Positions 1 to 55,454 of a stretch of 55,454 nucleotides of DNA are shown here, piece by piece. Origin of the DNA: Aurantimonas marina (GTDB lineage Bacteria > Pseudomonadota > Alphaproteobacteria > Rhizobiales > Rhizobiaceae); contig NZ_JADDXW010000020.1 of the NCBI RefSeq assembly GCF_017183135.1, forward strand, positions 1 to 55,454, read 5' to 3'. Under the pieces are notes generated by a model, which worked only from the letters and a program-made list of their open reading frames with translations, was not told where the DNA came from and searched no databases. Position 1 is the stretch's first letter, and each line of letters begins with the position of its first letter. A program made the position numbers and the translations under genes.

Positions 1-35
1 GCTTGCTTCCGTTTCGATCTCGCCCGTTGGACTGC

Positions 36-948
36 CTAGCTGGCGAGAGCCTTGCATTTTTCGATCGCGAGCGGGGCTGCGGCGACCACGGCTGGAGTCG
101 CGGTCCCGCCCGTCTCGGCGACAATTGCCGCGCCGAGAGCGCCCACTCCGGCTTCGCAAACATAACTTCTCAGTTTCTCGACGCCCTTGCCGGTCAGTCC
201 GTCACCCGAAAACAGACCATTGTCGCCGAAGGCGAAGCCTGACGCATCGGCGAGAAACCCGCCGCATTTGCTCTTCTTGTCCCAGCCGAGATCAATCCCG
301 TGCGATCGCTTGCAGTAGATCATCGCCGCGCCGATCTTGGTGTTGCGTAGCGAAAACGGCAGGCCGGCGACAATCTTCATGCCTGGCTCGCCCCCCTGGA
401 CCACCCAGATGTAGTGCGGCTTGTTGTCGTCGTCGCTGATATTGATGCCGGCGCTCTGCTTCTTGTATTTCAGCCAGCCATAGGACGACAGGTTCAATGC
501 CACGACGTCGCCATAGCGGACCTGGCCGTCGCCCTTCTGCCGTTGGATCAGCACGTTGAAGTCACCGGCGTTCTTGTCGAGCCAGCCGAGATTGGCGGCG
601 ATCGGCCGCTTCTGACGCTTGATGCCGCGCGCCGCCGCCAGATTGACCAGCCGGTAGCGATTGCCACTGACGATCGGCCGTCCCTCGCTGCCGGCCCGCA
701 TCGCCCATTGCAGAACGTGGGCGCCATTGCGCGCCCCCGGCTCAAGGCTGAAGGCTGAAGGACAACTGCCGCAGGATGTTCTGGTCAACGGCGGCAGCGG
801 GTTTTTTCTGTTGCGCGGGCTGGACCTTCACCACATCCAGCAGAATGGCCTTCGTACCCTTGGGGCCGGCATCCGCCGCCGACACCGAAAGCCAACCGAA
901 CGCTCCGGCGAATACGCAAAGTGCGATGGAGAGAGATGGTCGAGACAT
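36..948 (-). pseudogene. Exported protein of unknown function, frameshifted by a 7-bp duplication
   Basis: A start at 948 follows a good AAGGAG ribosome site. It opens a 68-residue frame with a clear signal peptide (hydrophobic core SIALCVFAGAFGWL, then Ala-X-Ala near residue 25). That frame stops at 742. A second frame continues to 36 without a convincing start of its own. At the junction GGCTGAA (plus strand) is present twice in tandem at 746-759. Removing one copy fuses the two frames exactly and gives a 301-residue exported protein. The mature part is basic and Gly-rich, contains a few Cys and ends in an Ala-rich tail. I do not recognise the family. This may be a genuine pseudogene, a phase-variable gene or an assembly error. 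The frameshift itself is directly visible. Confidence 0.5.
746..761. repeat. Tandem GGCTGAA duplication causing a frameshift
   Basis: Two adjacent copies of GGCTGAA, plus a trailing GG, lie exactly where the two halves of the exported-protein gene change reading frame. The unit is 7 bp, so gaining or losing one copy shifts the frame by one base. This is a classic slipped-strand substrate. Confidence 0.5.
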
Positions 949-1180
949 GATGTTCTCCTTTCGGCGATCGTCGCCGGGTTGATGGTCGGGCCAGCGAAAG
1001 GTCGTCTGTGCCTTGCCGAGCCCATCAGCGGCTTCCCGTCGGGTGGGAAAAGTCAGCAAATTATCGGACTCCGGTTCGGCGGATCAGGCAGGCATGGCGC
1101 GGCCCCAACGACATCGACGAACCGTTGAACGCGCCAGCACCGGTCACGCCGGCCCATGACAGCGGGCGCCATGGATCGCG

Positions 1181-1792
1181 CTATTTTTGCACGACTTCCC
1201 GCTGATCCGGCCGTTCTCCCACTGGGATCATGATGTGGGCGTACGGTGTTCCGGACCACATCACGTAGGGGCCGTCGGTCGCCATGGTGACGGGCAACCC
1301 TTCGAGGTCGGCCGGGTCGGGAGAGATCACCATGATGTGCGGCCCCTCGACGACCCATTCGTTATCCGAGGTGGGCGTGGCCGCGGCCGGGTCGATATTG
1401 CTCGCGCCGCCCTCCGGGCTGTCGCCTGCGATCATATAGGCGATGCCGACCGACTTGGCGGTGAACGGCTTCTGGTTCATCCAGGCGTCCATCCAGGTCA
1501 GCCATTCGGCGTCCATGCACATGGGGCCGGCAATGCCGGTGGGAGCCGGAAAACACGTGTAGGCGCCACTGCCCTCGCGCAGGACCTTCCCGGCGAGATC
1601 CGAGACGGTGGCGGTCTGAGAAATGCCGGGAGGCGCCGCGCGCAGCGCATCCGCGATCATGTCTTCCGCGCTCTGAGCTCCCGCGCCGACCGGCACGAAT
1701 GCGGCCGCGGAGAGCATCGCGGCACTGACGCCGCGCGCGGCGGCTCTGAACCGGATGAGTTCATTGGAACCGAGTGACGAGATCGCAAACAT
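1181..1792 (-). CDS. Exported protein of unknown function
   Basis: I place the start at 1792 (MFAISSLGSN) and not at the ATG 36 bp further upstream, because an AGGAG site lies 9 nt before it. The product is 203 residues. Residues 1 to about 40 form a long signal peptide (RFRAAARGVSAAMLSAAAF then VGAGAQS). The mature region is acidic, with an aromatic and Met-rich middle (MCMDAEWLTWMDAWM) and a C-terminal half containing repeated Met/Val/Pro strands. I see no catalytic motif and no lipobox. It lies on the same strand as the tautomerase and downstream of it, and may be controlled by the divergent winged-helix/TPR regulator at 2337. The function is unknown. That it is exported is well supported. 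Confidence 0.5.
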   Translation of the reverse strand: MFAISSLGSNELIRFRAAARGVSAAMLSAAAFVPVGAGAQSAEDMIADALRAAPPGISQTATVSDLAGKVLREGSGAYTCFPAPTGIAGPMCMDAEWLTWMDAWMNQKPFTAKSVGIAYMIAGDSPEGGASNIDPAAATPTSDNEWVVEGPHIMVISPDPADLEGLPVTMATDGPYVMWSGTPYAHIMIPVGERPDQREVVQK

Positions 1793-1955
1793 GGCTTGAT
1801 GCTCCTGGACATGGATCGGGTCGAACACCGCGTATGGCGCGGTCGACCCTTTCGGCGATCGGCGCCGCTCCGGTTGTCGGGATGCGCGAAGGGTCTGACC
1901 GCCGCGGCCAAACGCGGCGGCGCGGAAAGTCTGGACAAGCGCGGGGCGAGGACGA

Positions 1956-2168
1956 TCAGGCTTGCAGGGCCTTGACGTCCTCGGTGGTCAGCGCCTTGCC
2001 GCCGATGCCCCATTCGCCGCTACCGAGTTCCTGAACCCGCACCCAGGTGACGCCGCGCATCGCCTCGCCCTCGATCTTGACCATGGTGTCGGTGACCTTC
2101 TCGATCATTTCCTTCTTTTGCGCCGCCGAGAAGACGCCTTCGATCAGCTGAATGTCGACGAGTGGCAT
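1956..2168 (-). CDS. 4-oxalocrotonate tautomerase-family protein
   Basis: This 70-residue protein begins Met-Pro, so that Pro becomes the N-terminal catalytic base after Met removal, the defining feature of the tautomerase superfamily. The next residues (LVDIQLIEGVFSAAQKKEMI) match the beta-alpha start of the 4-OT fold, and the length is typical of hexameric 4-OT-like enzymes. Members interconvert keto and enol forms of 2-oxo acids. The substrate cannot be read from sequence. An AGGAG-like site precedes the start. The gene is divergent from the winged-helix/TPR regulator with about 170 bp between them, so that regulator is a reasonable candidate to control it. Confidence 0.5.
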   Translation of the reverse strand: MPLVDIQLIEGVFSAAQKKEMIEKVTDTMVKIEGEAMRGVTWVRVQELGSGEWGIGGKALTTEDVKALQA

Positions 2169-2336
2169 GATTTTTCTCCTTTGATCTGGACCGGCCTGCC
2201 GCGATGTTTGAACAGGCGTTATGGTCGTAGCGTATTCCCCTGCGGTATACTGGGAGGATAGCGGGAGAATTCGGGGAGATAGCGTGGAGATATGCTAGGC
2301 TCGCCAGCGGAGCATGCGCTCTATGGCGGTGGGACG

Positions 2337-3902
2337 ATGCTTTATGTTTTCGAATCCTTTGAACTGGACGCCAGCCAGGTCGAGTTGCGGCGCAACGGCA
2401 CGGTCGTGCCGGTGGAGCCGCAAGTCTTCGCCCTGCTTGTGCTTCTCGTCGAAAACCGGGAGCGCATGATTTCCAAGGACGAGATCGTCGAAAAGATCTG
2501 GGACGGCCGCATCGTCTCCGACTCGGCCATCACCAGCCGCATCAAATCCGCCCGCCGTGCGCTCGGCGACGACGGCAAGGCGCAGTGTTTTATCCGTACC
2601 GTGCACGGCCAGGGTCTGCGTTTCGTTGCCGAGGTCAGGACCCTCGCATCGCAAGGCTCACGGCCGGTAGCCTCGCCGTGCCGGACCGAATGGCCGATCA
2701 AGATCGCGGACGACGCCCGCCCGTCCATCGCCGTGCTTCCCTTCCGGTTGCTCGGCGTTGCCGGACCGCACGGGGCCATCGCCGACGCCCTGCCGCACGA
2801 TCTGATCGCCGCACTGTCGCGACTGCGCTGGCTGTTCGTCATCGCCCGCGGGTCCTCGTTCCGCTTCCGATCGCCCGACCCGGACGTCGGCGAGATCGGC
2901 GAGATACTCAACGTCCGCTATTGTCTGTCCGGCCTCGTCGAAATGTTCGGCGATGGCGTGACCGTCGTCGTCGAGCTCGCCGACACACGCACCGGCGGTG
3001 TGGTCTGGGGCGACCGCTTCGCCGCCAGGCTCGACGACATTCACGAGATCCGCTCCCAGATCGTCGCGAACATCATCGCCGCCCTGGAGATTCAGATTCC
3101 GCTCAACGAGGCCAATCTCGCCCGCTTGGGGGCACCGGAAAATCTGGATGCGTGGTCCGCCTACCACCTCGGGCTTCAGCATCTGTACCGGTTCAACAAG
3201 AAGGACAACGCGGTCGCCGCCGGCCTCTTCGAAAGCGCGATCGCCAAGGAACCGCGCTTCGCGCGCGCCCATGCCGGCCTGTCCTCGACCGCGTTCCAGA
3301 ATGCCTTTCTGCGCTATTCGGACGAGCCCGCGATGGCCGTCAAGGCGGCGCGCCGCTCCGCCGAGCGCAGCGTGGAACTCGATCCGATCGATCCCTTTGC
3401 CAACTTCACCATGGGACGGGCCTTCTGGCTGACCGGCGATATCGACGGCAGCCTATCCTGGTTGGACCGGTCCACCGCGCTCAGTCCGAATTACGCGCAA
3501 GGCTTCTATGCCCGCGCCTGGGCGGACACGATTTGCGAACGCGACGTGAAAGGCACGCAGAATGCCCGGATCGCGCTGTCGCTCAGCCCGCTCGATCCGT
3601 TTCGCTATGCGATGCTGGGGACGCGGGCCTTCGCCTGCCTGATCCGCGGCGAGACCGCCGAGGCCGCCGACTGGGCGGACCGCGCGGCGCGGTCGCCGGG
3701 CGCCCACGTACTGATCGCCATGATCGCCGTCGTCGCCCATGCCCTGAACGGCGACGAGCGGCGCGCGACGCTGTGGGCCGAGGATGCGCGCGCTCGCCGC
3801 GACGATATCTCGCAGACCCATTTCTTCAGTTCGTTCCCGTTCGCGGATGGCCCGCTCCGGCGCCGGATCGCGAAAACCCTCGCGGATCAAGGCTTTTCAT
3901 AA
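2337..3902 (+). CDS. Winged-helix regulator with TolB-like and TPR domains
   Basis: Residues 1 to about 95 form an OmpR/CadC-type winged helix (FESFELDASQVELRRNG start, then SRIKSARRALGDDG and the IRTVHGQGLRFVAEV wing). Residues about 125-260 resemble the TolB-like domain that often follows such domains (SIAVLPF, then ADTRTGGVVWGDRF). The rest is TPR-like helices, with repeated FESAIAKEPRFARAHAGLS-type units. There is no receiver domain and no membrane segment, so this is a one-component cytoplasmic regulator, perhaps responding through its TPR part. I prefer the start at 2337 because MLYVFESFELD matches where the family begins. An in-frame ATG at 2292 with GTGGAG just upstream would add 15 residues. 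It is divergent from the tautomerase and the exported unknown, which may be its targets. Confidence 0.8.
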   Translation: MLYVFESFELDASQVELRRNGTVVPVEPQVFALLVLLVENRERMISKDEIVEKIWDGRIVSDSAITSRIKSARRALGDDGKAQCFIRTVHGQGLRFVAEVRTLASQGSRPVASPCRTEWPIKIADDARPSIAVLPFRLLGVAGPHGAIADALPHDLIAALSRLRWLFVIARGSSFRFRSPDPDVGEIGEILNVRYCLSGLVEMFGDGVTVVVELADTRTGGVVWGDRFAARLDDIHEIRSQIVANIIAALEIQIPLNEANLARLGAPENLDAWSAYHLGLQHLYRFNKKDNAVAAGLFESAIAKEPRFARAHAGLSSTAFQNAFLRYSDEPAMAVKAARRSAERSVELDPIDPFANFTMGRAFWLTGDIDGSLSWLDRSTALSPNYAQGFYARAWADTICERDVKGTQNARIALSLSPLDPFRYAMLGTRAFACLIRGETAEAADWADRAARSPGAHVLIAMIAVVAHALNGDERRATLWAEDARARRDDISQTHFFSSFPFADGPLRRRIAKTLADQGFS

Positions 3903-4086
3903 GACACAAGGGTGGCGTTTCGAGCGATGCGTGCCCCGGACGGCTCTCAGCCCTTACGAACCGGCTTGGAGAAGCGCATTTCCGGCGCGGCCAGTCGCTC
4001 CGCCGGCCCAATCCAGGCATAAGCCAGCAGACATGGGTCGAGACCGCCGACGGTGATCCTGTGTTCGTTCCTTGCAGGAGGAGGTT

Positions 4087-4140
4087 ATGCCGCGCCCGTC
4101 GGCGAAAGCAAATGCCGCCTCGCGATGGTTTGCCGGGTAG
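4087..4140 (+). CDS. Possible 17-residue microprotein with a very strong ribosome site
   Basis: The 263-bp gap between the regulator (ends 3902) and the CHAD gene (ends 4166, opposite strand) holds one notable thing: AGGAGGAGGTT directly before an ATG at 4087. It opens a 17-codon frame encoding MPRPSAKANAASRWFAG. The ribosome site is stronger than that of most genes here, but the peptide is short, and its composition is unremarkable. Nothing else in the gap looks coding. It could be a translated microprotein, the start of a lost gene or coincidence. Confidence 0.2.
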   Translation: MPRPSAKANAASRWFAG

Positions 4141-4165
4141 CGGCGGGCCAAGCCTGTTGGAAATC

Positions 4166-5143
4166 TTAACTGGCGGCGACACGCCGCCGGTCGGCCTCGG
4201 GGGCTTCGGCCGGCGCTTCGGAATCGCGCGCCGCGACCGCCCTCGCCGCCCGGAACAGACGCCGCATCCGCAGGCCGGCCGCATCGGCGTCATCCGCGAG
4301 CAGCCGGCGCGCGGCGTCGAGACCCGCCTGCCGCAATTCGCTCTGGCGCCGGTCGATCAGCGCCAGCACCACCGAGAGGTCGGACGACGACCCGAAAGCC
4401 GTGGGCGCTGTGGCCGCCTCGGCCCGGAACACCGCGTAATCATGGTCGAGGCCGAGATCGTCGGCGATCGCCTTGGCGGCATCGCGCAGTGGCGCCAAGG
4501 CTTCCGGCCAGACCGGGGCGAGCAGCCGCAGATGCATCCAGTGATATTTCACCCGTTTGCGCAATTCGTGCAGGGACTCCGCGTCACGCCGCTTCTCGGC
4601 CCGTTTGAGCGCCTGTCGCGCCCGTCGATAGGTCCGCGCGTACCCCTTGGCGGCCAGCGTCGCGCCGTTACGGTCGGGACGCCGAACGACGAAGCCGTCG
4701 AGACGCCGCCGGGCTTCGCCGAGCGTGATGAGCGCCGCATCGATTGCTGCTTCCAGATCGGCCTCGCTGGCCGCTGCGGCGTTGCGCCGCTCGGTCAATC
4801 GGGCGCGGATCGCCGCGAAGGCCTTGGTCTCGACTTCGCCGGCAAAGCGCGCCGCCAAAGCGTCCAGTGCCTCGATCTGCGCGGCTGCGTCGCGCACCCC
4901 CGACAGCGCCCGGGCGGTGTCACGAAATCGGGCATTTTCCTCGGCGTAGAAATCCGCATCCGCGTGGTGCACCAACCGCAACAGGCCGCGCAGCTTCTTC
5001 AGGCGCTTGCGCGCGGCATGGATGGTCGCGTGCCGGTCACTGCAATCCTCGCCCAACTCGCGCTCGGCCTTGTGGAGCTGTTCGCTCGCGATCCGGCGGA
5101 CCTCCGCGTCGAGCGCCTGTCCCGGATCGATCCTGAATGCCAT
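4166..5143 (-). CDS. CHAD domain protein
   Basis: The start at 5143 (MAFRIDPGQALDAE) follows a G-rich ribosome site (GGGGAGGGG) and removes a 50-codon upstream extension without family character. The 325-residue product is a helical, His/Arg-rich CHAD domain. Conserved-type segments include HAARKRLKKLRGLLRL, where the helix carries regularly spaced basic residues, and a second basic helix around LHELRKRVKYHWMHLRL. CHAD domains bind inorganic polyphosphate and are often linked to CYTH triphosphatases. Here the CYTH gene lies just upstream on the same strand (35-bp gap), so the pair probably forms a two-gene polyphosphate or triphosphate unit. Confidence 0.88.
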   Translation of the reverse strand: MAFRIDPGQALDAEVRRIASEQLHKAERELGEDCSDRHATIHAARKRLKKLRGLLRLVHHADADFYAEENARFRDTARALSGVRDAAAQIEALDALAARFAGEVETKAFAAIRARLTERRNAAAASEADLEAAIDAALITLGEARRRLDGFVVRRPDRNGATLAAKGYARTYRRARQALKRAEKRRDAESLHELRKRVKYHWMHLRLLAPVWPEALAPLRDAAKAIADDLGLDHDYAVFRAEAATAPTAFGSSSDLSVVLALIDRRQSELRQAGLDAARRLLADDADAAGLRMRRLFRAARAVAARDSEAPAEAPEADRRRVAAS

Positions 5144-5178
5144 GCGCTGTCCCCTCCCCGTCGCGCCGTCGTCGCCAT

Positions 5179-5646
5179 TCAAACCTCTTCCGGCCGGCCG
5201 TCGATGGCAAGCCGGGCGTTGGTGAAACGCGCGTCGCCGGTCACCTCGCGGCCGAGATAGGCCGGCAGCGTCGGCGCGTCGCTTGCGTCCCACAGCTCGA
5301 TCTCCGCCATCACCAGCCCGGCGAGCGCGCCGTCAAAAACGTCGATCTCGACCCGGAACGCGCCGAGCGGCACGATGTGGCGGGTCTTTTCCACGACGAT
5401 CCCCACCCGGCTCGCCCACAGCGCCTCGGCATCGGCGAGGGGAATGTCGTATTCGAACTCGCCGCGGTCCATGCCGCTGCCGGTCTTGATCGTCAGTCGC
5501 GCGCTTGTCCTATCCCGGATTCGCACCCGCACCGAGGCATCCTCGCGCACGAACAGATAGAATTGCTCGAGACGTCGGGTTTCGGCGATGGCGCCGCGCC
5601 ACTTGTCGCTGATCACCAGAAATTTGCGTTCGATCTCGCGTCCCAT
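5179..5646 (-). CDS. CYTH domain protein, probable inorganic triphosphatase
   Basis: The 155-residue protein has the hallmark ExExK motif at residues 4-8 (EIERK), followed by alternating charged beta strands ([30 protein letters not shown]) that line the triphosphate tunnel of CYTH enzymes. These hydrolyse tripolyphosphate or nucleoside triphosphates with Mg2+ or Mn2+. The length equals a stand-alone CYTH domain. The CHAD gene follows on the same strand, separating into two genes what ygiF-type proteins carry in one. It is divergent from lepA with about 110 bp between starts. Confidence 0.9.
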
Positions 5647-5759
5647 ACCAACAAAGACGCGCCCGCCGCCTGCCGGGTTCCGTCGCCGTCCGGCCCCATC
5701 GTCGCCGCCGCGCGAAACGGTGCTTCCAAGAACCGTTACAAGTCTCTATATCGCCGCCC

Positions 5760-7580
5760 ATGAGCACCATGCCCGCGAACACGCCCCTCGACCACATCCG
5801 CAACTTCTCGATCGTCGCCCATATCGACCACGGGAAGTCGACTCTGGCCGACCGGCTGATCCAGTCGACCGGCGGGCTGGAGCTGCGCGACATGAAGGCG
5901 CAGGTGCTCGATTCGATGGATATCGAGCGCGAGCGAGGCATTACCATCAAGGCGCAGACCGTGCGCCTGCACTATACGGCGAAGAATGGCGAGACCTACG
6001 TCCTCAATCTCATCGACACGCCCGGCCATGTCGATTTCGCCTATGAGGTGTCGCGCTCACTGTCGGCCTGCGAGGGCGCGCTGCTCGTCGTCGACGCGGC
6101 GCAGGGTGTCGAGGCGCAGACGCTCGCCAATGTCTATCTCGCCCTCGACAACGATCTCGAAATCGTGCCGGTCCTCAACAAGATCGATCTGCCCGCCGCC
6201 GAGCCCGACAAGGTCAAGGAGCAGATCGAGGAGGTGATCGGCCTCGACGCCTCGGAAGCCGTGATGATCTCGGCGAAATCCGGCCTCGGCATCGAGGACG
6301 TGCTGGAGGCGATCGTCCACCGCCTGCCCCCGCCGAAGGAAGGCGACCGGGCCGCGCCGTTGAAGGCGATGCTGGTCGACTCGTGGTACGATTCCTATCT
6401 CGGCGTCGTCGTCTTGGTCCGCGTCATCGACGGCGAGTTGAAGAAGGGCCAGGTGATCCGCATGATGGGCACGGACGCCAAGTATCCGGTCGACCGGGTC
6501 GGCGTCTTCACGCCCAAGATGGTCCAGGTGGACGCGCTCGGCCCCGGCGAGCTCGGCTTCATCACGGCCAGCATCAAGGAAGTGGCCGACACCCGCGTCG
6601 GCGATACGATCACCGAGGACAAGCGCCGCACGACGACGATGCTGCCCGGCTTCAAGCCGGCCCAGCCGGTGGTCTTCTGCGGCCTGTTCCCGGTCGACGC
6701 CGCCGATTTCGACGATTTGCGCGCCGCCATGGGCCGGCTGCGGCTCAACGACGCCAGCTTCTCCTTCGAAATGGAATCCTCGGCCGCGCTCGGTTTCGGC
6801 TTTCGCTGCGGTTTCCTCGGCCTCTTGCACCTCGAAATCGTCCAGGAGCGGCTGTCCCGCGAGTTCGACCTCGACCTCATCGCGACCGCCCCTTCGGTCG
6901 TCTACAAGATCCACCTCACCGACGGCTCGATACAAGAGCTGCACAACCCGGCCGACATGCCGGACGTGGTCAAGATCGACCACATCGAGGAGCCCTGGAT
7001 CAAGGCGACGATCCTCACCCCGGACGAATATCTCGGCAACATCCTGACGCTCTGCCAGGAGCGGCGCGGCATCCAGGTCGATCTGTCCTATGTCGGCAAG
7101 CGCGCACTGGTCGCCTACGAACTGCCGCTGAACGAGGTGATCTTCGATTTCTACGACCGGCTGAAATCGATCTCCAAGGGCTATGCCAGCTTCGACTACC
7201 AGATGACCGAGTACCGCGAGGGCGACCTCGTCAAGATGGGAATCCTCGTCAATGCCGAGCCGGTCGACGCGCTGTCGATGCTGGTCCACCGCAATCAGGC
7301 CGAGCGGCGCGGCCGGGCCATGTGCGAGAAGCTGAAGGAACTGATCCCCAACCATTTGTTCAAGATCCCGATCCAGGCGGCGATCGGCGGCAAGGTGATC
7401 GCCCGCGAGACCATCTCGGCGCTCAGGAAGGACGTCACCGCCAAATGTTATGGCGGCGACGCCAGCAGAAAGCGCAAGCTCCTCGACAAGCAGAAGGAGG
7501 GCAAGAAGCGCATGCGCCAGTTCGGCAAGGTCGACATCCCGCAGGAGGCCTTCATCGCCGCGCTGAAGATGGATAGCTGA
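5760..7580 (+). CDS. lepA: Translation elongation factor 4 (LepA)
   Basis: This 606-residue GTPase is full length for EF4. The P-loop [10 protein letters not shown] lies at about residues 20-29, switch II DTPGH follows near residue 85, and NKID is present for guanine recognition. LepA-specific regions follow: the EF-G-like domain III with [13 protein letters not shown], domain V with GYASFDYQM, and the C-terminal domain ending near [15 protein letters not shown]. It acts on the ribosome, where it back-translocates or aids 30S assembly and initiation. The ATG at 5760 is used. A second ATG three codons later is also possible. Confidence 0.98.
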
Positions 7581-7584
7581 TCCT

Positions 7585-7677
7585 GTGATCCGCCTCCATC
7601 CTCACGCCAAGGCGCGGATCGAGGAGCGCGGGGCGAGCGGGGCTGAGGTCGTCAAATTCGGAGCCGTCCCCGACTGA
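7585..7677 (+). pseudogene. Truncated DUF4258-like remnant
   Basis: Beginning with GTG five bases after the lepA stop, a 30-codon frame encodes VIRLHPHAKARIEERGASGAE and then stops at 7675-7677. The HPHAKxRIxERG pattern is the N-terminal signature of small DUF4258-type proteins, which are normally 80-100 residues and are often toxin-like. The rest of the domain is missing. The downstream DNA turns directly into repeat-rich non-coding sequence. I read it as a decayed gene; a genuine short peptide is less likely. Confidence 0.45.
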
Positions 7678-7740
7678 ACGCAACATCCGGGATGGTCGTC
7701 ATCCTTAGCCTCGTAGATTGGCGAACCCGCCCCACGCGGT

Positions 7741-7858
7741 CGTCATCCTCGGGCTTGAGCCGAGGATCCATGCCAAGCCATGCGAGCCGCCAATCCGTCG
7801 CCGGACAGGATGAGGATAAAGTCGCGGCATGGGTCCCGGCTCAAGGCCGGGATGACGA
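7741..7858. repeat. Inverted pair of REP-like extragenic palindromes
   Basis: The first element has arms ATCCTCGG at 7745-7752 and CCGAGGAT at 7760-7767 around a 7-nt loop. The second has arms TCCCGGC at 7834-7840 and GCCGGGA at 7846-7852 around TCAAG. The two are in opposite orientation: outer CGTCATCC is matched by GGATGACG, and inner CCATG by CATGG. This resembles the GTCATCCCGG-type palindromes common in intergenic DNA of alphaproteobacteria, arranged as a BIME-like pair. Confidence 0.75.
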
Positions 7859-8236
7859 AGCGCGACGGCGGGCGCCCTTTTCTTCCACAGGGCGAAGGGA
7901 GCGTTGCGCCTCCGCCCAAAACGGCATCTTTCCATAAACTTTTTCCCCACCCCTCGCCGCCTCCCACATACTGTCCTCACCGCCGGCCCACGGAACGGGC
8001 GCGAATGATCACCGGGATCGTTCGGGGGCTGGCGGGCGGTGTCCGCGACGGGGCTTCTTCCGGAGAAGTGCCCGGCCCGGACGACCCTTTGCTCCGCCGG
8101 ACCGTCGCCCACTAACGAGGCGTCCGCGGATTGGTCCGCTTGAGGCCCCGCAAGGGCCGAACAGCCGGCAGCGCATGGGAGCCCACTCAACGCAAGGGCG
8201 CTCATGTCGGAGGGTCGCATAAACGCCGCGCGGGAT

Positions 8237-8309
8237 GCCGGAGGCGGACCGTATGACGTAAAACAGTCGGAGGGTTCGCCTCCGGCGTCTCGCCGCTCGT
8301 GAGAGCGGC
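8237..8309. repeat. Two consecutive hairpins
   Basis: GCCGGAGGCG at 8237-8246 pairs perfectly with CGCCTCCGGC at 8277-8286 (10-bp arms, 30-nt loop). Directly after it, GCCGCTC (8292-8298), GTGA and GAGCGGC (8303-8309) form a perfect 7-bp stem with a tetraloop. No T-run follows, so this is not an obvious rho-independent terminator. Confidence 0.6.
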
Positions 8310-8324
8310 AACCAGGGACCCGCC

Positions 8325-8472
8325 AGCGACGAGCTTCGCGAGGAGCTTAAGGGCGGGACAGAGAACCGGGCCCCTCAGCAAGCCGCAAGGCGAAGCTTAA
8401 GGAGGGGACAAAGAAACTGGCCCCCAAGCGACGAACTCCGCGAGGGGATTGAAAGGAGGGGACAGAAAATCC
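8325..8472 (+). repeat. Three imperfect ~50-bp tandem repeats
   Basis: Units lie at 8325-8374, 8375-8425 and 8426-8472. Each runs roughly AGCGACGARCTYCGCGAGG, then a GGG-GGGACA block, then AGAAACYGG and a C-run. The spacing is regular, and the GGGACA core recurs at 50-51 bp. The third unit ends about 155 bp before the Hsp70 start. The units differ at many positions, so this is an old array. Confidence 0.65.
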
Positions 8473-8628
8473 AACTCTCCGGCCCATCCGGGCGCGGAAA
8501 CGCGCCGCCATGCCTTCATCTTGCCCGCCGCTTCGGCTAAGCACCGCGGCTCCACATTCTCCCCGTCCCTTTCCATCCCCGGACGTCCTCGCCCGCCCGG
8601 CGTGTTCCGCCTGTTCCAGAGCCTTTGC

Positions 8629-9921
8629 ATGACCCCGTTGTTTCCCGGCCTCGATTTCGGCACCACCAATTCCACCCTGGCGCTCGCAGCCCCCGGCGCG
8701 ACGCCGCGGCTGGTGCCGCTCGAAGGTGCCCATCTGACCATCCCGTCAGCCTTGTTCTTCAGTCTCGAGGACGGCGAGACCTATGTCGGCCGCGCCGCGG
8801 TGTTCGAATATCGCGACGGCGCCGAGGGCCGCTTCATGCGGGCGCTGAAATCGATCCTCGGCACCTCGCTGATGGCCGAGACGACGCCGATCGGCCGCAA
8901 GCGCATGAGCTTCGAAGAGTTGATCGGCCGGTTCCTCAAGCATCTGCGCGAGCGGCTGGAGGAGACCGTCGGCGCCGACCCGGGCGCTGCGGGCGCAACC
9001 CTCGATTCGATTGTGCTCGGCCGCCCGGTGCGCTTCGTCGACGAGGACGATGCGGCCGATCGCGCCGCCGAAGGGCAACTGGAGGCCGCGGCCCGCGCGC
9101 AAGGGTTCCGCCATATCGAGTTCCAGTACGAGCCGGTCGCCGCCGCGCTCCATTACGAGCGCACGGTCACGGCCGAACAGCTCGCCCTCGTCGTCGACAT
9201 TGGCGGCGGCACGTCGGATTTCTCGATCCTGCGCCTGTCGCCACGCGCCGCCAGCGCGGCCGCGGGCCAGGTCGACCGCCGCTCCGACATTCTGGCCACC
9301 ACCGGCGTCCATGTCGGCGGCACGGATTTCGACCGCCTGCTCAACATCGCGGCGGTGATGCCGCATTTCGGCCTCGGCTCGACGACCGCCGACGGCAAGC
9401 GGGCGATGCCGGTCTGGTACTTCAACGACATGGCCACCTGGCACCGCATCAACACGCTCTACACGGCCAAGAACAGCCGCGACATCCGAAGTCTGGAGCG
9501 CGAGGCCGCCGAACCGGACAAGCTCGCCCGTTATGCCCATCTCCTCGTCCACCGTTCGGGCCATCGCCTCGCCGGCGCGGTGGAGGCGGCCAAGATCGCC
9601 CTGACCGAGGATACCCAGGCAGCCGTCACGCTACACGAGCCGGGGCTGGCGCTCGACCTGCCGGTGACCCGTGCTGCCTTCGATGCGGCGACGGCTGAGC
9701 TCAACGGCCGCATCGCCGGCGCGATCGACGCGGCCCTCGCCAGCGCCGGGGTCGCGGCCGAATCGATCCAGACCGTGATCCTCACCGGCGGCGGCGCACT
9801 GGTGCCGGCGGTGCGCGCCGTCGCCACCCGGCGCTTTCCCGGCGCCGCCATCGCCCAGGCGGACGAATTCGGCAGCGTCGGACTCGGCTTGGCCGTCGAT
9901 GCCGCCCGGCGGTTCGCGTAG
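8629..9921 (+). CDS. Hsp70-family protein (YegD-like), ATPase domain only
   Basis: The start at 8629 puts the actin-fold phosphate-1 loop (GLDFGTTNSTLALA) at the N-terminus, as in the family. An ATG 60 codons upstream would add unrelated sequence. Phosphate-2 (VVDIGGGTSDFSILR) and the adenosine motif (ILTGGGALVPAV) follow. The protein is 430 residues and ends after the ATPase domain. The peptide-binding and lid domains of DnaK are missing, as in YegD-type proteins. Its client and partners are unknown. The DUF808 gene lies 79 bp downstream and may be cotranscribed. Confidence 0.9.
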   Translation: MTPLFPGLDFGTTNSTLALAAPGATPRLVPLEGAHLTIPSALFFSLEDGETYVGRAAVFEYRDGAEGRFMRALKSILGTSLMAETTPIGRKRMSFEELIGRFLKHLRERLEETVGADPGAAGATLDSIVLGRPVRFVDEDDAADRAAEGQLEAAARAQGFRHIEFQYEPVAAALHYERTVTAEQLALVVDIGGGTSDFSILRLSPRAASAAAGQVDRRSDILATTGVHVGGTDFDRLLNIAAVMPHFGLGSTTADGKRAMPVWYFNDMATWHRINTLYTAKNSRDIRSLEREAAEPDKLARYAHLLVHRSGHRLAGAVEAAKIALTEDTQAAVTLHEPGLALDLPVTRAAFDAATAELNGRIAGAIDAALASAGVAAESIQTVILTGGGALVPAVRAVATRRFPGAAIAQADEFGSVGLGLAVDAARRFA

Positions 9922-10000
9922 CCTGCGTTCGCTAAACGGCGCGCGCGACCTATAACGTGTCGGATGGGGTCGACCCTGAGCTGAACCAAAGGACCGGATC

Positions 10001-10996
10001 GTGAGCATCGGACTGATCGCGCTTCTCGACGACATCGCAGGCCTCGCCAAGGTGGCGGCGGCCTCGCTCGACGATGTCGCCGGGCAAGCCGCCAAGGCCG
10101 GTACCAAGGCGGCGGGCGTGGTCATCGACGATGCCGCGGTGACGCCGCGCTACGTCACCGGGTTCAAGCCAGAGCGCGAACTGCCGATCATCTGGCGCAT
10201 CACCCGCGGCTCGCTCAAGAACAAGCTCGTCTTCCTGTTGCCGCTGGCGCTGCTGCTCGGTTATTTCGCGCCCTGGGCGATCACCCCGCTGTTGATGCTG
10301 GGCGGGCTGTATCTTTCCTACGAAGGCGCCGAGAAGGTGTACGAGGCGCTGTTTCCCCACAAGGCCCATGCCCATGAGGCCAAGCTTACCGGCGCGAAGA
10401 CCGACCCGAAGGCGCTGGAGAACCAGAAGGTCGCGAGCGCCGTAAAGACCGATTTCATCCTCTCTGCCGAGATCATGGCGATCACCCTCGCCGGGCTTCC
10501 GGAAGGCGGCCTCGCCATGCAGGCCGCGGTTTTGGCAATCGTCGCCGTCGGTATCACCGCGCTCGTTTATGGCGGCGTCGCGCTGATCGTCAAGGCAGAC
10601 GACGTCGGGCTCGCCATGGCCAGGAGCGACACGTCCTCGGCGCTTGGTCCGGTGATCCGCGCCATCGGTCGCGGCCTTGTCGTCGGGATGCCGATCTTCC
10701 TCAAGGTGCTGGCCGTCGTCGGCACCGCCGCGATGATCTGGGTCGGCGGCGGCATCATCGTCCACGGCCTTGAGCAATACGGCTTTACCACCATCGGCCA
10801 CACGATCGAGCTCGGCGCCGAGGCGGCGGTCCATGCGATCGGCGAATTCGGCGGCTTCGTCCATTGGCTGGTGGCGGCGGCCGGATCGGGTATCGTCGGC
10901 CTCGCCGTCGGCGCGGCACTGATCCCGATCGTCGGGGCCGTCGTCGCGCCGCTTTGGAACGCCGTCAACGGCAAGAAGGACGCGCCCGCGCATTGA
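10001..10996 (+). CDS. DUF808 family inner-membrane protein (YedI-like)
   Basis: The 331-residue protein starts with GTG and opens with the family's typical segment GLIALLDDIAGLAKVAAASLDD, then a VTPRYVTGF block. It has about six to eight hydrophobic helices, among them LVFLLPLALLLGYFAPW, ILSAEIMAITLAGLP and GLAVGAALIPIVGAVVAPLW. A basic cytoplasmic loop contains KAHAHEAKL. The length matches YedI/DUF808. The biochemical role is unknown. Confidence 0.88.
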   Translation: MSIGLIALLDDIAGLAKVAAASLDDVAGQAAKAGTKAAGVVIDDAAVTPRYVTGFKPERELPIIWRITRGSLKNKLVFLLPLALLLGYFAPWAITPLLMLGGLYLSYEGAEKVYEALFPHKAHAHEAKLTGAKTDPKALENQKVASAVKTDFILSAEIMAITLAGLPEGGLAMQAAVLAIVAVGITALVYGGVALIVKADDVGLAMARSDTSSALGPVIRAIGRGLVVGMPIFLKVLAVVGTAAMIWVGGGIIVHGLEQYGFTTIGHTIELGAEAAVHAIGEFGGFVHWLVAAAGSGIVGLAVGAALIPIVGAVVAPLWNAVNGKKDAPAH

Positions 10997-11001
10997 GATT
11001 G

Positions 11002-11019
11002 GCGGGCCGCAAGGCCCGC
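11002..11019. terminator. Hairpin between convergent genes
   Basis: GCGGGCC, loop GCAA, GGCCCGC make a perfect 7-bp GC stem with a stable GNRA tetraloop, six bases after the DUF808 stop. It lies between the convergent DUF808 and ubiX genes and could work in both directions. There is no downstream T-run, so the intrinsic-terminator call is tentative. Confidence 0.4.
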
Positions 11020-11057
11020 ATCGCCCGTGGCTTCAGTCCGGCCACTCCGACAAACCG

Positions 11058-11636
11058 TCATCGGGAGCGGTCGCCCGCCCATCGCCGCGCCATCGGCGGC
11101 ATCACTCCGAGAAGGTCGGCCGCGCGCCGGGCGATCTGGTCGATGATCTCGTCTGAGGTTACCGGTTTCAGATAGAAGGCCGGGCTCGGGGGCGCGACGA
11201 CGGCACCCATCTCTGTCACCGCGCACATGGCCCGCAAATGGCCGAGATGCAGCGGCGATTCGCGGGCGATCAGCACCAGCCGTCGCCGCTCCTTCAGCTG
11301 GACGTCGGCGGCGCGGACGAGCAGGTTGTCGCTCAGTGAATATGCGATGGCGCCGAGACTGCGCATCGAACAGGGCGCCACGATCATCCCGGCGACCGGA
11401 TAGGAGCCGGAGGCGACCGTGGCGCCAATATCGTCGATCGCATGACGTCTGGTGGCGAGGCGGTCGAGCCGGGCCAGCGCGTCCGGGCCGACTTCCTCGG
11501 CAAGGGTTCTCTCGGCGCCGCGGGTGACGATCAGCTCGACGGGCACCGCCGCCGCGCTCAACAGCTCGGCCAGACGCAGGGCGATCGCCGCGCCGGAGGC
11601 GCCGCTGACGCCCAGGATGACGGGGGCGGCGCTCAT
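11058..11636 (-). CDS. ubiX: Flavin prenyltransferase UbiX
   Basis: UbiX joins a dimethylallyl group to FMN to make prenylated FMN, the cofactor of UbiD. The 192-residue protein has the N-terminal VILGVSGASGAAIALRLAE flavodoxin-like loop, the central IVAPCSMRSLGAIAYSLSDNLLVRAADV block and RRRLVLIARESPLHLGHLRAM, all family signatures. The start at 11636 overlaps the ubiD stop in an ATGA, so the two are translationally coupled. This start drops a 32-residue upstream extension. It ends near the hairpin at 11002-11019. Confidence 0.95.
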   Translation of the reverse strand: MSAAPVILGVSGASGAAIALRLAELLSAAAVPVELIVTRGAERTLAEEVGPDALARLDRLATRRHAIDDIGATVASGSYPVAGMIVAPCSMRSLGAIAYSLSDNLLVRAADVQLKERRRLVLIARESPLHLGHLRAMCAVTEMGAVVAPPSPAFYLKPVTSDEIIDQIARRAADLLGVMPPMARRWAGDRSR

Positions 11637-13159
11637 GCCGGCAGCTCCTTCGATCCGACCAGTGCGAGCCGCTCGCAGAATTGCGCCGCCGCTTCTGCCA
11701 GGGGGGTCGGCATCTCCAAAACGTCGCCCCATTCGCGCCGGGTCTCGGCGCCGATCTTGTTGGTGGCGTCGATCCCCAGCTTGCCGCCGAGACCGGGCTC
11801 GGGCGAGGCGAAGTCGAGATAGTCAATCGGCGTCCGCTCGATCACCATGAGATCGCGCGAGGGGTCCATGCGCGTCGCCAACGCCCAGGAAATGTCGGAC
11901 CAGCTTCTGGGATCGATGTCGTCGTCCACGACGATTATCGTCTTGGTGTAGGAGAACTGCGCCAGCATCCCCCAGAGCGCCATCATCACCCGCCGGGCCT
12001 GTCCGGGATAGCGCTTGCGGATCGAGATCACCGCCATGCGATAGGAGCACGCCGCGGGCGGCAGCCACAGATCGACGATTTCGGGAATCTGCCGGCGAAT
12101 CATCGGCAGCGCCAGCGTGTTGAACACCTCGCCGATCACCGACGGCTCGTCCGGCGGCCGGCCGGTGAAGGTGGTCAGATACAGCGGGTCGCGGCGCATC
12201 GTGATGGCGCTGATCCGCATCACCGGGAATGACTCGACCGCGTTGTAGTAGCCGGTGTGGTCGCCATAGGGACCTTCCGGCGCGGTCTCGGTCGGCGAAA
12301 CCCAGCCTTCGAGCACGATCTCGGCCTCGGCGGGCACCATCAGCGGGACCGTGCGCGCCGGCGCCAGCGCCTGGCGTTCGCCGCGTAGCACGCCGGCAAA
12401 GCGAAGTTCCGCGATTCCCTCGGGCAGCGGCAGGGCAGCGGCCAGCATCGTCGCCGGATCGGCGCCGATCGCCACCGCCACCGGCATCGCCTCGCCGCGC
12501 GCCGCCCAGGCCCGGTGGTGCGCGGCGCCGCCACGATGCGCTAGCCAGCGCATGATCGCACGATCGCGTCCGAGCACCTGCATGCGGTAGACGCCCATAT
12601 TGGTCTGGGCGGTGTCGCCGGCTTCCGTTTCCGGTGGACGGGTGATCACCAGCGGCCAGGTGATCAGCGGCGCTGGCTCGCCGGGCCAGCAGGTCTGCAC
12701 CGGCAGGCGGCCGAGATCGACATCCCCGCCCTCCAGAACCGTATGCTGCACGGGCGCGCGGTTCACCAGACGGGGCCGGGTCGCCAGCGCCGAGCGCAGC
12801 ATCGGCCAACGCGAGAACGCGTCGCGCATCCCCTCGACCGGAGCTGGCTCACGCAGCGCGGCCAGGAGTTCGCCCAGTTCCTCGACCCTGTCGAGTGTCA
12901 GTCCCAGCCCCGCCGCTACCCGCTGCCGCGTGCCGAACAGATTGGCGATCACCGGCATCGTCGCGGAGTGGCCCAGGCGGTCCGTCGCCGCGTCGAAGCG
13001 CAGCGCCGGGCCACCCTGGCGCAGCACATGGCGATGCACCGCCGTCATCTGGTGTTCGAGCGAAACGGGTTCAGCCACCCGCGCCAGGTCGCCTGAGCGG
13101 TCAAGGTGGCTGAGGAACTCGCCGAGGTTGGCGAAGGGGGGCAGGTCGCGGATCGGCAT
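11633..13159 (-). CDS. ubiD: UbiD-family decarboxylase (3-octaprenyl-4-hydroxybenzoate carboxy-lyase)
   Basis: UbiD removes the carboxyl group of the prenylated 4-hydroxybenzoate in ubiquinone synthesis, using prFMN from UbiX. The 508-residue length is typical. Recognisable parts are the N-terminal RDLPPFANLGEFLSHLDRSG, TNMGVYRMQVLGRDRAIMRW, the active-site region APEGPYGDHTGYYN, and VDDDIDPRSWSDISWALATR. GAGAGGAAAG precedes the ATG. A perfect FNR/Dnr-type site lies 47 bp upstream, shared with divergent ubiT, and a TATCAG -10 candidate stands at class II spacing. The pairing with ubiTUV suggests it serves ubiquinone synthesis, mainly under low oxygen. Confidence 0.93.
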   Translation of the reverse strand: MPIRDLPPFANLGEFLSHLDRSGDLARVAEPVSLEHQMTAVHRHVLRQGGPALRFDAATDRLGHSATMPVIANLFGTRQRVAAGLGLTLDRVEELGELLAALREPAPVEGMRDAFSRWPMLRSALATRPRLVNRAPVQHTVLEGGDVDLGRLPVQTCWPGEPAPLITWPLVITRPPETEAGDTAQTNMGVYRMQVLGRDRAIMRWLAHRGGAAHHRAWAARGEAMPVAVAIGADPATMLAAALPLPEGIAELRFAGVLRGERQALAPARTVPLMVPAEAEIVLEGWVSPTETAPEGPYGDHTGYYNAVESFPVMRISAITMRRDPLYLTTFTGRPPDEPSVIGEVFNTLALPMIRRQIPEIVDLWLPPAACSYRMAVISIRKRYPGQARRVMMALWGMLAQFSYTKTIIVVDDDIDPRSWSDISWALATRMDPSRDLMVIERTPIDYLDFASPEPGLGGKLGIDATNKIGAETRREWGDVLEMPTPLAEAAAQFCERLALVGSKELPA

Positions 13160-13177
13160 CTTTCCTCTCGGTCCGCC

Positions 13178-13183
13178 CTGATA
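13178..13183 (-). promoter_or_regulatory. Candidate -10 element of ubiDX
   Basis: TATCAG on the minus strand, 23 bp from the edge of the FNR/Dnr box. This is close to the class II layout, in which the box sits at about -41.5. It would start transcription near 13171, leaving a short leader before the ubiD ATG at 13159. Confidence 0.4.
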
Positions 13184-13206
13184 CCCCGCCGATTGGTTCC
13201 CCGGAC

Positions 13207-13220
13207 TTGATCTCGATCAA
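13207..13220. promoter_or_regulatory. FNR/Dnr-type box between ubiD and ubiT
   Basis: TTGATCTCGATCAA is a perfect match to TTGAT-N4-ATCAA. It lies between the divergent ubiD and ubiT genes. Its last base is the A of the first possible ubiT ATG (13220), so a regulator bound here would cover that codon. The window's own Dnr-like regulator (54411-55118) or a genomic FNR could bind it. Confidence 0.8.
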
Positions 13221-13807
13221 TGTCGGAAGGAGCGGTCGCGGCTACCTCGAACGGTATGAATGGCGCCACCTCGATCCCTCGTTTTCCGCCGGCGGGCGCG
13301 CGCCTGCTCGCGCAACTGCCGCCCGGTCCCTTGTCCCTCATCCTGGGACGCGCCGCGCGTGACATGGCGGAGCACCATCGCGGCCTGTTCACGCGTCTGG
13401 GCCCGCATGCCGAAAAGCGCTTTCTGATCGACCCGACGGATCTGCCATTCGCCTTTCTGCTCCGTCCCAGGCCTACCCGGCCCAGCATCGAAGCATTGAG
13501 CCGTTCGGCCTCGTGCCATTGGGATTGCCGGATCGCGGGGCCGCTGGCCGCGCTTCTCGGCATGATCCATGGTGCCTATGACGGCGACGCGTTGTTCTTC
13601 TCGCGCGACATCGCCATCGAGGGCGACACCGAGGCCGCGCTGGCGCTGCGCAACGCGACCGACGATGCCGAGATCGACCTGTTCGAGGCGGTTGCGGGAA
13701 GTCTCGGCGCGCCGGGCCGCGCCATGGGGCGGCGGTTGCGGCCGCTGGCGCGGGTGGCGGAACGGATCACCGGGGTCGCGCTGATGCGGCCGGAGATGAA
13801 CGCGTGA
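13220..13807 (+). CDS. ubiT: UbiT, SCP2-domain accessory factor of anaerobic ubiquinone synthesis
   Basis: In Escherichia coli, UbiT (YhbT) works with UbiU and UbiV in oxygen-independent ubiquinone synthesis and binds lipid intermediates through an SCP2 domain. This 195-residue protein carries the SCP2-like core around FLIDPTDLPFAFLLRP, then ISCRIAG-like strand WDCRIAGPLAALLGMIHG and the SRDIAIEGDTEAALALRNA block. The gene order ubiT-ubiU-ubiV confirms it. The start is uncertain. The ATG at 13220 overlaps the FNR/Dnr box and has no ribosome site. The in-frame ATG at 13256 is a plausible alternative and would fall next to the predicted class II transcription start. The stop overlaps the ubiU GTG. 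Confidence 0.88.
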   Translation: MSEGAVAATSNGMNGATSIPRFPPAGARLLAQLPPGPLSLILGRAARDMAEHHRGLFTRLGPHAEKRFLIDPTDLPFAFLLRPRPTRPSIEALSRSASCHWDCRIAGPLAALLGMIHGAYDGDALFFSRDIAIEGDTEAALALRNATDDAEIDLFEAVAGSLGAPGRAMGRRLRPLARVAERITGVALMRPEMNA

Positions 13808-14796
13808 GCGGGCCGGCGCTGGAACTGGTCTGCCCGGCCGGTACGCCCGCGGCGTTGCGCGCCGCCGTCGACGCGGGTGCGCACACGATCTATTGCGGCT
13901 TTGCCGACGAGACCAATGCCCGCAATTTTCCCGGCCTGAATTTTTCGCGTGACGAGATGGCCGCCGGTGCCGCCTACGCCCACAAGGCGGGCGCCAAGCT
14001 CTTGATCGCGATCAATACCTTCCCGCGCGCCGGGGCGGAGGATTTCTGGCACCGCGCCGTCGACGACGCCGAGTCCGCCGGCGCCGACGCGGTGATCATG
14101 GCCGATCTCGGCCTGCTCGCCTATGCGGCCGAGCGCCGGCCGGGACTCCGCCGCCATCTCTCGGTCCAGGCCGCGGCCGCCAATGCCGACGCGATCATGT
14201 TCTACGCCGAGGGGTTCGACGTGAAGCGGGTGGTGCTGCCCCGGGTGCTGAGCGTCGAGGAGATTGCCGCGATCAATCGCGACATCGACGTCGAGACCGA
14301 GGTCTTCGTCTTCGGCGGGCTTTGCGTGATGGCCGAGGGGCGCTGCTCGCTGTCTTCCTACGCCACCGGACGATCGCCCAACATGCACGGGGTCTGCTCG
14401 CCCGCCAGTCACGTCGTCTATGGCGAGGAGCAAGAGGAACTGGTCTCACGCCTCGCCGGCTTCACCATTCACAAGGTCGCGAAGGATGCGCCGGCCCCCT
14501 ACCCGACGCTCTGCAAGGGATGCTTTTCGGCCGGGGGCCACACCGGCCACGTCTTTGAGGATCCGATCAGCCTCGACGCCGCCGAGTTGATCCCCCGACT
14601 GGCCGAGGCCGGGGTGACGGCGCTGAAGATCGAAGGGCGCCAGCGCAGCCGCGCCTATGTCTCGGCGGTGGTGAAGAGCTTCCGCCGGGCCACCGACGCG
14701 ATCGCCGCCGGCCAACCGGTGCCGGTCAGCGAGTTGGCGCATCTCACCGAGGGGCAGACGAGCACGCTCGGCGCCTATCGCAAGATCTGGCGCTGA
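13804..14796 (+). CDS. ubiU: UbiU, Fe-S protein for oxygen-independent ubiquinone hydroxylation (U32 family)
   Basis: UbiU with UbiV hydroxylates the ubiquinone ring without oxygen, using prephenate as oxygen donor in E. coli. The 330-residue protein begins with the U32 opening LELVCPAGTPAALRAAVDAGA. Four cysteines at residues 174, 181, 198 and 237 have spacings 7, 17 and 39, which match the [4Fe-4S] ligands of E. coli UbiU. The NFSRDEM segment and KIEGRQRS near the end are also family features. It starts with GTG, four bases into the end of ubiT (GTGA overlap), so it is coupled to ubiT. Confidence 0.95.
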   Translation: MSGPALELVCPAGTPAALRAAVDAGAHTIYCGFADETNARNFPGLNFSRDEMAAGAAYAHKAGAKLLIAINTFPRAGAEDFWHRAVDDAESAGADAVIMADLGLLAYAAERRPGLRRHLSVQAAAANADAIMFYAEGFDVKRVVLPRVLSVEEIAAINRDIDVETEVFVFGGLCVMAEGRCSLSSYATGRSPNMHGVCSPASHVVYGEEQEELVSRLAGFTIHKVAKDAPAPYPTLCKGCFSAGGHTGHVFEDPISLDAAELIPRLAEAGVTALKIEGRQRSRAYVSAVVKSFRRATDAIAAGQPVPVSELAHLTEGQTSTLGAYRKIWR

Positions 14797-14826
14797 CACC
14801 GGCGCCGTGAGCAAGGGAGCGCGACG

Positions 14827-15720
14827 ATGCGCCTGACACTGGGCCCGGTGCTCTACAACTGGCCGGCGGACGAATGGTCCGACTTCTATGCGCGGATCGC
14901 CGACGAGGCGCCGGTCGAGCGGGTCGTGGTCGGCGAGGTCGTCTGCTCCAAACGCCTGCCGTTCTACCAAAGCCGCATCCCGGAGGTGGTCGAGCGACTG
15001 CAACGCGGCGGCAAGGACGTCGTCCTCGCCTCGTTGGGGCTGGTGACCTTGCGGCGCGAGCGCAAGATGCTGGCCGAACTGGCCGACTCCGGTCTGCCCG
15101 TCGAGGTCAACGATCTGACGGCGTTGCGCTATCTGACCCCCGGAACGCCGTTCACGGTGGGTCCGCTGGTCAATGTCTACAACGAAGGCACGCTGCGCTT
15201 CCTGGCCGGGCGCGGGGCGACATCGCTCTGCCTGCCGCCGGAATTGGCCTTTTCGTCGGTCAAGACGCTGGCGGCCGCCGGAGCCGAGCTCGGCATCGCG
15301 TTGGAGGCCTGGGCATTCGGGCGACTGCCGCTGGCGCTCTCGGCGCGCTGTTACCATGCCCGCCTCGCCGGCCTGGCGAAGGATTCCTGTCAGTTCGTCT
15401 GCGACGCGGACCCAGACGGCCTGCCGGTCGAGACTCTCGACGGACAACCCTTCCTCGCGATCAACGGGGTCCAGACGGTCTCCGAGCGCTGGGCCAATCT
15501 CGCCGGCGATCTGGCGCCGCTGGCCGATGCCGGCGTCGGCGCGCTGCGGCTTTCGCCCCATACCGGCGACATGGTCGAGGTCGCGCGCCTGTTTCGGGCG
15601 ACGGCCGACGGCCGGATGGCCCCGGACGAAGCGCTTGCCGAATTAACCGCCCTGGCGCCGGAACGGCGCTTCGCCAACGGCTTCCTGTTTGGACAAGCGG
15701 GCTCCGAGTGGACCCATTGA
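14827..15720 (+). CDS. ubiV: UbiV, partner Fe-S protein of UbiU (U32 family)
   Basis: The 297-residue protein opens with the typical LTLGPVLYNWPADEWSDFYA. It has cysteines at residues 40, 175, 188 and 192. The last three keep the 13 and 4 spacing of the E. coli UbiV [4Fe-4S] ligands (CYHAR, then CQFVC). It forms a heterodimer with UbiU in known systems. It lies 30 bp downstream of ubiU with AAGGGAGC before its ATG. Its presence in a denitrification neighbourhood fits a need for quinone during anaerobic respiration. Confidence 0.95.
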   Translation: MRLTLGPVLYNWPADEWSDFYARIADEAPVERVVVGEVVCSKRLPFYQSRIPEVVERLQRGGKDVVLASLGLVTLRRERKMLAELADSGLPVEVNDLTALRYLTPGTPFTVGPLVNVYNEGTLRFLAGRGATSLCLPPELAFSSVKTLAAAGAELGIALEAWAFGRLPLALSARCYHARLAGLAKDSCQFVCDADPDGLPVETLDGQPFLAINGVQTVSERWANLAGDLAPLADAGVGALRLSPHTGDMVEVARLFRATADGRMAPDEALAELTALAPERRFANGFLFGQAGSEWTH

Positions 15721-15784
15721 GCTTGGGAAACGACCATGACGCCGCCGCTCCTAGGGCGAATTCCATGCTGCGAAAGGAAAATCG

Positions 15785-16300
15785 ATGCTGATTGCCGCCG
15801 TACAGTCCGACGAGCCCGGCCGTCTCGACACGGTCATGAGAGAGGTTGCCGAGACGCTGCTGTCGCAGGGTCTGCGGCTCGCGGGGGTGGTCCAGACCAA
15901 CTGCGTCAATCCGGACCGGCATAAATGCGATATGGACGTGCGGGTGCTGCCCGACGGCCCCATGATCCGCATCAGCCAGGACCTGGGAACCGCCTCGCAC
16001 GGCTGCCGCCTCGATCCGGCGGCGCTCGAAGCGGCGGTGGCGCTGGTCGGCCCGCGCCTGGCAGCGGGGGCGGATCTGCTGATCCTCAACAAATTCGGCA
16101 AGCACGAGGCCGACGGGCACGGGTTTCGGGACCTGATCGCCGAGGCGCTGGCTGCCGATGTCCCGGTCCTCACCGGCATTAATGGGCTCAACCGCCCCGC
16201 CTTCGAGGCCTTTACCGACGGCATGGCCGAGGTCCTGCCCGCCGACCCCTCGGCTCTGTTGGCCTGGGTGCGCACGGCCCGCCTGTCAAAGGTGGCGTGA
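15785..16300 (+). CDS. DUF2478 family protein, probably nucleotide-binding
   Basis: The 171-residue protein is of the DUF2478 type, which usually sits beside molybdenum transport or cofactor genes. Visible features are the N-terminal strand LIAAVQSDEPGRLDTVMREVA, the conserved CVNPDRHKCDMDVRVLPDG with its two Cys, ISQDLGTASHGCRLD, and LLILNKFGKHEADGHGFRD. The last is like an NTPase Walker B/NKxG region. The ATG follows GAAAGGAAAATCG. Its stop overlaps the GTG of moeA, linking it to molybdenum cofactor use. The precise activity is unknown. Confidence 0.8.
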   Translation: MLIAAVQSDEPGRLDTVMREVAETLLSQGLRLAGVVQTNCVNPDRHKCDMDVRVLPDGPMIRISQDLGTASHGCRLDPAALEAAVALVGPRLAAGADLLILNKFGKHEADGHGFRDLIAEALAADVPVLTGINGLNRPAFEAFTDGMAEVLPADPSALLAWVRTARLSKVA

Positions 16301-17577
16301 TGACGTCCCGGTCGCCGGGGATTTCGGCCCGGCCCGAGCCGGGCTGGGGCTGCGGATGCGAGGCGGCTGCCGATCTGATCTCCGTCGAGCGGGCGTTAGC
16401 GATAGTGGCGGATCTCGCGCGACCGGTCGCGAGCCACGAGACGCTGCCGCTCGGCGCGGCAACGGGCCGGGTATTGGCCGGAGCCGTGCATGCCGCCGCC
16501 GATGCGCCGGGCTTCGACGCGTCGGCGATGGATGGCTATGCGCTACGTGCCGACGGGTTGCGCGGTGACGGCCCCTGGATGCTGCCGGTCGGCGCGCGGA
16601 TCGCCGCCGGCCAGACGCCTGGTCCCCTGCCCCAAGGCCAGGCCGCGCGCATCTTCACCGGCGCGCCACTGCCCGAAGGAGCGGACACCGTCGTGATGCA
16701 GGAGGCGGTGACGCGGCGGGACGACCTGATCGTGATCGTGACGCGGCCGGCTACGGGACAGAATATCCGCCGACGCGGGCAGGACATGGTGCGCGGCATC
16801 GAGGTCCTGCCCGTCGGCCGCCAACTGGGATCGCGCGACATCGCCGCGGCGTCGGCGGCCGGAGCCGGACGTCTGTCGGTCCGGCGCAGGCTTCGAGTGA
16901 CGCTGCTTAGCAACGGCGCCGAACTGGCCGAGCCGGGCGACGCGCTGGACACGGGCCAGATCTGGAACGTCAACCGCGCCATGCTGGCCGCTCAGATGGC
17001 CGGTCCCGGGCTCGACCTGACTGATGGCGGCATCATTTGCGACGACCGCCAAGCTTTTACCGACGCGCTGATCGCCGCAAGTCGCGGCGCCGACCTCGTC
17101 GTCACGTCCGGCGGCGCGTCGGTCGGCGAGGAGGATCATCTGCCCCGCGCGCTGGCCGAGGCCGGGGCCGAGATCCATGTGCGCAAGGTCGCGATGAAAC
17201 CGGGCAAGCCGCTGACGATCGCAAGTATCGGCCAAGCCCTCGTGCTCGGTCTACCGGGAAACCCGGTCGCGGCCTTCGTCAGCTGGCATATCTTCGGCCA
17301 AGCTGTCGTCGCGGGGCTGAGTGGTGCGGAGCATCGCCCCCGCCGCCTCATGGCGCGCTTGTCCGAGGGCCTCAGCCGCCGACCCGGGCGCCGCGAGTTC
17401 CGCCCCGTCCGCTGGGTGGGCACGGGCCTTGACGGCCTGCCGGTTCTCAAGCCCGGTCCGGCGGAGTTCTCGGCCCGCGTGGCCGAACTGGCGCGTGCCG
17501 ACGGACTGGTCGACATCCCGGCCGAGATCGACTGCCTTGCGACCGGCGATCTCGTGGAATTTCTTCCCTTCGGCTGA
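16297..17577 (+). CDS. moeA: Molybdopterin molybdotransferase MoeA
   Basis: MoeA inserts molybdate into adenylylated molybdopterin to finish the molybdenum cofactor. The 426-residue protein has all regions: an N-terminal CGCE stretch then LISVERALAIVADLA, PGFDASAMDGYALRAD, RIFTGAPLPEGADTVVMQE, the nucleotide-binding domain VVTSGGASVGEEDHL, and the active-site segment KPGKPLTIA with VLGLPGNPVAAFVSW. The GTG at 16297 overlaps the DUF2478 stop. The ATG one codon later is equally possible. The gene ends the ubiTUV operon, which suggests that molybdoenzymes (probably nitrate reductase) are induced together with anaerobic quinone synthesis. Confidence 0.95.
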   Translation: MMTSRSPGISARPEPGWGCGCEAAADLISVERALAIVADLARPVASHETLPLGAATGRVLAGAVHAAADAPGFDASAMDGYALRADGLRGDGPWMLPVGARIAAGQTPGPLPQGQAARIFTGAPLPEGADTVVMQEAVTRRDDLIVIVTRPATGQNIRRRGQDMVRGIEVLPVGRQLGSRDIAAASAAGAGRLSVRRRLRVTLLSNGAELAEPGDALDTGQIWNVNRAMLAAQMAGPGLDLTDGGIICDDRQAFTDALIAASRGADLVVTSGGASVGEEDHLPRALAEAGAEIHVRKVAMKPGKPLTIASIGQALVLGLPGNPVAAFVSWHIFGQAVVAGLSGAEHRPRRLMARLSEGLSRRPGRREFRPVRWVGTGLDGLPVLKPGPAEFSARVAELARADGLVDIPAEIDCLATGDLVEFLPFG

Positions 17578-17731
17578 GCATCCGCTCGCCGTCCTCCGAC
17601 GACCTGGCGACGCAACGTCCCCAGGCCTGCTGGCCGCCTGTGCGGCGGCGACCAGCGCGATGCCGGTCACCTCGGCGTCACGGACCAAGACCGCCGTGAA
17701 GCGGAGTGCGCGGCTCGCTTTTTCTGGAACC

Positions 17732-19741
17732 TTACTGGCTCTCCCGAAGCAGCAGCGGGCCCTCCCGGTCCGGGCTGACAGCTGGTGGAACCGCCTCGAA
17801 GCGCTTGCCGAGTTCCAGGCGCACGGCGTCGAGGTCTGCGGGGGTGGGCGGCGCTTCGTCGAGATCGCCGAAGCCGAACATAACGGGTCGATAGATTTCA
17901 ACCCCGAGATCAAGAAGATGGATGCGGCTCGCGTGTCCGTCTCCAGCATTCAGCAGCCGCTCCGTGGACCAGATGCGCAGGACCATGCGCCGACCGGTCG
18001 CGGACGGCTTTGTCAGCATGGCAACCGGCAGGCGGCCGTCGTGCAGGAGCGTCGCCGGAGGCACCTTCTTCAAGCCTCCGTACGGCAACAGCACCGATAG
18101 GACATGTTGGGTCAGGCTCGCCTCGGAGCTTTGCCAGCCATCGCGCGCCAATGTCGCCATCAACGGTGCCAAAGAGCCGGCATACTGGGCAATGAACGGC
18201 TGTGGAGGTTCTCCCCCCAGCGTGATGCGGGCGCGGGGAAGGCTCGCCCAACCGCCATCCCGCCACTCGAACAGCGTGATCTCAGCGGTTTGCGGAGCGT
18301 AGGTATAGTTCCGCGTCCAGAGCGTGTAGGCACGCTCGACATGGATCCCATAGGTCACGCCGAAGGCCAACAGCAGCGCCAGAGCCAGTCTTACAGGGCG
18401 GATCGAAAGGATGCGCTCGCGCAGTGCGAACGCGAAGGCGGCGATGACCGATGACCCGAACAGGAACCCCCCGGCCACGTCGCTCGGCCAGTGCGCTCCG
18501 AGATAAATCCGTGAAAGCGCGATCAGCAGCGCCAGGCCGATGGCGGCCAAATAGATCGCGAAGCGGGAGCGCAGCGGCCGACGATGGGCCAGCAGGATGG
18601 CGATGATGCCAAAGATCACCATCGCATGGGTGGCATGCCCGCTCGGAAAGCTGAACGCGTCAGCGCCTTCGTAGAGAGCGTTCGGGCGCTGGCGTCCCAG
18701 GATCGCTTTAACGGCGGGAACGAAAAGCAGCGTCGAGCCGAAGGCAACGGCCGTTGCCGCCGACGCAAACCACTGCCGGAAGGCGAGCAGCCAAAGGAGC
18801 AAAGCGGCCGCGAGCACAGCCAGCACAATGCCGTCGCCCGCCATCGTCACTGCGATCATGAGCCGATCGAGCGCTTCGAAGCGAAGCGATTCCACGAAAT
18901 TGCTGATGATCGCGTCGGCCTGGGAGAAGCCGTCGTCAAAGATCACCTGCCCCAGGATCGCCAGGAAGCCGAGAAGCGCCGCCATCGACAGCGCGATCCA
19001 TGCGAGCGCAACCATGGCGCCGCCCTCGTTGGCGAGCAGACGCCAAGCCAGGGCGGCGGGTCGCCCCGGACGGGTGGTGAGCCAAGTCATCGCATCTCGC
19101 CGCGCCCTGGCGAACGCCGGCATGCCGCGCAGGAGTATGAACCGAAGCAGCCAATAGGCGAGGCCGAGAGCGATCAGGAAGGCGATCAAAAGCACCACGA
19201 CGCGCGGATCCGCCAGTCCGCTTCGGTCGAGCCCCCGCCCGATGCCGAGCCCGCTCAGAACCAGCGCGAGACTCCACAGGATAGCGGAGGTCACATTGGC
19301 GAGGAGGAAGCGTCCGACCGGCATCTGGCTCATGCCCGCCACGGCCGGAATGACCGTCTTCACGCCCGGCACGAAGCGGCCGATGAAGACGCTCTTGCCG
19401 CCATGGCGCGCGAAGAAGGCCTCGCCACCTTTCAGCCATTCCGGATGACGGGAAAACGGCCACATGCCGACCAGGTCCCGCCCGAAATGGCGGCCCAGCC
19501 AATAGGACAGTCCGTCCCCCGCGATCGCGCCCATGATCGCCGCCGCGATGATGACGCCGAGCAGCGAGACGTGTCCTCCGACCCCCGCCAGCGCCGAGAC
19601 CGCGAGCAGGATGGCGGTGCCGGGAACCACCACACCGACCACCACGATTGCCTCGCTGGCGGCGCTAGCGAAGGCCAGAATGGCCAGCAACCAGATGTTG
19701 TTGGCGGAGAAGGCGACCGCCTGGTCGATGAAGGCGTTCAT
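17732..19741 (-). CDS. DedA-PAP2 fusion with LssY-like C-terminal domain
   Basis: This 669-residue inner-membrane protein joins three parts. Residues 1 to about 200 are a DedA/SNARE-associated domain (VVVPGTAILLAVSALAG, then GRFVPGVKTVIPAVAGMSQMP). Residues about 250-460 form a PAP2 phosphatase with all three motifs: KAILGRQRPN, FSFPSGHATHAM and SRIYLGAHWPSDVAGG. Residues about 470-669 are a soluble LssY_C-like domain. Such fusions are thought to handle undecaprenyl phosphate or phospholipids, with DedA as flippase and PAP2 as phosphatase; that role is inference from the families. A second, separate PAP2 gene lies 37 bp upstream on the same strand. Confidence 0.92.
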   Translation of the reverse strand: MNAFIDQAVAFSANNIWLLAILAFASAASEAIVVVGVVVPGTAILLAVSALAGVGGHVSLLGVIIAAAIMGAIAGDGLSYWLGRHFGRDLVGMWPFSRHPEWLKGGEAFFARHGGKSVFIGRFVPGVKTVIPAVAGMSQMPVGRFLLANVTSAILWSLALVLSGLGIGRGLDRSGLADPRVVVLLIAFLIALGLAYWLLRFILLRGMPAFARARRDAMTWLTTRPGRPAALAWRLLANEGGAMVALAWIALSMAALLGFLAILGQVIFDDGFSQADAIISNFVESLRFEALDRLMIAVTMAGDGIVLAVLAAALLLWLLAFRQWFASAATAVAFGSTLLFVPAVKAILGRQRPNALYEGADAFSFPSGHATHAMVIFGIIAILLAHRRPLRSRFAIYLAAIGLALLIALSRIYLGAHWPSDVAGGFLFGSSVIAAFAFALRERILSIRPVRLALALLLAFGVTYGIHVERAYTLWTRNYTYAPQTAEITLFEWRDGGWASLPRARITLGGEPPQPFIAQYAGSLAPLMATLARDGWQSSEASLTQHVLSVLLPYGGLKKVPPATLLHDGRLPVAMLTKPSATGRRMVLRIWSTERLLNAGDGHASRIHLLDLGVEIYRPVMFGFGDLDEAPPTPADLDAVRLELGKRFEAVPPAVSPDREGPLLLRESQ

Positions 19742-19778
19742 GTCTGTTCCAACATGTCCGGTCCAATATGGGATCGGC

Positions 19779-20330
19779 TTATAGGATGCCGGTCATGAAC
19801 CGGTCGAGCCGCGTGTCTTTGCGGTACAAGATGACTACGATGGCGGCGGCGGCGGCGCCCGTCACCGCTCCGCCCAGAACATCGCTGGCGTAATGGGTCC
19901 CGACATAGATGCGCGAAAACGCCACGAGAAACGCCGCGCCCAGAAATCCGAGCCCGCTGCGCGACATGCCATGCAAGAGGAAGGCCGCTGCGATGGCGAA
20001 GGCCGCCGTCGCATGGTCGGAGGGAAAGGACGGGTCGCCGCTTGGCGCGATCAGCAGTTCGGTGACGCCGAGCGCGTAAGGCCTCGTCCGGTCGATGAAC
20101 AACAGGACGATCTGATTGATCGCTAGTCCCAGCAGGAACGACAGACCCGCGGCGACCAGCGTGTGCCGGGTTCTCGGCCGGTCCTTCCCTATCCACCATT
20201 GGCCCGCGACGATCAGGACAAGCAGCGGCATACCGTAGGCCGAGACAAGAACCATCACCGCATCAAGGAAGCCGTTGTCTCCCGCCAGGCCGTTGATCAG
20301 GCGTGTGGCGGCGACGTCGAAACCATACAT
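19779..20330 (-). CDS. PAP2 family phosphatase, undecaprenyl-diphosphatase-like
   Basis: The 183-residue membrane protein has about five hydrophobic helices and the three acid-phosphatase motifs: FIDRTRPYAL (a variant of KxxxxxxRP), PSFPSDHATAAFAIA (PSxxH) and SRIYVGTHYASDVLGG (SRxxxxxHxxxD). The size and FPSDHA sequence resemble BcrC-type undecaprenyl pyrophosphate phosphatases, which recycle the lipid carrier and can give bacitracin tolerance. It precedes the DedA-PAP2 fusion on the same strand. No strong ribosome site is visible, and the ATG at 20330 fits the family N-terminus. Confidence 0.9.
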   Translation of the reverse strand: MYGFDVAATRLINGLAGDNGFLDAVMVLVSAYGMPLLVLIVAGQWWIGKDRPRTRHTLVAAGLSFLLGLAINQIVLLFIDRTRPYALGVTELLIAPSGDPSFPSDHATAAFAIAAAFLLHGMSRSGLGFLGAAFLVAFSRIYVGTHYASDVLGGAVTGAAAAAIVVILYRKDTRLDRFMTGIL

Positions 20331-20450
20331 CGGCAGTTCTCATTCCATTAGGGCGAGCGGGGGGATCGCCGGATTGGTGCGGTGGCGCCGACAGGATTGG
20401 GACAAAGGAGGACCGGTCGCCACATCGCCCGTTATTGTGCCAAGAACCTG

Positions 20451-20990
20451 TCAACGTCCCCGATTGGTGTCGAAGACCCGACGGGCGTAGTCTTCCAGCA
20501 GCGCCTCGCAAGCCGCCAGTCGCTTCGTCGCCTCCTGCGCCAACGTCGCGCCGTAGAAATCGAGACTCTTGATCTTCTCGAGCCAATTCTGGAGCTTCTT
20601 GAGGTCGATATCTTCCTCCTCAAGCTCCGCGTAGGTGAATTTCTCCTTGGCGATCTCCTTGGCGATCTCGGCTTCAAACCCGCCGCAACGCCCGAGAAAT
20701 TCCCGATATTGCTCGTCGCGGTCGGCCCTGAACCGGGCGACGACCTTGTCCTGCTGCCCTGGGTCGAGCGACGTGGTTTCGAGAAGTACCGCCTCGCCAC
20801 CCATCTCGGTCACGTCGTTCTCCAGCATCTTCAGCTGGCGGACATGGTCGTCGGTTCGGGGCAGCACGCAGACGCCATTCTGAAGATAGATCGCCCCCAT
20901 GGCCTTGAGTCGTCGCCAGAGCGCGACCCGCTTTGCGGCGGGCTCGGGAGGGACTTTGTAGGTGAGGAGTATCCACGGAATTGTAACCAT
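20451..20990 (-). CDS. ChrB N-terminal-domain protein
   Basis: The 179-residue protein opens IPWILLTYKVPPEPAAKRVALWRRLKAMGA, the signature of the ChrB N-terminal domain found in chromate-resistance regulators. A helical, charged second half follows (EIAKEKFTYAELEEEDIDL). The C-terminal ChrB domain, which full-length ChrB (~300 residues) carries, is missing, and no chrA transporter is present in the window. It may be a stand-alone regulator. The ATG at 20990 lacks a ribosome site. A perfect 16-bp palindrome lies 13 bp upstream and may be its operator. Confidence 0.8.
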   Translation of the reverse strand: MVTIPWILLTYKVPPEPAAKRVALWRRLKAMGAIYLQNGVCVLPRTDDHVRQLKMLENDVTEMGGEAVLLETTSLDPGQQDKVVARFRADRDEQYREFLGRCGGFEAEIAKEIAKEKFTYAELEEEDIDLKKLQNWLEKIKSLDFYGATLAQEATKRLAACEALLEDYARRVFDTNRGR

Positions 20991-21405
20991 GGATCAATTA
21001 TCATGTAACGGCCGTTACAAGTCAATCGCCGGGCGGATAGCTGCCACCCGGGTACACCAGAAAATGCTCGGCTCCAAAGCCCAGCGCGCAGCACGGTCGC
21101 GCGCTTTGCCGCTTCCATCCCGGCACTGCGTTCCACTGCCAGCGGGCTGTTTCTGCGGCCGTCAAGCCAGGAGTTCTGAATCCAATGCGGCGCCCGAGCA
21201 CGGATATCCGAACAACGATCAAAAGGACGATGGCCCTCCGATGGTAGCGATGGACGCCCCCCATCATCGAATGTCAGCTCGATCAGGAGGGTTCCCTGCC
21301 CCGGGAAGCTTCGACCAAGGCGGCCTTATGCAGAATTTCCTTCCCAGGGCTGAGGTCGCATCTCCTACGGGGGCGGCTGGACGAAAGTTACGACCCGGCC
21401 GTTCG
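20991..21405. other. Non-coding interval downstream of doeD and upstream of the chrB-like gene
   Basis: The first 30 bases carry the palindromic operator described separately. In the other roughly 385 bp I see no gene with family character, no hairpin followed by a T-run and no repeat. The doeD stop at 21406 faces this interval, and its terminator is not evident. Confidence 0.5.
21004..21019. promoter_or_regulatory. Perfect 16-bp palindrome, probable operator of the chrB-like gene
   Basis: TGTAACGGCCGTTACA is fully self-complementary. It lies 13 bp upstream of the start codon of the chrB-like gene, where a repressor would block transcription. A further TTGTAAC half-site at 20981-20987 falls in the first codons of the gene. 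In the GC-rich surroundings this AT-flanked palindrome stands out. Confidence 0.65.
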
Positions 21406-22785
21406 TCAGGATTGCGTCATAACGCTCTCGACGGCGTCCACCGTCTTGCCGACCACAAGGTCGGCTTCCTCGCGGGTCAGGCAGAAGGGCGGCGCGAAGC
21501 CCAGAATGTCGCCCTCGGGCATCGCCCGGCCGATGACGCCGCGCTCGGCGAGCGCCGCAGAGATCCGCGGGCCCACCTTTAGCGCCGGGTCGAAGAATAC
21601 CCGGTCGTCCTTGTCGGCGACGAATTCGACGGCCGCCAGCAGCCCGTCGCCGCGCACCTCGCCGACATGGGCGTGATCCGTCAGGGCCGCCGCCAGAACC
21701 GCGCGGAAATGCGAGCCGACCGTGCGGACGTTCTCGATCAGGTCGAGCTTGTCGATCAGCTCGAGATTGGCGACGCCCGCCGCCGCGCACAGAGGATGCG
21801 CCGAGTAGGTCCAGCCGTGGCCGATGGCGCCCAGTTGGTCCGAGCCCTTCACCAGCACGTCCCAGACCTTCTCGGAAACGATCGTACCGGACAGCGGAAG
21901 ATAGGCCGAGGTCAGCCCCTTGGCGATGGTGATGAGGTCCGGCTTGATGCCGTAATGATCGGAGCCGAACATCGTGCCGAGACGCCCGAAGCCGGTCACG
22001 ACCTCGTCGGCGACCAGCAAGACGTCGTATTTCGTCAGCACCGCCTGGATCTTTTCCCAATAGCCGGCGGGCGGCGGGACGATGCCGCCGGTGCCCAGCA
22101 ACGGCTCGCCGATGAAGGCCGCAACCGTCTCCGGCCCTTCGGCCAGGATCATCTCCTCCAGCTTGTCGGCGCAGAATTGCGAGAACTGCTCCTCGCTCAT
22201 CGAGCGGTCGGCGCGGCGGAAGTAATAGGGCGCCTCGGTGTGGAGGATCGGCGCGCGTGGCAGGTCGAAGGCATTATGGAACAGGCCGAGACCGGTCAGC
22301 GAGCCGGTCATGACGCCGGAGCCATGATAGCCGCGCCAGCGCGAGATGATCTTCTTCTTTTCGGGCCGGCCTAGCACATTGTTGTAGTACCAGATCAGCT
22401 TGATGTTGGTCTCGTTGGCGTCGGAGCCCGAAAGACCGAAATAAACCCGGCTCATGCCGGCCGGCGCCCGGTCGATGATCATCTTGGCGAGCTGGATCGA
22501 GGGCTCCGAACCGTGGCCGACATAGGCATGGTAATAGGACAGCTTGTGCGCCTGCTCCGCGATCGCCTCGGCGATCTCGGTTCGGCCGTAGCCGACATTG
22601 ACGCAATAGAGCCCGGCGAAGGCGTCGAGACTCTCCTTGCCGTCCCGATCGACAATGGTCGCGCCCTTGCCGCCGGTGACGACGCGGGTCGGGGTCTCAC
22701 CGCGCGCATGCATGCCCATATGGGTCGAGGGGTGGAAGAAATGATCGCGGTCGAAGGCGGTCAGTTCGTTGGTCTGGTCGAGCAT
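21406..22785 (-). CDS. doeD: Class III aminotransferase, probable L-2,4-diaminobutyrate transaminase DoeD
   Basis: DoeD turns diaminobutyrate from ectoine breakdown into aspartate semialdehyde. The start at 22785 (MLDQTNELTAFDRDHFFHPS) follows AAGGAGC and drops a 23-residue extension. The 459-residue protein has class III features: SGSDANETNIKLIWYY, HGSGVMTGSLTG, the PLP aspartate in LLVADEVVTGFGR and the Schiff-base lysine in ITIAKGLTSAYLPLSG. The class also includes taurine and beta-alanine transaminases, so the specific role rests on its place in the complete ectoine cluster, next to doeC. Confidence 0.88.
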   Translation of the reverse strand: MLDQTNELTAFDRDHFFHPSTHMGMHARGETPTRVVTGGKGATIVDRDGKESLDAFAGLYCVNVGYGRTEIAEAIAEQAHKLSYYHAYVGHGSEPSIQLAKMIIDRAPAGMSRVYFGLSGSDANETNIKLIWYYNNVLGRPEKKKIISRWRGYHGSGVMTGSLTGLGLFHNAFDLPRAPILHTEAPYYFRRADRSMSEEQFSQFCADKLEEMILAEGPETVAAFIGEPLLGTGGIVPPPAGYWEKIQAVLTKYDVLLVADEVVTGFGRLGTMFGSDHYGIKPDLITIAKGLTSAYLPLSGTIVSEKVWDVLVKGSDQLGAIGHGWTYSAHPLCAAAGVANLELIDKLDLIENVRTVGSHFRAVLAAALTDHAHVGEVRGDGLLAAVEFVADKDDRVFFDPALKVGPRISAALAERGVIGRAMPEGDILGFAPPFCLTREEADLVVGKTVDAVESVMTQS

Positions 22786-22831
22786 CTTCAAGCTCCTTTC
22801 CTGTATGGGTCGCCGTGTCTTTCGCGGCCGC

Positions 22832-24319
22832 TCAGGCCATGTCGACGCAGACATATTTGAGATCGGTGAAGGCCTCGAGGCCGAGGCGCGAGCCTTCCCG
22901 GCCGAGGCCCGACTGCTTGACGCCGCCGAAGGGAATAGGCGCGCCGGTGATCTTGACGCGGTTGACCGCCACCATCCCGTATTCGAGCGCCGCAGTCATG
23001 CGGGCGATCCGGGCCGCGTCGCGGGTAACGAGATAGGCGACGAGGCCGTACTCGGTGGCGTTGGCGCGGGCGGTCACCTCGTCCTCGCCGTCGAAGGGAA
23101 CGACCGCCGCCACCGGGCCGAAGGTCTCCTCGCGCATGATCAGTGCCTCGTTGGGAACGTCGGCGAGCAGCGTCGGTCGATAGAACAGCGGGCCGGCCGG
23201 ATGACGTCCGCCGCCGACGAGCTGCCGGGCGCCGCGCGCCAGCGCGTCGCGGACCTGCGCGTCGACCTTTTCGACCGCTCGCTCATTCATCAGCGGGCCG
23301 ATCTCGACCCCGGGCCTGAGCCCGGGCCCGACCTCAAGTGCCACGATCCGTTCGCCATAAGCGGCCAGGAATGTCTCGTAGATCGGCCGCTCGACATAGA
23401 TGCGGTTGGCGGCGAGGCAATCCTGGCCGGAGGTCGCGAACTTGGCAGCCATGGCGATGTCGACGGCCTTTTCAAGATCGGCGTCGGCGAAGATCATCAG
23501 CGGCGCGTGGCCGCCCAGTTCCATGATCAGGCGCTTGACCGTCGGCGCCGACTGCGCCGCGATCAGCCGGCCGATGTCGGTCGAGCCGGTAAAGCTCATC
23601 GCCCGCACCCGTTCGTCCTCGCAGAGCCGCCCGACGATCGTCGCGGCATCGCCGGTGACGACGTTGAACACGCCCGCCGGCATGCCGGCCCGCTGCGCGA
23701 GTTCGGCGAGCGCCAGCGCCGAGAACGGCGTCTCGGACGAGGGATGCGCGACAGCCGTGCAGCCGGCTGCGAGCGCGGCGGCGGCCTTGCGCGTCAGCAT
23801 CGCGGCGGGAAAGTTCCAGGGCGTCACCAGGCCGACGACACCGAGCGGGACGCGGCTGAGCGTCATCTGCACATCGGGGAGATGGCTGGTCACGCTTTCG
23901 GCGTTGAGACGTTTGGCCTCCTCGGCGTAGAATTCGACGAAGGAGGCGGCGTAGTCGATCTCGCCGCGGGCCTCGGCCAGCGGCTTGCCCTGCTCCAGCG
24001 TCATCAGAAGGGCGAGATCCTCGCGCGCAGCCAGAATCAGCCCATGCCAGCGCATCAAGATGTCGGCCCGCTGCTGCGGCAACAGCGCGCGCCAAGCTGG
24101 AAAGGCTGCGGCCGCGGCGTCGATCGCCCGCGACGTCTCCGCGGCGCCGAGCGCCGGCACCCTGCCAAGCCGGGCGTCATTTGCCGGATCATGCACTGCC
24201 ACCGTTGCGTCGGCGGTAGCCCACCGGCCGTCGATCAGCGCAGCCTCGATGAACAGCCCAGCGTCGCGGAGATGCGAGAGCGGATCGGCACGGTCGAAGG
24301 TAACGGCGATGGCGGACAT
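22832..24319 (-). CDS. doeC: NAD(P)-dependent aldehyde dehydrogenase, probable aspartate-semialdehyde dehydrogenase DoeC
   Basis: DoeC oxidises aspartate semialdehyde to aspartate, the last step of ectoine degradation. The start at 24319 follows GGGAGATCGCC and removes 12 unrelated residues. The 495-residue protein has the oxyanion and cofactor segment VTPWNFPAAMLTRK, FTGSTDIGRLI, the general-base region MELGGHAPLMIF, and the catalytic cysteine in SGQDCLAANR. It resembles succinate-semialdehyde dehydrogenases, so the substrate is inferred from context. It lies 46 bp upstream of doeD and is probably cotranscribed with it. Confidence 0.88.
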   Translation of the reverse strand: MSAIAVTFDRADPLSHLRDAGLFIEAALIDGRWATADATVAVHDPANDARLGRVPALGAAETSRAIDAAAAAFPAWRALLPQQRADILMRWHGLILAAREDLALLMTLEQGKPLAEARGEIDYAASFVEFYAEEAKRLNAESVTSHLPDVQMTLSRVPLGVVGLVTPWNFPAAMLTRKAAAALAAGCTAVAHPSSETPFSALALAELAQRAGMPAGVFNVVTGDAATIVGRLCEDERVRAMSFTGSTDIGRLIAAQSAPTVKRLIMELGGHAPLMIFADADLEKAVDIAMAAKFATSGQDCLAANRIYVERPIYETFLAAYGERIVALEVGPGLRPGVEIGPLMNERAVEKVDAQVRDALARGARQLVGGGRHPAGPLFYRPTLLADVPNEALIMREETFGPVAAVVPFDGEDEVTARANATEYGLVAYLVTRDAARIARMTAALEYGMVAVNRVKITGAPIPFGGVKQSGLGREGSRLGLEAFTDLKYVCVDMA

Positions 24320-24471
24320 GGCGATCTCCCATATGTCGCGGCGAGGCCGGAGCAACGTTCACGACGTCGTTCTAGCGCTTTCGCGACCGAGAGGTCGGCC
24401 ATAGATCGGCGTTGGAATGGAGAGCTATCCTGCCGAAAGCAGCTTTGCCGGACGGCCCGTCTTCCCGGCCG

Positions 24472-24966
24472 CTATCGAGAGGTTTCGGAGATCATCTCAA
24501 TGGGAATCGGGGTCTTCTTGATCGACGTCATCGCCGGATAGGTGAAGTAGCGCCGGACCCCGATATGGTCGGCGAGCAGCTTGTCGACAATCGCCTGATA
24601 GCTGCCCAGATCACGGGTGACGAATTTGCACAGATAGTCGAAGCCGCCGGAAATCGACCAGCACTCGACGATCTCCGGAACCGAGGCGATCGCCGTCTCG
24701 AACTGCGCGAAATCCTCCTTGCGGTGGCTCTCGATCTCGATCATGACGAACAGCACGGTCAACGGCCCGTAAGTGCTTTCGGCGATCGAGGCAGCGTAGC
24801 CTTCGATGATGCCGACCTCTTCCAGACGATTGAGCCGTTCCCAGCACGGCGTCGGGGACAGATTGACGCGCTCGGCGAGGGCCGCCTTCGGAATCCGCCC
24901 CTCCTTCTGCAGGATCGTCAGAATCTTGATGTCGCGGTCGTCCAGCTTGATGCGGCCTCGTGCCAT
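24472..24966 (-). CDS. doeX: Lrp/AsnC-type regulator DoeX
   Basis: The 164-residue regulator starts at 24966 (MARGRIKLDDRDIKIL). Residues about 10-60 form the AsnC winged helix (ALAERVNLSPTPCWERLNRLEEVGIIEGY). The C-terminal RAM domain, with ISGGFDYLCKFVTRDLGSYQ, follows. In Halomonas and other ectoine users, DoeX binds near the ectoine catabolic genes. It lies between teaD and doeC on the same strand. An upstream extension to 25062 looks spurious. The EnuR/MocR-type regulator that controls many ectoine clusters is not in this window. Confidence 0.88.
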   Translation of the reverse strand: MARGRIKLDDRDIKILTILQKEGRIPKAALAERVNLSPTPCWERLNRLEEVGIIEGYAASIAESTYGPLTVLFVMIEIESHRKEDFAQFETAIASVPEIVECWSISGGFDYLCKFVTRDLGSYQAIVDKLLADHIGVRRYFTYPAMTSIKKTPIPIEMISETSR

Positions 24967-25043
24967 AGAAAATCCCGGATCGCAATTCGATCCCACTGCA
25001 TAGACCGGCGGTTCGCTCCGCGTCCATAAGGCGTTGGCCGACC

Positions 25044-25487
25044 TCAGCGAACGATGAGGCACTGTCTGCGGGTGAGCGAGGCCACCTTGTGCGACACCGA
25101 GCCGAGCAGAAAGCCTTCCAGGTCACCATTGCCGCGCGCCCCGAGCACAATCAAGTCGCAGTCATGCTCGTCGGCGAACTCGACGATGGCGCGGGCTGGC
25201 TGACCACGCTTTGCATAGGACGTGACACTTTCGAGGCCCGCCTTCAGCGCCCGCTCCTTGGCGGCTGTCGCGATATCGCTGGCATAGCTCTTCAGCGCAT
25301 CGTCGGGGCGCTGCTGTTCGCCGCGCGACCTTACCATCGAGAGCGAGGCCTCGAGCGGCGAGTGATGACGATAGATGCAGAGCGTGATCAAGCGGGCGCC
25401 GAAGGTCCGGCAGAGTTCGGCGGCGACGTCGAGCCCCCGCATCGCCATCGCCGAGCCGTCGACCGGAACGAGGATTGTCTTGTACAT
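25044..25487 (-). CDS. teaD: Universal stress protein, TeaD-like regulator of ectoine uptake
   Basis: The 147-residue protein opens KTILVPVDGSAMAMRGLDVAAEL and ends with the ATP-binding motif GARGNGDLEGFLLGSVSHKV (G-2x-G-9x-G-S). It is a single UspA domain. In Halomonas elongata, TeaD is the ATP-binding Usp encoded with TeaABC and damps ectoine uptake. The gene stands 43 bp after teaC here, in the same position, so the same role is likely. Confidence 0.88.
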   Translation of the reverse strand: MYKTILVPVDGSAMAMRGLDVAAELCRTFGARLITLCIYRHHSPLEASLSMVRSRGEQQRPDDALKSYASDIATAAKERALKAGLESVTSYAKRGQPARAIVEFADEHDCDLIVLGARGNGDLEGFLLGSVSHKVASLTRRQCLIVR

Positions 25488-25530
25488 GATGCGGGAAAAG
25501 CCTCTTGCGGATCGAGGGGAGGGTCGGCGT

Positions 25531-26808
25531 TCAGCGGAAGGCGAGATCGCGTAGGAACAGCGCGATCTGCGGGAAGGCGATCAGCGCGACGCTCACCATC
25601 AGCAGGATGAATATGAAGGGCGGAGTGCCCCGGATGACGTCCATATAGGGGCGCTTGAAGATCGCGATCGCCGTGAAGATGTCGCAGCCGAAGGGCGGCG
25701 TCGCCGAGCCGATGGCCACCTGCAACGTGATGATGACCCCGACCAGCACCGGGTCCAGCCCCAGCCCCGAGACCAGCGGCGCGAAGATCGGCACCAGCAC
25801 CAGGATGACGACGATCGGATCGACGAACATGCAGCCGATGAAGAAGGCGATCGAGATCGCCACCAGGACGGTGACCGGCCCGGCTTCGTTGAGGCCGAGC
25901 GCGCCGAGGATCATCTGGGGGATCTGCTCGAACGAGATCACCCAGGAAAACGCCGCTCCCGCCGCGACCAGAATGAAGACGACCGCGGTGATGAGACCGG
26001 TCGACTTGGCGATATCGATGATGTCGGAAAGCCCAAGCGAGCGGAAGATCAGCAGCTCCAGAACCAGCGCGTAACCGACGCAGACCGAAGCCGCTTCGGT
26101 GGGGCTGAAGATGCCGCCATAGATGCCGCCGACCACGATAACCGGAAAGCCGAGCGGCCAGACAGCCCCGCCGACCGCCGCCATGCGTTCGCCCCACGAA
26201 GCCTTCGGCTCCGTCGGGATGTTGTTCCGCCGCGCATAGATGATCGAATAGGCGGAAAACAGAAAAAGGATCAGCAGGCCTGGTCCGACGCCGGCGATGA
26301 ACAGCTCGGAGATCGAGGTGCCGGAGATGACCCCATAGATGATCATGGCGATCGACGGCGGAATCAGCATGGCGATGTCGGAGGCGTTGACAATCAGCGC
26401 CAGGGTGAAGCTGTCGCTGTAACCGGACTTCAGCATACGGGGGCGAAGCGGGCCGCCGATGGCGACGACGGTCGCCTGGGTCGAGCCGGAGACCGCGCCG
26501 AACAGGGTGCAGCTCGCCGCGGTGGCGACTCCGAGTCCACCCCGGATGTGGCCGACGAACTTCATCACCATGTCGATCAGGCGATCGGCGGAGTGCCCCT
26601 TGGTGATGATATCGGCCGCCAGGATGAACATCGGAACGGCGATCAGCGCCGCCGGCCGGATACCGGCGAGCATCTGCTGCACCATGATTTCAGGGCCGAT
26701 CGGGAGGTAGAAGAAGAACGCGACCATCGTCGCCGCAATCAGCGGGATCATCATCGGGAACCCCAGGAGCAGGAGCACCACCATGGTGAGGATCATCGCC
26801 GTTGCCAT
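25531..26808 (-). CDS. teaC: TRAP transporter large permease TeaC (ectoine/hydroxyectoine)
   Basis: The 425-residue DctM-type permease has about 12 membrane helices and typical TRAP large-subunit segments: ATAASCTLFGAVSGSTQATVVAIGG, IPPSIAMIIYGVISGTSI and PPFGCDIFTAIAIF. It forms the sodium-driven channel with TeaB and takes substrate from TeaA. The ATG at 26808 follows AAAGGG; a TTG one codon upstream could also be used. The last part reaches RDLAFR. It stands 51 bp downstream of teaB. Confidence 0.93.
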   Translation of the reverse strand: MATAMILTMVVLLLLGFPMMIPLIAATMVAFFFYLPIGPEIMVQQMLAGIRPAALIAVPMFILAADIITKGHSADRLIDMVMKFVGHIRGGLGVATAASCTLFGAVSGSTQATVVAIGGPLRPRMLKSGYSDSFTLALIVNASDIAMLIPPSIAMIIYGVISGTSISELFIAGVGPGLLILFLFSAYSIIYARRNNIPTEPKASWGERMAAVGGAVWPLGFPVIVVGGIYGGIFSPTEAASVCVGYALVLELLIFRSLGLSDIIDIAKSTGLITAVVFILVAAGAAFSWVISFEQIPQMILGALGLNEAGPVTVLVAISIAFFIGCMFVDPIVVILVLVPIFAPLVSGLGLDPVLVGVIITLQVAIGSATPPFGCDIFTAIAIFKRPYMDVIRGTPPFIFILLMVSVALIAFPQIALFLRDLAFR

Positions 26809-26859
26809 CAAAACCCTTTCTTTCGGATGCCAGCCACCGGTCTGGGGCGCGGCGGACGC

Positions 26860-27519
26860 TCAGATCTGTGTCTCGCTGTCCTCATAGGTGTCGACCACCG
26901 AGACCGAGAGATAGACGTCGGGCCGGGTGAGATTGGCCACCGCCGTCAGCCCGTATTGAATGCCGGTGATAACGAATCCGAGCGGCAGCCAGACCAGCGT
27001 CAGGAAGATCGGCACGCGCGTCACCGGCGAAATGCGACCGGTGTGATAGACGCTGAGGACATACTGGTAGGAGTACCAGGCAAGGACGAACATCACCGCC
27101 GCCGTCATCAGCACGATGACGACCATCAGCGCCTTTCGCAGACCGTGCGAGAGCTCGTCATAGATCGCCGACATGCGGATGTGGCGGCCATGCCGGGCCG
27201 CGAAGCCGATCCCCGCGAAGGTGATGACGATGATCAGGAACTGGTTGAGTTCCTCGGCGAAATAGAGGCTCTGGCCAAAGACGAACCGGCCGATCACATT
27301 CGCCACGGAACTCGCGGCCATCAGCAGGATACCGGCGGTCAGAATGAACGCCTCGATCATGGCGATCACCCGGTCGAGGATCTCCAATGGCCGCAACAAG
27401 CCCGAAAATGCCGCGACCGGCATAGCTGCCGAAACCTCCGTCGTCACCGACGTTTCGGACGAAGCCGGGCCGGAGCTGTCCTCGGCCGAAGGGTTTGCTG
27501 ACGGGTCGGGTCGGTTCAT
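26860..27519 (-). CDS. teaB: TRAP transporter small permease TeaB
   Basis: The 219-residue DctQ-type subunit has a hydrophilic N-terminus of about 45 residues rich in Ser, Thr and Pro, then four hydrophobic helices. The conserved core is FGQSLYFAEELNQFLIIVITFAGIGFAARHGRHI, cited here as about residues 90-124; the key features are the EE pair and the GRHI loop. It couples TeaA to the TeaC channel. The ATG at 27519 is preferred over a GTG two codons upstream. Confidence 0.9.
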   Translation of the reverse strand: MNRPDPSANPSAEDSSGPASSETSVTTEVSAAMPVAAFSGLLRPLEILDRVIAMIEAFILTAGILLMAASSVANVIGRFVFGQSLYFAEELNQFLIIVITFAGIGFAARHGRHIRMSAIYDELSHGLRKALMVVIVLMTAAVMFVLAWYSYQYVLSVYHTGRISPVTRVPIFLTLVWLPLGFVITGIQYGLTAVANLTRPDVYLSVSVVDTYEDSETQI

Positions 27520-27609
27520 CGGCACCTCATTCCATGGCCCGTCATAGCCGGTTTCGCCTTGCCGGCGCGGAACCCGGGCGGCTGCCCGCCCGGGACGTGC
27601 GCGACGGAC

Positions 27610-28662
27610 CTAGCCGTCGCCTTTCACGCGCTTCCTGGAGGCCTCGATGTCGGCCTCGAAGCCCTCCAGGATTTTCTTGCCGCTGTCGCCGGTGATCTCG
27701 ACGAACTTGTCGCGGACCTTCTTGGCCGCCTCGCGGAACGGGGCGCGCTCCTCGTCGGTCAGCGTCGTCACCGTGATCGAGGGCTTGGCTTCCTTTATCT
27801 TGGCAAGCGCTTCGTCCTGCAAGCCCTTCTGATAGTCGATGATGTGCTCGTAGGCGGCGTCGGCCGCCGCCGCGACCACCGCCTTGTCCTCCTCCGACAG
27901 GCCGTCATAGAAGGCCTTGTTGGCCGCGACCGCCGTGGTGAAGGTGTTGTGGCCGGTGAAGGTGATGTGGTCCGTCACTTCGTACATCTTGGTCGATTCC
28001 ACGAAGAACATCGGGTTCTCCTGGCCCTGGATCATGTTCAGCTGCAACGCGCCGAACACTTCGCCCCACGGCAGCGGCGTCGCGGTAGCACCGAAGGCGT
28101 TGTAGGTCTCGACCAGCAGCGGCGTCGTCATCACCCGGAACTTGACCCCGTCGAGATCAGCCGGCGCCTTGACCGCTTCCTTGGTGGTCATCACCACCTC
28201 GCCCTCGGGAAACATGTCAACGAGATGCAGGCTCTGCGCCTCATACATCCCCGCCAATTCCTTGTTGATCGTCTCCGACGTCTCGTAGAAATCCGCCAGC
28301 ACGGCTGGATCTTCTGGCAGGACGTAGGGCAGCAGGAAGACTTGGAGTTCCGGGATCAGGCTGCCGGTGAAGCCAGGCGACAGATCGACGAACTGGATCG
28401 CGCCCATCTGCGCGAGTTCGGTCGTGTCGGCCGTTTCGCCGAGTGTACCGAAGGGGAAGATCGCCACGGTGTTGTCGGAGTTCGCCTCGACGTGCTCCTT
28501 GAACTTCTGCGCGTAGACGCCCTGGACTTCCTCCAGCGCCTCCTCAATGGCGTATTTCCATTCGGCGGCGACGGCCGAAGCCGACATGAGCGTCAGCGCC
28601 GTCGTGGTCGCGAGCGCCGTCGCCACGAGCTTACGGCGGGACCTGGAAACAAGATTGGACAT
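27610..28662 (-). CDS. teaA: Ectoine/hydroxyectoine-binding periplasmic protein TeaA
   Basis: The start at 28662 follows GGGAGATCTCC and yields 350 residues. Residues 1-33 are a signal peptide (RRKLVATALATTTALTLMSA, cleaved after VAA). The mature protein begins EWKYAIEEALEEVQG, very like TeaA of Halomonas, where an early Glu contacts the ligand. VKFRVMTTPLLVE, ATPLPWGEVFGALQL and GQENPMFFVESTKMYEV are DctP-family and TeaA-like blocks, with the Arg expected to bind the ectoine carboxylate. It captures ectoine and 5-hydroxyectoine in the periplasm. Confidence 0.93.
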   Translation of the reverse strand: MSNLVSRSRRKLVATALATTTALTLMSASAVAAEWKYAIEEALEEVQGVYAQKFKEHVEANSDNTVAIFPFGTLGETADTTELAQMGAIQFVDLSPGFTGSLIPELQVFLLPYVLPEDPAVLADFYETSETINKELAGMYEAQSLHLVDMFPEGEVVMTTKEAVKAPADLDGVKFRVMTTPLLVETYNAFGATATPLPWGEVFGALQLNMIQGQENPMFFVESTKMYEVTDHITFTGHNTFTTAVAANKAFYDGLSEEDKAVVAAAADAAYEHIIDYQKGLQDEALAKIKEAKPSITVTTLTDEERAPFREAAKKVRDKFVEITGDSGKKILEGFEADIEASRKRVKGDG

Positions 28663-29276
28663 GGAGATCTCCCTTTCTGCTGCGCGATGCGCAAAATTAG
28701 TCTGAACTATTTGAGCGGATTCCCAAAGGAATTGCCACTTCCCATGACGCCACATATCGTGATGACACAGATTTCAACCGTCTAGCCGATGATCAACTCC
28801 ATCATCCGTGCGAACTGATAATATCGTTCGCTCGGTCTAAACTCTTGTTTTCGTGCGCGGTTTGCCTGCCGCACCGCGAAACATTTCGACTTCCTTTTCC
28901 AAGACGCCTGTGGCCGGTGCATCGACAGGCGAGAGCGTTCCGAAGTTCACGAGAAACGGGCCTCCATGCTTCTGAATATCGGAGCTGCTGTCGAGAGAGC
29001 GATTGCCCATTTAGAGGTTCGGAGGCAGGAGAAACCGCTGCCAAGGCAGGATGAAAAGGACGAACCGCGTCATTGTCAGGCATGCGCAAATTATGATCAC
29101 GTGTAGGCCACACCCGCTCTCCGGCCGCCGCCTGTGACGGGTATCACTCACCAGCTAGACCACCTGTGCCGACGGATGCCGCCCATGCCGCGATCGACCG
29201 AGATGGCGCCGCCGCCCTTGCCCGAGAGCGCTTTCGGCTCGCAATGCTATAAGCCACGGAAAGGCGAGAGCGCGCG
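28663..29276. promoter_or_regulatory. Divergent promoter region of the ectoine uptake and degradation genes
   Basis: This 614-bp interval separates teaA (minus) from eutA (plus). Next to teaA, ATTCC-CAAA-GGAAT (28719-28732) is a perfect inverted repeat, and TGCGC-GAT-GCGCA (28681-28693) is another. Both are candidate operators for DoeX or an EnuR encoded elsewhere. Short open frames here lack family character. AAAGGCGAG precedes the eutA ATG. Confidence 0.45.
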
Positions 29277-30053
29277 ATGACCGCAGAGATTCACCTGGCA
29301 GGCCGGCCCCTACGCTTCGACCCACGCGCCATCGAAAAGCGCGTCGGGCTGATCCTGTTGGCGACCGATCATTCGACGGAGGTCGATTTTACGCGGCTCG
29401 TCGCCTCCGACCGGGTCGGCCTGTTCGCGACCCGGATCGTGTTCGCCAATCCCACTACGGCTGAGAACCTGCGCGCCATGCAGCCGCGGCTGGAAAGCGC
29501 CGCGGCCTTGCTTCTGCCGGATGATCGGCTCGATGTGGTCTGCTTTTCCTGCACATCGGCGTCGGTGGTGATCGGCGACGCGGCCGTCACTGCGGCGATC
29601 CGCAAGGCTAAGCCCGGTGTGCCGGTGGTGACGCCGGCCGCCGCGGCCGCCGCCGGCCTCAAGGCCCTCGGCACGCGCAGGATCAGCATCCTCACGCCCT
29701 ATACGGTGGCAGTGAGCGAGCCGATGGCGGCCTATTTCGAAGCCGGGGGCTTTCAGATCGAGAGTGTCACCTGCCTCGGACTCGACGATGACGGGGAGAT
29801 GGCGCGGATCTCGCGGGACTCGCTGATCGAAGCCGCCGTGGACGCCACCTCCGCGAGCGCCGAGGCGCTGTTCATCTCCTGTACGGCGCTCCGCTCCGCC
29901 TCGGTCGTTTCGGCCATCGAGGCGCGGATCGGCCGTCCCGTCGTTACCAGCAACCAGGCAACCGCCTGGGCGTGCCTGAATCATTGCGGCGCGTGGACCG
30001 CCCGGCCAGAGGCCGGGCGACTGATGAGCGTCGCCATGCCGATCAAGGGTTAG
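29277..30053 (+). CDS. eutA: Ectoine utilization protein EutA (Asp/Glu racemase-like)
   Basis: The 258-residue protein belongs to the maleate isomerase/Asp-Glu racemase family. The two catalytic cysteines are in VVCFSCTSASVVIG and LFISCTALRSASVV, and VTPAAAAAAGLKALG lies between. EutA, EutB and EutC are thought to convert 5-hydroxyectoine to ectoine. The racemase role is assigned by context. It is the first gene of eutABC-doeAB, and eutB starts five bases after its stop. Confidence 0.9.
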   Translation: MTAEIHLAGRPLRFDPRAIEKRVGLILLATDHSTEVDFTRLVASDRVGLFATRIVFANPTTAENLRAMQPRLESAAALLLPDDRLDVVCFSCTSASVVIGDAAVTAAIRKAKPGVPVVTPAAAAAAGLKALGTRRISILTPYTVAVSEPMAAYFEAGGFQIESVTCLGLDDDGEMARISRDSLIEAAVDATSASAEALFISCTALRSASVVSAIEARIGRPVVTSNQATAWACLNHCGAWTARPEAGRLMSVAMPIKG

Positions 30054-30058
30054 ATTCC

Positions 30059-31045
30059 ATGCCGCACGTCACGCTCTCGGAGATCGAGGAAGCGGCCGGC
30101 CGCATCGCCGGCCGCGTCTGCCGCACGCCGGTCGATCATTCGCCCAGCCTGTCCGATCGCGTGGGCGTTCCCGTTCATCTGAAGCACGAACACCGCCAGA
30201 TCACTGGCGCATTCAAGCTGCGCGGCGCGACCAATGCACTCCTGCAGCTTTCCCCTGACGAACGCGCCAGGGGCGTCGTCGCCACGTCCACCGGCAATCA
30301 TGGACGCGCGCTCGCCCATGCCGCCGCGGCCGAGGGCGTGCGCTGCGTCGTTTGCATGTCCTCGCTGGTCCCGGCCAACAAGCTGGAGGCGATCAAGGCG
30401 CTCGGCGCCGAGATCCGCATCATCGGGCGATCTCAGGACGAGGCGCAGGTCGAGGTCGAACGGCTGATCGCCGAAGACGGAATGACCGGTCTTCCGCCTT
30501 TCGACCACCCTCATATCGTCGCCGGCCAGGGCACGATCGGTCTGGAGATCGTCGAGGACCTGCCGGACGCGGCGACCGTGCTGGTGCCGCTGTCGGGCGG
30601 CGGCCTGATCGCCGGTATCGCCGTGGCGGCCAAAACCCTGCGACCCGAGATCCGGGTCGTCGGCCTGTCGATGCGACGCGGGGCGGCGATGGCCGCAAGC
30701 CTTGCGGCCGGGCATCCGGTGGAGGTCGAGGAACTGCCGACCCTCGCCGACTCCCTCGGCGGCGGTATCGGGCTGGCGAATGCCTGGACCTTCGAGACGA
30801 CGCGCGCGCTGGTCGACGACATCGTGCTGCTCGACGAGGCGGAGATCGCGGCCGGCATTCGCCACGTCTACGAGATGGAGCGGGAGATCGTCGAGGGCGC
30901 CGCGGCCGTCGGCGTCGCGGCGCTGCTCGCCGGCAAGGTCGAACCGACCGGCGCCACGGTCGCGCTCCTGTCCGGCCGCAACATCGCCATGGACCTGCAT
31001 CGCCGTGTCGTCAACGGCGCGGACGGGCTGGAGGAGACCGACTGA
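30059..31045 (+). CDS. eutB: Hydroxyectoine utilization dehydratase EutB (threonine dehydratase-like)
   Basis: The start at 30059 (MPHVTLSEIEEAAGRI), just after the eutA stop, gives 328 residues. This fold type II PLP enzyme has its Schiff-base lysine at K53 in TGAFKLRGATNAL, the phosphate-binding STGNHGRALAHAA and the PLSGGGLIAGIA glycine loop. It is thought to remove water from hydroxyectoine-derived substrate. The C-terminal ACT domain of biosynthetic threonine dehydratases is missing, as in catabolic relatives. Its stop overlaps the eutC start by one base. Confidence 0.9.
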   Translation: MPHVTLSEIEEAAGRIAGRVCRTPVDHSPSLSDRVGVPVHLKHEHRQITGAFKLRGATNALLQLSPDERARGVVATSTGNHGRALAHAAAAEGVRCVVCMSSLVPANKLEAIKALGAEIRIIGRSQDEAQVEVERLIAEDGMTGLPPFDHPHIVAGQGTIGLEIVEDLPDAATVLVPLSGGGLIAGIAVAAKTLRPEIRVVGLSMRRGAAMAASLAAGHPVEVEELPTLADSLGGGIGLANAWTFETTRALVDDIVLLDEAEIAAGIRHVYEMEREIVEGAAAVGVAALLAGKVEPTGATVALLSGRNIAMDLHRRVVNGADGLEETD

Positions 31046-32037
31046 TGTCCGAGATGCGTATCCTCACGCAGAGCGATCTGCGTGCGCTGGTGCCGCTCGA
31101 TCTGGCGGCGGTCGACGCGATCGAAGCCGCCTTCGCCGCGCTGGCGACGAGGGCAGTGGCGATGCCGCCGATCCTGCGGCTCGACATTCCCGAGCATCGC
31201 GGCGAAGTCGACGTGAAGACCGCCTATGTGCCGGGCCTCTCCGGCTTCGCCATCAAGATCAGCCCGGGCTTCTTCGACAATCCGAAGCTCGGCCTGCCGA
31301 GCGTCAACGGCATGATGGTGCTTTTCTCGTCGACAACGGGCCTCGTCGAGGCGCTGCTGCTCGACAACGGGTATCTCACCGATGTGCGGACCGCCGCCGC
31401 CGGCGCCGTCGCGGCCCGGCATCTGGCGCGGTCCGACGCCCGGGTCGCCGCGATCCTCGGCGCCGGCGTCCAGGCGCGGCTGCAGTTGCGAGGGCTCAAG
31501 CTGGTCCGCCCGATCGCCGAGGCGCGGATCTGGGCCCGCGATCTCGAAAAGGCCGAGGCCACAGCAGCGGCGCTGTCGACCGCGCTGTCGATCCCGGTTG
31601 CGGCGGTTTCCGACGCCCGGGCAGCCGTCGCCGGCGCCGATGTCATCGTCACCACGACCCCGTCCGAGACACCGATCCTCGAAGCCGGCTGGCTTGCCCC
31701 CGGTCAGCACGTCACCGCAATGGGATCGGATGCCGAGCACAAGAACGAAGTCGACCCCGCCCTCGTCACCCGTGCCGACCTCTACGTCGCCGACAGCCTC
31801 CAGCAGACGCGCCGGCTCGGCGAGTTGCACCACGCCATCGCCGCCGGCCTCGTCTCGGCGGACCGCGCCTTTCCCGAACTCGGCGAGATCGTCTGCGGGC
31901 GCCTGTCCGGCCGGGCCGACGCAAAGGCGCTGACATTCTGCGACCTCACCGGAACCGGTGTCCAGGACACGGCGATCGCCACACTTGCCAATGCCCGTGC
32001 CGTGGAAGCCGGCGCCGGCGCCCTCTTTACCAGCTGA
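31045..32037 (+). CDS. eutC: Ectoine utilization protein EutC (ornithine cyclodeaminase-like)
   Basis: The ATG at 31045 overlaps the eutB stop (TGATG), so a much longer upstream open frame is not used. The 330-residue protein has ornithine cyclodeaminase/mu-crystallin features: VKTAYVPGLSGFAIKIS, the NGYLTDVRTAAAGAVAARHL helix, the Rossmann motif AAILGAGVQARLQLR, and VTTTPSETPIL. It probably carries out an NAD(P)-dependent imine or amine step in the conversion of hydroxyectoine to ectoine. Confidence 0.9.
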   Translation: MSEMRILTQSDLRALVPLDLAAVDAIEAAFAALATRAVAMPPILRLDIPEHRGEVDVKTAYVPGLSGFAIKISPGFFDNPKLGLPSVNGMMVLFSSTTGLVEALLLDNGYLTDVRTAAAGAVAARHLARSDARVAAILGAGVQARLQLRGLKLVRPIAEARIWARDLEKAEATAAALSTALSIPVAAVSDARAAVAGADVIVTTTPSETPILEAGWLAPGQHVTAMGSDAEHKNEVDPALVTRADLYVADSLQQTRRLGELHHAIAAGLVSADRAFPELGEIVCGRLSGRADAKALTFCDLTGTGVQDTAIATLANARAVEAGAGALFTS

Positions 32038-32058
32038 TCTTCCTCCAACAGGTGCATC

Positions 32059-33240
32059 ATGACAGAGCCGACGCTCAACTTTACTCGCGCCGAGTACGCC
32101 ACGCGCCTCGCAAAGACCCGCGCGGCCATGGCGACGAAGGGGATCGACCTCCTCTACGTTTCCGACCCGTCCAACATGGCCTGGCTCACCGGCTATGACG
32201 GCTGGTCGTTCTATGTCCACCAAGGGGTCCTGGTGCCGCCTGAGGGCGAGCCGGTCTGGTTCGGCCGTGGACAAGATGCCAACGGCGCCAAGCGGACCGC
32301 CTATCTCGCCGCCGACAATATCGTCGGCTATGCCGACCACTACGTGCAGTCCACCGAGCGTCATCCGATGGCCTTTCTGGCGACGGTGATCGCCGATCGC
32401 GGCTGGGATAAGCTCGTTGTCGGCGTCGAGATGGACAATTACTGGTTCTCGGCAGCGGCCTTTGCGTCGCTACAAAAGCATCTGCCGAATGCCCGTTTCG
32501 TAGACGCGACCGCGCTGGTCAACTGGCAGCGCGCGGTCAAGAGCCCGCAGGAACTCGACTATATGCGGATCGCCGCCAAGATCGTCGGCGCCATGCACCA
32601 GCGTATCGTCGACACGATCGAGCCCGGCATGCGCAAGTGCGATCTCGTGGCCGAAATCCTCGATGCCGGAACGCGCGGTGTCGAGGGCTATGGCGGCGAC
32701 TATCCGGCGATCGTGCCCCTGCTGCCGTCGGGTGCCGACGCATCCGCGCCGCATCTGACCTGGGACGATCGGCCGATGCGCCGGGGCGAAGGCACCTTCT
32801 TCGAGATCGCCGGCTGCTATAAGCGGTACCATTGTCCGCTGTCGCGCACCGTCTTCCTCGGCAAGCCGACGGATGCCTTCCGCGATGCCGAAAAGGCGAC
32901 GCTCGAAGGCATGGAGGCAGGCTTGGCCGCGGCAAAGGCCGGCAATACCTGCGAGGACATCGCCAACGCCTTCTTTGCCGTCCTGAAGACATATGGGATC
33001 GTCAAGGACAACCGCACGGGCTATCCGATCGGCCTGTCCTATCCGCCGGACTGGGGCGAGCGGACGATGAGCCTTCGCCCCGGCGACCGGACCGAGCTCA
33101 AGCCCGGCATGACCTTCCATTTCATGACCGGGCTGTGGCTCGAGGACATGGGCCTGGAGATCACCGAATCGATTGCCATCACCGAGACCGGCGTGGAGAT
33201 TTTAGCCGACGTGCCGCGCCAGCTCTTCGTCAAGGATTGA
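32059..33240 (+). CDS. doeA: Ectoine hydrolase DoeA (M24 family)
   Basis: DoeA opens the ectoine ring to N-acetyl-diaminobutyrate. The 393-residue protein has a creatinase-like N-terminal domain (LLYVSDPSNMAWLTGYDGWSFY) and a pita-bread M24 domain. The latter has FFEIAGCYKRYHCPLSRTVF, NRTGYPIGLSYPPDWGE and FHFMTGLWLEDMGLEITES, all shared with DoeA enzymes. AGGTG precedes the ATG. It lies 21 bp after eutC and five bases before doeB, so the five genes form one operon. Confidence 0.93.
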   Translation: MTEPTLNFTRAEYATRLAKTRAAMATKGIDLLYVSDPSNMAWLTGYDGWSFYVHQGVLVPPEGEPVWFGRGQDANGAKRTAYLAADNIVGYADHYVQSTERHPMAFLATVIADRGWDKLVVGVEMDNYWFSAAAFASLQKHLPNARFVDATALVNWQRAVKSPQELDYMRIAAKIVGAMHQRIVDTIEPGMRKCDLVAEILDAGTRGVEGYGGDYPAIVPLLPSGADASAPHLTWDDRPMRRGEGTFFEIAGCYKRYHCPLSRTVFLGKPTDAFRDAEKATLEGMEAGLAAAKAGNTCEDIANAFFAVLKTYGIVKDNRTGYPIGLSYPPDWGERTMSLRPGDRTELKPGMTFHFMTGLWLEDMGLEITESIAITETGVEILADVPRQLFVKD

Positions 33241-33245
33241 GGCCA

Positions 33246-34250
33246 ATGTTGATGAGCGACCCGCTAACCCCTTCGCCGATCGTCGCCACGGTGGACTTCG
33301 AGGCTGACGGCATCCAGCACGGCTTCCTGCGTCTGCCCTACAGCCGCGACGATTCCGCCTGGGGCTCTGTCCTGATCCCGATGACCGTCGCCAAAAACGG
33401 CGCCGGACCGACGGCGCTGTTGACCGGCGGTAACCACGGCGACGAATATGAGGGTCCGATCGCTCTGTTCGACCTCGCCCGCCAGCTGTCCGTCGATGCG
33501 CTCACCGGCCGTGTCATCATCTTGCCGGCGCTCAACTACCCGGCGTTCCGCGCCGGCACCCGCACCTCGCCGATCGACAAGGGCAATCTCAACCGCAGCT
33601 TTCCCGGCGCGCCCTACGGCAATCCGACGGAAAAGATCGCCGACTACGTCACCCGCCATCTCTTACCGCTCGCCGACGTCGTGCTCGACTTCCACTCCGG
33701 CGGCCGCACGCTCGACTTCCTGCCCTTCGCGGCCGCACATATACTGGAGGACAAACGGCAGGAGGCGGCCTGCTTCGCCGCCGTCGCCGCCTTTGGCGCG
33801 CCGTGGTCGGTGAAAATGCTGGAGATCGACGCGGTCGGCATGTTGGATACGACCGCGGAAGCGATGGGCAAGGTGTTCGTCACCACCGAACTCGGTGGTG
33901 GGGGCACCGCAACCGCGCGGACCGCAGCGATCGCCAAACGCGGCACCGCCAATTTGCTGCGCCACGCCGGCATCCTGAAGGGCGCGGTCGAGCATTACGA
34001 CAGTCGCTGGCTCGACATGCCGTCTGCCGACTGCTTCACCTTCTCCGAACTCGACGGCATGATGGAGCCGCTCGTCGATCTTGGCGACCCGGTGGTCAAG
34101 GGTCAGCCGATCGGTCGTGCTTGGCCGATCGACCGTACCGGTTCGGCTCCCTTCGAATTTACCGCCAAGATGGACGGTATCCTGGCGGCCCGGCACTTTC
34201 CCGGCCTCGTCCGGGCCGGCGACTGCATCGCCGTTCTCGGAACGATTTGA
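33246..34250 (+). CDS. doeB: N-alpha-acetyl-L-2,4-diaminobutyrate deacetylase DoeB
   Basis: DoeB removes the acetyl group to give diaminobutyrate, the substrate of DoeD. The 334-residue protein is of the AstE/AspA zinc hydrolase type (M14-like). GGNHGDEYEGPIALFDL holds the first His and the Glu ligands, VVLDFHSGGRTLDFLP holds the second His, and FVTTELGGGG holds the likely catalytic Glu. The ATG at 33246 is used; another lies two codons on. The 173-bp gap after it faces the convergent hemerythrin gene and contains nothing clear. Confidence 0.93.
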   Translation: MLMSDPLTPSPIVATVDFEADGIQHGFLRLPYSRDDSAWGSVLIPMTVAKNGAGPTALLTGGNHGDEYEGPIALFDLARQLSVDALTGRVIILPALNYPAFRAGTRTSPIDKGNLNRSFPGAPYGNPTEKIADYVTRHLLPLADVVLDFHSGGRTLDFLPFAAAHILEDKRQEAACFAAVAAFGAPWSVKMLEIDAVGMLDTTAEAMGKVFVTTELGGGGTATARTAAIAKRGTANLLRHAGILKGAVEHYDSRWLDMPSADCFTFSELDGMMEPLVDLGDPVVKGQPIGRAWPIDRTGSAPFEFTAKMDGILAARHFPGLVRAGDCIAVLGTI

Positions 34251-34423
34251 GGTCCCGGTGAGGCGAAGCCTTACTTCATCCGTGAGCTCGCAGATGCTCC
34301 ATTGCAACGGGCGTCGAGATTCAGGCCAAGCTGTTGCAGGTTTGCAGCCAGCGGCGATTGCAGAATTGGCGCGTCTCGCCTTGGACCAACCGATGAGACG
34401 TGCGCGCTCCTGCGACCCAGCCG

Positions 34424-34819
34424 TCAATGCGGATGCTGGCCGAGGCGGGAATGGAGCCGGGCGTCATGCGTCTTGAAGTGCTCGGTGAACCACGGGTCCA
34501 GTGCCGCGACCAGCCGGTCGGCCTGCGGCCCGGTGCCGGTTTCATAATCGCTCATGATATCCCGCAGTTCATCGAGGAGCCGCTCGTGATCCGCCTTGTG
34601 CTCGGTCAGTTGGTCATAGTCCTCTTCGCGCATGAACTTCTCCTCCAGCGCGAAATGCGCCGATATCCCGCGCAAGAGATCGCCGAAGGCCGCGTCCGCA
34701 TCGCCCCCGTTCGCCAGCGCGTCGCCCAGCCGGTTGACGAGATCGATCAGTTCCTTGTGCTCGTGATCGACGGCCGGAACGCCGACGCTATAGCTGTCTT
34801 TCCATTCCATCCGGGGCAT
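34424..34819 (-). CDS. Bacteriohemerythrin, last gene of the NOR-like operon
   Basis: This 131-residue protein has every diiron ligand of hemerythrin: His21 (DHEH), His55 and Glu59 (HFALE), His74 and His78 (HKADH), His114 and Asp119 (HFKTHD). Such proteins bind O2 or NO. The start at 34819 follows AGAGGAG. It lies 21 bp after the unknown protein gene and ends the operon whose promoter lies at 41111. A role in binding NO, or in guarding iron centres against it, fits the setting but is inferred. Confidence 0.9.
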   Translation of the reverse strand: MPRMEWKDSYSVGVPAVDHEHKELIDLVNRLGDALANGGDADAAFGDLLRGISAHFALEEKFMREEDYDQLTEHKADHERLLDELRDIMSDYETGTGPQADRLVAALDPWFTEHFKTHDARLHSRLGQHPH

Positions 34820-34840
34820 CGGTGCTCCTCTCACAAAAAA

Positions 34841-35338
34841 TCAGTTGAAGACAAAGCCGCCCTGCTCGGCGCGAAAGTCGATGGCGAGATTTTGCTCCGC
34901 CGTAAGGGTAATGCGGCGCGCGGCCTCGTAGTCGAAGCCCTCGGCGCGCCCAGTGTCGGCCAGGCGGACGGCGATTTCATGGTCGCCCGCGCCGAGCGGG
35001 AAACGCTTGTACACACGAGCCGGGCCGTCGCCGGCCAGGCCGCTCGGCGGCAGTTCGGCGCGAAGCGCCGGCTCACCATCGATGTCGAGTTCGAGCCGAA
35101 GTGCCGCGCGCTCGCGATCGCAGATCTCCCGCTTGCGCATATTCGCCGGCAATCTCGCCAGTTCCTCTGCGTCGAGCTGTCGGCAGTTGCGCGCGCCGCC
35201 ATGGGTGAAGCTGAGCTTCACCAGCCCCATCCCCTCCGGCAGGCTCCGCCATGACGGCGCGGCGGAAAAAAACGCCGCGCCGGTGGCGACCAGCGTCGTC
35301 ACGGCGGTACCGAGGATCAGGCGGCGGACCCGGCTCAT
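34841..35338 (-). CDS. Membrane-anchored periplasmic protein of unknown function
   Basis: The 165-residue protein has an N-terminal hydrophobic anchor (RLILGTAVTTLVATGAAFF, residues 6-24). Its soluble part is probably periplasmic and has two Cys (ARNCRQL and KREICDRER). The second half is beta-rich, with alternating strands such as LRLELDIDG, VYKRFPLGAGDHEIAV and RRITLTAEQNLAIDF. The ATG overlaps the stop of the cytochrome b fusion gene in an ATGA, so it is made with that protein. I do not recognise the family. The coupling suggests a subunit or maturation factor of that complex. Confidence 0.85.
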   Translation of the reverse strand: MSRVRRLILGTAVTTLVATGAAFFSAAPSWRSLPEGMGLVKLSFTHGGARNCRQLDAEELARLPANMRKREICDRERAALRLELDIDGEPALRAELPPSGLAGDGPARVYKRFPLGAGDHEIAVRLADTGRAEGFDYEAARRITLTAEQNLAIDFRAEQGGFVFN

Positions 35339-36906
35339 GGCTCGACCTCCTCGATCGACTGGGCGGACTGCCGCGTCGCTCCCGCCGACGGACGAACATC
35401 GGCTGGCAGCGCGGCGAGACGCTCCTGGAAGGCTCCCAGTTCGCGCGCAAGCCGCGCCGTTTCCGTCGGCCCTGCCCAGATCGTCGCCAGCCGGGCGCGC
35501 GGCACCCGGGCGCGCAGATAGGGATCGCGGGTCGCCGCGATACGCTGCTCGGTCCATTCGATGCCGAACCGGTGCTGGCATTCCCGCTCGGCGCAACCGG
35601 CGATCGCCACGCCATCGGCCAGATCGCGCGACAGGATGAAGTCGATCAGCGATGGCGCGGTCATAGCAACACAGGGCAGCACCACGCGTCCCGGCATATC
35701 CCTTCCCGCCGCGCCATGGGCGCAGGCCAGCGTCAGCACCCGTCCCGCCCCTTCCAGCGTCTCGGCGGCCTCGATTACCTGCTCGCGCACCATCTTCAGG
35801 GAGAGGTCAGGCAGGTCGATCCCGGTCACCAGATCGATGGAGCGGCGGAACGGCGTCGAAGACGGGCATGAACCCATGCAGATGCCGCAGGCGACGCAAC
35901 GATCGGGGTCGACTTCGGCCTGGTGGGGAAACGGTGCGCCATCGGTGCGCGGCACCAGTGTGACCGCGCCATAGGGGCAGTCCTCGACGCAGCGGTTGCA
36001 GCCGTTGCAATGGTCGAGGAACACCTCGACCGGCGCTGGTCGAGGCTTGGGCGGCAGCCACGGCAGGGCCGTGATTCCGACGGTAAAGAGCACCACCCCG
36101 GCCCAGATCACGCCCGCCGGCACCAGATCCATCACCGGATAGAGCGGTAGGACGAACCAGTCGATCCCGACCTGCGCCGGCACCTTCGCCAGGTCGGCCG
36201 CTGCTTGCGAGCGGGCCGGCAACAGCAGCGAGGCGATCAAAAGGCCCGCCAGAACCATGCCGCCAAGTTCCCGCGACGGCGCGGTCCGGGCATTGGTGAT
36301 CCGCTGGATATGAATCCACATCACCAGCAACAGGATCAGTGGCACTGCGATGTGGAGGAACACCAGGAGAGTGAAAAATCGCCCGCTCAAAGCGTCGGGC
36401 GTGAGAAAATTCCGTGCCACCGGCTCGCCGAAGATGGGCAGCCAGTCGAGCAACTCGGTGCTGGCGATGGCGACATATTGCGCCAGACGATCCCAGACCA
36501 GCCAATAGCCGGTGATGCCGCAGATATAGACCAGCCAGATCAGTGGGACACCGGTGATCCAGGAGAACCACCGCGCGCCGCGATGGCGCCCCCTGGCGAA
36601 CTCGCGCACCAGATGGACCAGCATGACCGCGATCATCAGGTCGGACGCGTAGCGGTGAAAACTCCGCGCGATGCCGGCGTGGAACCAGTGGTCGTTGGTC
36701 AGCCACTCGATCGACGTATAGGCATTCACCACGCCGGTATCGAAGAAGATGAAGAGATAGACCCCGGTGGCCGTGACGATCCAGAACAGGAACCAGCCGA
36801 GCGTACCAAGCTGGGCCATCGGATTCCATTCCGGCCCGAAGACGGCGTCGAGCGCCCGTTCGACCCGGTCGAAGCCGCGGCAAAGAACCGTCCCGAACGC
36901 GCTCAT
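35335..36906 (-). CDS. Fusion of di-heme cytochrome b, 2[4Fe-4S] ferredoxin and MvhD-like domain
   Basis: Residues 1 to about 230 match the cytochrome b N-terminal domain: two His pairs 14 residues apart, H84/H98 and H185/H199, can bind two b hemes in the membrane. After further helices to about residue 285, a ferredoxin domain has C300-C303-C306-C310 and C337-C340-C343-C347. Residues about 385-480 resemble the MvhD/FrhD iron-sulfur subunit, with conserved-type C395, C412, C438 and C443 (GCAERECQHRFG). Such a chain could take electrons from quinol and pass them through Fe-S centres. It overlaps its neighbours on both sides by 4 bp in the NOR-like operon. The partner is unknown. Confidence 0.9.
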   Translation of the reverse strand: MSAFGTVLCRGFDRVERALDAVFGPEWNPMAQLGTLGWFLFWIVTATGVYLFIFFDTGVVNAYTSIEWLTNDHWFHAGIARSFHRYASDLMIAVMLVHLVREFARGRHRGARWFSWITGVPLIWLVYICGITGYWLVWDRLAQYVAIASTELLDWLPIFGEPVARNFLTPDALSGRFFTLLVFLHIAVPLILLLVMWIHIQRITNARTAPSRELGGMVLAGLLIASLLLPARSQAAADLAKVPAQVGIDWFVLPLYPVMDLVPAGVIWAGVVLFTVGITALPWLPPKPRPAPVEVFLDHCNGCNRCVEDCPYGAVTLVPRTDGAPFPHQAEVDPDRCVACGICMGSCPSSTPFRRSIDLVTGIDLPDLSLKMVREQVIEAAETLEGAGRVLTLACAHGAAGRDMPGRVVLPCVAMTAPSLIDFILSRDLADGVAIAGCAERECQHRFGIEWTEQRIAATRDPYLRARVPRARLATIWAGPTETARLARELGAFQERLAALPADVRPSAGATRQSAQSIEEVEP

Positions 36907-37727
36907 GCGCGGCTCCGTCCCCGACCGGCCAAGCGCCGGTTGCCGAGCCAGAGCCGCAGGATAACGATCCCCGTCAGGATCAGCGAGAGCCCGCCGAGCA
37001 CGATGCCGAAGCCGATCGCATAGTCGAATTCATAGACGCCGGTCGCCGGGTTGTAGGTCGTACAGATGAAGCCGATGCGATCGATCAGGGACTGCGGGCT
37101 CAGATCCTTGAGCCGGATGCCCCAGACCAGTTCCTTCATCGGCTCGAGAAAGACCTGGATCGGGAAGTCGTCACCGTAGATCTGGCGGTAGACGCGGCCT
37201 TCAGCGTCGAGGAGCGTCGTCTGGGTGATATGCTCGAAGCCGCCGGCGGCGGCGCGATAGCTGAAACCGACATCGGCGAGAAGCCGCCGCAGCGTCGCCG
37301 CGTCGGCGCTGGCGATCCGCCAGTCCGCCTCGGGAATACGCTGCGTTTTGGCGAAGGCGTCGAGCCGGGACGGCGTGTCGTTACGGGCGTCGAAGCCGAG
37401 TGTCAGCACCGAGAATTGCCCCGCGCCGAAGACCTCGCGCGCTTCCTCCACCGCCTCGATCACCCGCTGCGTCGTCGGCGGACAGACCGACGCGCAACTC
37501 GTATAGACGATGCTGACCACCAGCGGCCGGCCGCGAAGCTCGGCCAGCGGGAGCGGCGCGCCATGACGGTCGACCAGCGTATAGTCACCGACGAGCCCGC
37601 CTACCGCGGCCTCGCTCGCGGCCACCATTTCGGCCGGGTCGAAGCTCTCGGCGCCCTGCACCCGCAACGGCAAGAGGGCGGCGAGGAGGAGCGCTGTCGC
37701 GATCAGGCCGCGGATCAGATCGCCCAT
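36903..37727 (-). CDS. SCO family copper chaperone with C-terminal membrane anchor
   Basis: SCO proteins deliver copper to the CuA site of subunit II. This 274-residue protein has an N-terminal signal or anchor (ALLLAALLPLRVQGA), the copper motif C78-x3-C82 in YTSCASVCPP and the later ligand His166 (FEHITQ). An unusual C-terminal extension ends in a second hydrophobic helix (IGFGIVLGGLSLILTGIVIL, residues 238-257). The start at 37727 lies 13 bp inside the end of ctaB. It serves the CuA subunit encoded upstream. Confidence 0.9.
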   Translation of the reverse strand: MGDLIRGLIATALLLAALLPLRVQGAESFDPAEMVAASEAAVGGLVGDYTLVDRHGAPLPLAELRGRPLVVSIVYTSCASVCPPTTQRVIEAVEEAREVFGAGQFSVLTLGFDARNDTPSRLDAFAKTQRIPEADWRIASADAATLRRLLADVGFSYRAAAGGFEHITQTTLLDAEGRVYRQIYGDDFPIQVFLEPMKELVWGIRLKDLSPQSLIDRIGFICTTYNPATGVYEFDYAIGFGIVLGGLSLILTGIVILRLWLGNRRLAGRGRSRA

Positions 37728-38584
37728 CGGACCGCGGCGTCGAGATAGACGCCCGTGACAAGCAGCGCGAATTGCACGAGCGAAGCGCGAAAATTGGCCA
37801 TCGCAGTCTGCCGCGACGGCGCCGCCAGGAGCTGGACCGAGCGCCACAGGAACAGTCCGCCGCCACCGAGCGCGAAGACGCCATAGACCGGGCCCATGCC
37901 GGTGGCGAGCGGTAAGAGGGAGAGCACCAGCAACACGGCCGCATGGCCGAGGATGATCGGCGCCCATACCTCTTCGGACACGATCACCGGCAGCATCGGC
38001 ACGCCGCTCCGCCGGTAATCGTCGCCCTTCGCCGCCGCCAGCGACCAGAAGTGCGGCGGCGTCCAGAAGAACATGACGAGGGCGAGGATCACCGGTGTCG
38101 CCTGCATTTCGCCGCCGACCGCCGCGGCGCCAGCGAGGATCGCGAAACTGCCGGACGCGCCGCCCACCACGATGTTCCACACGCTCCGCCGCTTCAGCCA
38201 TACGGTATAGACCCAGCCATAGGTGATGGCGCCGAGAAACAGCCAGAACGCCGCCAATGAACCTCCGACCGACCAGGCCATGACCAGCGAGGCGAGCAGC
38301 AGCCCGGCGAAGGTCACGGGCCAGACCGGACCGGGCTTCAGGCGGCCGCTGGCGAAGGGCCGGGCATGGGTCCGCCGCATGTCCCGGTCGCTCTCGCGCT
38401 CCCAGTAATGGTTGAAGGCGCCGGCCGCGCCGCTGGCGCCGAGGACCGCGAGCAGGAAGACGCCGGCCTGGAGCGGCGAGAGCGCGCCCTCGCTGGCCAG
38501 CATCCCGGCCAGCGCCGCCAACGCGACGGCGAAGCCTATCCTCAGCTTCAGGATCGAACCGGTTATGCGGAGCGCGGCCAGCAT
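37715..38584 (-). CDS. ctaB: Protoheme IX farnesyltransferase (heme O synthase)
   Basis: CtaB/CyoE adds a farnesyl group to heme B to make heme O, the precursor of heme A. This 289-residue membrane protein has the prenyl-diphosphate motif AFNHYWERESDRDMRRTHAR, then RSVWNIVVGGASGSFAILAG and FFWTPPHFWSLA. It is slightly short because the N-terminal cytoplasmic tail is missing. It lies 10 bp after the subunit I gene, so the heme-copper enzyme here probably uses heme O or A, unlike cbb3 oxidases and cNOR, which use only hemes b and c. Confidence 0.95.
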   Translation of the reverse strand: MLAALRITGSILKLRIGFAVALAALAGMLASEGALSPLQAGVFLLAVLGASGAAGAFNHYWERESDRDMRRTHARPFASGRLKPGPVWPVTFAGLLLASLVMAWSVGGSLAAFWLFLGAITYGWVYTVWLKRRSVWNIVVGGASGSFAILAGAAAVGGEMQATPVILALVMFFWTPPHFWSLAAAKGDDYRRSGVPMLPVIVSEEVWAPIILGHAAVLLVLSLLPLATGMGPVYGVFALGGGGLFLWRSVQLLAAPSRQTAMANFRASLVQFALLVTGVYLDAAVRWAI

Positions 38585-38594
38585 CGCTTCGCCC

Positions 38595-40328
38595 TCACCG
38601 GAACAGCCAGAGATCGGACAGATACTTCCAGTTCACGAAGTAATAGAGCACGAAGGAGACAAAGAAGATCGTCACCAGCACGATCGTGCCCGGCAGCTTC
38701 ACCGTCCCCTCGCTACCGTAGTGCGATGCCGCATACGGTCCCTGTGCATGCAGCGGGAAGTGCATCGGCTGCCCTCCGGCGGTGTCGAGCTTCTTGCCGA
38801 ACAGCACGGTGCCGACCGTGATCAGGATATAGAGCGCGCCACCCAGCCCAGCGATCAGCGCGAAGATACCGTTCAACCCCATCATCAGGAAGGCGCCGGG
38901 CGCATACTCGAAGGCATGCACCGCATCGGTCAGGGTGATGTCCCAATGCCGACGTGCGACGCCGAGCGTACCCGCTCCCATCATGAACAGCGAGATCCCC
39001 GCGGCCCCGATGCCAAAGAGATAGGGCTGCCACTTAGCCAGCTTCGGCCAGATGACCTCGCGCTGGAAGATCAGCGGCAGCACCAGATAGGTGACCGCCA
39101 TGAAGGCGAGCGTGGTGCCGGCGACGACTGTGCCATGGAAATGGCCGGGAACGTAGATGGTGTTGTGCATCAGCACGTTGAGCTGCTCGGTGCCGAGCAC
39201 GACGCCGGAGATGCCACCGATGAAGCCGAACATGACGAGGCTGAGGAACATTCCCGAAAAGGCCGGGTTGCCCCAGGGCGCCTTCTGCAGCCACTCGAAC
39301 CAGCCCTTCCGGAAGCCGTTGCGCCGCTGCGCCGCCTCGATCGAGCCGGGCACGGTCATGCCGTGGATCATCGAGCCCATGACGGCCAGATACATCATGT
39401 AGGAGGTGTTGATGATCTTCCACTCGGCGCTCATGCCGGGCTCGGCGAGCAGATGGTGCGCCGAGGCGAGCTGCAGGAACAGGATGTACATCAAAAAGGC
39501 GGTCCGGCTGACCTTCTCCGACAAGGGCTTAGCCCCCACCACCAGCGCCGCGATCAGATACCAGACCGAGACATGGGCTGAAACGTTCATCTGCTGCGAG
39601 GAATGGCCCATCCCCCACCAGACGACCTTGTACATCAGCGGATCGATGTTCGAGATCAGCCCGAGCGACCAGAGCCAGGTCGGGATCAGGATGATCGCGC
39701 CGGACGCGATGGTGAACACCGCGATGATAGCCGCCGTCAGCGCGCCGAAGGTGACCAGCGGGATCGACCCCTCATAGGTGCGCTCGGCGCGGGCGATGAC
39801 CAGGGTTCCGAAGAAGACGGCGACGCCGATCAGGGCGCCGACGGCGAACAGGATGAGCGACAGATAGAACCAGGACGACGCCATCATTGGTGGATAGGAC
39901 GTGAACATCACCGACGAGTCGCCGCGCAGCACCGCGTAATTCGCCATCAATGCGCCGACGAGCATCAGTACGAAGCCGAGCCATGCGAATTTCGGCGCCG
40001 CGATGCGGGAGTTCAAAAGGATCGCCGAGGCGAAATAGAGGATCGCGATCTCAAAGAAGATGATCCAGAACAAGAGCACATTGGCGCCGTGGCCGGTCAG
40101 GACCAGATAGAACCACTCGGCCGGCAGAAGATGCACAGCCGGCCAGCGGGTCAGCGCGACCGCCACCCCCATCAGCCCGCCGAGCAGCAGAAAGACGACG
40201 GCTGCCACCGCATTGGCCTTGATCAGCCGCTGGGCGGCGATGTCGACCTTCAGCCCCGTGTAGCCGCATTTGCGGAAGACCGCCTCGGAGAAAGCACCAG
40301 GCGCGATGCCTGCATCGATCGTGGTCAT
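38595..40328 (-). CDS. Heme-copper subunit I lacking the A/B-type active-site Tyr, candidate NO reductase
   Basis: The 577-residue protein has about 14 helices and the heme-copper ligands: H80 (low-spin heme), H242, H291 and H292 (CuB), H396 and H398 (GHFHGTV, both hemes). In A- and B-type oxidases the first CuB His is followed four residues on by the crosslinked Tyr (HPEVY). Here the sequence is GHSSQQMN, with Gln246 at that place. The helix VII position used by cbb3 Tyr (six before the His pair) is Leu285. Without that Tyr, efficient O2 splitting is unlikely, and NO reduction becomes plausible. The CuA subunit and Dnr box agree. CuA-type NORs (eNOR, sNOR, gNOR families) are known; I cannot place it among them. 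Confidence 0.85.
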   Translation of the reverse strand: MTTIDAGIAPGAFSEAVFRKCGYTGLKVDIAAQRLIKANAVAAVVFLLLGGLMGVAVALTRWPAVHLLPAEWFYLVLTGHGANVLLFWIIFFEIAILYFASAILLNSRIAAPKFAWLGFVLMLVGALMANYAVLRGDSSVMFTSYPPMMASSWFYLSLILFAVGALIGVAVFFGTLVIARAERTYEGSIPLVTFGALTAAIIAVFTIASGAIILIPTWLWSLGLISNIDPLMYKVVWWGMGHSSQQMNVSAHVSVWYLIAALVVGAKPLSEKVSRTAFLMYILFLQLASAHHLLAEPGMSAEWKIINTSYMMYLAVMGSMIHGMTVPGSIEAAQRRNGFRKGWFEWLQKAPWGNPAFSGMFLSLVMFGFIGGISGVVLGTEQLNVLMHNTIYVPGHFHGTVVAGTTLAFMAVTYLVLPLIFQREVIWPKLAKWQPYLFGIGAAGISLFMMGAGTLGVARRHWDITLTDAVHAFEYAPGAFLMMGLNGIFALIAGLGGALYILITVGTVLFGKKLDTAGGQPMHFPLHAQGPYAASHYGSEGTVKLPGTIVLVTIFFVSFVLYYFVNWKYLSDLWLFR

Positions 40329-40339
40329 GGCGCTCTCCT

Positions 40340-40873
40340 TTATTCAGTCACGCGAATCCGGCCGGTCATCTGATGATGGCCGATGCCGCAATATTCGTTG
40401 CAGACGATGCTGAATTCCCCGGACTCAGTCGGGGTCAGGTTGATGACATGCTCGTATCCGGGATGGACCTGGATGTTGATGTTGGTGGGCTGCAGCGAGA
40501 ATCCGTGCTGCCAGTCGGCCGAACTCATATGGATACGATAGCTCTGATCCTTCTTCAGCTCGAGGATCGGCCACCACTCCCACAGCCGGGCGAGAAGGAA
40601 GACATCCTCGCCGGCGGGCGGGCGGACCACCGGTACGCCCTCCTCCTCGCCGACCTGCCATTGCTCAGCGAACGCCTCGACCTTCTCGACATATTTGTCG
40701 GGGTTGATCCGGTAGGTCTCTGTCGACAGATTCTGCTCGCCGATGAAGTGCCAGGCGATCATGAAGAAGAACATGAACAGGCCCCAGAGGAAGGCGATGA
40801 CGATCCAGCTCAGCTCGATCTTGTGGATCGGCTCGTTCCACCAAATCCGGTTCTGGGGAGGGGTGATGGCCAT
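40340..40873 (-). CDS. CuA-containing subunit II of the heme-copper enzyme
   Basis: The 177-residue protein has one N-terminal helix (LSWIVIAFLWGLFMFFFMIAW, residues about 21-41) and a periplasmic cupredoxin domain. The binuclear CuA site is complete: H123 (DWQHGFSL) and C158, E160, C162, H166 and M169 in CNEYCGIGHHQM. Electrons therefore enter from a soluble cytochrome c or cupredoxin. This sets the complex apart from cNOR (heme c subunit) and qNOR. It stands between the 53-aa peptide gene and subunit I with gaps of 9 and 11 bp. Confidence 0.93.
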   Translation of the reverse strand: MAITPPQNRIWWNEPIHKIELSWIVIAFLWGLFMFFFMIAWHFIGEQNLSTETYRINPDKYVEKVEAFAEQWQVGEEEGVPVVRPPAGEDVFLLARLWEWWPILELKKDQSYRIHMSSADWQHGFSLQPTNINIQVHPGYEHVINLTPTESGEFSIVCNEYCGIGHHQMTGRIRVTE

Positions 40874-40882
40874 CTCGGGGTC

Positions 40883-41044
40883 CTATTGAGCGAGTGGAAT
40901 CGAGGCGATCTCCATCACGCCCCAGATCAGGTAGAGAACCGTCGGAATCGTGATCCCGAACACCAGCAGCAGGAACGGATTGTCGAGCAGTCGCTGCATG
41001 AAAGGGATTCGCTCCGGTCGCGGAGTGTCCTGTTCATCGGCCAT
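40883..41044 (-). CDS. 53-residue single-helix peptide, probable small subunit
   Basis: The ATG at 41044 follows GGAAGGGACCATC and opens a 53-codon gene. About 20 charged or polar residues (MADEQDTPRPERIPFMQRLL) are followed by one membrane helix (FLLLVFGITIPTVLYLIWGVM) and a short tail. It stops nine bases before the subunit II ATG. Small single-helix subunits (III/IV) are common in heme-copper enzymes. Its place as first gene after the FNR/Dnr promoter makes it very likely real. Confidence 0.8.
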   Translation of the reverse strand: MADEQDTPRPERIPFMQRLLDNPFLLLVFGITIPTVLYLIWGVMEIASIPLAQ

Positions 41045-41083
41045 GATGGTCCCTTCCCTTCCGGAGGTTCACGAGACCTTTCA

Positions 41084-41089
41084 AGAATA
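41084..41089 (-). promoter_or_regulatory. -10 element of the NOR-like operon
   Basis: TATTCT on the minus strand, 21 bp from the edge of the FNR/Dnr box. This is the class II spacing, with the box centred near -41.5. Transcription would start near 41077, giving a leader of about 32 nt before the 53-aa peptide gene. Confidence 0.55.
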
Positions 41090-41110
41090 CTCACGCCCGG
41101 CCGGCGCGGC

Positions 41111-41124
41111 TTGACCAAAGTCAA
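41111..41124. promoter_or_regulatory. FNR/Dnr box of the NOR-like operon
   Basis: TTGACCAAAGTCAA (TTGACTTTGGTCAA on the minus strand) is a perfect TTGAC-N4-GTCAA dyad, the form typical of Dnr/Nnr regulators that sense NO. It lies 66 bp upstream of the first gene of the operon and after the chelatase gene, so the operon has its own denitrification-type promoter. Confidence 0.88.
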
Positions 41125-41182
41125 GTATCGAAAATTCGCTGCAAAGAGCGCCTGCGCGAGTTGCCGAACGTTATTCCGCCGC

Positions 41183-41914
41183 TCAAGCCGCGACTTTCCC
41201 GGCATGCATCGACAGCGCGACCGCGACGATCGGCGCGATCTCCGACCGCGTTCCCACGGGATCGAGTATCGGGCCGGGAAAGGCCACCTCGGCGAGAGCC
41301 CGGGGCAAGTCGACATCGACATGCCCCGCCCGCCCGGCAAAGAACGGCAGGCACAAGGCCGGGCCGCCGAGCCAAGCCGCCTCGGCCAGATACGGAGCCT
41401 CGTCCACGAAGCCGACGCGAATTTCGCGAAACAGCCCGGCGGCGGCGATGAAGCGCGCGGCCTTCTCGGCGGCTTCGCGTGGCCGGGGATCCGACGGCGA
41501 TCCATGCGCGGCGAGAAGGATCGTGGTCTCCTCCAGCGATAAATCTCGCTCCGACGCAGCGCGGCGTACGCAATCGAGGCAGAGCGCGTGCAGGGCCGGA
41601 TCGAGTCCCAGCGGCGACAACATCGAGAAGGAGCCGTCGCGGAGCTCGCCGATCCGTCGCGGCAATTCGCGGCTGACGAACCAGCCGTCCGACATGAACA
41701 GCGGATAGATCGACACTTGCCGGTTTCCGAGCGTATCGAGCGCCGCTTTCAGCGTGTCTCGACCGGCTAGCGTCGCCCCGCGAATGGCCCAGCCGGGGAG
41801 CCTCGCCGCCACACGATCGGCCAGCGCGGTAAGCTCCGCCTCCGGCCGCTCGGGCGCCGAGGGGGAACCGTGCGAGACGATGAGCGCGGCGCGCGGCTCA
41901 GTGGCTGGTGCCAT
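41183..41914 (-). CDS. CbiX/SirB-like sirohydrochlorin chelatase
   Basis: The 243-residue protein has two CbiX-like halves, each with a metal-binding HGS: ALIVSHGSPSAPE near the start and ILLAAHGSPSDPR in the middle. CLPFFAGRAGHVDVDLPRAL near the end resembles the LPFFLxxGxH motif. It probably inserts Fe2+ (or Co2+) into sirohydrochlorin. Heme d1 is made from siroheme, and this gene is the last of the nir operon, overlapping nirN by 17 bp, so Fe insertion for heme d1 is the likely job. The start at 41914 drops nine upstream codons. Confidence 0.85.
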   Translation of the reverse strand: MAPATEPRAALIVSHGSPSAPERPEAELTALADRVAARLPGWAIRGATLAGRDTLKAALDTLGNRQVSIYPLFMSDGWFVSRELPRRIGELRDGSFSMLSPLGLDPALHALCLDCVRRAASERDLSLEETTILLAAHGSPSDPRPREAAEKAARFIAAAGLFREIRVGFVDEAPYLAEAAWLGGPALCLPFFAGRAGHVDVDLPRALAEVAFPGPILDPVGTRSEIAPIVAVALSMHAGKVAA

Positions 41915-43448
41915 CCGAAAAGCTGATCTTGTTCCAGACATTATACTTCCCCGAGGGCTTTCTCATCGGCAACCGGGTGACTTCCTCAAGCGTCTTCGCG
42001 TCGTAGACGATGACCGCACCGTCATCCTCCCAGACGCTGACCAGCGCGTGCTTGCCCCCCCGGTCGAACTCGACATGGGCGACGGTGGCGCCGGGAACCG
42101 GGCGCAGGGTCTCGACGATCTCCAGCGTCTGCTTGTCGATCACATGCATCGCGTCCCGGTTCGGGCCGAAGAACACGTCGGCCCAGACATAGCGGCTGTT
42201 TTCGTGACTGCGCAGGAAGAAGCCGGGACCGAGGGTCTCGATCGTTTCGACCACCTGCCAGGTCTCGATGTCGATGACCGAGAGCCGCGCCTCCTTCAGG
42301 TGCGGCGTCGCCATCACCCGCCGGCCGTCCCTGATCCAGGAGATGCCCGAGCCGAGATGCGGCAGGCCGGGCAGCGGCAGCTCCGCGATCTCACGACCGA
42401 CGGTCAGGTTCACGACCACGCCGCGTTCGCCGTCGCGCGCCGCGCCAATCAGGTGGCGGTAATCCGGCGTGAAGAAGAAGTCGTCGAGCGGGCTCGTCAC
42501 CGCAATCCGGCGCAGAGCGAACAGCCCCTTTGACCCCGCGACCGCCTCGACCATCCCCTTCTCGTAACTGTGGACATAGCCCTCATAGACCGGCGCGGCA
42601 TCGGGATCGGTCGCGATTTCCCAAATTTCCGGCGCGTCCTTGAGCGCCAGGATGAAACTGTCACGCTGCGGCGCCTGATAGACGGCAGACACGCGCGAGG
42701 GCGTGCCGTCCTTGTCCACCACATCGAAGACCTTCTCCACCGACAGATCGGCGGTCGCAAGGATGGTCAAGGTGCGCGGCAGATAGTTCGCCACCGCCAG
42801 ATGCTTGCCGTCCTTGGAGATCGCGATGTTGCGGCTGTTCAGCCCGGCGCGGATACGGCCGATCTCGGCAAGGCTCCACAGATCGTATTTCTGCACCCAG
42901 CCGTCGCGCGACATGATGAAGACGAACCGTCCGTCGGGCGTGAATTTCGGCCCGCCATGCACGGCGAAGGGCGTCGGGAAACGATCCAGCACCGTAAAGC
43001 TGTCCCCGTCCAGGACACTGACGTGATGATCGCCGGTTTCGACGACGAGGAACAGGTTCAGCGGATCGGCATCGAAGGCCGGGGCCGTGACGGGCACATA
43101 GTCCGGGTCGAGCGTCCGGGTTCGTTCGATCTGCTCCGGACCCCAGTCCGGTATTTTTGCCAGCGACGCGATCAGGTAATCGCCAAGGGCCGCGATCTCC
43201 TCGGGGTTCAGGGAAGCGGCGAAGCCGGGCATCTGCGTCGACGCGCGGCCTTCGGCGATCACCGCGCCAAGTTTTGGGCCCCGCATCCGCTCCAGTGTCT
43301 CCGGGATCAGCGCCGGGCCGGTGCCGCCGAGTCGGTCGGCGCCGTGGCATTCGGCGCAATACCGTGAATAGAGCGCCCGTGGCTCGCCCTCTGCCGCGCC
43401 GGCGAAGACCACCAGCAACAGGCTAGTGAAAACGATGAACCGGATCAT
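41898..43448 (-). CDS. nirN: NirN, c-type cytochrome with cd1-like propeller (heme d1 synthesis)
   Basis: NirN catalyses the last step of heme d1 formation (dehydrogenation of a side chain) in the periplasm and can pass heme d1 to NirS. The 516-residue protein has a signal peptide, a cytochrome c domain with C31-A-E-C-H35, and an eight-bladed propeller of the cd1 type ([66 protein letters not shown]). It is close to NirS in fold, but the cd1-like motifs differ. It starts 26 bp inside the end of nirJ. Confidence 0.92.
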
Positions 43449-44631
43449 GGCTCTTTCCCCGAAACGGCGTGACAGTCAGGCGCCCGGCCGCTTTGACCCC
43501 GATCTCGGCGTCGCTCATGTAGCAGGCCGGATCCTCGGCCCAGGGATCACCCGTGAGCTGGAGCGCGCGGATTCGGGTATTGCCGCCGCACACGCTCTGA
43601 TAGGTGCAAGCTCCGCAACGGCCCTTCAGCGGGCGCGGACGGCGGCGCAGCTGCGCCAGCATCGGGTCGTCACCGGTCCACAGCTCGGAGAAGCGGTGCT
43701 CCTTGACGCTGCCAATGGTGTAGTCCGACCAATAGGTGTCGGGATGCACATTGCCCTGCGGGTCGATATTGGCCACGCCCAGACCGGAGGAATTGCCGCC
43801 CCAGGCCTCCAGATGTGCGCGCAGATGCGCGACCCGCTCGGCCGGGAAAAGGCGTTCGGCCCAGCGTAGAAAGCACACCGCGTCGGCGTCGTTGTTGCCG
43901 GTGACGATCTCCAGTGGCATGCCTTCGGCCGCCGCGACCCAGGCGCGGTCGATCAGAAGCTCCATCGCGTGACGCGACCGCGACCAGCCGGCGTCCTCGC
44001 AGCGGTGCTTGTCGCCGCGTCCGGCATAGACCAGATGCGACAAATAGAACTTGTCCACCCCTTCCGCATCGGCCAGCGCCAGAATCTCGGATAGCTGATG
44101 GGCGTTGTCCTCGGTGATGGTGAAGCGCAGGCCGACCTTGATACCGCGCTCCTTGCAGGCCCGCACACCCGCCAGCGCCTCGTCGAAGGCGCCGACCTTG
44201 CCCCGGAACCAGTCGTTGGTCTCGCCGATCCCGTCGAGGCTGATGCCGACATAGTCGAAGCCGATTTCGGCCACGCGGTCGGCCGCCGCGCCGACGATGG
44301 CGGTGCCATTGGTCGAGAGCGCGAGATACATCTTCATCTGCCGCGCCCGCTCGGCAATCTCGAAGACGTCGCGGCGGGCCAGCGGTTCACCGCCGGAAAG
44401 GATCAGCGCGGGGATACCGAAATCGCCGAGATCCTCCAGCACGCCCATCGCCTGGTCATGGGACAGCTCTCCGGGAAACGCCACATCCGCGGAACTGGTG
44501 TAGCAGTGGCGGCAGCGCAGGTTGCAGCGCCGGGTCAGGTTCCAGATCACCACCGGCTTGACCGGCCCCCGGCGCGCGCACACCGGGGCCGGGTCGACCA
44601 GTTGACGCATGTAATGCGAGAGGCGGAACAT
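43423..44631 (-). CDS. nirJ: NirJ, radical SAM enzyme of heme d1 synthesis
   Basis: NirJ replaces two propionate side chains of didecarboxysiroheme by oxo groups. The 402-residue protein has the radical SAM cluster C36-x3-C40-x2-C43 ([13 protein letters not shown]), [13 protein letters not shown] for SAM, and a C-terminal SPASM-like cysteine region ([15 protein letters not shown]). The start at 44631 ([12 protein letters not shown]) shares one base with the nirH stop (TGATG). It lies between nirH and nirN. Confidence 0.95.
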
Positions 44632-45122
44632 CAGCGCCCTCCTTTGCGGCCGAGCCGCAGACCGGTTTTCTTCAGGATGCGCGTCGAATAGAGGATGTCG
44701 CCGCTGCGGCGGGCGGGACCAAGCAATGCCGCGATGCGCTCGCGCTTTGCCTCGACTTCGTCGCGGTCGCTGCCATGCACCATGGCGAAGAGATTGAAGG
44801 GCCAGACGGGTCGCGCGCGGGGCCGCAGATAGCAGTGCGAGACAAAGTCGAGCGCACCCACCTCGGCGCCAAGCCGCGCCGCCGCGCTGTCCTCCACGTC
44901 CCAGACCGTCATGCCGTTGGCGACCATGCCGAGCGCGTAATGATTGGGCGCCGCCCCGATGCGGCGGATCACGCCGCGTTCCCGCATGACCGCCATGCGT
45001 TCGATCACCTCGGCTTCGCCCAGTCCCAACTCCGCCGCGATCGCCGCATAGGGCGCGGGCGTCAGCGGAAGCCCCGCCTGAGTAGCCTCGATGATCCCCC
45101 GGTCGATCGCGTCGATGCTCAT
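44631..45122 (-). CDS. nirH: Siroheme decarboxylase subunit NirH (AsnC-like)
   Basis: NirD, L, G and H remove acetate carboxyl groups of siroheme to form 12,18-didecarboxysiroheme. This 163-residue protein has an AsnC-type winged helix followed by a RAM-like domain. The [24 protein letters not shown] block is typical of NirH, and [13 protein letters not shown] holds a conserved His. It is not a DNA-binding regulator in this context. The start overlaps the nirG stop by 4 bp. Confidence 0.9.
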
Positions 45123-45583
45123 GCCGCCACCCTGAAACCGATGAAGAATTCCTGCAGCTTCGGAAACCGCAGCACGGCAAGCCCCGTCTCCGCCTCGATT
45201 TCATCGGCAACGGCCTCGACTGCCTCCGCCATTTCGGTCGCCAACACGAACCACATGTTGAGACGATGCTCGCGTTGGTAATTATGCGCGACCTCCGGAT
45301 GGGCGTTGACCGCAGCCGCCACGGCCTCGAAACGCCCGGCCGGGACATCCATCGCGCACAGGCAAAAGGCCCCTCCGAGCGCGGCCGCGTCGTAGAACGG
45401 GCCGAAGCGCGTAATCACACCGGTTTCGCGCATGCGGCCCAGCCGTGAAATCAACTCGCCCTCGCTCAGGCCGAGCCGCGTCGCCGCCTCCGCATAGGGA
45501 CGCGGTGTGAGCGGAAATCCTTCCTGCAGGGCGTTGACGATCAGCCGGTCGGTCGCATCGAGTCCAGGCGCGGGATGACTCAT
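45119..45583 (-). CDS. nirG: Siroheme decarboxylase subunit NirG (AsnC-like)
   Basis: The 154-residue protein starts at 45583 ([20 protein letters not shown]), where its ATG overlaps the NirDL stop in an [27 protein letters not shown] is the NirG signature, and [17 protein letters not shown] follows. The long upstream frame in the same phase is an overlap artefact of nirDL. It works with NirH and NirDL in siroheme decarboxylation. Confidence 0.9.
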
Positions 45584-46572
45584 GCCGCTGCTCCTTCCGT
45601 GGCCGCCACCAACGCTCCCGTCTGCTTGAAGCAGCGAATGCTGAACAGCACCCGATGCGGCGTATCCTGAAGTCCGACTTCGCGGCTGGCGCGCTCGAGC
45701 ACCGCCATCGCCTCGCCGCGGCTGCGGGCATGGATCATGCAGTAGAGCGTATAGGGCCAGGCACCGGGGGCCGGGCGTCGTTGATAGCAGAGCGTGACGC
45801 CAGGCACGGCGGTGAGCGCCGGGCCGACGCGGCCCGTATCGGCCTCGTTGGTTTCCCAGACAACCATGGCGTTGGACCGCCAGCCAAGCGCGCGATGACG
45901 CACGATGACACCGATCCGCGACAGGATACCTGCTGCGGCAAGCGCCTTGACCCGTTCCAGCACGTCCGCCTCGGACCGGCCGAGCGCGCGGCCCAATTCG
46001 GCGAAAGGACGGGGCACCAGCGCCAGCCCGGTCGAGAGTGCCTGTATGATCGGTCGGTCCCCCGGCTCCAGTACGCCCGCGTCGACATGTTCCCGCGCCG
46101 GCGGCACCCGACCGGTGCCGTCGAGCGCGAAGCCAAGATCGACGTTGAACGCGCGCACCAGCGGAAGATCGAGCACCTCCAGTTTCGTGAAGGCGCGTAT
46201 CCGGCCAAGCGTCGCGTCGATATGCGCCCTGTCGGGACCGGTCACCACGAACCAGATGTTCCAGCGGTTCTCGCGCAGATAGGAGTGGTTCACGCCCGGC
46301 TCGCCGCCGATGAGGGCGGCGATCTCGTCGATCCGCCATTCGGGAGCCGCGACGGCGGCCAGCGTGCTCGCGCCCGCGGTCCCAGGCCGGCAAGTGGCGC
46401 CGACGCGGCTGACGGCGCCAATCGCCATCAATTCGGCGAGCCGGCCGAGAACGTCCTCCTGACAAAGGTCCATCCGCTCGGCGATGGCGGCAAAGGGTCG
46501 CGGCACCAGCGGAAAATCCCGCTGCCAGTTATCGAGCAGCACGCGATCGATGGTGTCGATGGTCAAACTCAT
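45580..46572 (-). CDS. nirDL: Fused siroheme decarboxylase subunit NirDL
   Basis: The 330-residue protein joins two AsnC-like halves. Residues 1 to about 150 are NirD-like (SRVGATCRPGTAGASTLAAVAAPEW, then SYLRENRWNIWFVVTGPD). Residues about 165-320 are NirL-like (LSRIGVIVRHRALGWRSNAMVVW, PYTLYCMIHARSRGEAM). Pseudomonas has two separate genes, while several alphaproteobacteria have this fusion. It starts three bases after nirF stops. Confidence 0.93.
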   Translation of the reverse strand: MSLTIDTIDRVLLDNWQRDFPLVPRPFAAIAERMDLCQEDVLGRLAELMAIGAVSRVGATCRPGTAGASTLAAVAAPEWRIDEIAALIGGEPGVNHSYLRENRWNIWFVVTGPDRAHIDATLGRIRAFTKLEVLDLPLVRAFNVDLGFALDGTGRVPPAREHVDAGVLEPGDRPIIQALSTGLALVPRPFAELGRALGRSEADVLERVKALAAAGILSRIGVIVRHRALGWRSNAMVVWETNEADTGRVGPALTAVPGVTLCYQRRPAPGAWPYTLYCMIHARSRGEAMAVLERASREVGLQDTPHRVLFSIRCFKQTGALVAATEGAAA

Positions 46573-46575
46573 CGC

Positions 46576-47736
46576 TCACAGCCCCGTCCGGTGGGCGCGC
46601 GCGGTAAAGAATATCCCCGACGGGCTCTCCGCCGCGATCTCGCCAAGCTTCTCGAAACTGCGCGCATCATAGATGTCGATGCGCCCGGCATCGCGGACCG
46701 AAACCCAGACCTCGTGGCCGCGGGCGGTGAATTCCAGGTGCAGCACGGCGGGTCCCGGCGTCAGCGTATGGATCACCTCGCCCGAAAGCGTATCGATCAC
46801 CTCGATCGTGTCGTTCAAAGGGTGAGCGAAATTGACCCAAACCTGGCGCCCGTCCGGGCGGGCGACGGCGAAGACGGGCTGGCCGTGGGTGGCTGTGCGC
46901 CCCACCTCAGCCAGCGTTCGCGCGTCCACCCAGAGCACCTCGTGCCGCCCGACGGCGGGCAGGACAAAACGGTCGCCCGCCAGCGCCCAGCCTTCCAGAT
47001 GAGGCATCTTGTAGACCGGCAGTGCTTCCTCGCCCTTGCCGTAGCCCGACAGAATCCGCCGCGGAACCGGCGGCTCCTGCCACAGATCGAGCGCCGTCAG
47101 CCCGTCCTCGCCGAACAACCCCGCGATGTAGCGCCGCCCGTCGCCGGTGATCAGCGCATCATAGGGGTTTCGGCCGATCCCGCCGATCCGGGTGATCGCC
47201 GGCTCCTCGCCGGAAAAGTCCGCGATCCACGTCTCCCCCGCGTCCCAAAGGGTGAAGACGAAACGCCGCCCCGGCGCGTCGACCAGACCGATGGTCTTCG
47301 ACCCGGTCGGGATGTCGGCGACGCTCTCCAGCGTTTCGGCATCGAAGACGCGCACGCCGCCCGGCTCGTAATTCGAGACTGCGACGAGTTGCCCGTCGTC
47401 GGAGATCGCACCGCCGATAGCGTTGCCCGATTGCACGATGCGGCCGGCGATCGACTGGGTCAGCAGATCGACCTTGGTCAGTCCGCCGTCGCGTCCGAAG
47501 ACGAAGGCGAAACGCTCGTCCGCCGAGAACACCACCGAGGCATGGGACAGATCGCCCAGGCCCTCGACCCGCCCGATGGCGGCGTGCTCGGACTGGTCGA
47601 TGATCAGCAGCGAGCCGGTGGCCCGTTCCACCACCACGCCCAGATCGCCGGTGGCACGGGGCTCCTGCGCCTGGGCGACGCCGAGGAAAACCGCGAACAC
47701 CAGCATGGTTAGACCAAGGGAAAAGCCACGGCTCAT
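46576..47736 (-). CDS. nirF: NirF, heme d1 biosynthesis protein
   Basis: NirF is a periplasmic propeller protein that acts on pre-heme d1 before NirN. The 386-residue protein has a signal peptide (LGLTMLVFAVFLGVAQA) and then a propeller like the d1 domain of NirS without the cytochrome c domain: GDLGVVVERATGSLLIIDQ, RFAFVFGRDGGLTKVDL, GQPVFAVARPDGRQVWVNF and GHEVWVSVRDAGRIDIYD. Its ATG overlaps the nirC stop in an ATGA. Confidence 0.95.
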   Translation of the reverse strand: MSRGFSLGLTMLVFAVFLGVAQAQEPRATGDLGVVVERATGSLLIIDQSEHAAIGRVEGLGDLSHASVVFSADERFAFVFGRDGGLTKVDLLTQSIAGRIVQSGNAIGGAISDDGQLVAVSNYEPGGVRVFDAETLESVADIPTGSKTIGLVDAPGRRFVFTLWDAGETWIADFSGEEPAITRIGGIGRNPYDALITGDGRRYIAGLFGEDGLTALDLWQEPPVPRRILSGYGKGEEALPVYKMPHLEGWALAGDRFVLPAVGRHEVLWVDARTLAEVGRTATHGQPVFAVARPDGRQVWVNFAHPLNDTIEVIDTLSGEVIHTLTPGPAVLHLEFTARGHEVWVSVRDAGRIDIYDARSFEKLGEIAAESPSGIFFTARAHRTGL

Positions 47737-48047
47737 TCATTGCCTCCGTCCAAGAGATAGTCGGCGATCCAGGCCGCCTCTTCATCGCTGAGGAGCGGGC
47801 GCCAAGGCGGCATCGCGGTTCCCGGGACGCCATCGAGAATGATGGCGACAAGCCCGTCGGGCTCCGTCCCGGCCAGCGTCTCGGCGCGGATATCCGGCCC
47901 CAGCCCGCCTTTCAGCGTCATTCCGTGGCATGAGCCGCAATCCTGCAGCACCAGACGCTCAAGTTCAGCTGCCCGGCCCGGCGGCAGCTCCTGCGCCAAC
48001 GCCGACGCCCCGACAACGAGCCAAAGGGCCACCAGAACCTCACGCAT
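47733..48047 (-). CDS. nirC: NirC, cytochrome c55x
   Basis: The 104-residue protein has a signal peptide (VALWLVVGASALAQE) and one heme c site, C37-G-S-C-H41. TAMPPWRPLLSDEEAAWIADYL supplies the Met ligand and the last helix of a class I cytochrome c. In Pseudomonas NirC can give electrons to NirS and may help mature heme d1. The start at 48047 overlaps the nirE end by 8 bp. Confidence 0.93.
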   Translation of the reverse strand: MREVLVALWLVVGASALAQELPPGRAAELERLVLQDCGSCHGMTLKGGLGPDIRAETLAGTEPDGLVAIILDGVPGTAMPPWRPLLSDEEAAWIADYLLDGGNE

Positions 48048-48828
48048 GAGCCAACGGCGCATGAACGGCGGCCAGATGCGTGAACAATTCGGCGGGTGAC
48101 GAGCGGTAAAGCGAGACGACATCGCCGATCAGGAACAGCACCGGGCCGGTGAGACGCGCCTCAGCCATGTCGCTCGCGATCCGCTCCAGATGGGAGGTCA
48201 GCCGCCGCTCGCGCGGCGTCGTCGCATTGGCGATCACCAGCACGGGCGTCGCCGCGGGCATGTCGTGTGCGATCAGCCGTTCGGAAATCTCCGCGATATT
48301 GGCGGCCCCCATATAGACGACCAGCGTGGTCTGGGTGTCCGCCAATCCCGGCCGTTCAAGGTCGAGCGGCCTGTCGCTCCGGCAGTGTCCGGTCACGTAG
48401 CGCACGCCCGTCGCCAGCCCGCGATGAGTCAGCGGCACACCGGTGACGGAGGCCGCCCCCTGCGCCGCCGTGATGCCGGGGACGATTTCAACCGGAACAC
48501 CCGCGGCCCGCAAGGCTTCGGCCTCTTCCGAACCGCGACCGAAGATGAAAGGGTCGCCGCCCTTCAATCGCACCACCGTCTGCCCTTCGAGTGCCAGCTC
48601 GACGAGGATTTCGTTGATCCGCTCCTGCGGAACCGGATGAGAGGTCGGCGCCTTGCCGACCGGCACAAGCCGCGCCGTCGACGGCGCCAGCGCCAGCACC
48701 TCGGGCGACACCAGACGGTCATGGACCACGACATGCGCCAGTTCCAGAACGCGCGCCGCTTTCAACGTCAAAAGCTCCGGATCGCCCGGACCCGCCCCGA
48801 CCAGAAACACCCGACCACGCGTCTTCAT
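48040..48828 (-). CDS. nirE: NirE, uroporphyrinogen-III C-methyltransferase
   Basis: NirE methylates uroporphyrinogen III at C2 and C7 to precorrin-2, the entry to heme d1. The 262-residue SUMT-family enzyme has GRVFLVGAGPGDPELLTLKA, VVHDRLVSPEVL, VVRLKGGDPFIFGRG, and PGITAAQGAASVTGVPLTHR. It lacks the CysG dehydrogenase/ferrochelatase half, so the precorrin-2 oxidation step must come from elsewhere; the chelatase at 41183 could supply the metal step. It lies 58 bp after nirS. Confidence 0.93.
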   Translation of the reverse strand: MKTRGRVFLVGAGPGDPELLTLKAARVLELAHVVVHDRLVSPEVLALAPSTARLVPVGKAPTSHPVPQERINEILVELALEGQTVVRLKGGDPFIFGRGSEEAEALRAAGVPVEIVPGITAAQGAASVTGVPLTHRGLATGVRYVTGHCRSDRPLDLERPGLADTQTTLVVYMGAANIAEISERLIAHDMPAATPVLVIANATTPRERRLTSHLERIASDMAEARLTGPVLFLIGDVVSLYRSSPAELFTHLAAVHAPLAHA

Positions 48829-48886
48829 AGCTTTCTCCCCGACTGATCGAGTCGGGGCAGCGTGTGCCGCCGCCCCGGGGCGCGCG

Positions 48887-50720
<1,834 letters not shown>

Positions 50721-50774
50721 GGTGCCGAAGGGGAAGCGGCATCATCGTGATGAAGAGCGAAAGGACGTTCCGTA

Positions 50775-52841
50775 ATGCGGCTGAGGCAGGCCTTGATCAT
50801 ATTCGTCATGGCCTTCGTCTCCACGGATCTGGGAGACGGCGCGCAGGGCGATGGCCTGCTGCAAGTCAGAAGCGAGCACGTGGCGGTCGCGCCCGACCTG
50901 GCCCTGGCCGCGCGTCTGTTCGGTGTTGAGGGAACTCTCCGCGTAACGCGGCAGGAAGGGGCGGTGCCGAGTTGGTCGGTCACGGCACCGGACGGCCCGA
51001 TCGGCCATATCGCCTCGACCTGGGAAATCGCGGAATCCGTCGGCTATTCGGGACGCCCGATCGATATCCTCGTCGCCGTGACGCGCGACGGCCGGATCGC
51101 GGGTGCCCAGCTCATCCGCCAAAGCGAGCCGGTCCTGACTCTCGGAATTTCTGAATCGGACATCGCCGACTATGTCGACGGCTTCGCCGGGGTCGATCTG
51201 ACCCGCCCGCCGACCATCGACTTCGCCGACCGCCCCGACCTTCCTGATGTGATCTCGCGCGCGACCGTGTCGACCGGCGTGATCCGCGACGCCATTTTGC
51301 GGACCGCCCGCACGCTTGCCTTGGCGCGAGGGCGGGGCACGGCGATCGACCAGATCGGCTTCAGACCGATGTCCTGGGACGCGCTGCTGGCTGAAGGGGC
51401 GCTCGCGCGCACTACCGTCAGTCTCGATCAGGCGCGCGTGGCGCTGAGCGCCGCCAAGATTCCGCCACCGCCGGGCGGGGCGCCGTTCCTCGATCTCTGG
51501 GTCGGGATTCTCGACCCGCCGACGATCGGGCGAAACCTCCTCGGCCAAGCGCTTTTCACACGGGCCATGGCGGTATTGGGCCCCGGCGAGACGGCGTTGT
51601 TTGTCGCATCGCGCGGCCTGCACTCGCATCGGGGCACGGACTGGCGTCGCACCGGTGATTTCGACCGGATCGCGGTGACCCAGGATGAGGAAACCATCAC
51701 CTTCGACAGCGGGGACTATCTCAGGATCGACCGCCTCGCGGCCGCCGGCGCACCGGACTTCAAGGAAATGAGCCTCTTCCGGCTACCCGCCGACCGCTTC
51801 GATCCGGCCCTATCGTTCCGGGTCGAGGTGACGGCGAACCGCGACACCGGTGGCGAACCTGTCTCGATGCGCATACCGGTTGATTATACCTTGCCCGACC
51901 GGTTTCTTCTGCCGCCGGAGGTGGAGCCGGAAACCGAGCCGCTGTGGGTTTCGGCCTGGCAGCGCAAGCGGTTCGAGATCGTCGGCGTCGGCCTGATGCT
52001 GACCACCCTTGCGGTGATCCTTTTCCTGCAGGAGGCGTTCGTGCGCCGTCCCGCCCTCTGGCGCTGGGGTCGGATCACATTCCTGACGGTGACGTTGGTT
52101 TGGCTGGGCTGGATCGCCGGCGGGCAATTGTCCGTCGTTCAGGTGGTTGCGTTCCTGCAGTCGCTGCTGACCGGCTTTCGCTGGGAGACGTTCCTGATCG
52201 AGCCGGTGATCTTCATGCTCTGGGGCTTCGTCGCCCTCGGGCTCCTGTTCTGGGGACGCGGCGTATTCTGCGGTTGGCTCTGCCCCTTCGGCGCGCTGCA
52301 GGAGCTGACGAACGGGATCGCCAGGCGCCTCCACGTTCCGCAAATCTCGGTGCCGTTCGTGGTTCACGAGCGCCTCTGGGCCATCAAGTACACCGCCTTC
52401 GTCGCGATCCTCGGCCTGTCGTTCTACTCGATGGATCAGGCGCTGGTGCTGGCCGAGATCGAGCCCTTCAAGACGGCCATGTCGATGCATTTCATGCGGG
52501 CCTGGCCCTTCGTTCTTTTCGCCGTGGCGCTTCTCGTCGCGGGACTGTTCATCGAGCGGTTCTACTGCCGCTACCTCTGCCCCCTCGGCGCGGCGCTGGC
52601 GATCCCAGCCAAGCTCAAGCTGTTCGATTGGCTGAATCGCCGTCCCCAATGCGGACGCGAATGCCGGCTTTGCGAAACCAGATGCATGGTCGGCGCCATC
52701 GATCCGATCGGGCGGATCAATCCCAATGAATGCGTGCTTTGCCTGCATTGCCAGACGATCTACCACGATCCGAAAACCTGCCTGGTGCTGAAGCGACGCG
52801 CCCGTCCGACGGCCCCGACCGCGCGGGAGAACACACCGTGA
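50775..52841 (+). CDS. nirI: NirI, NosR-like flavoprotein and polyferredoxin
   Basis: NirI is needed for nirS expression or activity in Paracoccus and resembles NosR. The 688-residue protein has a signal or anchor helix, a periplasmic FMN-binding domain with D158-V-I-S-R-A-T164 (compare NosR DxxSGAT; the Gly is Arg here), a middle beta-rich part, and about five membrane helices from residue 405. It ends with CxxxCP motifs (FCGWLCPFGAL, YCRYLCPLGA) and two ferredoxin-like cysteine clusters (CGRECRLCETRC, CVLCLHC). The ATG follows AAAGGA. nirX overlaps its end. Confidence 0.93.
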   Translation: MRLRQALIIFVMAFVSTDLGDGAQGDGLLQVRSEHVAVAPDLALAARLFGVEGTLRVTRQEGAVPSWSVTAPDGPIGHIASTWEIAESVGYSGRPIDILVAVTRDGRIAGAQLIRQSEPVLTLGISESDIADYVDGFAGVDLTRPPTIDFADRPDLPDVISRATVSTGVIRDAILRTARTLALARGRGTAIDQIGFRPMSWDALLAEGALARTTVSLDQARVALSAAKIPPPPGGAPFLDLWVGILDPPTIGRNLLGQALFTRAMAVLGPGETALFVASRGLHSHRGTDWRRTGDFDRIAVTQDEETITFDSGDYLRIDRLAAAGAPDFKEMSLFRLPADRFDPALSFRVEVTANRDTGGEPVSMRIPVDYTLPDRFLLPPEVEPETEPLWVSAWQRKRFEIVGVGLMLTTLAVILFLQEAFVRRPALWRWGRITFLTVTLVWLGWIAGGQLSVVQVVAFLQSLLTGFRWETFLIEPVIFMLWGFVALGLLFWGRGVFCGWLCPFGALQELTNGIARRLHVPQISVPFVVHERLWAIKYTAFVAILGLSFYSMDQALVLAEIEPFKTAMSMHFMRAWPFVLFAVALLVAGLFIERFYCRYLCPLGAALAIPAKLKLFDWLNRRPQCGRECRLCETRCMVGAIDPIGRINPNECVLCLHCQTIYHDPKTCLVLKRRARPTAPTARENTP

Positions 52842-53770
52842 GATCTTGCCTGACCCGGCGCCGCTTCATGACGATCTGCGCCGCCGCCGCCCTGCCCCGC
52901 CAGGCTCTAGCCGAGGCGCCGGTGACACGCTGGCGAGGCGCGGCACTGGGCGCCGAGGCCTCCATGACGCTGGTCGGAATAGGGGGTGACACCGCCGACG
53001 AGATATTTGCCGCCACACAGGCCGAGATCGACCGGCTCGAGGAAATTTTCAGCCTGTATCGCGCCGGTTCCGCGTTGGCACGCCTGAACCTTGAAGGAAG
53101 GCTGGGTACCCCGCCCGCCGAGCTGGTCGAGCTCCTCGCTCTGTCGGATTCGCTCCAAGAGGTGACCGGCGGCGCGTTCGATCCAACGATCCAGCCCCTA
53201 TGGCAATTGCACGCTCTGGCCGCGCAGGAAGAACGGCGCCTCGAAGCCGACGAGATTGCCGAGGCCATGAGACGGACGGGTTGGATGCAGCTGCGTCACA
53301 GCCCGGACGCGGTCGGCTTCGAGCGCGACGGCATGGCGTTGACGCTCAACGGCATCGCGCAAGGATACATCGCCGACCGGGTGACGGCGCTGGTTCGCGC
53401 GCGCGGACTGACGGACGTTCTGATCGACATGGGCGAGATCGCCGCTCTCGGCCGCCGCCCCGATCGAATGCCTTGGCGCGCCGCGATCGCGACGCCGGAC
53501 GGCGGGATCGTCGGCGAAGTCCCGCTCGGCGATCGCGCGCTGGCGACGTCGGCGCCGCTCGGCACGCAATTGGACAAGGCCGGCCGCGTCGGTCACATCC
53601 TCGACCCGCGGACGGGGCGCGCCGAAGCCCGCTGGCGGCTGGTATCCGTGGCGGCAGACAGCGCGGCGCTGGCCGACGGCCTTTCGACCGCCTTTTGCCT
53701 GATGCCCCGCCATGCGATCGAAACGGTCCTGCAGGTCCATCCGAACGTATCGCTCGAAGCAATCCTTTGA
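52838..53770 (+). CDS. nirX: NirX, ApbE-family FMN transferase
   Basis: ApbE proteins attach FMN to a Thr of NosR/NirI-type domains. A GTG at 52838 overlaps the nirI stop and gives 310 residues. A twin-arginine signal (TRRRFMTICAAAALPR) shows export in folded form. DRLEEIFSLYRAGSALARLN, GAFDPTIQPLW and LTLNGIAQGYIADRV are ApbE motifs, as is GDRALATSAPLGTQ. It probably flavinylates NirI at Thr164 nearby. Confidence 0.92.
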   Translation: MRSCLTRRRFMTICAAAALPRQALAEAPVTRWRGAALGAEASMTLVGIGGDTADEIFAATQAEIDRLEEIFSLYRAGSALARLNLEGRLGTPPAELVELLALSDSLQEVTGGAFDPTIQPLWQLHALAAQEERRLEADEIAEAMRRTGWMQLRHSPDAVGFERDGMALTLNGIAQGYIADRVTALVRARGLTDVLIDMGEIAALGRRPDRMPWRAAIATPDGGIVGEVPLGDRALATSAPLGTQLDKAGRVGHILDPRTGRAEARWRLVSVAADSAALADGLSTAFCLMPRHAIETVLQVHPNVSLEAIL

Positions 53771-53844
53771 CGCTGTGATCATCGACAGGCGCGCGAACGA
53801 TGACGGGGCGGTCATCGACCTGAACGCCGCCACCCGCCAGTTTC

Positions 53845-54414
53845 TCAGACCGCCAGCGCGGGCGCAAGCTCCGGCGGCAGGTCGAATTCGGCGGCGACGC
53901 GTGCGCGGCCCTCTGCCGACATCTTGCGGGCGGTCTTGGCGACGATGCCGAAGATTTTTTCGTGGTCGTGGCTGGCGGCGAAATCCGCGAAATACCAACG
54001 CAGGAACACCAGGCAGATCACGTCCTCCAACATCTGCACCTCCGGGTCGCGCTTGATCGCCTCCTTGCGCAGCATCTGCGCCACGCGCGCGCCGTCGGCC
54101 TCGCAATAGCCCGCCGCGATCATCAATTCCGCCACCCGCGCGCCATGCGCCAGCGCCTGTGCCCTCCGCCAGGCGTGATAACCCTCGCGGCCGTCTGGGT
54201 ACGCACGTCGCGGCAGCTTCCAGCGCTCGATGTGCTGGCCGCGCGCCGCGATCCGCAGATGCTCGGACGCACCCGGACAGATTCGATCGAGCTCCCCTGA
54301 CATCCGCCGGCCATAGACCAGCGCCGCCGGTTCCCGCGTCTCCGCTTCCAGCGCCGGATCGGCGGCGTTGGCGCTGTCGATCGCCGCGATCACCGTCTCG
54401 AGCCGTCCGCTCAT
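53845..54414 (-). CDS. DUF4202 family protein
   Basis: The 189-residue protein is of the DUF4202 type, often found near nitrogen-oxide or sulfur genes, and has no known activity. Conserved-looking parts are ETREPAALVYGRRMSGEL, ARGQHIERWKLPRRAYPDGR, YHAWRRAQALAHG, and QMLEDVICLVFLRWYFADF with many His and Arg. It is cytoplasmic and helical, perhaps like an HD-type protein. Its ATG at 54414 overlaps the stop of the Dnr-like regulator (ATGA), so the two are coupled. Confidence 0.85.
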   Translation of the reverse strand: MSGRLETVIAAIDSANAADPALEAETREPAALVYGRRMSGELDRICPGASEHLRIAARGQHIERWKLPRRAYPDGREGYHAWRRAQALAHGARVAELMIAAGYCEADGARVAQMLRKEAIKRDPEVQMLEDVICLVFLRWYFADFAASHDHEKIFGIVAKTARKMSAEGRARVAAEFDLPPELAPALAV

Positions 54415-55118
54415 TGGGCCTTGCTCCACGCATCGGCACGGTCCTCTTCGACATAGGAGCGCAACCGTCCGACATCCGCGATGGCGGCGTGATTGTGGCT
54501 GATCGCCACGCCGTTCTGCTTCAGTCGCGCAAAGGCGCGGGACAGGCTTTCCGGCTTCATGCCCAGCCGCCCCGCGATCAGCACCTTGTCATAGGGCAAG
54601 GTCACGGTGCATGCGCCTTCGGCGACGGGGCAGAGGTCGAGCAGGAATTCGGCCAGCCGTTGCGCACCGGTCTGGGCCTTCAGTTGCTCCACCTGTTCAA
54701 CCAACGCGTGGAGGTGCTTGAAGGTCGCCGCCAGCATCGAGATGCAAAGCTCCGGCTGCGACTTCATCATCTGCAGCACCACTGCCGCAGGCACCTGCAT
54801 CAGCCGGCAATCGGTGACCGCCTCGGCGGCGACCGGATAAACGTCGCCGCGAAACGCCACCGCCTCGCCGAAGCTTCGGCCCTTGGTGAAGGTTCCGACC
54901 ACCGCCTCCGCCCCGTTATGCGCGATCCGGAACAGCTTCACCCATCCTTCCAGCACGATATAGACGCTGTTGGCGGTATCGCCCTGCAGGAAGATCGTCG
55001 CCGATCGGCCAAACTTCCGGACGTCGGACCGCGCCAGGATCATCTCGGCGACATCCTCGGGTAGGCTGGCCAGGAGGATGGACCCCTTTGCGATCTTCCA
55101 GTCGCCTTCCCGCTGCAT
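54411..55118 (-). CDS. dnr: Crp/Fnr-family regulator, Dnr-like
   Basis: The 235-residue protein has a cNMP-like sensor domain (IFLQGDTANSVYIVLEGWVKLFRI, GRSFGEAVAF), a long dimer helix, and a C-terminal HTH with LGMKPESLSRAFARLKQNG. The recognition helix has E-S-L-S-R, the ExxSR form that reads TTGAT half-sites in FNR. It lacks the N-terminal cysteine cluster of oxygen-sensing FNR, which makes it a Dnr/Nnr-type regulator, usually NO-responsive through heme. Three matching boxes lie in this window. It is followed by DUF4202. Confidence 0.9.
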   Translation of the reverse strand: MQREGDWKIAKGSILLASLPEDVAEMILARSDVRKFGRSATIFLQGDTANSVYIVLEGWVKLFRIAHNGAEAVVGTFTKGRSFGEAVAFRGDVYPVAAEAVTDCRLMQVPAAVVLQMMKSQPELCISMLAATFKHLHALVEQVEQLKAQTGAQRLAEFLLDLCPVAEGACTVTLPYDKVLIAGRLGMKPESLSRAFARLKQNGVAISHNHAAIADVGRLRSYVEEDRADAWSKAQ

Positions 55119-55235
55119 GGGTTTCTCCGATTATGATTTGGGGTCAACGAACGCCCAAACCTAACACCCGATGCCGCTCCGGGATCAATGCGGAGGAACC
55201 CGGAACCGGTCCCCGTGCTGAAAATAGCTGCATAG

Positions 55236-55454
55236 CGTCGAGCCTGCGATGACGAAAAGCGATACAGCGCCCCAGGTCGCGCCGATCCGCTCGGCATCCA
55301 TGGCGCCCTCGTGCTGGCCGCGGCCGCGGCCATGATCCTGCTCCTCCTCGCCCACCACGACAGCCCGGAGCCGGATGCAGGGCGTCTGTCCCGGTATTAC
55401 GACGACCCCAGCAAGGTCGGCATCGTCCTGACCATGGCCTGGGCCGTCTTCGGC
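55236..55454 (+). CDS. Partial ccoN-like heme-copper oxidase subunit I, N-terminus only
   Basis: The frame open to the window edge encodes ADPLGIHGALVLAAAAAMIL, a membrane helix, then LSRYYDDPSKVGIVLTMAWAVFG. The YDDPxxxxxxxTxxWxxxG pattern is the typical N-terminus of cbb3-type subunit I before its first core helix. There is no ATG, GTG or TTG in this frame before the hydrophobic segment. The only nearby ATG (55249) lies one base out of frame, and one added base after it would give MTEKRYSAPGRADPL. So the start is unclear: it may be an indel, or a GTG inside the first helix. The rest of the gene lies outside the window. Confidence 0.6.

Follow-up and report, generated by a model that had tools for sequence, protein, structure and literature searches.

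The window, the whole stretch of DNA analysed here, is the 55,454 nt contig NZ_JADDXW010000020.1 of Aurantimonas marina (assembly GCF_017183135.1, a 99% complete genome). Between positions 34424 and 41124 it carries eight tightly packed genes on the reverse strand, running from a small peptide to a hemerythrin, all of which are present where a sequence-only reading of the window had placed them. Pfam models score above their cut-offs for five of the eight. These genes, and the features of the window to which they appear to be related, are as follows.

54411..55118, - strand: Crp/FNR-family regulator (Pfam cNMP_binding and HTH_Crp_2)
48887..50641, - strand: nirS, cytochrome cd1 nitrite reductase (Pfam Cytochrom_D1 and a cytochrome c domain)
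41183..48828, - strand: heme d1 genes between nirS and the operon (nirE, nirF, nirDL, nirG, nirH, nirJ, nirN-like, CbiX-like; some names assigned by analogy with known clusters)
41111..41124, - strand: FNR/Dnr-type box TTGACTTTGGTCAA, upstream of the operon
40883..41044, - strand: 53-aa peptide with a single transmembrane segment, found at this position in 121 of the 124 unique loci that are not cut
40340..40873, - strand: subunit II, assigned to eNOR, with one transmembrane segment and a CuA motif, the six residues of which are kept in 127/127 rows
38595..40328, - strand: subunit I, assigned to eNOR from the ligand alignment to ba3, the tree and residue counts
37715..38584, - strand: heme O synthase, CtaB/CyoE (NCBIfam TIGR01473 above cut-off)
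36903..37727, - strand: SCO copper chaperone with a C-terminal transmembrane segment (Pfam SCO1-SenC; CxxxC and His kept)
35335..36906, - strand: fusion of cytochrome b, a 2x[4Fe-4S] ferredoxin and FlpD (MvhD), from profile matches and alignments
34841..35338, - strand: membrane-anchored, predicted periplasmic all-beta protein (structure model; conserved Cys pair C52/C73)
34424..34819, - strand: bacteriohemerythrin (NCBIfam NF033749 above cut-off)

Homologous loci were compared after removal of three duplicates, which reduced their number from 132 to 129. The same eight-gene order, with every member in place, is found in 63 of the 101 loci with enough flanking sequence, and in 63 of the 82 in which identity in subunit I reaches 66% or more. 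The hemerythrin was rightly counted as part of the package in the closer relatives; in 29 distant loci, the hemerythrin profile gave a single weak match (L169, E 4e-4). The box upstream of the operon had been described as a perfect FNR/Dnr site: it is a perfect inverted repeat, but each half differs by one base from the consensus TTGATnnnnATCAA, as given in the excerpt consulted of PMC1274295. The TATTCT hexamer proposed as a -10 element is present, starting 45 bases ahead of the ATG of the peptide gene. Sites of the form TTGA[TC]N4[AG]TCAA are commoner than chance would give in the 250 bp preceding the peptide: 79 of 128 loci have one (or 76 of 125 once the three duplicates are set aside), compared with 45 of 2640 windows of that length taken at random from the same loci. 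The Crp/FNR-family regulator at the far end of the window is a candidate for binding the box.

In the alignment of subunit I to ba3, the heme and CuB ligands correspond to H80, H242, H291, H292, H396 and H398, and the position in helix VI at which A- and B-family oxygen reductases have a cross-linked tyrosine is occupied by Gln246. All seven residues are kept in 126 of 126 rows (rows beyond a set length range were excluded from all such counts), which bears out the earlier observation that the tyrosine is missing. The excerpts available of PMC8756737 give glutamine at this position as diagnostic of the E-family, or eNOR, list a single proton channel as a further criterion, and assign asparagine to sNOR and CuANor and aspartate to gNOR (Table A4). 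Glu93 is likewise found in 126/126 eNOR rows, whereas no non-eNOR row in the comparison with B-family oxidases has it. As in eNOR, a cupredoxin-type CuA subunit II is encoded just upstream of subunit I. It scores 20.5 bits against Pfam COX2, just under the 22-bit cut-off, and has a complete CuA site: H123, C158, E160, C162, H166 and M169 are kept in 127 of 127 rows, and presumably serve as the CuA ligands, as in CuA proteins.

Subunit I grouped with eNOR, beside the B-family oxidases, in two trees. The eNOR clade had support of 100/99 in the first, with the Thermus and Thermomicrobium copies inside it, and 95 SH-aLRT in the second, a quick tree excluding two very long rows present in the first (a Thiothrix NorB and an odd Azospirillum protein). 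The Thermus and Thermomicrobium rows are labelled eNOR by the same glutamine, rather than from an authenticated eNOR sequence. In the second tree subunit I is also separate from the cNOR and qNOR rows, from which the presence of CuA distinguishes it too. The cupredoxin-type or B-family-related families sNOR, gNOR, nNOR and bNOR lie outside the sampling of both trees; sNOR, bNOR and gNOR are set apart by the published description (asparagine or aspartate, with glutamine here), not by sequences. On these grounds subunit I is assigned to eNOR, a described family of heme-copper NO reductases and not a new enzyme class. Hence the proposal of a non-canonical CuA-type NO reductase stands as regards its type, whilst that of an undescribed enzyme fails because subunit I falls inside the eNOR family; the grouping within oxygen reductases that would have told against the sequence-only reading was not found. 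In the part consulted of PMC11388526, eNOR is listed as biochemically characterised.

No family was matched by the 53-aa peptide or the anchored protein in profile searches of Pfam and NCBIfam. Small open reading frames homologous to the peptide precede subunit II in the eNOR clusters of Thermus (E 7e-8) and Thermomicrobium (E 2e-15), and it is likely to be a small eNOR subunit.

The operon sits with the nirS cluster, as had been noted, and the product of nirS is the likely source of NO. The reported absence of norCB from the window extends to the whole A. marina genome, in which cNOR and qNOR queries found no match at E<=1e-5, although the positive-control records were found. As this genome nevertheless has nosZ and nirS together with the heme d1 set, eNOR probably serves as its sole NO reductase. 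Forty of 52 eNOR genomes were tested in the same respect: 31 match neither cNOR nor qNOR, of which 27 have NirS, and nosZ is found in 22 of the 40. Counting against the explanation favoured below are the seven genomes that additionally have cNOR or qNOR, and the four without a NirS match. Linkage of eNOR to nirK has been described in Ardenticatena.

This setting bears on whether the enzyme might instead be an oxygen reductase, or a dual scavenger of O2 and NO, under microoxic conditions. The nearest solved structures are the B-family ba3 oxygen reductases, which share its fold and its heme and CuB ligands, a set that could bind O2 too, and the hemerythrin could provide O2. Yet all eight other B-family rows have tyrosine at the position of the invariant glutamine, and the nirS neighbourhood, the lack of any other matched NO reductase and the FNR/Dnr-type box all point to NO; furthermore, the eNOR of Rhodothermus marinus reportedly reduces NO. 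We therefore regard an oxygen reductase as very improbable.

The cytochrome b part of the fusion has helices A-F, with four heme histidines in helices B and D, as in bc1 and b6f cytochromes b, and its ef loop aligns over their Qo motif. The four histidines, twelve Fe-S cysteines and D249-W250 are kept in all 48 aligned homologues. A degenerate Qo-like motif, xDW(F/Y/L), is also present in 48/48; it is xDWF in most rows and PDWF in one, and in an alignment with the bc1 cytochrome b of the A. marina genome, IDWF of the fusion lies opposite PEWY. Unlike bc1 and b6f, the fusion continues at its C terminus into ferredoxin and FlpD domains, and no Rieske or cytochrome c1 gene was seen near it. At this end the sequence is similar, far under the model cut-off, to the ferredoxin-MvhD portion of HdrA2, and it retains the four FlpD cysteines; however, HdrA2 has a flavin HdrA domain, in place of which the fusion has a membrane cytochrome b. 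Loop charges predict that the Fe-S part is in the cytoplasm. A possible selenocysteine, suggested by 'one TGA inside' the gene in one genus, turned out, in the rows inspected, to be the stop codon that ends the gene.

The fusion is a nearly obligate partner of eNOR in the sampled genomes. The class sample (n=385) comprises 23 genomes with both, none with eNOR only, one with the fusion only and 361 with neither; the corresponding figures for the phylum sample (n=398) are 29, one, five and 363. Fisher's test gives p values of 4e-36 and 8e-38 respectively, treating genomes as independent and ignoring kinship. The fusion thus accompanies eNOR in 23/23 and 29/30 eNOR genomes, and had been correctly included in the package. 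In the class genome with the fusion only (G276) the contig breaks inside the SCO gene of the cluster, and the five such phylum genomes are incomplete or fragmented. The phylum genome with eNOR and no fusion (G441, 97% complete) counts against the explanation favoured below. The two need not be adjacent: 14 phylum genomes have the fusion away from the eNOR cluster or on a separate contig. A tblastn search found no fusion in 19.7 kb around the Thermus and Thermomicrobium eNOR genes, therefore eNOR is not everywhere accompanied by one nearby, which also counts against that explanation.

The anchored protein travels with the fusion. Its structure model is all-beta (pLDDT 96) and may be read as Ig-like, a reading of our own, since the best match among PDB structures has an E value of 5.8e-3, with none at E<=1e-3. 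A sequence search of the family against PDB found nothing at E<=1, and against Pfam it gave no consistent family, with scattered weak matches in one or two of 50 members. C52 and C73 are each present in 98 of 99 rows. These features resemble CcoG, described in the excerpt consulted of PMC7558416 as having two [4Fe-4S] clusters as well as an Ig-like domain in the periplasm; its gene lies shortly after those for the structural subunits of cbb3. Hence the fusion and anchored protein, the genes for which lie behind the structural genes and directly after ctaB and SCO, might be assembly factors: a membrane reductase fed from the cytoplasm, keeping Cu(I) and the SCO thiols reduced whilst CuA and CuB are loaded, a part like the one proposed for CcoG with cbb3 oxidase. 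Co-occurrence and gene order do not discriminate between assembly and electron donation. However, the Ig-like domain of CcoG is within the Fe-S protein, whereas here it would be a separate protein with no Pfam link to the CcoG domain. The fusion also carries b hemes, and its pair of bis-His heme sites, together with the Qo-like motif, goes beyond what a cupric reductase requires. Apart from the cofactor ligands, the invariant and near-invariant columns of the fusion contain no His, Cys or Met, such as copper sites of the CcoG type would entail. In eight of the ten off-cluster loci retrieved from those 14 phylum genomes, moreover, the fusion and anchored protein are encoded no more than 10 kb from a gene like nirS, which is copper-free. 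Assembly is possible, though in our view unlikely.

The fusion is most likely a dedicated transmembrane electron-transfer unit serving eNOR. The earlier term 'electron-input module' says more than this: ligands and topology fit electron transfer, whereas the role and the direction of flow are inferred. Among 27 gene groups common to at least 8 of the 129 loci, several being shadow frames or without identification, Pfam recognises a Crp regulator, NnrS and a cytochrome c, and ApbE/NirX and NirI/NosR-like proteins were assigned by eye. None was recognised as a Rieske protein, cytochrome c1 or cytosolic flavoprotein, therefore no partner was recognised at either end of the path; the sole exception to the absence of Rieske or c-type partners is the small cytochrome c, in 18 of the 129 loci. 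This counts against the unit as proposed, and weighs also on a bolder scheme, quinone-based bifurcation, in which quinol oxidised at the Qo-like site would pass one electron toward CuA while the other travelled via the b hemes and then the Fe-S clusters, ending on a cytoplasmic acceptor of low potential; NO respiration would in this way yield reducing power. The xDW motif, two b hemes and an Fe-S chain to FlpD are indeed combined in one polypeptide that ends like HdrA2. However, the neighbouring genes offer neither a Rieske-like high-potential acceptor nor a recognised partner for FlpD, and reverse flow needs the same parts. We know of no case of quinol-based bifurcation conserving energy in denitrification, and consider it improbable here.

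The explanation that we favour, with moderate confidence, is an eNOR operon in which the fusion and anchored protein form a dedicated transmembrane electron-transfer unit for NO respiration. NirS would reduce nitrite to NO in the periplasm, and eNOR, composed of the peptide and subunits II and I, would reduce this to N2O with electrons entering at CuA. CtaB would provide heme O (either as such or for conversion to heme A), and copper would be loaded by SCO, in which C78, C82 and H166 are kept in 110/110 rows. The fusion would interact with quinone or quinol at its Qo-like site on the periplasmic side, its two b hemes spanning the membrane and its cytoplasmic Fe-S clusters exchanging electrons with a soluble carrier; the anchored protein would be its partner. 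The hemerythrin, which has 131 aa from its ATG start (the list of open reading frames begins at a GTG further upstream), keeps H21, H55, E59, H74, H78, H114 and D119 in 78 of 78 rows, and is likely to be an O2- or NO-binding di-iron protein, which may capture stray NO or O2. In Cupriavidus necator pHG1 (L238) an annotated ytfE, a di-iron protein gene which we take to be NorA, directly precedes an NO reductase gene; however, YtfE belongs to another family than the hemerythrin, and that reductase is a qNOR.

It is the gene package with the fusion and anchored protein, rather than the eNOR enzyme, that is the less familiar part of this system. The package may already stand in the eNOR literature; the excerpts available of PMC8756737 describe two subunits, with no mention there of the fusion, anchored protein or hemerythrin. 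As eNORs are often annotated as cytochrome oxidases, denitrifiers may be scored as lacking an NO reductase, and the 31 of 40 tested eNOR genomes with neither cNOR nor qNOR are exposed to this error. Where the identity of the oxidase-like subunit is in doubt, the fusion provides a marker for the system. Furthermore, because this nearly obligate partner has full sets of ligands for hemes and Fe-S clusters, both the way in which eNOR is supplied with electrons and the question whether NO reduction conserves energy become testable.

The operon lies on contig C13 of the A. marina genome (4.03 Mb, 99% complete), alongside denitrification genes:

41044 down to 34424, minus strand: eight-gene operon of the E-family heme-copper NO reductase (eNOR), with overlaps or short gaps between genes
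Upstream of the operon, minus strand: CbiX-like, nirN-like, nirJ, nirH, nirG, nirDL, nirF, nirE and nirS
Upstream of nirS, within 50775-55118: Fe-S protein, ApbE/NirX protein and Crp/FNR regulator

The Fe-S protein matches Pfam Fer4_5 and looks like NirI/NosR, a name of our own choosing. Both the FNR/Dnr box and the -10-like hexamer noted ahead of the operon in the sequence-only reading are present, but the box, there called perfect, departs by one base in each half from the FNR consensus, as excerpted from PMC1274295.

eNOR is an established family, the Rhodothermus enzyme having reportedly been characterised by Murali et al. in 2024. Subunit I in the window is classed as COX1 by Pfam, with no NCBIfam oxidase model reaching its cut-off. 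When aligned with 15 relatives and oxidases it retains every heme and CuB His, and has Gln in place of the cross-linked Tyr of the oxygen reductases, the substitution by which eNOR is defined in the available portions of PMC8756737, including Table A4. The phylogeny proposed earlier as a check places it with eNOR: in a careful tree, the window copy groups with its relatives and with the Thermus and Thermomicrobium enzymes in one clade (100/99 support) adjoining the B-family oxidases, apart from A-family and C-family enzymes and one cNOR, and a second, quick tree including S. meliloti cNOR and C. necator qNOR gives the same placement. The CuA motif of subunit II is complete. None of the solved structures matched is an eNOR, the nearest being ba3 oxidases. 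Within the best 80 out of 530 confirmed matches, the named sequences closest to subunit I lie on Aurantimonas contigs (97-98% identity).

Conservation of gene order was assessed in 129 unique loci (three duplicates dropped), comprising loci from other genomes and named loci; the latter are those same best 80 matches, and hence biased towards close relatives. The full eight-gene order proposed from the sequence recurs in 63 of 101 uncut loci, and in 63 of the 82 with subunit I at least 66% identical; absences at this identity mostly concern ctaB (15 of 98 uncut loci, and one more elsewhere) or hemerythrin (5/85). None of 19 more distant loci has all eight genes, nor was hemerythrin found in any of these 19 uncut loci. 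The peptide is in place in 121/124 loci, subunit II in 126/126 and SCO in 122/122. The 53-aa peptide has one predicted helix and is probably an ancient component of eNOR, given that its homologues precede subunit II in Thermus and Thermomicrobium. In three compared loci (L075, L076 and L082) its gene stands apart from those of eNOR, near nirS and on the strand opposite to eNOR. The hemerythrin keeps the expected ligand residues; on C. necator pHG1, a di-iron protein gene adjoins an NO reductase gene.

The fusion (35335-36906, minus strand) has six transmembrane helices matching helices A-F of cytochrome b, followed by a ferredoxin and an FlpD/MvhD portion predicted from loop charges to be cytoplasmic. 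Every one of the 48 aligned fusions has the four heme His and all twelve Cys, eight in the ferredoxin and four in the FlpD portion. The helix E-F loop carries xDW(F/Y/L) opposite the PEWY of the genome's own bc1 cytochrome b; the second residue of the motif differs according to the type of quinone and the redox potential, as stated in an excerpt of PMC9162462. By its motifs the fusion would thus have the components of a cytochrome b that reacts with quinone and is wired to the cytoplasmic side, but neither a Rieske nor a cytochrome c1 gene could be recognised near it among the 27 gene groups common to at least eight of the 129 loci.

Co-occurrence was followed in an even set of 385 genomes of the class and in 398 of the phylum, which share A. 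marina and a few relatives. In the former, eNOR is found in 23 genomes and the fusion in 24, these being the same 23 and G276; as the G276 contig stops inside the SCO gene, its eNOR could have been cut off. Of the phylum genomes, 29 have both, one (G441) eNOR only, five the fusion only and 363 neither; the five belong to genera otherwise carrying eNOR, four being 69-82% complete and the fifth in 730 contigs. Two fusion matches lie close together on one contig in G500, G561, G586, G636 and G713 (one of the two in G713 being partial). Fusion and eNOR are on different contigs, or over 10 kb apart, in 14 phylum genomes; in eight of the ten fetched, the fusion and anchored-protein genes are at most 10 kb from a nirS-like gene. 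No such gene was found in 6 kb of locus L255, and in L257 the SCO gene is at the locus edge, so that separation is a contig break. The Thermus and Thermomicrobium eNOR regions lack the fusion (tblastn, 19.7 kb read), which argues against a universal need of eNOR for it.

Beside the fusion and anchored-protein genes of three loci (L183:11490-12869, L255:466-1908 and L164:1124-2557) is a second heme-copper subunit I paralogue of 459-480 aa, which a quick tree places as the sister of eNOR and which keeps the heme His and lacks the two helix-VII CuB His; in L183 a CtaA gene follows. L224, from an Azospirillum sp. TSH58 plasmid, encodes a 666-aa heme-copper-like protein on a very long branch, with HNLHY in helix VI and with Tyr in the aligned place of one CuB His and of one heme His.

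The anchored protein (34841-35338, minus strand) is predicted to be all-beta, with a conserved Cys pair. Together with the fusion, and beside SCO, it resembles CcoG, which has an Ig-like domain besides its two [4Fe-4S] clusters according to the part of PMC7558416 consulted; the main rival reading, that the pair form a CcoG-like assembly reductase, nevertheless seems unlikely to us, as the cofactor content of the fusion and the nirS linkage moderately favour electron transfer. The reading we favour for the fusion is that of a dedicated electron-transfer unit: NO made by NirS would be reduced by eNOR, electrons would enter at CuA, and the fusion would link the quinone pool and cytoplasmic carriers. 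Electron bifurcation, the boldest reading, we consider improbable. Full-text searches of open-licence literature for eNOR with related families, cytochrome b, hemerythrin or gene clusters, and for cytochrome b with FlpD and ferredoxin, gave no listing describing this gene set, and the portions seen of papers mentioning eNOR do not mention the fusion, anchored protein or hemerythrin; such silence is a weak sign of novelty.

PF00115 matches the genome at seven places, which by motif and tree we would label as follows: three as A-type, two as cbb3-type (one of these partial, at the end of a contig), one as eNOR and one as unclear, the last (L005, contig C12) having an HPAVY motif and a long branch beside A-type rows. 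The oxidase gene there is followed by one for a Met- and Asp-rich protein, cupredoxin in look. The norB or norZ for which a search of the rest of the genome had been suggested did not appear: cNOR and qNOR protein queries match nothing at E<=1e-5, both positive-control records being recovered. Across 40 of the 52 available eNOR genomes, 31 match neither, five have a strong cNOR, two qNOR and two weak matches only; NirS is matched in 36, and NosZ in 22 at E<=1e-60 (20 above the family cut-off). Hence, as far as cNOR, qNOR, NirS and NosZ queries indicate, the usual setting of this enzyme would be a NirS denitrifier with eNOR as its sole NO reductase.
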